Below are positions 1-24,907 of a DNA stretch of 24,907 bases, piece after piece. The stretch covers positions 1 to 24,907 of IMG/VR virus record IMGVR_UViG_3300021963_000616; one strand, 5' to 3'. Numbering within the stretch: the first letter of the stretch is position 1; each line of letters opens with the position of its first letter. This stretch comes from a virus. The position numbers and the translations under genes were made by a program. The notes under the pieces are model-generated. The model was not told the DNA's origin and searched no databases. It saw nothing but the letters and a program-made list of their open reading frames with translations.

Positions 1-65
1 AATATAAAAGGAATATTTGAAATAAAAAACTTTTAATAAAATTATTTTAAATATTTATTGAATAT

Positions 66-99
66 AAAAAATCCCTACCAGCAAAGCCAATAGGGAAAT
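66..99 (-). terminator. Rho-independent terminator closing the operon
   Basis: On the minus strand, TTTCCCTA and TAGGGA form a 6-bp stem (91-96 with 72-77) around a loop of about 13 nt, directly followed by six T (66-71). It lies about 40 nt beyond the stop of the metallophosphoesterase gene, the last gene on this strand. The position and the U-tract support termination of the late transcript. The stem is short but GC-rich for this AT-rich DNA. Confidence 0.75.
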
Positions 100-140
100 T
101 ATAATAATACTTAAACCATTTAACTTATGAAAAGACAAAT

Positions 141-1133
141 TTAAACAATTTTTCCATCTCTTATTTGAATATTTTTAACATTTGATTTCCCGTTCTCTAT
201 TTCAACTATTGCAAACCCATGATTGTGCATTGAGAATGGCATATACTTAGGACTTAGTAAGGTTAAACAACCAGTGCTATAAGTGTTTACAAATTCCTTA
301 AATCCTGTTTTCTTTTGAGTTGTAGATGTACGATGCACATGACCTATTAAAGTATTACATAAGGTTTTGTTTAAAAGGTTTTGGCTTGGATTAACTCCGC
401 CACCTCCGTAAAGTTCATGACCATGTAAAACCAATAAATCTCCCATCTCCATTCCTTGCCAATCTTCAACCATGATAATACCTAACTTATCTAATCTAAA
501 AAATATGTTAAATTGTAAGTCATGCAACTGTGCAAATTCTTCTGCACCATCATTTAATGCCCTTGCATATCTATTCTCATGGTTTCCTAACTTATAATAA
601 ATAGGTATGTTTCTGAATATGTCCCTTAGCTTTTGTAGAAATTCCCTGTTCATATCTACCTCTCTTTTTAGATCCCTTTCATCTTTTGATGGATTATGTC
701 GGCTTATGCTCACCATGTCCTGTATATCCCCGTTTAAATAAAGGCAATCAATGTTTTGCTCCTTTAAATGTTTGATAGCACAGGTAAGAGCAGTAAGATC
801 ATGGTAAGGGAAATGAATGTCTGAAAGTATTCCAACTTTTTTTAAATTGCTTGGTAATTTAGCAGATAAATATTCTTTGCCAATGCTTGGTTCAATACCA
901 AAGTTGTCTAATGTTTCAAGGTTGTAGTTTACAATAACTGGTGGCATCTCATGATTAACTGCCTGCAAAGACCTATCCCTTGCCAAAATATTGTACTGGC
1001 TCATTAATTTCCTTAATGAATTTGCACTTTTATATCCATACATTTCATAAAATGAATTGTAAAAATCCGTTTTGCTAAGATTTGTAGAAAAGAAATGTTC
1101 CTTAATCTTTTGCAGTTTATCTTCCATTTTCAT
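141..1133 (-). CDS. Calcineurin-like metallophosphoesterase
   Basis: 330-aa protein with the metal-binding motifs of the calcineurin-like phosphoesterase superfamily in order: DIH (D105, H107), GD (135-136), GNHE (183-186), GH (238-239) and GHVH (264-267). These residues normally hold two metal ions for phosphomonoester or phosphodiester hydrolysis. The substrate cannot be told from sequence. The first 100 residues are an extra, mostly helical region with basic residues that might bind nucleic acid (inference). The ATG at 1133 is preceded by GGAGGAAT, one of the few clear Shine-Dalgarno sequences here, inside the end of the upstream gene (17-nt overlap). It is the last gene before the terminator and follows the lysis genes. 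Phages often carry such enzymes, for example the lambda phosphatase, but its role in a late operon is unclear. The family is confident; the function is not. Confidence 0.85.
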   Translation of the reverse strand: MKMEDKLQKIKEHFFSTNLSKTDFYNSFYEMYGYKSANSLRKLMSQYNILARDRSLQAVNHEMPPVIVNYNLETLDNFGIEPSIGKEYLSAKLPSNLKKVGILSDIHFPYHDLTALTCAIKHLKEQNIDCLYLNGDIQDMVSISRHNPSKDERDLKREVDMNREFLQKLRDIFRNIPIYYKLGNHENRYARALNDGAEEFAQLHDLQFNIFFRLDKLGIIMVEDWQGMEMGDLLVLHGHELYGGGGVNPSQNLLNKTLCNTLIGHVHRTSTTQKKTGFKEFVNTYSTGCLTLLSPKYMPFSMHNHGFAIVEIENGKSNVKNIQIRDGKIV

Positions 1134-1308
1134 ATTCCTCCATTATAACATCAACTAAAAATTCGATATTGTTTAAAACTTTCATTCGTAATGCAAAGCC
1201 TGCATCATCAATGTACTGAATATTTTCCATGACATCCATCATAGTTTCAAGAAGATCGTTTGCTTTGCTTCTTTTATTTTCTATTTGCTCAATCGTTTTA
1301 TTTGGCAT
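1117..1308 (-). CDS. Small helical protein of unknown function
   Basis: 63-aa protein if started at the ATG at 1308, which overlaps the stop codon of the preceding spanin-like gene as TGATG; a TTG one codon earlier is also open but less likely. The sequence is charged, Met-rich and predicted all-helical (MMDVMENIQYIDD near the middle), with no signal peptide or membrane segment. I do not recognise a family. Coupling to the spanin gene upstream and overlap with the metallophosphoesterase downstream suggest it is a real gene in the operon. It could be a small partner or regulator of either neighbour, but nothing in the sequence shows this. Confidence 0.6.
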   Translation of the reverse strand: MPNKTIEQIENKRSKANDLLETMMDVMENIQYIDDAGFALRMKVLNNIEFLVDVIMEEYENGR

Positions 1309-1751
1309 CAATAGATATATTTAAAATAAACCCAGACAGAAATTAATAATCCTTGAATTAGCATCGTTAATATTGCCCATGTAGGAATCACTTCTTTAAC
1401 TATTCTTTCAAAGGTTATATGCTCGGTTTCTTTTAATTTAGATTGGTATTGTTTTTCGTACACATTCTTTATTGAATCTATATCGATTGTGGCTTTGATA
1501 GTTCCCTTGTAAGACCTTATTATTATCTTGCCTTGTGGTATTGTTATCTTGCTATAAAATCGTGTCAGTAAGCCTAAAGAATCGCAAGGATTTTCTATGA
1601 TTAAGGTGTCCTTAACTGAATTGTAAATATGTACTATCTTTTCAGTTCTGAAGGTATCTATTTTGATAATAGACTTTTGTGTTTCTACCTTGCTTGTCTT
1701 GCAAGATATAATGGTAAGAAGTATAAGTAGGATTGCTAATTTGTTTGTCAT
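1308..1751 (-). CDS. Candidate unimolecular spanin (lipoprotein with C-terminal membrane anchor)
   Basis: 147-aa protein with two opposite membrane anchors. The N-terminus is a lipoprotein signal peptide: MTNK, a hydrophobic stretch and the lipobox IISC with Cys17 as the lipidation site. The C-terminus (about residues 124-147, starting PTWAILTMLIQ) is a single hydrophobic segment rich in aromatic residues. Between them is a mainly polar region of about 105 residues. This is the architecture of unimolecular spanins such as phage T1 gp11, which link outer and inner membranes and fuse them in the last step of Gram-negative lysis. The gene directly follows the lysozyme gene, with an ATGA overlap (1748-1751), where spanins are expected. 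The residues after Cys17 (KTSK) lack the acidic surface-export signal known in Bacteroidota lipoproteins, which fits a periplasm-facing anchor. Function is inferred from topology and position, not homology. Confidence 0.65.
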   Translation of the reverse strand: MTNKLAILLILLTIISCKTSKVETQKSIIKIDTFRTEKIVHIYNSVKDTLIIENPCDSLGLLTRFYSKITIPQGKIIIRSYKGTIKATIDIDSIKNVYEKQYQSKLKETEHITFERIVKEVIPTWAILTMLIQGLLISVWVYFKYIY

Positions 1752-2194
1752 GAAAAATAAAGTTTGGATTCTGCTTGCCTTCTTTGTGTTAAGCCTTTAA
1801 CTGGAACTCCTTTGACTTTATTCCAAATCAAAAATTGGCTTTCAATAAATTTGTCATTAGGATTAGCATTGACTTTTTTAAGTAGTGTGCTTTTCTTCAA
1901 TGCACCTGTGCCGACATTATAAGCAAATGATACTAAGGCATCAAATTGGTTTTGAGTAATGTCATCTCTTGTAAATGAATCAACTGAACTTTCATAATGC
2001 TTTAATACATTTAAAAAGATTTCAGTTGCTCTTGCTTGGGTAATCTCTGGATCTGTCATCCTTACCTTTGTACCATCTGGATAGTATGTGCATCCAATTG
2101 ATATTGTCGGAATACCTGCAGGACATAGGTAAGGTTTTAACCTAACTCCCTCAAATCTTTTTAGCAGGTCGAGTCCTTTTTGGCTTATCTTCAT
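1748..2194 (-). CDS. Endolysin, GH24 T4-type lysozyme
   Basis: 148-aa muramidase that should cleave the glycan strands of peptidoglycan at lysis. It has the T4 lysozyme-type active site: catalytic Glu15 in RFEGVRLKPY, then Cys24 where T4 has Asp20, and Thr30 (T4 Thr26) in PTISIG. This E-C-T arrangement is common among phage GH24 enzymes. The later motif QNQFDALVSFAYNVG (about residues 100-114) and the C-terminal QRRQAE are also typical of the family, and the length is normal for a single-domain enzyme. There is no signal peptide or SAR segment, so it needs a holin, which fits the membrane protein encoded just upstream. The ATG at 2194 is preferred over the TTG one codon earlier. It overlaps the holin candidate by 44 nt and the spanin gene by 4 nt. 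Confidence 0.92.
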   Translation of the reverse strand: MKISQKGLDLLKRFEGVRLKPYLCPAGIPTISIGCTYYPDGTKVRMTDPEITQARATEIFLNVLKHYESSVDSFTRDDITQNQFDALVSFAYNVGTGALKKSTLLKKVNANPNDKFIESQFLIWNKVKGVPVKGLTQRRQAESKLYFS

Positions 2195-2456
2195 CAAGTT
2201 TGCTTCTTAACTCTATGTTTTCAGTTCTTAAATTATGAATTTCGGTAGTCAAGGTTTCAACCTTAATTTTTAAATCGGCAACTTCTTGCTTCATATCGTT
2301 TGCCATTTCTCGCCAAATCTTAATTGCTTCTTGGACATTGGTTATCTCGCCAGCCTCAACTTCAACCTGTGCTTTTTTTCTGCCAAAAATCCATGTGATT
2401 ATTGATGCAAAGAATGCAGTCAATGTTGGCAAGATAACTTCATTCCAATGTTCCAT
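2151..2456 (-). CDS. Holin candidate: one membrane segment plus coiled coil
   Basis: 101-aa protein. Residues about 8-25 (LPTLTAFFASIITWIF) form a hydrophobic helix followed at once by positive charges (GRKKA). Residues about 40-90 are a charged heptad-like coiled coil (DLKIKVETLTTEIHNLRTE), ending in a basic tail (KPKRTRPAKKI). It overlaps the lysozyme gene by 44 nt and its ATG overlaps the previous stop codon (TAATG). A small membrane protein coupled to an endolysin that lacks an export signal is the expected place for a holin, and no other holin candidate lies nearby. The single membrane span with a long soluble coiled coil is unusual for textbook holins, so it might instead be a membrane-anchored lysis accessory protein. 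Confidence 0.55.
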   Translation of the reverse strand: MEHWNEVILPTLTAFFASIITWIFGRKKAQVEVEAGEITNVQEAIKIWREMANDMKQEVADLKIKVETLTTEIHNLRTENIELRSKLDEDKPKRTRPAKKI

Positions 2457-2722
2457 TACTTTTTAAGTGCTTTTAAGATTTGTGCTTTTGCAATTATTGC
2501 AAAGTTTTCATTGTCTTTGACAAATGATGTAAATGTTTCAAGATCAGATGAATCAAGTTCCAATGATTCTCCTTTGTTTAATGCTAATGCCCATTCCCAA
2601 AATTTTAAAGCATCTCCTTTAGATTGTTGAACTAATGAGTTTGCAACTACTTTTCCTGCATTGGCATTTTCAATGATGTTTCCATCAAGATCCAATAGAT
2701 TAAAATTTAAATCAATTTTCAT
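2456..2722 (-). CDS. Small conserved-looking phage protein, function unknown
   Basis: 88-aa soluble protein. The N-terminal third is beta-rich (KIDLNFNLLDLDG) and the rest is helical, with a KGDALKFWEWALALNKGE stretch and a basic end. There is no signal peptide or membrane segment. The leader is A-rich (ACAAAACAAAA before the ATG), as is common for Bacteroidota genes. It sits between the fibre gene and the lysis cassette; its TAA overlaps the ATG of the holin candidate. I have the impression that similar proteins occur at this place in other Bacteroidota phages, but I cannot name a family. A minor virion part or a lysis accessory role are both possible. Confidence 0.7.
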   Translation of the reverse strand: MKIDLNFNLLDLDGNIIENANAGKVVANSLVQQSKGDALKFWEWALALNKGESLELDSSDLETFTSFVKDNENFAIIAKAQILKALKK

Positions 2723-2757
2723 TTTTGTTTTGTTTAGTTAAAAATTATGTAAATATA

Positions 2758-5700
2758 TTATTTGTTTTTTAAAATTGTTATTTCTGCTGATAGTTCTTGT
2801 ATGGCTTTTAACATTACAGGTACAATTATAGAATAATCTACGCTTTGCATTTTCTCGCCATCTTTTACACCGCCTACTGCATAAGGAATAACCTCTTGTA
2901 ATTCGTGTGCCATAACTCCATAAACTCTATTGCCAGTTTCTTTATATTTGTAATCGTAAACTTTTATTTTATTTAAAATATCATTACCATTAAATTCTTT
3001 TAAATCAGTTTTTAATCTATAATCAGAAGTTACATTATATCTAACTAATCCTGCACTTCTATTATAATCAATACTTCCTCTTGAAGTTATAGATGTTTCC
3101 GTAGTAAACTCAATAAATAGATTATTACCACTTGATACTGCACTCCACAATTCTAATCCTTGTTGAGCAGAATTTGAATTTTTAAAAGTAGGTCCTGCAT
3201 CAATACTATTTACATGTAATATTGTATTTGCACCAACTATTGGGGATGTAGTACCAATGCAAACTGCTCCCCCACTTGTAATTCGCATACGTTCAACCAA
3301 GTTTGTGCCGTTACTTGTCCATATTCTAAACGCACCTAATTCATTCCCTGATGTTGCATTTTCCTTAAATCCATCAATGGCTGCATATACTCCTTGTGCA
3401 GTTGTCCCCGTTTTATAACCATTAAAAGAAATACCTCCACCAACTCCAGCAGCCATGCTTGTATTATCTTGAATAAGTAGATGCCATCCTCCAGTATTTG
3501 CTTTAGCATTAACACTCGAAAACGTGGCTGCACCAGTGGAGGCAATAGCTAAAGCACTAGCACTATTTACTACAAATGACATAATATAAGGCAATGTAGG
3601 ATGAGTTGCACCATATAAACCTATGTATGTAGTTGTATTTGAATTTGTTAAAAGTAGTCTACCTACTGAATCGCCTCCATTAATTCTCGCATCGCTACCA
3701 CTTAAAATTAAATTACCGCCAGCCGTTACACTACTCGAAAACGTGGCTGCACCATTAGAATCAATTGTTGCACGAATGAATGAATTTGTTCCAAATTGTA
3801 ATGATGTTGCACCTAAAGTTCCTATTTGTGTAGCATATGCACTTCCATTGTTAAAAACATTTGTTCCAGTACTACTTCCTAAAACCCAAATACCATTACC
3901 ACCCGTATTAGCTAATTGAATAGCTTGATAACCAGTCGTTGCAGATATAGAAGTAAATACATTTGAATTATTTCCAACCGTACTAGTAATAACTCCGCTA
4001 AACGAAGCAGTTGTTCCAAATAATGCTCCAGTTAATGTACCTCCAGTTAATGGTAAATATCCACTTAAAGCAGAACCATAATTAGGAATATTTAAAACTC
4101 CAGTAGTTGAATTATAAGTTGAATTTCCCGAAGTTCCCGTTGTTGTTAAACTTACCGATGCTCTTGCTAAAGCATCTGTGTATTGAGTTAATGAAGTACT
4201 AATAACTCCTGTAGTTGAATTATAAGAAATCCCTGAAGTACCTGATAAAAAAGATGCAGTAATACCACCTAATCCACTTAACGTATAAGTTGGAATATTT
4301 AATACGTTAGAAACTAATGTAGCAGAACCACTTGATCCTGTAGTTGTTAAACTTGTAATTCTATTTGTGTATGCAGTATCCCAATTTGTAGCAGATGCGG
4401 TAGTTGGTATTGCATATCCTGCAGTTAAACTAAATACACCTGTTGTATTGGTATATGTTAATCCTGTGGCAGAAGAAGATAATTCAGTTAAAGCAATATA
4501 ATTATTTGGGTTTGTCGCATTATAAGGTGTAAAACCTAAAGCAGTTGCAATGGATTTCTTTTCCCATAAATTATTAGATGTATTAAATGCTATAATATCA
4601 TTATTAGCAGGAGATTGAGCCGATACATTATGGATTTCATCTAATTCATATCCATTTTGTATCTTAACTTCAATCTGTCCTAATGTCGGATGCGCCCTTG
4701 TAATTACACCAATATAAACTAAATGATTAGGAGCATATTGCTTTGTAGCAGTATAAGTACCAGCAGTAGTAGGAGATAAATAAAGTTGTTGTCCTTCTGT
4801 AAATGCGGATGTATCTATACCTGTTAAATCTCCAGTTAAAACAACATAGCCTTCAGCATTGTTAGCAATATTTGCTTGACATAATCCAAATGTTTGAGCA
4901 GATGTAGAATCACCAGTTGCTAATGCTTTTTCCACAATTGGATTATTGCCTGTAGCACCAGTAATGTAAACAACTGTTCCCTTTGTTAAGGTTGCACCTG
5001 TTTGATTTCTTACAAGCCTAACTAATGTGCCTGCTTGTCCAGCGACAGGAAAAGCAATTAAACTACCATCACCTCCAACATATTGAGTTGTATCACCTGT
5101 TGGATATGGATAATAAGTTGCAGTATCGTAAGAAATTGTACCTGCAGTAGATTTAACAAAACCTGTACCTGATAAATTATTTTGCTTTGTATTTAAAGCA
5201 TTCTGTAAATCAGTTTGGTTAGATAAAGTCCCTGTAATGCCACCCCAAATCGTTCCAACCGTAGGAGAAACCTCGATGTAAGTAGCACCAGACCAACGAT
5301 AAATCTTATTAGTATCTAATGCAACGTATATCTTGCCTGTTGTACCACTTGCAGGAAATGCTGCTAAATCAGCAAACTCTAAAACATCATCTACATAAGA
5401 TGGTAATTGAGTTGATGGAACTAAGCCTCCGCCATCAAGACTTGCATATCCATTGGCAACTCCTTTATTTGCTGCGTTCTCTGGTGTGTAACCTAAAGCA
5501 GTCGTTACATTGCCACTTGTTAATGATAATGTACCTCCTAATGTAAGATTTCCACTTGTTGTAACCGTTCCACTTAAACTTAATCCACTAACCGTTCCTG
5601 TGCCACCAACAGATGTTACCGTTCCTACATTAGTAGTATAACCGCTTGGATTAGAGGCATCATATTTTAAGTTTAAAGCAGTTTGTGTCGCGGTACTAAT

Positions 5701-6402
5701 TGGCTTTAATAAATCAGTAGTATTATCAACATTACCCAAACCAACCATTGATTTAGTAATACCTGAAACCGTACCTGTAAATGTAGGAGATGCCAAAGGT
5801 GCTTTAGTATCTAATGCAGTTTGTGTTGCTGAACTTATTGGCTTATTAACATCGCTTGTATTATCGACATTACCTAAACCAACCATTGCCTTTGTTATGC
5901 CACCAACTGTACCCGTAAACGTAGGATTATTTATATCAGCCTTTAAATTTAAGGCAGTTTGTGTTGCAGTAGAAATAGGTTTATTGACATCACTTGTATT
6001 ATCTACATTTGATAAGCCAACCATTGATTTAGTTATTCCACTAACTGTTCCTGTAAAAGTGGGTGATGCTAATGGTGCTTTGGCATTTAACGCAGTTTGT
6101 AAATCAGTTTGTCCAGATAATGTACCTGTTATTTGCCCCCAAGCAACTACTGCACTTGAATTTATTTGAGTATATGCTGAACCACTCCAACGATACATTA
6201 AACTTGTATCATTGATAACATATAAAGTTGTTAAATCACCTGTAATTGGTAATGCACTAAATGTACTTGCCAAATAATAATTAGATCCAATAATATTCCC
6301 AGATGTTTGAGATACATTGATTGAAACTAAATTTGGAGTTACATTCAGTTGTACGTTATCGGAATTATCGGTAACAATTATATCAATAATATCGTTTGCC
6401 AT
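2758..6402 (-). CDS. Tail fibre with C-terminal S74 intramolecular chaperone
   Basis: 1214-aa host-recognition fibre. Residues 1-108 probably form the virion-attachment part. Residues 109-246 are three near-identical 46-residue repeats (SPTFTGTVSGITKSMVGL core). A later segment repeats the YRWSG...W.GITGTLS.QTDLQ.ALN.K unit of the N-terminal part, showing internal duplication. The long middle is Ser/Thr/Gly-rich beta structure typical of trimeric fibres. The last 89 residues match the peptidase S74 domain of endosialidases and phage fibres: SDYRLK places the Ser1126-Lys1131 dyad at the expected +5 spacing, so self-cleavage before Ser1126 after trimer folding is likely. Its ATG overlaps the stop of the BppU-like gene (TAATG), linking it to baseplate or neck assembly. 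The receptor is unknown; the S74 call is confident. Confidence 0.9.
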   Translation of the reverse strand: MANDIIDIIVTDNSDNVQLNVTPNLVSINVSQTSGNIIGSNYYLASTFSALPITGDLTTLYVINDTSLMYRWSGSAYTQINSSAVVAWGQITGTLSGQTDLQTALNAKAPLASPTFTGTVSGITKSMVGLSNVDNTSDVNKPISTATQTALNLKADINNPTFTGTVGGITKAMVGLGNVDNTSDVNKPISSATQTALDTKAPLASPTFTGTVSGITKSMVGLGNVDNTTDLLKPISTATQTALNLKYDASNPSGYTTNVGTVTSVGGTGTVSGLSLSGTVTTSGNLTLGGTLSLTSGNVTTALGYTPENAANKGVANGYASLDGGGLVPSTQLPSYVDDVLEFADLAAFPASGTTGKIYVALDTNKIYRWSGATYIEVSPTVGTIWGGITGTLSNQTDLQNALNTKQNNLSGTGFVKSTAGTISYDTATYYPYPTGDTTQYVGGDGSLIAFPVAGQAGTLVRLVRNQTGATLTKGTVVYITGATGNNPIVEKALATGDSTSAQTFGLCQANIANNAEGYVVLTGDLTGIDTSAFTEGQQLYLSPTTAGTYTATKQYAPNHLVYIGVITRAHPTLGQIEVKIQNGYELDEIHNVSAQSPANNDIIAFNTSNNLWEKKSIATALGFTPYNATNPNNYIALTELSSSATGLTYTNTTGVFSLTAGYAIPTTASATNWDTAYTNRITSLTTTGSSGSATLVSNVLNIPTYTLSGLGGITASFLSGTSGISYNSTTGVISTSLTQYTDALARASVSLTTTGTSGNSTYNSTTGVLNIPNYGSALSGYLPLTGGTLTGALFGTTASFSGVITSTVGNNSNVFTSISATTGYQAIQLANTGGNGIWVLGSSTGTNVFNNGSAYATQIGTLGATSLQFGTNSFIRATIDSNGAATFSSSVTAGGNLILSGSDARINGGDSVGRLLLTNSNTTTYIGLYGATHPTLPYIMSFVVNSASALAIASTGAATFSSVNAKANTGGWHLLIQDNTSMAAGVGGGISFNGYKTGTTAQGVYAAIDGFKENATSGNELGAFRIWTSNGTNLVERMRITSGGAVCIGTTSPIVGANTILHVNSIDAGPTFKNSNSAQQGLELWSAVSSGNNLFIEFTTETSITSRGSIDYNRSAGLVRYNVTSDYRLKTDLKEFNGNDILNKIKVYDYKYKETGNRVYGVMAHELQEVIPYAVGGVKDGEKMQSVDYSIIVPVMLKAIQELSAEITILKNK
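5665..6078 (-). repeat. Three tandem 138-bp repeats in the fibre gene
   Basis: Three consecutive in-frame units of 46 codons encode residues 109-154, 155-200 and 201-246 of the fibre. Each has the pattern P-x-FTGTV-x-GITK-x-MVGL-x-NVDNT-x-D followed by KPIS and ATQTAL. The protein copies are nearly identical, while the DNA copies differ at many third positions, so the duplication is not brand new. Such units probably form regular shaft turns, and repeat number could vary between relatives and change fibre length. Confidence 0.9.
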
Positions 6403-6740
6403 TATCTTGTAATTTCTTGGGTGATTGAAAAGATTCCTTGAACGTATGTCTTAACCGTATTGTCGGCAAATCTAATTTCTATATCATATTCATAATCATT
6501 AACAGGTATATCAATAATTTGAGTATTGATTTTAAATAAACCTGCAGTTGGTGATGTGATTGTAATTCCTGCACCACTAACAGATGTTAATGATAAAGCA
6601 GGTGTTATGTCATCTGCATTAGTTCTTAATTGCATCCTTATAATTGCACCTGTAAGATTCTTTGCAACATCATTAATCTTCAACTCAAAGTTTACTTGAT
6701 CGAATGTATCTGCTTTTATATGGCTAAAATTAAGACTCAT
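6402..6740 (-). CDS. BppU-like baseplate/fibre-adaptor protein
   Basis: 112-aa all-beta protein. The pattern of a strand (FDQVNFELKINDVAKNLTG), the motif GAIIRMQLRTN, and later GLFKINTQ and YEYDIEIRFADNTVKTYVQG with a closing FSITQEIT resembles the N-terminal domain of BppU, the lactococcal phage baseplate upper protein that holds receptor-binding proteins to the virion. Similar single-domain proteins often precede fibre genes. Its TAA overlaps the ATG of the 1214-aa fibre, supporting a role as fibre adaptor. The leader of about 53 nt upstream is A-rich without a clear Shine-Dalgarno. The fold assignment is from pattern only. Confidence 0.6.
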   Translation of the reverse strand: MSLNFSHIKADTFDQVNFELKINDVAKNLTGAIIRMQLRTNADDITPALSLTSVSGAGITITSPTAGLFKINTQIIDIPVNDYEYDIEIRFADNTVKTYVQGIFSITQEITR

Positions 6741-6793
6741 TTTCTATTTTTTTTAAATATACTTTTAATTTCTTAACGTTTTCTTTCTTGGGT

Positions 6794-7294
6794 TTATAAC
6801 ACCCAACCAATGAAATCGGCTTCTTTACTTGGGAACACATCGGCATTACTGTTTGAATTGTATTCTGGATATAAATTATTATTAAATGACATATAGTCAA
6901 TAAATCTTCTTGTGTAAGATTGAGCAATTGATCTTTCTTTTTCTACTAAGAAATCAATCTCTGATTTATCTACATTAGAACTATTCTCGCTACCATGTTT
7001 GTAAACTCCTTTATTTGCTATTGTATATGCTGCAAATGGTAAATACTCTACCATTGACCAATGTATCAACATAGGCTTTACATAAACGTTTAAAAGCATT
7101 AGATAATTGCCTGCTAAAGTATTGGCAACTATATCTGCATTTAATTTGTTAAATAAATCCGTTCCTAAATAGTTTTGTATATGGATGTCTTGCGCCAACT
7201 TAACCCACTGGATGAAATTATCTGTGTCGATATTTCCATTCAATGCAGTATATTTAATCAATTCATCTCTACTTATAAATAATGCAGTAGCCAT
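6794..7294 (-). CDS. Head-tail connector (adaptor) protein
   Basis: 166-aa mostly helical protein. The N-terminal part (FISRDELIKYTALNGNID, then a FIQWVKLAQDIHIQNYLG segment) resembles Bacteroidota phage structural proteins of the DUF6712 type and, more remotely, gp6-like head-completion proteins that dock under the portal. A central helical block (residues about 60-100) and a region rich in Asn near the end follow. The gene lies 3 nt downstream of the portal stop, the usual place for an adaptor. Its TAA at 6794 is followed by 53 A-rich bases before the next gene. Connector function is inferred from position and pattern. Confidence 0.65.
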   Translation of the reverse strand: MATALFISRDELIKYTALNGNIDTDNFIQWVKLAQDIHIQNYLGTDLFNKLNADIVANTLAGNYLMLLNVYVKPMLIHWSMVEYLPFAAYTIANKGVYKHGSENSSNVDKSEIDFLVEKERSIAQSYTRRFIDYMSFNNNLYPEYNSNSNADVFPSKEADFIGWVL

Positions 7295-7297
7295 ATC

Positions 7298-9043
7298 TTA
7301 TTTTGGTAAAAATCCTTTATTTGGCATATTTATTGGCTTTGTATAAACCAATTTGTTATTTGTTGGCAATATCTCACCTGCTTTTCTTGCTTGTGCAGGT
7401 GTAATTTCAACCGATCCCTTTTTTCTTGGATCTGTAAATCTTTTATAGGTTTCCCTTGTCCAGAAATGATGACAAGCACCACCTCCTTTATATAACCATA
7501 TATCATAAGTATCTGCACCTTTTGGTCCAAATCCCTCATTCACAGACTTTTCACTCATGCGCATAATATCTTCTTTACGATACAACTTATTTGCAGCAGT
7601 CATTTTCTTGCAAAAGGTTCTGCTCTTTTCGGTTGTGTCCCCAGAATAACGATACCTTGAAATAAATAATTTGCCATCTTGTTCAGATTTAATGTCTGGT
7701 CTTGCAACTCCTGTGCTTACAAACTCATAAATCTTGGACATCAATGACTTTTTAGGATTGTTTAATGACTCTAATTCTGCATCTAACTGATCTTCTATAT
7801 CATGGTCAACTATTCTTGAATCAACTAATTCCCATTCGTTTAAATCGATGTCTTCACCAAATTCTTCAACGTTTAATTCATCAATATGTGAAGATAAAGC
7901 AACACCAGTTTTTTCTTGGACTTGTTCATTAGTCATATTAGGGTTTAAGTCAATAAACTCCAATGGTTGTAATGTTTTGAAATAAAGATTTAAACTGATT
8001 TTGTTAAATGCTAAAACCTTATCAATTCCATCAAGAAATGTATCTTGGAAATAACGAATAACCATATTATCAAATAAGGTGATTGCATTTTTTAATTCAT
8101 CTGCATTAGAACTAAATCCACTTGCACTTGGAATACCAAATTGCAATCCACTTACAACACCATGTCCTAAAAGTATTTTGGATTTTGATTCCTCTGATAA
8201 ATACTCATAATGCTTTGGTGCTTCGTTTAAAGGAACTGAATCAACAGTTGTCTTTTTGGTTTCATCATTGTTAAATGAAACAACAACTTTCTTGCCTTTA
8301 GATCCTGTTAACGTTTTTGTAACCTGTCTTGATATTAATTCCCTTTTTTCTTCATCTGGAATACCATTATTAAAATTGACAATGCTTGTTGGACTGAATC
8401 CATTCTGTACATCGTTAATTAAATAATCTGCTATTTCTTCTTCCAGTTTAGCATAAGGAATACAACCAACATAGTCAACATTGCTATAATATTTTTGTCC
8501 TACTGTATAATTACCAACATATAGAATTTCTAATGTCTTATCACCAAATCCAAATGCAGGAATACGTTTTGGCTCAAACTTCTTTGTATCTTCCCAATTA
8601 TCTGAATAGTAATATGCCTCTACTTCGCCTTTCTTATTGCATTTCTCTGCTCTTAAAAGTTGTACCGGTATATGTTCTACTCTTACAATTTGAGTTTTTT
8701 GCTTATTATAAATTAATTGATAGGCATATTGACCTAATAATTTTAAATCAGAAATTCCTTTTTTAAGAATATCTTTTCTGAATAGCATAATCATTTGTGC
8801 ATATTCATTAGGCTTCTTGCTTGCATCGGTAGCATCTAAGCCACGACCATAAATCAACTTTACAATGTTGTTTATAACTGCATTGTTAGTTGTAGATCCG
8901 TTATACCTGTCAATTAAGAATTGGAAAAAGTTGTTGTCCTCTCCAAATTCAACCCAATTATCTCGCTTTGATTCTACAATTTTAGGTTGTGAGTATGCCT
9001 CCAACTGAATAAAATGTGAATTTAAATGATCTTTCTTATTCAT
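7298..9043 (-). CDS. Portal protein with Cys/His-rich C-terminal extension
   Basis: 581-aa portal, the dodecameric ring through which DNA enters the capsid and on which the tail docks. Residues 1-420 have portal-like features: an N-terminal NNFFQFLIDRYNGSTTNNAV region, a beta wing (residues about 110-200), and the stretch LLGHGVVSGLQFGIPSASGF before long helices that would line the channel. Residues about 456-581 form a separate domain with Cys478 (RTFCKKM), the segment GFGPKGADTYDIWLYKGG and a GGGACHHFW motif (Cys524, His525, His526). This looks like a metal-binding unit and faintly recalls MuF-type head morphogenesis domains, so the gene may be a portal-MuF-like fusion. It overlaps the upstream gene by 8 nt. 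Portal identity rests on pattern, length and the adjacent connector; its position downstream of the capsid gene is unusual. Confidence 0.8.
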   Translation of the reverse strand: MNKKDHLNSHFIQLEAYSQPKIVESKRDNWVEFGEDNNFFQFLIDRYNGSTTNNAVINNIVKLIYGRGLDATDASKKPNEYAQMIMLFRKDILKKGISDLKLLGQYAYQLIYNKQKTQIVRVEHIPVQLLRAEKCNKKGEVEAYYYSDNWEDTKKFEPKRIPAFGFGDKTLEILYVGNYTVGQKYYSNVDYVGCIPYAKLEEEIADYLINDVQNGFSPTSIVNFNNGIPDEEKRELISRQVTKTLTGSKGKKVVVSFNNDETKKTTVDSVPLNEAPKHYEYLSEESKSKILLGHGVVSGLQFGIPSASGFSSNADELKNAITLFDNMVIRYFQDTFLDGIDKVLAFNKISLNLYFKTLQPLEFIDLNPNMTNEQVQEKTGVALSSHIDELNVEEFGEDIDLNEWELVDSRIVDHDIEDQLDAELESLNNPKKSLMSKIYEFVSTGVARPDIKSEQDGKLFISRYRYSGDTTEKSRTFCKKMTAANKLYRKEDIMRMSEKSVNEGFGPKGADTYDIWLYKGGGACHHFWTRETYKRFTDPRKKGSVEITPAQARKAGEILPTNNKLVYTKPINMPNKGFLPK

Positions 9044-9386
9044 AGAATATTATTGAATCTGTATTGCTTGTGTATGTACCAGAATTAACCGAATAACTTT
9101 CGGGAACTTGATTAGTACAAAATACTTTTATATTGTTTACTAAGTGGTAATCTAATTTATTATTAATTACCCCATAATATTTGATTTTAAAAGAATAGAA
9201 ATGCCCTTCTTCTAAATCAAAAACCATTTTAAATGTACTAAAAAAACTTTTCTTCTTGCAATTTATCTTATGAGTTGTTTCAACATTAGTTGTTTCATTC
9301 TTAATAAATAAATAATTGGCATCACTTAATCTTGTTGGAATAAACGATACTTCTTGATTGCTTGAAGAAGATTTTAAAACGATCAT
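9036..9386 (-). CDS. Small beta-rich protein, probably structural, function unknown
   Basis: 116-aa protein if started at the ATG at 9386; the open frame extends upstream to a TTG at 9401, but the ATG directly after the GTTTATAC element fits better. The sequence alternates short strands, with a basic middle (INCKKKSFF), an aromatic stretch (GHFYSFKIKYYG) and an end with FCTNQVPESYSVNSG and IIFYE. No signal peptide or membrane segment is seen. I recall similar small proteins in Bacteroidota phage structural operons but cannot name a family. It is the first gene after the terminator at 9429-9450 and overlaps the portal gene by 8 nt, so it opens a new transcription unit that carries the portal. 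Confidence 0.65.
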   Translation of the reverse strand: MIVLKSSSSNQEVSFIPTRLSDANYLFIKNETTNVETTHKINCKKKSFFSTFKMVFDLEEGHFYSFKIKYYGVINNKLDYHLVNNIKVFCTNQVPESYSVNSGTYTSNTDSIIFYE

Positions 9387-9389
9387 AAT

Positions 9390-9419
9390 GTATAAACGCA
9401 AAAAAGGCTTTTTGTTTTC
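9390..9419 (-). promoter_or_regulatory. Candidate ECF-type promoter element (copy at 9386 start)
   Basis: On the minus strand GAAAAC (9419-9414) is followed after 15 nt by CGTTTATAC (9398-9390), which ends 3 nt before the ATG at 9386. It lies immediately downstream of a strong terminator, so a promoter is needed here. AAC-N15-CGT resembles the -35/-10 pattern of promoters read by extracytoplasmic-function sigma factors. No Bacteroidota housekeeping TTTG / TAnnTTTG pair is apparent. Confidence 0.5.
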
Positions 9420-9428
9420 TTTTTAACG

Positions 9429-9450
9429 AAAAAAGGAGGCATCTGCCTCC
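9429..9450 (-). terminator. Rho-independent terminator after the tail-tube-like gene
   Basis: On the minus strand GGAGGCA and TGCCTCC form a perfect 7-bp GC-rich stem around a 2-nt central gap, which would open into a short loop in RNA, followed by TTTTTT (9434-9429). It begins about 28 nt after the stop of the tail-tube-like gene. This is the strongest terminator in the window. Confidence 0.9.
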
Positions 9451-9478
9451 TAATTTCAACCCAAACAAACAAAATTTA

Positions 9479-10009
9479 TTAAACTCCAGATGTAACCGTT
9501 ACGCCAGCAGCAGTTAAAGTAGTTGTGATAAAGTTTGCAGGTAATGGTTCTTCTCCTACAATCGTTATAGTGTAACCAGACATATCGCCCATTGCTGCAC
9601 CTGTAACAATTGTACCTCCTGTAACCTCAAGTCCATTTTTAAGTCCACAATAGAAAAGGTTTCCATTGTTGTCTTCAACGATTGCTTGTGGTCTACCAAA
9701 TGCAAGTAATTTAATTTGCCTATGGTCTTTAATTGTTAATTGCTTTAAACTTAAATTTAAAGTTTGTGTAAAAAAAGTAGTTCCGTTTTCTCTTGAAGAA
9801 TTGATCGTTTGCTCAAATGAACTTGATCCTTTCAAATCATATTTGAATCCGATTGGAGTCCCTGCAATAGCAGAAATTGCATCTGTGTTAGTTACATCAT
9901 AAGTAACTCCAGTTGCATCTCCCTCATTCATAAAATAAACTGCTTTTAATCCACCAACACTTGTTTTGCAGGGTTCTAATCTCCCCAAAGATATATCGCA
10001 TCCAGGCAT
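9479..10009 (-). CDS. Major tail (tube) protein candidate
   Basis: 176-aa beta-rich protein without membrane segments. It starts MPGCDISLGRLEPCKTSVGG, a pattern I associate with an abundant structural protein of Bacteroidota siphophages. A central block (FFTQTLNLSLKQL, then HRQIKLLAFGRPQAIVED) and a C-terminal strand region with GDMSGYTITIVGEEPLPANF follow. The alternation of strands with one helix is what a tail-tube fold would show. It stands alone between two terminator hairpins (10031-10064 and 9429-9450), directly after the capsid gene, which suits a protein made in high copy. The assignment is by pattern, size and position; a capsid decoration or joining protein is the main alternative. 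Confidence 0.65.
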   Translation of the reverse strand: MPGCDISLGRLEPCKTSVGGLKAVYFMNEGDATGVTYDVTNTDAISAIAGTPIGFKYDLKGSSSFEQTINSSRENGTTFFTQTLNLSLKQLTIKDHRQIKLLAFGRPQAIVEDNNGNLFYCGLKNGLEVTGGTIVTGAAMGDMSGYTITIVGEEPLPANFITTTLTAAGVTVTSGV

Positions 10010-10030
10010 ATTGATTGAATTTAAAAGTTA

Positions 10031-10064
10031 AAAATAAGCACCCCAAATTAATGAGGTGCTATTT
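10031..10064 (-). terminator. Terminator or attenuator hairpin after the capsid gene
   Basis: On the minus strand AAATAGCACC pairs with GGTGCTTATTT (one bulged T) around a loop of about 12 nt, and the descending arm runs into TTATTTTTAA. It follows the capsid stop within a few bases. The long loop and bulge suggest partial rather than complete termination, which would leave the capsid message in excess over the downstream tail-tube gene. Confidence 0.65.
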
Positions 10065-10067
10065 ATT

Positions 10068-11021
10068 TTAGTTGGCAGCATTTGTGATACCGTAAGTAAC
10101 AATATCAGAAGCAAATCCGTATTGTACTCCAGCAGTCATTCTCATAACAACGCGAACGTTTTGAGAACCATCAATGTCAGCCATGTCAATAACCTTAACT
10201 TCAGTCAAATCAGAGATAAGACCAGTACCGAAATACAAGTTAGATTTTTGAGTAGCAATTGCTTTTGTAGAAGCAAGACCATCTGCAACGAATAATTTGA
10301 TACCATCAAAAGAAAGAGATCCATTGTTGTACCATTGTGTTCCCATTGCGTTAGTACCGTTAGCACCTAAACCAGATGCACCGAAACCACCCAAAGCACG
10401 AATGTAAGCACGAGCCATTGCTTGTGATACATAGATGTAAAGGTCATCTTTAGTGTATAAAGAAGAAGGGATAGCATCTGCAATCTTTCCTAATTCAGCA
10501 ACGATAGTTGAAGAAGAAACGGCAGCACCTGCAACTTCTTGTCCAGAAGGCAAAGCAGCATCTAAAGCCAATAATGTAGATAAACCATCAAACTCACCTG
10601 CGTTAGCAGTAACACCTTCCCAGATATTAGTTTCGTTCTTAGCAGCAACTTTAGCAGCAACGTGTGCAACTAAGAAGTCAGCGAAAGACTTAGGCAATGT
10701 TTTGAAAGCAGAATATCCTTGCTCAACAGATAACCAATCAGAAGCAAAGTCTTTCTTACATAATTGTAAGTTAACTTGGAATTCTTCTGGTTGTAAAATC
10801 TTTTCAGTCAAAGTAATTGTCGATGTAGCATCGAAATCACAAGTTGCATTTTTCAAGATGCCATCTGTGGCAACTCTTTTGATAACTTGCTTAAAACGTA
10901 CATTTGGTTTTACTTCAATACCACCACGATCAATGGTAGGTGAAGAAAGCAAAGAAGCAGCAATGATTTTATTTGCATACTCCCCAGCATAGGTTGTGGT
11001 AATACTTGTTGTAGTCGGCAT
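10068..11021 (-). CDS. Major capsid protein
   Basis: 317-aa protein consistent with an HK97-fold major capsid protein of the Bacteroidota phage type. Features are the N-terminal arm (MPTTTSITTTYAGEYANKII), a beta region with ILQPEEFQVNLQLCKKDF, an Ala-rich long helix (SFADFLVAHVAAKVAAKNE), a DDLYIYVSQAMARAYIRAL segment, and a closing strand near VRVVMRMTAGVQYGF. The base composition is visibly less AT-rich than in neighbouring genes (many GCA, ACC and GAA codons), as expected of a highly expressed gene. It lies just downstream of a scaffold-like gene and the XkdF-like protease gene, the usual capsid-assembly order, and is followed by a hairpin terminator. The leader AAATTTAAATAAAATG is A-rich. 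Confidence is high from position and composition; no search was run. Confidence 0.85.
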   Translation of the reverse strand: MPTTTSITTTYAGEYANKIIAASLLSSPTIDRGGIEVKPNVRFKQVIKRVATDGILKNATCDFDATSTITLTEKILQPEEFQVNLQLCKKDFASDWLSVEQGYSAFKTLPKSFADFLVAHVAAKVAAKNETNIWEGVTANAGEFDGLSTLLALDAALPSGQEVAGAAVSSSTIVAELGKIADAIPSSLYTKDDLYIYVSQAMARAYIRALGGFGASGLGANGTNAMGTQWYNNGSLSFDGIKLFVADGLASTKAIATQKSNLYFGTGLISDLTEVKVIDMADIDGSQNVRVVMRMTAGVQYGFASDIVTYGITNAAN

Positions 11022-11036
11022 TTTATTTAAATTTAA

Positions 11037-11639
11037 TTAGTTGAACATTTTTTCAAAAACTTTATCTTGGATTGTTTCTGGTCTGTTTTGACCAAATGAG
11101 AATCCTTGCACTTTTTCCTCTGGCTCTGGATTCTGAACGATTGGTTCAGCACCTTCCTCTTGAGAATTTAATTTTACTTCCAATGCTTCTTTTTCTGATT
11201 TCAAAGACTCATTTTCAGCTTTAACTTCATTTATCTGTAAAGACAATTCAGTTCTTAATTTTTCAATTTCTGCAAAGAAAGTTTCCTTGCTAACTGATTC
11301 AACCACTCGTTTTGCTTGTGGTGCAGGTGCTTGTGGTGCTGCGTTAGCCTCCACTTCAATTTCAACTTCTGGTGCTGCTTCTTCTTCTGCAGGTGTAGCC
11401 TCTTTAACTTCGGCTATAATACCTTCAACTGCAACGACCAAAACCATTCCATCTTCTAATGTGTACTCGCCAACTGGCATAGGTACAACACCATCGGCAG
11501 TAACTATACCAACAGAAAAGTCTGGTGCAAATTCTTCAGCCTCGATAATGGTGATACCATCTTCTAACTTCATCTGCGCCAAATTAATCTGAAAGCCTAA
11601 TGCTGCTTTAACTCGATTTTTTGTGCTTTTGTATTCCAT
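11037..11639 (-). CDS. Scaffolding protein candidate
   Basis: 200-aa acidic protein. Residues 1-75 include a small beta domain (EFAPDFSVGIVTADGVVPMP...GEYTLEDGM). Residues about 80-110 are a Pro/Ala/Glu linker (PAEEEAAPEVEIEVEAN). Residues about 118-160 form a strong coiled coil (FAEIEKLRTELSLQINEVK onward). A disordered segment leads to a C-terminal peptide DKVFEKMFN. A coiled coil with a short C-terminal hook, encoded immediately upstream of the capsid gene and downstream of a prohead protease, is typical of phage scaffolds, which guide capsid assembly and are then removed. The same KVFEK-[LM]-F peptide begins the protein encoded just upstream (11659-12066). Scaffold function is inferred from architecture and position. 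Confidence 0.65.
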   Translation of the reverse strand: MEYKSTKNRVKAALGFQINLAQMKLEDGITIIEAEEFAPDFSVGIVTADGVVPMPVGEYTLEDGMVLVVAVEGIIAEVKEATPAEEEAAPEVEIEVEANAAPQAPAPQAKRVVESVSKETFFAEIEKLRTELSLQINEVKAENESLKSEKEALEVKLNSQEEGAEPIVQNPEPEEKVQGFSFGQNRPETIQDKVFEKMFN

Positions 11640-11658
11640 ATATATATTTAATTAATTA

Positions 11659-12066
11659 CTAATTGGTAATAATTCTACTTGCTACTATTTTTCCTAAGCC
11701 AGCATATTGATTAAGTGCATTAATACTATTTAATAATTCACTATTTAATTTATAGGCATCTGTACTTTTTGGATCAAAACCAAATGACTTAGCATTTTGA
11801 TTTAATTGCGCCATAATTGCATTTGATTTTTTTGTTAAATCAGCAGATACTTGAACTGCATCTTTTGATTTACCAATGGCAAGATTTAAATTATCTAATA
11901 AACCGAATGCTTTATCATCATTTGCTTTAGCTTGCTTAATTGCAGCAGAAGCCAAACCTATTAAACTTTTAACATCATCATAAAATCCCAATTCAACTTT
12001 TTGAGATGCTAATTCTACTTTATCAGTAGTAAATAATTTTTCAAATACTTTGCTTTCTATGCTCAT
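11659..12066 (-). CDS. Helical protein of the head-assembly cluster, function unknown
   Basis: 135-aa protein predicted almost entirely helical, with Ala/Lys/Asn-rich segments (GLASAAIKQAKANDDKAFGL and a later LNQNAKSFGFDPKSTD). It starts MSIESKVFEKLFTTDK, and the KVFEKLF part closely matches the C-terminal KVFEKMF of the scaffold-like protein encoded next. This hints that both may use the same short peptide to contact a shared partner such as the capsid or protease (inference). No signal peptide, membrane segment or cysteine is seen. It lies 1-2 nt after the stop of the Cys-rich mini-protein gene and 20 nt before the scaffold-like gene, inside the capsid assembly cluster. Confidence 0.65.
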   Translation of the reverse strand: MSIESKVFEKLFTTDKVELASQKVELGFYDDVKSLIGLASAAIKQAKANDDKAFGLLDNLNLAIGKSKDAVQVSADLTKKSNAIMAQLNQNAKSFGFDPKSTDAYKLNSELLNSINALNQYAGLGKIVASRIITN

Positions 12067-12067
12067 T

Positions 12068-12256
12068 TTAGTTGCTTGTTGTGATTAAAACTCTTGGTAC
12101 ATTTGTATTTACTATTGTGGATGCTACACTTTGAACTAATGAACCCACTCCTTGTGATTGTAACTCACCATCACAACATTCAATACTATACGTTCCATCT
12201 GGACATAAGCATCCACGATTGCCACCTTTTGGACTTGATGTTTTATCTTTACTCAT
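12068..12256 (-). CDS. Small Cys-rich protein (CPDGTY motif)
   Basis: 62-aa protein. After a basic N-terminus (MSKDKTSSPKGGNRG) comes a compact Cys cluster CLCPDGTYSIECCDG (residues about 16-30), then a Gln/Gly/Val-rich tail. The four cysteines could bind a metal or form disulfides. The spacing P-x-GTY-x-x-E-x-C-x-G is also found in the repeated module of the 1129-aa tail protein. It overlaps the XkdF-like gene by 8 nt and the next gene follows after about 1 nt, so it is tightly embedded in the head operon. I believe small proteins with this Cys cluster recur beside capsid genes of Bacteroidota phages, but the function is unknown to me. Confidence 0.65.
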   Translation of the reverse strand: MSKDKTSSPKGGNRGCLCPDGTYSIECCDGELQSQGVGSLVQSVASTIVNTNVPRVLITTSN

Positions 12257-12827
12257 TTTCTAATATATTTAAAATTTGATTTACTAATTCTTCATCATTA
12301 ATCTCTGGCAATAATTCCAAAGATAATTTATCAGCAAAGTACCCTTCAATAGAAAATCCTTTAATCTCTCCACTCTTTGCCTTTGACCAAATTTCTTCGT
12401 TATCAGCTTTCATTGATACCATCCAAGTCCCTTTAGGTAAACTAAATCCATAAGATTTAGATTTATCCATTTCTGGATCTGTAATTATCCATGATTCAAC
12501 CAATGACATTCCATCTACTTTAGTTTGATGTTGTAATGTAGCATTAGATTGATTACCATTCTTTAAATACATTTGGCTTGCTTGCTCTACTGTACTTTCA
12601 GAAAAGAAAACTTGATATTTTGTATCTCCATCTTTACGAAAAATCATTTTATTAGGAATCAATGCTGGTCCCATTAATATTTTCTTTTCAGTATCTACTT
12701 CAGCTAAATTCATTTCGTACTCTTTAGCTAATGTAATGAAATTGCTTTCAATAGCAGGTCTGTCAACCAAACTTATTGCTTCAATCCCATCTTCATCATT
12801 TGAAATTATTAATTCTATGATCTTCAT
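12249..12827 (-). CDS. XkdF-like prohead serine protease
   Basis: 192-aa protein resembling the XkdF family of PBSX-type phages (peptidase S78-like), thought to process scaffold and capsid proteins during head maturation. Typical pieces are SLVDRPAIESNF at the N-terminus (about 19-30), GPALIPNKMIFRKD (53-66), the segment ATLQHQ with His100 as the likely catalytic histidine, VESWIITDP (110-118), and GFSIEGYF with Ser159 as the likely nucleophile. The size is normal for a stand-alone protease. It opens the capsid cluster: small Cys-rich protein, helical protein, scaffold-like protein and capsid follow. The ATG at 12827 comes 3 nt after a GTTTATAC element, so the head genes probably have their own promoter. 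The catalytic residues are inferred from the family pattern. Confidence 0.85.
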   Translation of the reverse strand: MKIIELIISNDEDGIEAISLVDRPAIESNFITLAKEYEMNLAEVDTEKKILMGPALIPNKMIFRKDGDTKYQVFFSESTVEQASQMYLKNGNQSNATLQHQTKVDGMSLVESWIITDPEMDKSKSYGFSLPKGTWMVSMKADNEEIWSKAKSGEIKGFSIEGYFADKLSLELLPEINDEELVNQILNILENE

Positions 12828-12830
12828 GGT

Positions 12831-12860
12831 GTATAAACGTTTTTTTAAAATTTTGTTACA
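12831..12860 (-). promoter_or_regulatory. Candidate ECF-type promoter element (copy at 12827 start)
   Basis: On the minus strand TGTAAC (12860-12855) is followed after exactly 15 nt of pure A/T by CGTTTATAC (12839-12831), ending 3 nt before the ATG of the XkdF-like gene. The arrangement resembles the TGAAAC / CGTATA promoters of ECF sigma factors. It lies between the tape-measure stop and the head-assembly genes, a sensible place for a late promoter. Confidence 0.5.
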
Positions 12861-12866
12861 TTTTCA

Positions 12867-14408
12867 TTAACCTAAACTTGCACTCATCACCTTATTTCTG
12901 TCCAGTGATTGTTGTGAACTTACTTCAGATGCAACAACATAAGCCTTTACTGGTTGTTGACCTTGACCTACTACCTGTGCAATTTGATTGACACCACTTG
13001 TGCCAACTACATTAAATTGTGGGGCAGTTGAATAACTTGGTGTCATCTGTGGATTTCCAAAAGACATATTAGATCCAGTTGCATTACCAGATTTAATATC
13101 TTGAATACCTTTTGCTCCTGCACTTACTGCAGCCAATCCTGCTGCTACTGATCCTGCTAATCCAATCCATGCCAATGGACTTGTAACACCTCCATCTTTA
13201 ACAAAGTTTTTATTGGCATTAATTGCAATGCTTGCAATAGCAGCACCTTGTTCTAATATAATTGAAGCAATGGCTAATTCTTTATTCTGCCCAGAAATTT
13301 GTCTTAACCCTTGAGCAAACTGCATAACACTTGCAATGTATTGTCCTTGTATTCCAATTTTTGCCTCTGCTTCAATTTTAGCAATATTTTTTCTTTTCTC
13401 TGCTTCTTCATTTTCTACTGCAGTAATATTACCCATGTAGGTAGCCATTGAATTTAATTCAACGCTATTCTCAAATTCAATTTGTTTTTGTTTTTCTGCT
13501 GCTCTTAATTTTCTTTCTTCTTCTGCTTCAATTTCTATGGCAGCAATATTTTCTTCATAGACTCGAATAGAATTTGTCTGCGCATCTAATCTTGCTAAAT
13601 CTGCTAATCTATCTTCTTCTTTCTTTTGCCTTAATTCCTCTCTCTTAGTTTTTTCTTCATTTAATAGTGCATTACGATTTACTAATTGCTCACTTTCTAA
13701 TCCTGTGAGTTGTGCTGCAATACCTGCTTCATTATTTCTTGCATTAATTAATGCTATCTCATTTTCAATATTAGGCATTGTATCATACCTTACCTTAGCA
13801 GCATCGGTTTGATATTTTGCTTGCTTCTGCATTTCAGCATTTTGCAGTTTTAATATTTGACCTAATCTCTCATTTGCTTTAATTCTTTCTGGAATAGATA
13901 AAGCATCATTATCACGAATCTGTCTTTGTAATTCAGCTAAACGATCAAATTTTTCAATTAATCCTTGTTGAACTGCTGCTGCTCTTTTAGCATTATTTTC
14001 AAGTTTAGTAGTATCTGTTGCCTTACTAAAACTTTTGCCTAAGTTGTCAAAAAAATTCTTAAATGATAAATCTCCAGAAATAAGTTTTACTATATCTGAA
14101 AATATCATTTTTGTGGCAGTCATTGAAGTATTGAATAAATCAATTACTTTTTGATTTTGCCCTATTGTATCTTTAAATAATTGGAATGCCTCAAGCAATA
14201 CACCAATACCTGCTGCCTTAATGGCTAACCCTAAGCCACTAAATGCTTTAGCCATTTTGCCAATACCACTCTCGGCTTTCTTGGTAGAATCAGCAATATC
14301 TTCTACCTTTTTATTGGTGTCTTCTAATTTATGGGTAACATCATCTACTTTCTTAGCAACATCATCTAAATTATGCTTAACTTTTAAGGTGATTATTTTC
14401 TCCTCCAT
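12867..14408 (-). CDS. Tail tape-measure protein
   Basis: 513-aa protein with a tape-measure layout: an N-terminal coiled coil (KKVDDVTHKLEDTNKKVEDI), a hydrophobic segment at about 50-75 (GLGLAIKAAGIGVLLEAF), a long helical, Glu/Lys/Arg-rich body (about 130-350), a second Ala/Gly-rich hydrophobic segment at about 410-440 (WIGLAGSVAAGLAAVSAG), and a C-terminal part with VKAYVVASEVSSQQSLDR, which I recognise from Bacteroidota phage tape-measure-like proteins. It would set tail length and pass through the tail tube on infection. At the rule of thumb of about 0.15 nm per residue the tail would be roughly 75 nm (inference). The gene overlaps a 48-aa small gene by 16 nt and lies downstream of two glycosyltransferase genes, an uncommon place. 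Confidence 0.75.
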   Translation of the reverse strand: MEEKIITLKVKHNLDDVAKKVDDVTHKLEDTNKKVEDIADSTKKAESGIGKMAKAFSGLGLAIKAAGIGVLLEAFQLFKDTIGQNQKVIDLFNTSMTATKMIFSDIVKLISGDLSFKNFFDNLGKSFSKATDTTKLENNAKRAAAVQQGLIEKFDRLAELQRQIRDNDALSIPERIKANERLGQILKLQNAEMQKQAKYQTDAAKVRYDTMPNIENEIALINARNNEAGIAAQLTGLESEQLVNRNALLNEEKTKREELRQKKEEDRLADLARLDAQTNSIRVYEENIAAIEIEAEEERKLRAAEKQKQIEFENSVELNSMATYMGNITAVENEEAEKRKNIAKIEAEAKIGIQGQYIASVMQFAQGLRQISGQNKELAIASIILEQGAAIASIAINANKNFVKDGGVTSPLAWIGLAGSVAAGLAAVSAGAKGIQDIKSGNATGSNMSFGNPQMTPSYSTAPQFNVVGTSGVNQIAQVVGQGQQPVKAYVVASEVSSQQSLDRNKVMSASLG

Positions 14409-14539
14409 ATTCTTTTTATTTGATTATATCCTTTTTTCCAATCAGTTGGAAGTTCATTTTTACCTTTTGCAATCTCTATTGATTCGTGTTTTCCATAATG
14501 ATTATTAACCATTAATAGATCTATTATATTCTTTATCAT
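14393..14539 (-). CDS. 48-aa small gene overlapping the tape-measure start
   Basis: This short gene fills the gap between the second glycosyltransferase and the tape measure. It starts MIKNIIDLLMVNNHYGKHES, continues with a charged part (KGKNELPTDWKKGYNQIK) and ends in a basic tail (RIWRRK). The stop lies inside the tape-measure gene, whose ATG at 14408 is 16 nt upstream of that stop, so the two would be translationally coupled. The ATG at 14539 overlaps the promoter-like CGTTTAT repeat; an alternative ATG at 14512 gives 39 aa and leaves a leader. The composition (Trp, Tyr, Pro, balanced charges) looks like a real protein. By position it could help tape-measure folding, but no family is recognised. 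Confidence 0.6.
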   Translation of the reverse strand: MIKNIIDLLMVNNHYGKHESIEIAKGKNELPTDWKKGYNQIKRIWRRK

Positions 14540-14566
14540 AAACGTAAATTGTTTGTTTTTGTCTTA
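14538..14566 (-). promoter_or_regulatory. Candidate promoter, exact 29-nt match to 22312-22340
   Basis: Minus-strand element with TAAGACAAAAAC at its upstream end and TTTACGTTTAT at its downstream end, lying 2 nt after the glycosyltransferase stop and running into the ATG at 14539. Identical over 29 nt to the element before the gene starting at 22306. It shares the CGTTTAT core with the copies at 9390 and 12831, but here the core runs into ATGATAAAG instead of ATACATTATG. If this is a promoter, the small gene more likely starts at 14512. Confidence 0.45.
14538..14566 (-). repeat. 29-nt direct repeat, copy 1
   Basis: Exact direct repeat of 22312-22340, in the same orientation and lying just before a start codon in both places. 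Bases on either side differ, so the identity is confined to these 29 nt. The two copies bracket about 7.7 kb of tail and glycosyltransferase genes. Confidence 0.9.
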
Positions 14567-14568
14567 CT

Positions 14569-15192
14569 TTAATTTCTATTAATAAAATAGAATGGATTTA
14601 AATGTGAATAAAATGAATCATCTATTAAATAATTAATTGGCGTTAAATAATTGAACCAATCATGCGCCCACATATTTTCATCTAAATCTTTAATCTGGTT
14701 ATAAAATTCTAATAACATTGATGAATGAATGACATAAAAATTATCATCACATAAATTTGAAACATCGCCACATCTTGACCTTGAAGAAATATTAAAACTA
14801 TTAGGATCAAATTTGAAATCTGTAATATGTTGTTTAAATATTAAATCAAATCTTGTTAATAAAATATAATCATAATCTTTATATTCAGAATCTAAAATCA
14901 ATTTTAATAAATTTTTAAATGTATTATTTCTTGATCTCCAATTGGCATTTAAATCATTTGGTATATTAACAAGGTCAGTAGTTACAATTCTTTGAATATT
15001 ATAATCATTAATCAAATTTTCTAATTTTGGTGAATTATAAGTTGATGCAAAAAATGTACAATCATGATGATTAAATATAAATTCTTTATTATTATCAATA
15101 GATTTTTTATAATCAACGGTTGGTGTCCATCCCATCCAATGATTTAAATTTTCTTTATAATGAATACCAAATAATCCAACTAATATTTTCAT
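14569..15192 (-). CDS. Putative glycosyltransferase, second of a pair
   Basis: 207-aa protein. The N-terminus MKILVGLFGIHYKENLNHW looks like the first strand of a nucleotide-sugar-binding fold, and residues about 112-124 (YDYILLTRFDLIF) match the short acidic strand-end motif (here R-F-D-L) that binds a sugar nucleotide and metal in several GT-A families. Further on are a CGDVSNLCDDNFYVIHSS segment and an aromatic C-terminal end. The length is short for a complete GT-A enzyme. It overlaps the upstream glycosyltransferase gene by 4 nt (ATGA), so the two are made together. The gene is strikingly AT-rich, even against its neighbours, hinting at transfer. The substrate is unknown; the 1129-aa Thr-rich tail protein encoded upstream is an attractive acceptor (inference). 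Confidence 0.55.
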   Translation of the reverse strand: MKILVGLFGIHYKENLNHWMGWTPTVDYKKSIDNNKEFIFNHHDCTFFASTYNSPKLENLINDYNIQRIVTTDLVNIPNDLNANWRSRNNTFKNLLKLILDSEYKDYDYILLTRFDLIFKQHITDFKFDPNSFNISSRSRCGDVSNLCDDNFYVIHSSMLLEFYNQIKDLDENMWAHDWFNYLTPINYLIDDSFYSHLNPFYFINRN

Positions 15193-16112
15193 AATAATGG
15201 TGAATTTAATCCTGCTTTTTGAACTTCGTTATAATAATAATAACTGGCTCTATTTTTATCTAACTCTAAAGAAGTATTATAAGGTAATTTATTAGCATAT
15301 TCTCCTTTAAAAAACATTCCACTTTTTGAATCTCCTACACCTGCATTATGTAGAATTTTATATTTAACTGAATCTGATATATCGCTTGTAGACCATCCAA
15401 AATCTAATTCTTTAACTACCTTCGTTTGATGTCCAAAGAACCAAGCATTGTAAAGCAATGACCACATACCAGCAGTCCATTTCTGTATTGGATAGTCATG
15501 TTCATGCTTAGGTTCATAATAAGGTTCTTTGTTTATAAAATATTGGTATAAACTAATTGAATCTTTCTCTACCTTATCCCAAAAATTAAAGTCTGTTCCT
15601 TTTACAATGTATTGTGCGCCTCCACTATGATCATTCATTAGTTTAGGAATTAGGCAATCAATGCCTACAATCCTGCACATATCAATTAACAAATCTTCAC
15701 CTTTTTGCATAATATAGTCATAGTTAATATAACTATTTGTATCACTTAAATACCAAACCCTATCTTTTTCAAACTTTGAATAATCTGGTGTCCCTGTAAA
15801 TACAATATCTGAATCATGCAAAAACAAAACTTCATCTTTTAAATGTGGATTAGATGCAAGATGTTGTTTCATAAGATTAAAGTAAATGGCAGGAATATAA
15901 ATGCCATTTTCTCTTGTGTCTTTATAAAAAAAGAATCTAATGGTTGAGTAATGCTCTTGCAGTATTCTCCATTTCGTTAAATCTTGATCAGTAAATCCTA
16001 ATACTATATCTATTTGATTAGGATTGATTCCATGCGACATGAAATTATTTATGACAGTTTCTATTTGCCATAAATAATAATCATTCGCAGGTTGACAACA
16101 GATATATCTCAT
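15189..16112 (-). CDS. Putative GT-A glycosyltransferase, first of a pair
   Basis: 307-aa protein with a GT-A-like arrangement. MRYICCQPANDYYLWQIE starts the fold; residues about 93-106 contain VLFLHDSDIVFTG with a D-S-D (DXD) motif that in GT-A enzymes binds metal and sugar nucleotide; a GGAQYIVKG segment and a C-terminal KILHNAGVGD (about 265-274), with a His typical of a late metal ligand, follow. No membrane segment or signal peptide is present, so it acts in the cytoplasm of the infected cell. The gene begins 1 nt after the stop of the Thr-rich tail protein gene and overlaps the next glycosyltransferase gene, placing sugar transfer within the tail-gene block. The acceptor could be a virion protein, DNA or host envelope glycan; sequence alone does not decide. 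Confidence 0.7.
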   Translation of the reverse strand: MRYICCQPANDYYLWQIETVINNFMSHGINPNQIDIVLGFTDQDLTKWRILQEHYSTIRFFFYKDTRENGIYIPAIYFNLMKQHLASNPHLKDEVLFLHDSDIVFTGTPDYSKFEKDRVWYLSDTNSYINYDYIMQKGEDLLIDMCRIVGIDCLIPKLMNDHSGGAQYIVKGTDFNFWDKVEKDSISLYQYFINKEPYYEPKHEHDYPIQKWTAGMWSLLYNAWFFGHQTKVVKELDFGWSTSDISDSVKYKILHNAGVGDSKSGMFFKGEYANKLPYNTSLELDKNRASYYYYNEVQKAGLNSPLL

Positions 16113-16113
16113 A

Positions 16114-19100
16114 TTAACTACATGAACCTTGTGGTAAACTTACACTAATAGAACCTCCCGCAGAAACAGTTCCTGACCTTGCGCATATAGTTGTACTAGC
16201 ATTTGGTTGTAATTCTACATTTGTATTTTGTGTCCCATTACAAGATGTATAATCATAGAAACCAGAATTTTCCGAATCAAAATTAATTAAAGTATAATTT
16301 TGACAATTAGGACCAGCAGTTGTTGTGGTTGTCGTAGTTGTTGGTGCTGCAGTAGTCGTAGTGGTTGTGGTTGTATATCCACAAGCAGGATCGTTATAAG
16401 CAATAACCGAATTATAAGTTCCACAAGATCCATCTGCAAAAATACCAATCTTATTAAAGTCTGGTGCGCCTCCACAGAATTCTCCAATATAAGTACCATA
16501 AGGTTGACAAGTTGTTGTCGTAGTTGTGGTAGTTGTAGTTGTAGTTGGCAATGTGGTAGTTGTAGTCGTAGTTGGTAATGTTGTAGTTGTAGTCGTAGTG
16601 TAACCACAAGCAGGATCATTAAATGCAATTACAGATGTATATTCTCCACAAGATCCATCTGCAAATACACCTATCTTGTTGTAATCTGGCGCACCTCCGC
16701 AGAATTCACGAATGTAAGTACCGTAAGGCAAACAAGTAGTAGTAGTAGTTGTAGTTGTAGTACAAGAAGTCGCTATAATACTATTAATCTGATTTGAAAA
16801 ATTACTATGTGTTGCTCTTTGTACATATCTAATAATGCCATCGCCATTTACAAAATAGTAACCTGTTGTGTAATTAGTTGTTGCAAAGAATGGAATTGGA
16901 TTAAAAATTGAACAATCTCCAGTATTAACATCATAACGCAAGAAAGTATATCTTGGAGGTAATGTAGTTGTAGTTGTAGAAGTAGTTGTTGTATATCCAC
17001 AGGCAGGATCGTTGTAAGCAATTACAGAAGCATATTCACCACATGAACCATTTGCAAACACTCCAATTTTATTGAAATCTGGTGCGCCTCCACAATACTC
17101 ATATAAGTAAGTTCCATAAGGAGGGCAGGTAGTAGTTGTAGTTGTAGTAGTTGCACAACTTGAATCAATAATTGTATTGATTTGGTTTGAAAAATTAGTA
17201 TGAGTAGCACTTGTTAAATACCTTGTAATGCCATCTCCGTTAATAATCTTAAATCCATTTGCATAAGAAGTATATGCCCAGAATGGAATCGGATTAGATT
17301 GAGAACAATCAAAAGCACTAACATCCCAACGGAAATATGTAAATCTTGGTGCTTCAGTTGTTGTAGTTGTACTTGTAGTACTTGTAGTTGTAGTCGTAGT
17401 AGTTGATGTAGGTACAGTTGTAGTACTTGTAGTACTTGTTGTAGTCGTAGTTGGTAATGTCGTTGTAGTAGTTGTAGTTGTAGGCTCTGTAGTAGTTGTA
17501 GTTGTAGTGCCTAAAGTAATATTTCTAAAATCAGACATCAACTCAAGACTTGTTTCTCCAGTTGTTAATTCTGTTTGATAAGAATTAATAATATATCTTT
17601 TATCCCTAATAACTATCTTGTCATTTAATGAAAGTTTAGATAATAGGAATATCGGTAAAATTGCTTTAATCTTCATTAGTCTTGCCTTCTGATTAAATGT
17701 ATTTGTTAGATATGCTGAATAATAATTATTAAATAAACTATTAGGCTCAACATTATTTGTAAAACTTGATTGCTCTGCTCCCCAATTAATAGTATTAACG
17801 ACAGACGATACTAAAGTATCCTGCCCAAATAAATTATAAGTTGTAGCAGTCGATGTCGTAGATCCATCATTAAAATAAAATACTTGGCTTGAAGATAATG
17901 TCTGAATAGTCCCATAGTCATAAAGTATAACAGGCTTAGGAATATATGCAGTATAATCTGCATGAATTGAATAGCCTACTTGAAAATTAGTATTAGTAAA
18001 TTTAGTAAATGGCATATTCTCAAATGGTAACTCAATAGAGTATTCATCACCATCATTGTCAACCTCATATTTCAAATCACCATAAGGTGTATCAGATTGA
18101 GATAAAAATGCAGTTGATATTAAATTCTCGCATTCTTGATATTTAAAATTAATAGTCTTATATGGATTTACTCTTTCTAAATCAATTTCATCTGATTGGC
18201 AATATTCAGATATATCATACGTTTGTCCTGCTGAATACCATTCCTCAAGTTGCTCAATATTATAGGTAACCCCATCAAAAGAATAACAAGTAAGATTGAA
18301 CATTTTTAACAAACCACCAAAGAAATCTTCTGCTTTAATTTCTGGCATATAATCAGCCACATTTAAAGATGTCAATGTTGTTTGTGGTGTGTCTTGGGTT
18401 GCTATAACATTTGCAGTTGGAACAGATCCATTGTTAATTTCAAAATTATATTCAGATGTAAATGTTACTGAAGATAATGAAGAAATATAAAATGTATATT
18501 CTCCAGAATCAATAAATGGAACATTTAAAGTCAATGGTGAACCATCGGCAGTTGTTAGATTTGATTGCTCATTTAATTTTCTGCCATCTTTGTAAACTGA
18601 AAATTCAAATATTGTACCTGCTCCACTTGTAAAGTTTATTCTGATATATGAAAAATTAACAAAGTTAGGTGCAATAGGTTGAACAAAATTTAAACTGTTA
18701 TTTGATAAATCAAATATACTTGATGTCCCTGTTGTACTTGATGTTAATTGAAAATCTATTTGATTAGCAAATCCTTTCTGCTCAAACTTGTCTGTATTCT
18801 TTAGCCAAAGAAAAGTATTTGTAAATTTTGGATTACTAAGAAATGAACCACTAAGTGTGATACCTAGTTGTAATGCAATAGATTCTAATATTTTACTAAT
18901 CCTCATTGCTGGGAATAGATCTAAATGATAAATTGGAGTTGCAGTTTTACTTACATCCCAATTTGATTGGCTTGTTCCACTACCTCCATATTGCCACGCA
19001 TTCTTTGAAGATATTAAAGGGAATTTAATATCATTGGTAACTCCAGAAGTTATTCTATTCTTAACAACTGCTCCAGAATAAGAAAAGTTATATCCAGAAA

Positions 19101-19503
19101 AATCAAAATCTCTTAAAAATCTATTTGCAAATTTATCCTTTAATGATATTAAAGAACCAAAAAAAGTTACTGTATAATTATCAATATCACCTTTTTTATA
19201 ACTTGCCTTTTCTAATTGTATCTTTCCTTTTCTAAAAGTTAAAGTATCTAATTCTATGTAAGCATCCTTTCTTTTAGTAGCATTAAACCCACCATCTAAA
19301 CTATTTTCATACCAATGTTTGAATACTTCATTATTGTTCTTTGTCGCAGGTACTGTAAATGATTGAGTAAAATCTGTAAAGACTTTAGATATATCATTTA
19401 TATTTTGAATTGAACTATTGATTGAAATATTTTCATCCTCAAACAATTCAAGTCTTGTTGCTTGTCCATCATCCCCATAAACAAAAATGCTTACATTAAT
19501 CAT
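16114..19503 (-). CDS. Modular tail protein with mucin-like Thr linkers
   Basis: 1129-aa protein. Residues 1 to about 663 form a large beta-rich core beginning MINVSIFVYGDDGQATRL, with an early SKVFTDFTQSFTVPATKNN segment and a later TYNIEQLEEWYSAGQTYD segment; this looks like a tail-tip or baseplate protein, and its place after three tail-joining genes agrees. From residue about 666 to 1063 the chain alternates Thr-rich linkers (runs of 5-12 Thr broken by LP, EP, AP, Ser) with two kinds of module. Module A (about 44 aa, three copies) has P-Y-GTY, E-[FY]-CGGAP, SCG and NDPACGY. Module B (about 64 aa, two copies) has an aromatic start, NPIPF, NGDGI and NFSNQIN. The C-terminal 65 aa are another Cys-rich unit ending QGSCS. 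The tail probably projects from the virion; Thr runs suit O-glycosylation, and two glycosyltransferase genes follow at once. Confidence 0.75.
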   Translation of the reverse strand: MINVSIFVYGDDGQATRLELFEDENISINSSIQNINDISKVFTDFTQSFTVPATKNNNEVFKHWYENSLDGGFNATKRKDAYIELDTLTFRKGKIQLEKASYKKGDIDNYTVTFFGSLISLKDKFANRFLRDFDFSGYNFSYSGAVVKNRITSGVTNDIKFPLISSKNAWQYGGSGTSQSNWDVSKTATPIYHLDLFPAMRISKILESIALQLGITLSGSFLSNPKFTNTFLWLKNTDKFEQKGFANQIDFQLTSSTTGTSSIFDLSNNSLNFVQPIAPNFVNFSYIRINFTSGAGTIFEFSVYKDGRKLNEQSNLTTADGSPLTLNVPFIDSGEYTFYISSLSSVTFTSEYNFEINNGSVPTANVIATQDTPQTTLTSLNVADYMPEIKAEDFFGGLLKMFNLTCYSFDGVTYNIEQLEEWYSAGQTYDISEYCQSDEIDLERVNPYKTINFKYQECENLISTAFLSQSDTPYGDLKYEVDNDGDEYSIELPFENMPFTKFTNTNFQVGYSIHADYTAYIPKPVILYDYGTIQTLSSSQVFYFNDGSTTSTATTYNLFGQDTLVSSVVNTINWGAEQSSFTNNVEPNSLFNNYYSAYLTNTFNQKARLMKIKAILPIFLLSKLSLNDKIVIRDKRYIINSYQTELTTGETSLELMSDFRNITLGTTTTTTTEPTTTTTTTTLPTTTTTSTTSTTTVPTSTTTTTTTSTTSTTTTTEAPRFTYFRWDVSAFDCSQSNPIPFWAYTSYANGFKIINGDGITRYLTSATHTNFSNQINTIIDSSCATTTTTTTTCPPYGTYLYEYCGGAPDFNKIGVFANGSCGEYASVIAYNDPACGYTTTTSTTTTTLPPRYTFLRYDVNTGDCSIFNPIPFFATTNYTTGYYFVNGDGIIRYVQRATHSNFSNQINSIIATSCTTTTTTTTTCLPYGTYIREFCGGAPDYNKIGVFADGSCGEYTSVIAFNDPACGYTTTTTTTLPTTTTTTTLPTTTTTTTTTTTTCQPYGTYIGEFCGGAPDFNKIGIFADGSCGTYNSVIAYNDPACGYTTTTTTTTAAPTTTTTTTTAGPNCQNYTLINFDSENSGFYDYTSCNGTQNTNVELQPNASTTICARSGTVSAGGSISVSLPQGSCS
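16315..17508 (-). repeat. Thr-codon minisatellite linkers and duplicated modules
   Basis: Six Thr-rich linkers lie at about 17354-17508, 17125-17156, 16955-16994, 16735-16764, 16510-16601 and 16315-16377. On the plus strand they appear as GTAGTTGTAGTT-type triplet arrays. Between them, in transcription order, are module B (about 17157-17353), A (16995-17125), B (16765-16955), A (16602-16734) and A (16378-16510). Order B-A-B-A-A suggests duplication of a B-A pair and then of A. All units are in frame, so triplet slippage would change length without disrupting the protein. Confidence 0.9.
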
Positions 19504-20570
19504 ATTACATTATTTAATAAATTATAGGCATATTCAAAATCAATAGTATAATTGATATTCTTATCTTGAATAGTTGTCTTTAAATTCGTTTGATTTGTTT
19601 TCAAAGTTACAGGTTTGTTATCTAATAAGACAACTTCACTTAACATTAAATCTTGAATTAGATCTGAATAATTTTGAGGTACAAAACCTGTGTTTAAAGT
19701 AACTGTTTGCCTTGCATTAAAATTAAATGCTTTTGTTTGTCCTTTGTAGACATTATAATTATAAGCACTCGGAAGCAAATTATACATTGTACTTGTAACC
19801 GTTAATTGATTTGTCTGCGCCTTAAAGAATGTAAGGAACTGCCAACCACCAAAACGATTAATGAATGAACATTGCACTGGTGTATATTTAGGCTCGCAGA
19901 CAGGTGTTACAGTAAATATTGATGAATAAGTCAATGTTGCACCTACATAATACTTTAAGGTTGTAATTGTGCCATCATTATAGTTTGCACTTGATGTCGT
20001 TAATGGTACTTTATACATATATTTGCCTGCACTTACTCCTGTTCCAAAGACAGGGGTAGTAATTACATTGTTATTACTTTTGTCCTTATATTCAACATCT
20101 AATTTATCTCCTAAAGCATTGTTAATTAATACGTTTACAAAAGGAATGTTGCCCAATGAATACTGTATTTCTTTTGTATTATCTGCCAATAGGCAATAAT
20201 TATTTAATGGATTCGTTTGATTGTATCCTCCAATGTAATTATTATATCCATCAACACCAGCATAAGTAGTTGTATCAACTAAAGTATATACACCTGTAGA
20301 TGTTTCTTTGTATCTTTTTACGGATACGTTACACCATTGACTGTTTGTGCTATTGCTCGAAACAATATTGTCAATGTATTCTCTTATGTAAGGTGATATA
20401 TTATAAATCGTAGACCTTTGGTCATTAGATGCTACCTTCTTAGATAAGGTGTAAGTAGCAGTTGCAGGTATTGAATTAGGTGTATTCCAAAGAAATATCT
20501 CCAGTTTACTTCCAATTTGTGATGCTTCATTAATCTCTATTTGATAAGGAGATCTTGCGTATATTATCAT
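19500..20570 (-). CDS. Probable tail structural protein
   Basis: 356-aa beta-rich protein with high Asn/Thr/Tyr content and no signal peptide or membrane segment. It starts MIIYARSPYQIEINEASQIG. Residues about 60-75 (YNISPYIREYIDNIV) are helical. Residues about 225-250 contain CEPKYTPVQCSFINRFGGWQ, with two cysteines and a conserved-looking FGGWQ motif. The end returns to beta strands (NYTIDFEYAYNLLNNVI). ATGA overlaps join it both to the HK97-gp10-like gene upstream and to the 1129-aa tail protein downstream, so it is coupled to both. I have seen similar proteins in Bacteroidota phage tail clusters but no function is established to my knowledge; a distal-tail or tail-tip adaptor is possible from position. 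Confidence 0.65.
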   Translation of the reverse strand: MIIYARSPYQIEINEASQIGSKLEIFLWNTPNSIPATATYTLSKKVASNDQRSTIYNISPYIREYIDNIVSSNSTNSQWCNVSVKRYKETSTGVYTLVDTTTYAGVDGYNNYIGGYNQTNPLNNYCLLADNTKEIQYSLGNIPFVNVLINNALGDKLDVEYKDKSNNNVITTPVFGTGVSAGKYMYKVPLTTSSANYNDGTITTLKYYVGATLTYSSIFTVTPVCEPKYTPVQCSFINRFGGWQFLTFFKAQTNQLTVTSTMYNLLPSAYNYNVYKGQTKAFNFNARQTVTLNTGFVPQNYSDLIQDLMLSEVVLLDNKPVTLKTNQTNLKTTIQDKNINYTIDFEYAYNLLNNVI

Positions 20571-21112
20571 TTTATTTTCTTTAATTCGTAATCAATAATG
20601 TAATCAATATCCATTGTAAATGCCTCACCTAATTCCCCATCAATATACTTTTTCTTTCCTGCTGCAAAAGGTTTGGTAAAAAATAAACTTGGTCTTAATC
20701 CAGCCTGGTAAATACTTCTTGTTATTAAAAATGCAGTTGATTTATATGAAACAAACTTACCACTTTTTTTATCTCTAAATTGTATTCCTTTTTGCTTAAC
20801 CCATTTTTCAATCCCTTGTGTTAACCCACCTTTCCCAGTTTTATTTCCTTTACCACTTCCAAATTTAAATGGACTGTTAGGTGCTTTGGATGAACTGCTT
20901 TTACCTTGAACCCCTTGATCTTGATACATTCCATGTTCAGCCATGTTAAAGCCTACAATCGAATAATCATTTTCACTTACTATCTCACCTTTTAAACTAT
21001 TATACAACTCCTTTGTGTTGTTCTTTCTGCTCTTAGATAGGTTAGACCTTGACTGCTGAATTACATAGTCCCTAAACCTTTTTATTAAAGCCTCTGTGTT
21101 CTTCAGTTTCAT
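20567..21112 (-). CDS. HK97-gp10-like head-tail joining protein
   Basis: 181-aa basic protein if started at the ATG at 21112, which overlaps the upstream stop (TAATG); a TTG two codons earlier is open but unlikely. It resembles the gp10/neck family: an N-terminal helix (KNTEALIKRFRDYVIQQSR), a YSLKGEIVSENDYSIVGF-like strand pair (about 40-57), a flexible Gly/Ser/Lys-rich loop (KSSSSKAPNSPFKFGSGKGN), and a C-terminal part with STAFLITRSIYQAGLRPSLF, the basic helix leading to the conserved RPSLFF turn. Such proteins help join tail to head. Its partners would be the products of the adjacent genes 21112-21567 and 19500-20570. Family assignment is by pattern. Confidence 0.7.
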   Translation of the reverse strand: MKLKNTEALIKRFRDYVIQQSRSNLSKSRKNNTKELYNSLKGEIVSENDYSIVGFNMAEHGMYQDQGVQGKSSSSKAPNSPFKFGSGKGNKTGKGGLTQGIEKWVKQKGIQFRDKKSGKFVSYKSTAFLITRSIYQAGLRPSLFFTKPFAAGKKKYIDGELGEAFTMDIDYIIDYELKKIK

Positions 21113-21567
21113 TAACAAATAGTCATGTCATTAGGAACAACAATATCGAATGTCAATGTCCAGCCTGCTACCTTATTTTCAAACCTATCTGTAAATGGCT
21201 CACATAATGGATCGCCTTCAATCTGAACTAAATTACTAAATAATTCCCCTCTTTTTAAACTGCTCACCAATCTTTGTGCAATGGCTAACTGGTCATTTAA
21301 GATGTCCAATAGATTATCATTTCCTTCAAATACATCTGTTGAATTTTCTTTGCTGACATCAACAAGATCCATAAATAAAATAGAAATATTGTAACTGCTT
21401 ACAAATTCTCTTGGACTTGCATTGTTTACTATGATGTGGCTTAAAGGATATATAGTCTGTTTAACCAAATCAACTTCAAAGATGTCCCCTGTGCTAATCG
21501 TATGAACAAACCCTGTGTCTTTAATGTAGTTTCTTAACTTATCAATAACGTAATAAAATCCGTTCAT
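21112..21567 (-). CDS. Tail-terminator or tail-completion protein candidate
   Basis: 151-aa protein. The N-terminal helix (FYYVIDKLRNYIKDTGF) is followed by a strand region with GDIFEVDLVKQTIYPLSHII, a VNNASPRE motif, SILFMDLVD, a helical segment (LLDILNDQLAIAQRLVSSLK), and a final strand pair with GWTLTFDIVVPNDMTIC. The helix-strand-helix-strand order and size suit tail terminators such as lambda gpU-type proteins, which cap the tail and bind the connector. Its ATG overlaps the stop of the -1 frame chaperone ORF (TAATG), and its own stop overlaps the HK97-gp10-like start. This supports the -1 frame as the true reading upstream. The terminator role is inferred. Confidence 0.55.
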   Translation of the reverse strand: MNGFYYVIDKLRNYIKDTGFVHTISTGDIFEVDLVKQTIYPLSHIIVNNASPREFVSSYNISILFMDLVDVSKENSTDVFEGNDNLLDILNDQLAIAQRLVSSLKRGELFSNLVQIEGDPLCEPFTDRFENKVAGWTLTFDIVVPNDMTIC

Positions 21568-21818
21568 TATCTATTTTGTTTAATCAATTTAATTTCTAAT
21601 TCATTCTTCTGTTTTTCAAAACTTAAAAAAGTTAAGCATTGATTAATGGGTAGTTTGGCAATTTCATCAAATCTTCTAACATCGCCCTGTGATAAGGCAT
21701 AGATTGAAGAATACCAACCCCATCTTTTCCCAAATTGTGCTTGTTCGCTGAACTCATTTGTTTGTTCTCCGCTAAAGAGTCCATCGTACTTTTCAATAAT
21801 TCTCGACCTAAAGTCCAA
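21567..21818 (-). CDS. C-terminal part of frameshifted tail-chaperone-like protein
   Basis: This -1 frame encodes 83 residues and contains no ATG; its only nearby start-like codon is the TTG at 21818, inside the slippery T run, and an in-frame TAG lies just upstream. It is therefore probably made only by -1 frameshifting from the gene starting at 22306, giving a fusion of about 246 aa (163 from the zero frame plus 83). The sequence looks like a real protein: GKRWGWYSSIYALSQGDVRR, then FDEIAKLPINQCLTFLSFEK and a charged helix. The stop overlaps the next ATG (TAATG), as for true neighbours here. This mirrors gpG/gpGT-type tail-assembly chaperones, which coat the tape measure. An assembly error in the T run would instead make it one continuous gene. 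Confidence 0.75.
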   Translation of the reverse strand: MDFRSRIIEKYDGLFSGEQTNEFSEQAQFGKRWGWYSSIYALSQGDVRRFDEIAKLPINQCLTFLSFEKQKNELEIKLIKQNR

Positions 21819-22306
21819 AAAAAAACCTTGCTACTTAATACCACATCCATTGGTGCATTAAGCATTTGTTGTGCAAACTTATCACTTCCTTCGTAGTCCT
21901 CAATCAAGTATCTATTGCCCAACTTTTGTTTAATTGGTCTGTATAAAACTGCCATACTTCTATGACTATCTTCCCAATCAACTATGTATCCATCCAAGTC
22001 CATGTATTCACCAGAAGACATATCATTTAGATTAGGAATAAATCCAAACTCAGTTCCATTTAAAGTAAACTTTGTTATTAAGTCTGGAATCTTTTTAAAC
22101 AATTCCGTAATCTTACCAACTGCATAATTTAGATCCTGTTGCTTCATCTTAGCAACCATAAATAAATCTATGTTGCAGAAAATCTGAACCATCTTTTGGT
22201 TTAGAAATGTGCCTTCTTCATTCTCGTTTGCAATCTTAACAAACTTCTGATATTGGCTTAATTTTATTTCACTTAAACTTGTTGGGATTGAAATTTTTAC
22301 TTTCAT
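21632..22306 (-). CDS. Tail-assembly-chaperone-like protein, zero-frame product
   Basis: 224-aa zero-frame product. Residues 1-163 appear to be the shared domain: MKVKISIPTSLSEIKLSQYQ start, a helical block with NYAVGKITELFKKIPDLI, a beta part (FTLNGTEFGFIPNLNDM) and a YEGSDKFAQQMLNAP region. At residues 161-163 (VFF) the message reads GTT TTT TTT TGG, a T-TTT-TTT slippery heptamer. Without slipping, translation continues for 61 codons (from W164) overlapping the other frame and ends at 21632; that tail looks less protein-like than the -1 frame. The gene begins 5-6 nt after a GTTTATAC promoter-like element, just after the large terminase. Chaperone function is inferred from the two-frame arrangement and the neighbouring tail genes, though this place before the tail terminator is not the classic one. 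Confidence 0.7.
   Translation of the reverse strand: MKVKISIPTSLSEIKLSQYQKFVKIANENEEGTFLNQKMVQIFCNIDLFMVAKMKQQDLNYAVGKITELFKKIPDLITKFTLNGTEFGFIPNLNDMSSGEYMDLDGYIVDWEDSHRSMAVLYRPIKQKLGNRYLIEDYEGSDKFAQQMLNAPMDVVLSSKVFFWTLGRELLKSTMDSLAENKQMSSANKHNLGKDGVGILQSMPYHRAMLEDLMKLPNYPLINA
21817..21825 (-). promoter_or_regulatory. Probable -1 ribosomal frameshift site (T9 run)
   Basis: Nine T on the minus strand after CAAGG. In the zero frame the codons are GTT, TTT, TTT, TGG. The heptamer T-TTT-TTT lets both tRNAs re-pair after a one-base backward slip, after which TTG GAC TTT continues into the -1 frame. No stimulatory structure was assigned by eye. Confidence 0.65.
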
Positions 22307-22340
22307 AATGTATAAACGTAAATTGTTTGTTTTTGTCTTA
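22307..22340 (-). promoter_or_regulatory. Candidate promoter before the chaperone-like gene
   Basis: Minus-strand element from the terminase stop codon (TAA, 22340-22338) to the ATG at 22306: TAAGACAAAAAC upstream and TTTACGTTTATACATT downstream. A GAC triplet lies 16 nt before CGT, similar to the AAC-N15-CGT spacing of the 9390 and 12831 copies. It fills the whole gap between two genes and would start a tail-gene transcript with almost no leader. Confidence 0.5.
22312..22340 (-). repeat. 29-nt direct repeat, copy 2
   Basis: Exact match to 14538-14566 in the same orientation. This copy includes the stop codon of the large terminase gene at its upstream end, so the shared sequence is partly coding here, whereas copy 1 begins 2 nt after its upstream gene. 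Confidence 0.9.
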
Positions 22341-23543
22341 ATAAATATGATAGTTGCCTTGATTTGGATTATCTAAATGGTAAATGATGTTGTACCTAAT
22401 CGCATCAATAATGTGATTCCAAGCATCAAGATAAAGTTTTGAAGCCTTATTTAAATAAACATAGTTGTTAAATTCTTTGGCAATATTTTGTGATTGAGGA
22501 TCTACAATGATTTGAAAGTCTTGCATCCTTACAATACCAGATTCAATAGTACCTTTCTTTACAGGTTGTATGTTAATACCTTGATAACGCAGGTCATCTA
22601 TAAGTCTTGGCTCTGCTGAGTCTGCAATGATTAAACCGTTATTACATTTCTCTTTAATTAACGATGCAAGAATATGTGTTTTTAATCCTCTTTCATAAAT
22701 TACTTCCTTGACATAGATTATCTTTCTTGCTTTGTCAATGGCTACCTCTGCTAAAGCATCTGGATCTATTGAAAATCCAAAGTCCATGCCATAAGATGTT
22801 TGTAATTGATTTGGGTTAAACTCACCAAACTTCCAATTGGTAAATACAACACCTTCTGCCTTATCTAACCAACCACCTAATATTGTATGCTCATATTTCT
22901 TTGGATTGTTTTCTTGCAGGCTTTCAATTTGAGAAATAAACGAATTGGATAAATATTTCTTGTTGTCCTTGTAAGTTGTGTGAATGTAGGTAGTATCTTT
23001 TTTAACTCCAGAAGTACCAGCATCAACTCCTTTATTCTCAAAGAATCGTTTGTAGATAAAATGCTCTTTTGTTACAGGGTTTAGAATTAGTATAACTCTA
23101 TTCTGCTTTGTGTTATGCCTAACCGATAAATCAATCTTATCAAATACATCTTCATCAACTAATTCTTCTGCTTCATCAAGGACAAAGGTAGTAACTCCAG
23201 CCAATGACTTTAAATTGGCAGTTTGAGTTCCACTACTTGTTTTAATACCCTTAAATATTATCCTTGAATTTGTTTGAGTATTAATAATCTCATCCTTTGT
23301 TATATAAAAATGATCCTGCAATCCTGCAGTTTCAATCTTGTCTGTAAACTCTGGAATGATTGACACATGAGCAGATGTTAATGTGTACCTTGTAAATAGT
23401 ATTACATGACCAACTTCATACGTTAGAAGCAAAAGGAATGAGTTTAAAGCATACGATTTACCAGAACCACGACCACCTGTTATTACATAGTATCTTGAAT
23501 CTGAATAAAATAACGGCTTATATTTATCATTTAGATTTATCAC
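22338..23543 (-). CDS. terL: Terminase large subunit
   Basis: 401-aa DNA-packaging motor. The ATPase half has Walker A GGRGSGKS (residues 23-30), Walker B TFVLDEAEE (119-127, D123 and E124), and a likely coupling motif around ILILNP (151-156). The nuclease half has the acidic residues expected for an RNase-H-like fold: D254 in YGMDFGFSIDP, D308 in IIADSAEP, and D380 in HIIDAIRY. Length and motif order match Terminase_3-type (PBSX-like) subunits. It starts at a GTG (23543) overlapping the TGA of the small subunit; no nearby ATG fits. Together with the small subunit it recognises, cuts and pumps DNA into the prohead through the portal encoded at 7298-9043. Confidence 0.96.
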   Translation of the reverse strand: MINLNDKYKPLFYSDSRYYVITGGRGSGKSYALNSFLLLLTYEVGHVILFTRYTLTSAHVSIIPEFTDKIETAGLQDHFYITKDEIINTQTNSRIIFKGIKTSSGTQTANLKSLAGVTTFVLDEAEELVDEDVFDKIDLSVRHNTKQNRVILILNPVTKEHFIYKRFFENKGVDAGTSGVKKDTTYIHTTYKDNKKYLSNSFISQIESLQENNPKKYEHTILGGWLDKAEGVVFTNWKFGEFNPNQLQTSYGMDFGFSIDPDALAEVAIDKARKIIYVKEVIYERGLKTHILASLIKEKCNNGLIIADSAEPRLIDDLRYQGINIQPVKKGTIESGIVRMQDFQIIVDPQSQNIAKEFNNYVYLNKASKLYLDAWNHIIDAIRYNIIYHLDNPNQGNYHIY

Positions 23544-23812
23544 TCAAATTTTACAATATCTTTTATGTCGAAATCGTTAATTGTGTGTGTATTGTTTTGA
23601 TCTATAACTTGCTTAGGCATACCATACCTGTACTGTAGCCAAGTCTTAATGGCATTGGTATCACCATCTTCAACTCTTTCCCCTAATTTTTGCCAAATCT
23701 TTTCTGGTACTTTGACTGCATCCATTGTTTCAATCAATGAAATAACTTCATCTTTCTTTAGCCTGCCAGAATTTGCTCTTGCGCCTCCCCTTTGTTTTTT
23801 TAATTCTTCCAT
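23540..23812 (-). CDS. terS: Terminase small subunit candidate
   Basis: 90-aa protein from the ATG at 23812; the open frame runs back to a TTG at 23833, but that start leaves no leader after the upstream stop. It begins MEELKKQRGGARANSGRLKK, a basic Gly/Arg/Lys-rich entry found in many phage small-terminase-like proteins. Next come a helical segment (VISLIETMDAVKVPEKIWQ), then GDTNAIKTWLQYRYGMPKQV, where the R-Y-G-x-P motif recalls other small terminases. The gene overlaps the large subunit by 4 nt. It would bind the packaging site and deliver DNA to TerL. Small terminases vary widely, so the call rests on position, size and these motifs. Confidence 0.8.
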   Translation of the reverse strand: MEELKKQRGGARANSGRLKKDEVISLIETMDAVKVPEKIWQKLGERVEDGDTNAIKTWLQYRYGMPKQVIDQNNTHTINDFDIKDIVKFE

Positions 23813-23834
23813 TTGAAAAAAATTGAAATCCAAA

Positions 23835-24023
23835 TTAAATCTCTATTAACTCTATTTCCTCTTTGACTAATTTCCAGTAGATCCTGTCATCAATCTTTAG
23901 TTTTTGCCCAATGATCAATTGAACTATGTACAATGCACATTGAATTGCCATTGATTTACTGCCTGTGTAGTACAGACAATTGATATAGATTATCCTTGCT
24001 CTTTCGTCAGGCTTCATTATCAT
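23835..24023 (-). CDS. Small helical protein of unknown function
   Basis: 62-aa protein, or 60 if the second ATG (24017) is used. It starts MIMKPDERARIIYINCLYY, has a mid-part SKSMAIQCALYIVQLIIGQK, and ends in a charged helix (KLVKEEIELIEI). The K-x-x-A-x-QCAL pattern resembles small proteins often found in Bacteroidota phage and prophage regions, but I know no function. The hydrophobic middle is too interrupted by polar residues to be a clear membrane segment. It overlaps the upstream gene by 17 nt and ends 22 nt before the small terminase ATG, in a poly-T rich leader. Confidence 0.6.
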   Translation of the reverse strand: MIMKPDERARIIYINCLYYTGSKSMAIQCALYIVQLIIGQKLKIDDRIYWKLVKEEIELIEI

Positions 24024-24381
24024 GCTCCATGTACACTTTGCGTAGTTTGCCTATTGTATCTCTCCAGCATGAATCACAAGATGTCTGTGATAGGGTTACA
24101 CCAAAGACATTATAATAAATGTCAGATAAATCTTTTTGAATCATTGGTGTAATTGTTTCATGATTAACTGCATAAAAATCAGTTAAATAATTATAGTCCT
24201 CAATTGATAAGCATTCTGGCTTATTGTAAGGGAACAACTTATTTAATACTTCTTTGCGTTTATCGCATCCACAATCAAACCCTATTGCTTCTGCTAATTT
24301 GTCAACTCCTGCTTTAATGCCAGTTGCTTCTGTGAACTTTTCTATTGAATCTCCAAGTCCTTTTGATGTTCTTTTGCCCAT
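24007..24381 (-). CDS. Small protein with paired cysteines, function unknown
   Basis: 124-aa protein. The N-terminal part (GLGDSIEKFTEATGIKAGVD) is helical and is followed by FDCGCDKRKEVLNKLFP, with a C-x-C pair at about residues 37-39. A middle region (LTDFYAVNHETITP) leads to a second pair, SCDSCWRDTIGKLR (C-x-x-C, about 102-105). The two pairs could together bind one zinc ion. I recognise the C-G-C-x-K-R-K-E pattern from hypothetical proteins near phage replication or terminase genes of Bacteroidota, without known function. It overlaps the sigma-like gene by 40 nt and the next gene by 17 nt, so all three are probably co-translated. A nucleic-acid-binding role alongside terminase or transcription is possible (inference). 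Confidence 0.7.
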   Translation of the reverse strand: MGKRTSKGLGDSIEKFTEATGIKAGVDKLAEAIGFDCGCDKRKEVLNKLFPYNKPECLSIEDYNYLTDFYAVNHETITPMIQKDLSDIYYNVFGVTLSQTSCDSCWRDTIGKLRKVYMEHDNEA

Positions 24382-24821
24382 TGTTGTAATTTGTTTTTAC
24401 AGTTTCTAATTGTATTATATATACTGGTAAATGAAATGCCAGATTCCCTTGACATTTTCCTCATTGAAATTCCCTTCTTTAAATATACTGAAAATAACAT
24501 TTGGTCATAGTATTCCCAAGTTGCTATGTAATCAAAATAGGGTTTAGTAGATTCAATCATTAAATCTTCTCTTTCGTATTCTGAAATCAAATATTCAATT
24601 TCTTTTGTGAACTCTACCTTTTCTATTTTAACTCTTGATAAATCAGCCGTTAGACTTCTAAGTGTATAATAAAAATAAGCCTCGTTAATTTCTTTATTCT
24701 TTTCTAAAATCTTAATGTATGCTTCTTGGACTATATCTTCTGCGTAAGTGATCTCGCCAAATTTCCTAACAATGTTAATCCAATGTCTATGTCGTTTCGA
24801 GATATGATCTATTGAGTTCAC
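24342..24821 (-). CDS. ECF-like RNA polymerase sigma factor
   Basis: 159-aa protein with a two-domain ECF-like layout. Residues about 10-62 match sigma region 2: HRHWINIVRKFG, then the typical AEDIVQEAYIKILEK (27-41) and a basic YYTLRSLTADLSR helix that would contact the -10 element. Residues about 104-148 form a region 4 helix-turn-helix (KKGISMRKMSRESGISFTSI) followed by a final helix. The length is normal for ECF factors. It begins at a GTG (24821) overlapping the stop of the upstream gene (TAGTG); the first in-frame ATG would delete region 2. It is encoded before terminase and so could be made before late genes and direct transcription from the GTTTATAC elements (inference). A host-gene-like regulator role is the alternative. 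Confidence 0.75.
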   Translation of the reverse strand: MNSIDHISKRHRHWINIVRKFGEITYAEDIVQEAYIKILEKNKEINEAYFYYTLRSLTADLSRVKIEKVEFTKEIEYLISEYEREDLMIESTKPYFDYIATWEYYDQMLFSVYLKKGISMRKMSRESGISFTSIYNTIRNCKNKLQQWAKEHQKDLEIQ

Positions 24822-24907
24822 TATCCTTTGAATTTTGCTAACTCATGATTTATGTACCAAATTGCTTTTTCAAGATCCTGTTTTTTGTTTCCTTTCTTGT
24901 CTGCTCT
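24821..24907 (-). CDS. 3' end of a DUF3310-like gene (cut by window edge)
   Basis: Only the last 28 codons are present, running off the right edge. They read RADKKGNKKQDLEKAIWY, then INHELAKFKG and a TAG at 24821. The pattern K-G-x-x-x-QDLEKA-x-WY matches the C-terminal end of DUF3310-type phage proteins (often labelled nucleotide kinase-like without proof), which end with a conserved DL-x-KA-x-WYL helix. The stop overlaps the GTG of the sigma-like gene by one base, so the two are coupled. The family call rests on a short stretch. Confidence 0.6.
   Translation of the reverse strand, partial: RADKKGNKKQDLEKAIWYINHELAKFKG

Follow-up and report, generated by a model that had tools for sequence, protein, structure and literature searches.

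A phage glycosyltransferase-like family, phrog_4417, linked to threonine-rich tracts of virion proteins and probably involved in their O-glycosylation

Introduction

Do some phages glycosylate their own virions at threonine-rich tracts, with an enzyme encoded directly behind the protein that is to be decorated? The question is raised by a 24,907-nucleotide stretch of viral DNA (IMG/VR record IMGVR_UViG_3300021963_000616, here called the window), in which the initial annotation described a Thr-rich tail protein followed by two glycosyltransferases. Here we follow these genes through related phages and bacterial genomes, and ask whether enzyme and acceptor candidate occur together more often than neighbourhood would explain.

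Organization of the locus

All genes discussed here lie on the minus strand, where the Thr-rich gene, the coordinates, the 1-nt gap and the ATGA overlap were confirmed as first described. The acceptor candidate is a Thr-rich ORF of 1129 amino acids (16114..19503). After a single nucleotide (base 16113) it is followed by GT1, a glycosyltransferase-like protein of 307 amino acids (15189..16112) recognized by membership of phrog_4417, predicted fold and motifs, which in turn overlaps by the 4 nt ATGA with P0002 (14569..15192), an ORF of 207 amino acids whose predicted fold suggests a probable second GT-A glycosyltransferase. The start of the acceptor ORF overlaps by 4 nt an upstream gene of the structural cluster (19500..20570), and these two genes probably belong to the same operon. 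The next gene past P0002 (12867..14408) encodes a coiled-coil protein of 513 amino acids that is tape-measure-like in composition and position.

The acceptor candidate contains 199 Thr residues, 110 of which fall within six tracts found by a codon-window scan (at least 6 Thr per 10 codons): residues 661-719, directly past the N-terminal region (17347..17523), 781-796 (17116..17163), 835-850 (16954..17001), 910-927 (16723..16776), 965-1002 (16498..16611), and 1040-1066 (16306..16386). Their Thr codons are ACT (53), ACA (43), ACG (8) and ACC (6); because all four occur, the tracts are not a plain DNA microsatellite, and such an origin was ruled out. Across the window, no Thr codon windows occur on the plus strand; the minus strand has 124, all within 11015-17523. 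At least one of them lies outside the acceptor ORF, near the start of a 317-amino acid ORF (10068-11021).

A match to phrog_38559 covers residues 11-660, and P12024S_45 from Nonlabens phage P12024S is homologous to the N-terminal region. Towards the C-terminus, reading by eye shows small Cys-bearing repeats strung together by Thr linkers. A Pfam search of the protein at E 1 gave no match; its designation as a tail protein is supported by position and by the P12024S homologue, though not by a named family.

GT1 and the exchangeable gene behind it

GT1 belongs to phrog_4417 (E 2.2e-72, residues 1-300 on profile positions 1-291 of 293), to which PHROGs assigns no function. The family is carried by 74 INPHARED records, and in those listed its features are mostly named 'hypothetical protein', others being called unknown, given an ORF number, or named 'prophage pi2 protein 34'. 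The GT1 model (pLDDT 93.5, pTM 0.91) has glycogenin as its best PDB fold match (Z 15.3, 221 residues aligned, rmsd 3.3 Å), with further matches to LgtC (Z 14.6), GlyE (Z 13.9) and WbbM, at 7-12% identity in the structural alignments listed; in BFVD it matches LP65 Orf49 (E 2.7e-16). We take glycogenin, LgtC, GlyE and the UGGT catalytic domain to be GT8-type GT-A enzymes, GlyE presumably acting in protein O-glycosylation, and LgtC and WbbM presumably being surface polysaccharide enzymes. D100 and D102 of a DxD motif are unchanged across 32 close and 22 diverse family members, and H255-x-x-G258 and K269 are invariant in the same 22. The C-terminal motif of GT8 enzymes is HxxGxxKPW, from which GT1 differs in the spacing to the lysine. 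No Pfam-A family matched GT1 at E up to 1, and it is for this reason called GT8-like in fold and not filed as GT8. Searches of PDB sequences with profiles A1 (31 of 80 IMG/VR loci and the window) and A2 gave no match at E 1. That GT1 has a GT-A glycosyltransferase fold over its whole chain is well supported by the predicted model.

The prediction for P0002 is less secure. Its model has a pLDDT of 57.5, and although all 50 structural matches listed are glycosyltransferases or close kin, the best Z, 7.7, falls short of the trust level of 8. Foldseek found no match at E 0.001, and its weaker matches mix glycosyltransferases with ATP-synthase subunits; no match was found in Pfam at E 1 or in INPHARED at E 0.01, and comparison with the GT1 family profile revealed no relation. 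Of the two GT-A enzymes first proposed, GT1 is thus well supported by its predicted fold, while a GT-A assignment for P0002 is likely but weakly supported.

Relatives whose GT1 is at least 84% identical differ in the slot behind it: some have no gene there, others P0002, a different glycosyltransferase or a methyltransferase. In one near-isogenic relative P0002 is absent, and where the slot is empty the next ORF (of at least 60 amino acids) behind GT1 encodes a member of the same BLAST cluster as the 513-amino acid protein. The enzyme 'pair' of the initial annotation is therefore conserved in its first member and swappable in its second within the window's phage group; outside this group, many GT1-family members are followed by an ordinary virion gene and not by one for a sugar enzyme.

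Linkage between GT1 and Thr tracts

The association was examined from the GT1 side in three collections. Tracts were defined as 6 Thr per 10 codons in the window, the phage isolates, the Firmicutes genomes, the window's group and the tail-tube and capsid tests, and as 8 Thr per 12 codons in the IMG/VR GT1 count, the poly-ACN/poly-GCN comparison and the set of Thr-ORF loci; duplicate or partial loci (L001, L002, L089-L092, L094) were dropped before counting. A GTDB scan with a Bacteroidota-type profile found no loci, and one with a Firmicutes profile found 35, all used in the count (profile A6 was built from 16 of them). In all 35, GT1 is preceded by a Thr tract at no more than 400 nt, in the same sense and with none antisense, against a background of 382 of 7494 points (about 5%). 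Phage isolates, 20 of the 74 INPHARED records picked across genera and gene contexts, gave 17 of 20 at the same distance (background 158/3176, about 5%); in the remaining three, Thr-rich ORFs precede GT1 by one or two genes. With backgrounds of only about 5%, we rejected the explanation that Thr ORFs are simply common around phage genes in general.

Under the stricter rule, the IMG/VR loci (best 80 of 153 relatives, less 3 starting under 300 nt from a contig end) had an upstream tract within 400 nt in 46 of 77, within 1300 nt in 65, and anywhere in 74; 12 of the 77 lacked one within 1300 nt upstream. In L083 the nearest Thr-codon run in the record is about 27 kb from GT1, and no such runs were found in the fragments L037 and L038, which are closely related to L039, whose record does contain them. 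The co-occurrence with Thr-rich proteins that the initial annotation proposed to check in relatives is thus seen at 35/35, 17/20 and 74/77 loci, and a glycosyltransferase with no Thr-rich protein, the case held to speak against its proposal, was encountered only in these two fragments. The acceptors (capsid, tail tube, Ig-like, tail protein) are unrelated to each other except for the Thr tract. Some are annotated as structural: in LP65 the second ORF upstream of GT1, which ends in TETQTQTQ, is listed as structural from 2-D/MS, and in Lactococcus phage 1706 the ORF preceding GT1 is annotated as the major structural protein.

The linkage also holds when the acceptor family is taken as the starting point. 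Among 73 tail-tube loci (best 80 of 155 relatives, less 7 whose sequence past the tail tube is shorter than 1300 nt), 17 had both a Thr tail and GT1, 56 had neither, and none was discordant. On the best tree these amount to nine joint changes, at least four of them on well-supported branches; a sign test on independent pairs found all four well-supported pairs concordant (p 0.125). Capsid family A (71 distinct loci from 85 relatives, less 4 with under 1300 nt downstream) gave 56 with both, 11 with neither and 0 discordant in 67. The counts of these tests are not phylogenetically independent: 53 of the 56 Thr-positive capsids have one C-terminus in common. Where a capsid shares about 86% identity with the query but GT1 is missing, the C-terminus lacks Thr. 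In capsid family B, 19 loci had both, with none negative or discordant (1 of 20 loci dropped for under 1300 nt downstream). Within the window's group, many contigs had already been found via GT1, so that mainly L393, L394, L396 and L397 add to the test; L396 and L397 lack GT1 and are nearly devoid of Thr tracts. Nonlabens phage P12024S had neither in the stretch examined. A single inherited neighbourhood was ruled out by the unrelated acceptors and the at least four joint changes on the tail-tube tree.

In the converse comparison, the GT1 family was found at 12 of the first 120 poly-ACN stretches met (two of the 12, L110 and L166, being contigs already in the IMG/VR GT1 set) and at 0 of the first 120 poly-GCN stretches. 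Thr tracts are not sufficient for the presence of GT1: 73 of 85 Thr-ORF loci had no member of the family in the stretch examined, 19 of these having no downstream ORF there. That other glycosyltransferase families serve these ORFs found little support, as 1 of 71 downstream proteins matched Glycos_transf_2 (among the 25 listed of 42 matching Pfam families; two very long proteins of the 73 were omitted). Taken from both sides, GT1 and Thr tracts show a tight two-way linkage across unrelated acceptors.

Discussion

We consider it very probable that GT1 O-glycosylates Thr tracts of virion proteins, with an exchangeable finishing enzyme encoded behind it. GT1 would be a cytoplasmic GT-A enzyme that uses a nucleotide sugar and adds it to the hydroxyls of Thr, and probably of Ser too, in low-complexity tracts of the protein encoded just upstream. 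In the window this acceptor would be a protein of the tail cluster whose small domains are joined by Thr linkers, while in the wider family it would mostly be a capsid or tail tube with a C-terminal Thr tail, or a small Thr-rich decoration-like protein. The slot gene, exchanged between near-identical phages, would then finish the glycan, P0002 adding a second sugar and the enzymes of other phages of the group a methyl group. The outcome would be a virion surface with an O-glycan coat or bristles, which may serve in masking from host or predator binding, in solubility, or in adsorption. The idea that a phage glycosyltransferase acts on the phage's own Thr-rich virion protein is strengthened, at the level of sequence, by the two-way linkage with no discordant case in 73, 67 and 19 loci. 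A tail acceptor fits the window, but elsewhere the acceptor is usually a capsid or tail-tube C-terminus; that Thr sits in linkers in the window, and not in a C-terminal tail, counts against our reading, as do the Thr tracts without GT1, the GT1 loci with no tract nearby, the non-independence of the counts, the ordinary virion genes behind many family members outside the window's group, and the absence of a Pfam match for GT1 at E 1.

It is quite improbable that the Thr tail is only a flexible linker or spacer, or a tag that binds GT1 as a structural protein, with no sugar transferred. Thr/Pro linkers are common, and the motifs of GT1 are predicted ones, yet D100, D102 and H255 do not vary among the 22 diverse members, as if catalysis were kept, and the sugar- and methyltransferases that replace the second gene in the window's group make sense only with a glycan to finish. 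Very unlikely, too, is a role for GT1 in modifying the host envelope or a glycan of the host (serotype conversion and receptor masking are examples), the Thr-rich protein being a mere neighbour. Phage glycosyltransferases of this kind exist, and LgtC and WbbM are among the fold neighbours of GT1; neighbourhood alone, however, leaves unexplained why Thr tail and GT1 agree across unrelated acceptors, with no discordant rows in the three acceptor families and 35 concordant loci of 35 in Firmicutes.

O-glycosyltransferases can carry recruitment domains, and the tract might thus recruit GT1 to glycosylate other residues of a virion protein; this is highly unlikely, as the Thr-rich stretch is the sole feature common to the acceptors, whose remaining parts differ. 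Glycosylation of phage DNA at hypermodified bases, an established role of viral glycosyltransferases, appears extremely unlikely here. Chryseobacterium phage MA9V-3 has a DNA polymerase III gene some 7 kb downstream, and recA is near the GT1 loci of LpeD, SAC12B, Semele and LP65. In these four, however, GT1 still follows Thr-rich ORFs, the other named loci with informative annotation place it amid head and tail genes, and DNA modification would leave the Thr tails unexplained.

Returning to O-glycosylation of Thr tracts, we lean, with some reserve, towards a broader view in which phrog_4417 is a widespread and transferable module for virion O-glycosylation at Thr tails. The tract would be attached to the virion protein encoded upstream, be it a capsid, tail-tube, decoration-like or tail protein, in some cases apparently by way of a translational frameshift. 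Some groups would add a rapidly exchanged finishing enzyme, so that cassette swapping would vary the glycan coat between near-identical phages. If true, this would give a testable function to a family hitherto without one in phages 1706, bIL285, LP65, phiFL and VPE25/VFW, and phages of Firmicutes and Bacteroidota would join mycobacteriophages in glycosylating their virions. A Thr tail beside a GT1 gene would be a simple sequence mark predicting a decorated virion protein, and the swappable second gene a natural experiment on the purpose of phage glycans (adsorption, host or predator binding, immune visibility). GT1 with a short Thr tail could also be used as an O-glycosylation tag.

Comparison with known systems

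GT1 resembles GT8-type enzymes in predicted fold (Z about 14-15), in the DxD motif and in the C-terminal HxxG. In the GlyE/PsrP system of Gram-positive bacteria, cytoplasmic glycosyltransferases act serially on a low-complexity Ser/Thr-rich adhesin encoded next door. By analogy, the proposed GT1 system may likewise combine serial glycosyltransferases with a neighbouring Ser/Thr-rich protein, the acceptor being a bacterial surface protein in the one and a virion protein in the other. GlyE matches GT1 in fold, whereas the PDB sequence search shows no relation between them.

Among the papers listed, our literature search found nothing on poly-Thr or Thr-rich phage proteins, and the accessible part of a survey of low-complexity sequences (PMC6821194) draws no link between Thr tracts and phage glycosyltransferases. 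Glycosylation of virions is reported for the mycobacteriophages Che8, Corndog and Myrna, where the glycosyltransferases are likewise phage-encoded (Freeman et al., 2023). Sequence profiles of Che8 gp108, gp109 and gp110 gave hhalign probabilities of 0.1, 1.4 and 0.1% against GT1 profile A4. The mycobacteriophage system is thus a precedent in kind, its Che8 enzymes having no relation to GT1 detectable by profile comparison. Che8 carries its glycosyltransferase genes at the genome's 3' end, whereas GT1 lies next to its candidate acceptor; the GT1 system further differs in its Thr-tract acceptor, in its occurrence in Firmicutes and Bacteroidota phages, and in the swappable second gene of the window's group.

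Gene organization of the window

On the minus strand of the window, which is an IMG/VR virus record of 24,907 bases, a 1129-aa Thr-rich ORF (16114–19503) is followed after a 1-nt gap by GT1, a 307-aa glycosyltransferase-like gene (15189–16112), which is joined through an ATGA overlap to the 207-aa gene P0002 (14569–15192), located exactly at the GT1 stop. These ORF coordinates agree with the initial annotation, which had described a Thr-rich gene followed by two glycosyltransferase candidates. The Thr-rich ORF contains 199 Thr residues, 110 of them inside six tracts (Thr-dense codon stretches) that use a mixture of Thr codons. Neighboring genes include those for a terminase and a portal as well as for proteins resembling a protease and a tail fibre. 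Because the portal and the N-terminal part of the Thr-rich protein have INPHARED relatives only in the Nonlabens phages P12024S and P12024L (4 records), a flavobacterial (Bacteroidota) host is likely. The 1214-aa tail-fibre-like protein (2758–6402), separate stretches of which match 26 PHROG families, is a mosaic for host recognition. A Thr cluster opens the 317-aa ORF at 10068–11021 (codon window ~11015), whose relative in L034 begins MATTTSITTTYAGEF; this ORF possibly encodes the capsid protein and is not a known acceptor.

The GT1 family

GT1 is a full-length match to phrog_4417, a PHROG without assigned function (E 2.2e-72). Its structure prediction is confident (pLDDT 93.5), and the closest solved folds are the GT-A enzymes glycogenin, LgtC, UGGT, and GlyE. 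Matches to viral models are led by LP65 Orf49 and a protein of an uncultured phage, with annotated glycosyltransferases far behind. Residues D100, D102, H255, G258, and K269 are invariant in 22 diverse family members. INPHARED holds 74 records with the family, and the feature names among the 60 listed are mostly "hypothetical protein", alongside "prophage pi2 protein 34", "hypothetical protein with lpxB motif", "unknown", and plain ORF numbers. The phiFL2B feature is named "major tail protein", probably a misassignment since in phiFL1A and phiFL2A the gene before GT1 bears that name.

Thr tracts accompany GT1

Co-occurrence with Thr-rich proteins in relatives, which the initial annotation named as a check on the glycosyltransferase pair, was borne out for GT1 in three collections located through this gene. 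Among 20 isolates chosen from the 74 INPHARED records, Thr-rich sequence lies in the ORF or frame directly preceding GT1 in 19, while PT1-4 has one intervening ORF; usually a Thr tail ends the capsid, tail-tube, or major structural protein before GT1. By a fixed rule (6 Thr per 10 codons, no more than 400 nt from GT1), a tract is present in 17/20 isolates vs. 158/3176 background points. In the remaining three, the tract of MA9V-3 is 672 nt off, in the adjacent ORF, that of PT1-4 is at 827 nt, and SAC12B has a looser PTTV repeat. The same rule finds a tract at 35/35 Firmicutes-genome loci identified via GT1 alone (vs. 382/7494 background points), with no antisense tract windows at these 35 loci. 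For IMG/VR loci of the window's kind (the best 80 of 153 relatives, 77 assessable), a stricter rule of 8 Thr per 12 codons places a tract upstream of GT1 in 46/77 within 400 nt, 65/77 within 1300 nt, and 74/77 at any distance; in several farther cases one or two ORFs separate the two. Loci L037, L038, and L083 have no upstream tract by this rule in the locus stretch examined. When five whole records were scanned for runs of seven ACN codons regardless of frame, L083 showed runs ~27 kb from GT1 on the same strand and L039 and L044 also contained them; none occurred in L037 and L038, which are fragments closely related to L039. Downstream of its GT1 member, L044 has two ORFs (12688–14388 and 15039–16670) with (S/K/H)TTTT(Y/F/W) repeats, a distinct low-complexity pattern and perhaps another kind of acceptor.

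The linkage was also examined starting from virion proteins. With a tail-tube profile from which Thr tails had been removed beforehand (best 80 of 155 relatives, 73 assessable), Thr tail and GT1 occur together in 17 loci and are both absent from 56, and no locus has one alone (Fisher p 5.7e-17, ignoring relatedness). On the best tree of the 73 tail-tube bodies, made by a quick method, the joint state changes 9 times, and well-supported branches show a minimum of 4 changes; 4/4 well-supported independent pairs are concordant (p 0.125, too few pairs to reach 0.05). A search with the phage 4995_1 capsid gave 56 loci with both, 11 with neither, and 0 discordant, but the 56 reflect few events, since 53 share one C-terminus. 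Capsids without GT1 at 86–88% identity to this query end in "...LAPTPSK", the others in "...LGTTTTTTKPTTTTTTTQA". A capsid-like protein from L352 returned 19 loci, all with Thr tail and GT1. For the window's own group, the N-terminal part of the Thr-rich protein led to 19 loci, many on contigs already in the GT1 scan; 15/19 carry tracts and GT1. The contigs L393 and L394 stop at the acceptor or just behind it. GT1 is absent from L396 and L397, where the acceptor is shorter and contains 5 Thr windows, compared with 21–123 in the 15 loci that carry GT1. The 9.9-kb stretch examined in Nonlabens phage P12024S contains no Thr tract and no GT1.

The converse does not hold. The GT1 family occurs in 12 of the 120 first-listed IMG/VR stretches with ACN-codon runs, always just downstream on the same strand, and in 0/120 with GCN runs. 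Only 85 of the 120 ACN-run stretches have a Thr ORF, and 73 Thr ORFs lack GT1 in the stretch examined, 19 of them with no downstream ORF there. GT1 thus nearly requires a Thr tract, yet a Thr tract does not require GT1.

Candidate acceptors and possible frameshifting

The Thr tract is the common feature of otherwise differing acceptors. Among these are capsids and tail tubes, small Ig-like proteins and a possible head-decoration protein (both labeled by eye), and the window's tail-cluster protein. The LP65 ORF two places upstream carries the annotation "structural protein 2-D,MS" and has the C-terminus TETQTQTQ. Several tails lie out of frame past a capsid or tail-tube stop (L098:3270–3340, L102:3215–3290, L006:5660–5760, L100:3205–3300, and L367:2900–3080). 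A −1-frame tract just beyond the stop of the preceding gene is seen in two Enterococcus phages, 9183 and nattely, and also in Listeria fleischmannii (L367); in 9183 the preceding gene encodes the major head protein, and a CCCAAAA heptamer comes before the tract. In SA2, TPWB06, and PT1-4, the tail tube terminates as Thr8-9-Pro-stop at CCC-TAA, beyond which the +1 frame encodes a long Thr tail. These arrangements suggest possible programmed frameshifting, for which Listeria phage PSA is a precedent; it would give long-tailed subunits, possibly as a minority. Lactococcus phage bIL285 (L107:3350–3520) has a short in-frame tract, TTTTTTRHD, past the capsid stop that resembles the Thr tails of relatives and may represent either readthrough or tail decay. 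The tail-tube genes of Staphylococcus phages PT94 and PT1-4 are accompanied by extra ORFs (L103:2293–3432 and L099:2817–3497) that by eye read like homing endonucleases; the PT94 tail tube is apparently in two pieces, perhaps due to a mobile intron.

The gene behind GT1

The gene behind GT1 is exchangeable. The position directly after GT1 (the slot; proteins assigned by Pfam and PHROG) was compared across 27 rows, the window included, in which GT1 identity is 84% or higher. P0002 occupies the slot in 7 rows, a GT2-like protein in 4, and methyltransferases of 199 aa and 177 aa in 3 each; the next ORF of at least 60 aa is the tape-measure-like gene in 9, and 1 row is truncated. The GT2 match of a 214-aa slot protein (E 2.7e-4) falls just under Pfam's cut-off. 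More distant rows have further methyltransferases, GT2 (L083, L087), GT32-like (L203), Methyltransf_24 (L042), and other proteins, and in many other rows, Firmicutes phages included, the slot contains unrelated or ordinary virion genes. At window 14569–15192 and in L010, L013, L014, L023, and L028, the gene is swapped or absent among near-identical phages with conserved flanks; L010 lacks P0002, though it is 99.4% identical across the 359 nt behind the slot. The VIA matches listed for the P0002 model are glycosyltransferases or close kin (Z at most 7.7, from a weak model), and Foldseek gave no match at E 0.001; P0002 is probably a GT-A enzyme. Of the two GT-A enzymes initially proposed, GT1 is backed by a confident model with GT-A fold neighbors and P0002 is a probable case. 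The proposed pairing with a Thr acceptor is supported for GT1; the enzyme pair itself amounts to one conserved glycosyltransferase with, in this phage group, a swappable second gene.

Proposed function and relation to known systems

In the best-supported reading, cytoplasmic GT1 would take a host nucleotide sugar and glycosylate tract Thr residues of the neighboring virion protein, and the slot enzyme, where present, would extend or cap the glycan. Sugar transfer, Thr as the modified residue, and the purpose of the glycan are all points that we infer. General O-glycosylation of the Bacteroidota type has exported proteins as substrates, so it would miss a cytoplasmic phage protein, which would be a reason for a phage to bring its own enzyme.

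Among papers listed in searches of the open PMC library, no title or abstract opening linked the GT1 family or phage Thr tails to glycosylation. Mycobacteriophages are known to glycosylate their virions with phage-encoded enzymes (Freeman et al., 2023, as cited in PMC11256854, PMC12619734, PMC12691614, and PMC12363180). The mechanism proposed here would be of the same general kind. The three Che8 enzymes have no relation to the GT1 family detectable by sequence profile.

Follow-up and report, generated by a model that had tools for sequence, protein, structure and literature searches.

Lambda gpG/gpGT, HK97 gp13/gp14 and P2 E/E+E' are tail-assembly chaperone pairs whose two products have a common N-terminal domain, and, to our knowledge, every characterised frameshift in a chaperone gene is ribosomal. 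A stimulatory structure downstream is common, although not obligatory, for ribosomal -1 frameshifting, and the lambda site functions without a strong one. Divergent chaperones commonly lack a significant match to curated families. Ribosomal -1 slippage is the standard for the gpG/gpGT genes of long-tailed phages, and known tail chaperones show little sequence similarity to one another (PMC5009743). Slippage can also occur during transcription. In bacteria, it takes place on runs of 9 A or T, the RNA-DNA hybrid being 9 to 10 bp long (PMC5009743), and programmed transcriptional realignment is listed for T runs with n > 8 (PMC3711429).

The gene described here, which has the same two-product layout, lies on the minus strand of a 24,907-nucleotide stretch of viral DNA (the window, IMG/VR record IMGVR_UViG_3300021963_000616), from a phage with flavobacteria-type hosts. 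It extends from an ATG at 22306 to 21567, and its zero frame reads GTT TTT TTT TGG at 21826-21815 before stopping at 21634-21632 (Table 1). The -1 frame, shut by a TAG just 5' of the T run, is then open past the slip and ends in a TAA (21569-21567) whose last base is also the first of the next gene's ATG (TAATG). No ATG occurs in this frame, and close to the junction only a TTG, at the slip itself, resembles a start codon. A sequence-only reading had described the site, its coordinates and the zero frame from 22306, as well as the 83-codon -1 frame with no ATG, the TAG and the TAATG overlap; all of this was borne out when coordinates and open reading frames were read again.

One gene would thus yield two proteins with a common 163-residue N domain and different C termini. 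The majority product would stay in the zero frame (224 aa, gpG-like), and a minority would enter the -1 frame at the T run, giving a 246-aa product with a WGWY-containing domain (gpGT-like).

Table 1. Features of the two-frame gene and its neighbours in the window
Feature	Coordinates	Strand	Remarks
Zero-frame product, gpG-like, 224 aa	21632..22306	-	N domain (residues 1-163) plus 61-codon tail
T9 slippage run (U9 in mRNA)	21817..21825	-	Holds in-frame T_TTT_TTT; 9 or 10 T in 294/295 relatives
-1-frame C domain, T-like, 83 codons + TAA	21567..21818	-	Joined to N-domain residue 163 to give 246 aa
Dual-coded overlap, zero-frame tail over -1-frame domain	21632..21815	-	Synonymous depression and conservative replacements
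TAG shutting the -1 frame upstream of the T run	21831..21833	-	Reading of open frames
Terminase large subunit	22338..23543	-	PHROG terminase, 1.4e-46; directly upstream
151-aa gene	21112..21567	-	Overlaps the -1-frame stop by one base; conserved next gene
Putative tape measure protein, 513 aa	12867..14408	-	PHROG_21537 virion structural protein, 1.1e-10; about 7 kb downstream

Conservation of both frames

Several hundred relatives were gathered from IMG/VR, GTDB genomes and GenBank phages. A profile census returned 318 loci at first and then 295 non-redundant loci, divergent ones included. Amino acid identity reaches down to 32%, the value for the Nonlabens phages P12024S and P12024L, which are the isolate phages among the relatives; prophage-like copies are present in Flavobacteriaceae and other Bacteroidota assemblies, and Flagellimonas onchidii XY-359 is a host with such a prophage. 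Most relatives are metagenome contigs with common ancestry, so that the census counts do not represent independent events.

In all 295 loci, the C domain lies in the -1 frame relative to the N domain, and all but one have a run of 9 or 10 T at the slip site; runs of 7, 8 or 11 T were not found there in any of them. The script scored T9 or T10 in 293 relatives. The 294th (L302) has a T9 that was overlooked owing to an upstream deletion, and the single exception (L296) has lost the run through an internal deletion across the site. The -1-frame stop upstream of the slip is a median of 16 codons away in relatives. On the strength of this census, the frame switch at the T run is a conserved, selected feature, far beyond chance. 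The earlier idea of a two-product gene with a -1 switch is thereby upheld, with both halves conserved in 295/295 relatives, as is the impression that the -1 frame looks strongly protein-like: it is kept as protein, with a mean column identity of 55% among 47 diverse members.

The main alternative raised by the sequence-only reading was a homopolymer length error in sequencing or assembly, ten T making a single 246-aa gene. Some sequencing methods do err on long homopolymers. However, a run length that gives one frame occurs in 0 relatives, and the two domains are in different frames in every locus, across many assemblies that include isolate phages and flavobacterial genomes. The T-run comparison proposed in that reading shows that the run varies only in phase-keeping ways, with no single-base indel ever joining the frames. 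The zero-frame tails also stay open and conserved. An error of this kind is refuted by the census, and its probability is vanishingly small. Conservation of the zero-frame tail but not of the -1 frame, which had been named as contrary to the two-product view, is likewise absent, both frames being conserved.

Constraint on the overlap can be followed along the -1 frame. Codons 161-163, at the slip, have 0 synonymous changes against 30.4 expected. The synonymous rate, as a fraction of the expected one, is 0.21 at codons 164-170, 0.49 at codons 171-190 and 0.72 at codons 191-215; it is about 1 at codons 220-233, around and just past the zero-frame stop, and drops again near the start of the next gene. 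Zero-frame tails have a mean length of 58.8 codons, compared with 25.9 in synonymous shuffles of the -1 frame (median P of 0.07 per sequence, the sequences not being independent by phylogeny), and random synonymous changes give less conservative zero-frame replacements than those observed (z of 3.8). Where Arg follows the slip, 176/176 cases use AGG, which here preserves a Leu-Gly in the zero frame but makes up about 5% of the Arg codons at other -1-frame positions. Taken together, the synonymous depression, long tails, conservative replacements and AGG usage indicate that the gene is dual-coded over about 60 codons and that both products appear to be under selection. By the same measures, the 61-codon zero-frame tail is itself conserved and no mere by-product.

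Route between the frames

Separate synthesis of the C domain, by an internal start or re-initiation and with no fusion, would suit the TTG that is the first -1 codon in the window and the two CDS (P12024S_38 and P12024S_39) in the P12024S annotation. Yet around the junction the -1 frame is free of ATG and GTG in 221/228 relatives, so that the absence of ATG first remarked on in the window extends to the clade, and 133/228 lack ATG, GTG and TTG alike; in 159/228 the -1 frame opens with TTA or TTT. A separate start would also leave selection on the T run with no role, and one-frame fusions of both domains seem to exist in other phages. With start codons mostly absent near the junction in these 228 relatives, this route was rejected as very improbable.

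Fusion could come about at either of two steps. RNA polymerase would slip on T9 and add a U, and translation of the resulting U10 transcripts would run straight into the second frame. Alternatively, ribosomes would shift on T_TTT_TTT, the way they do in lambda, P2 and HK97, producing the fusion from ordinary U9 mRNA; the flanking Ts would then be kept for the residues that they encode, or a longer U run would aid re-pairing of tRNA-Phe. The in-frame heptamer, which would suit a ribosomal -1 slip well, has the correct phase in all runs examined, and ribosomal slippage has precedent in the gpG/gpGT genes. Any T9, however, contains T_TTT_TTT in every phase, and the phase of the heptamer therefore does not discriminate between the mechanisms. 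Nor can mass spectrometry separate them, since the fusion peptide V-F-F-L is identical under both routes and the junction reads V-F-F-L-D either way.

The length of the run is more informative. A first-order Markov model predicts 3.75 A/T runs of at least 9 for the window, which has just this T9, and relatives have 0.44 of them per 10 kb outside the slip site, so that long runs look avoided elsewhere and kept here. At the site, all 294 runs have at least 9 T although both edges have shifted several times independently. In three relatives (L128, L388 and L339), AGT or GGT precedes the TTT codons and the run reaches further 3'; in five others (L403, L386, L408, L356 and L383), there are three TTT codons, with CTG as the next. 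Parsimony on a 288-sequence tree counts two changes to the CTG type, one to the AGT type and one to the GGT type. Where T is lost at one edge, the other edge is longer and at least 9 T are retained. Judged by these replacements, run length itself is under selection, although the edge Ts could be kept partly for the conserved residues that they encode. The heptamer alone needs no such compensation, which therefore points toward RNA polymerase slippage; the ribosomal route also has to accommodate 0 runs of 7 or 8 among the 294. The length-conserved A/T run of about 9 or more that is expected for transcriptional realignment is found in 294/295 relatives.

A conserved downstream stem was considered as a stimulator and rejected. 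The alifold consensus is empty over 40 to 75 nt (a model that covers neither pseudoknots nor upstream Shine-Dalgarno-like elements), and single downstream folds are weaker than those of shuffled sequences, with a mean z of +0.61. Because the run has at least 9 T with compensated edges and conserved downstream RNA structure is absent, RNA polymerase slippage is favoured over a ribosomal slip and appears moderately probable. Ribosomal frameshifting is a serious possibility, at somewhat less than an even chance. The -1 slip on T-TTT-TTT proposed in the sequence-only reading thus stands as to the switch and the phase of the heptamer, whereas its ribosomal route is disfavoured by the same features of the run and its surroundings.

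In 222/228 relatives, the +1 frame meets a stop codon no more than 3 codons away from the slip (21817-21806, minus strand, in the window). This stop might end the product of transcripts with one U fewer, resulting in a third short form; it may also be a by-product of a zero-frame Leu codon.

Domains, gene neighbourhood and likely role

The N domain (residues 1-163) matches PHROG_32199, a family of unknown function, in 48/48 members. The C domain carries a conserved F-x-x-K/R-W-G-W-Y motif; in searches against Pfam and PHROGs it matches only PHROG_38404, also of unknown function, in 10/48 members, and on its own it has no match in GenBank phages at the sensitivity used. AlphaFold2 models the N domain of the zero-frame product with a pLDDT of 91 and the C domain as helical with a pLDDT of 83. 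Searches of the PDB returned no match for the N domain by fold or sequence and none for the C domain by sequence. In BFVD, many unnamed phage proteins share the N-domain fold, and a protein of Caudovirales sp. ctCpR1 annotated as a tail assembly chaperone is matched with an E value of 0.026, a probability of 0.99 and a TM score of 0.49. Seven BFVD phage proteins of 226 to 267 aa (A0A516L5A8, A0A6J5SVK3, A0A6J5N0W0, A0A6J5MY57, A0A6J7WDG4, A0A6J7XA66 and A0A6J5N3F3) match both the N and C models, some of them weakly (E up to 0.2). This comparison, of proteins alone, suggests that other phages encode both domains in one frame.

Profile searches of both frames against curated chaperone families in Pfam, a check proposed earlier, gave no significant match, the best being Phage_TAC_7 (E of 0.033) and Phage_Gp15 (E of 0.023), both weak; profile comparison with Mu gp41 gave no match either. 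PHROG_166 is matched by 14/48 members, at best with 1.2e-5. A link through this family to P2 gpE was dropped, as the member examined and gpE match different parts of the profile. Flavobacterium phage 6H gp10 shows a weak structural match to the N domain, and a 105-codon ORF that has no annotation overlaps its end in the -1 frame (L328, 10044-10361, minus strand). With no slippery site at the overlap, 6H gp10 was set aside as a comparable case.

The order of genes in the clade is the large terminase subunit (TerL), the frameshift gene, the 151-aa gene, a gp10-like gene, a 356-aa gene and a 1129-aa gene. In 263 relatives, TerL precedes the frameshift gene on its own strand, and the 151-aa gene is in place in 264/267 relatives with enough downstream DNA. 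The sequence-only reading had remarked on the odd place directly after the large terminase, which is now seen to be a trait of the whole clade: the gene adjoins the terminase rather than lying immediately upstream of the tape measure gene. The 513-aa protein is a putative tape measure judging by its composition and hydrophobic segments, and its gene was recognised in 15 loci, at distances of 5.3 to 8.4 kb downstream. The putative tube protein is encoded at 9479-10009 in the window.

Other genes in the window deserve mention. A short sigma-factor-like protein (24342-24821, minus strand; no Pfam match at an E value of 0.01) is encoded upstream of the terminase, and a sigma-70 region 2 gene is similarly located in P12024S. 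The 1129-aa protein (16114-19503, minus strand) has Thr-rich linkers, and a repeat that contains Cys recurs several times in its C-terminal half. Two genes (14569-16112, minus strand) that lie after the tail genes and before the putative tape measure gene give the impression of glycosyltransferase-like or sugar-related proteins, the larger with no match in Pfam. An XkdF-like protease, a putative capsid protein and a portal protein are encoded downstream of the tail genes (7298-14408, minus strand), far from the terminase, an unusual order of head genes for a tailed phage.

On the evidence of arrangement, fold and conserved neighbours, the gene probably encodes a gpG/gpGT-like tail-assembly chaperone. 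By analogy with lambda, the N part would coat the tape measure protein and the -1-frame part would recruit tail-tube subunits, and the slip rate would set the ratio of the 224-aa to the 246-aa product. The frame switch could instead be real but serve some other tail or packaging accessory, as might be read from the location directly after the terminase and away from the tape measure gene, from the negative searches of curated families and Mu gp41 and from the lack of a fold match in the PDB. Such a role is unlikely, given that two products made by a -1 switch beside tail genes are a hallmark of the chaperone arrangement, that the annotated chaperone in BFVD is matched at high probability and that known chaperones share little sequence anyway. 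Since divergent chaperones often fail to match any family, failure here lowers the claim of membership and not that of function. The gpG/gpGT-type assignment made from the DNA alone thus holds for the arrangement (two ORFs and a switch, in 295/295 relatives), but membership of a known family finds no significant match by sequence.

The complete account, namely two products, a transcriptional switch and a lambda-like chaperone pair, stands slightly above an even chance. We give an even chance to the broader proposition that a large clade of Bacteroidota phages sets its chaperone product ratio by RNA polymerase slippage on T9, with dual-coded C termini that differ little in length and perhaps a short third form. 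If true, this clade would use RNA polymerase slippage in place of ribosomal frameshifting to control the tail-chaperone ratio. It would offer a clean natural case, in hundreds of sequences, for asking whether phages can swap one process for the other and obtain the same product pair. A likely role can also be proposed for PHROG_32199 and the -1-frame domain, two phage protein families with no known function whose gene is split or missed by gene callers, and the two-product arrangement of tail chaperones would extend to Bacteroidota phages with an unusual gene order.

Comparison with known systems

A search of the literature found no description of such a gene, which is weak evidence, most subscription journals being beyond its reach. 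The closest relatives in isolates are genes 38 and 39 of P12024S and P12024L, a homologous pair that agrees with the window gene in its T9, its -1 relation and its neighbours. Gene 38 belongs to PHROG_32199, and its zero-frame tail has only 25 codons, compared with 61 in the window. In P12024S, the annotation treats genes 38 and 39 as encoding two distinct hypothetical proteins (L078 6001-6695, corresponding to P12024S 23136-23830), with the annotated start of gene 39 falling inside the -1 frame; from their sequences, they look like two frames of one frameshifted gene.

The gene resembles Shigella mxiE, Citrobacter tssM1 (A11) and Thermus dnaX (A9) in having an A/T homopolymer of slippage length, in the absence of a conserved stimulatory RNA structure and in giving rise to two protein variants (PMC4256274, PMC3711429, PMC5009743). 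Unlike these, it is a phage assembly gene in Bacteroidota, and slippage is proposed from comparison of sequences.

The differences from the lambda, HK97 and P2 pairs lie in the slip site, which is a T run of at least 9, in the location after the large terminase, with the putative tape measure gene about 7 kb away, in the absence of a significant sequence match, and in the two products, which are nearly equal in length (224 and 246 aa). This near equality results from the long zero-frame tail, 61 codons past the slip compared with about 20 nt in P2. As in those pairs, the gene is on the same strand as the tail genes, the -1-frame domain is helical and the order of neighbours is conserved.
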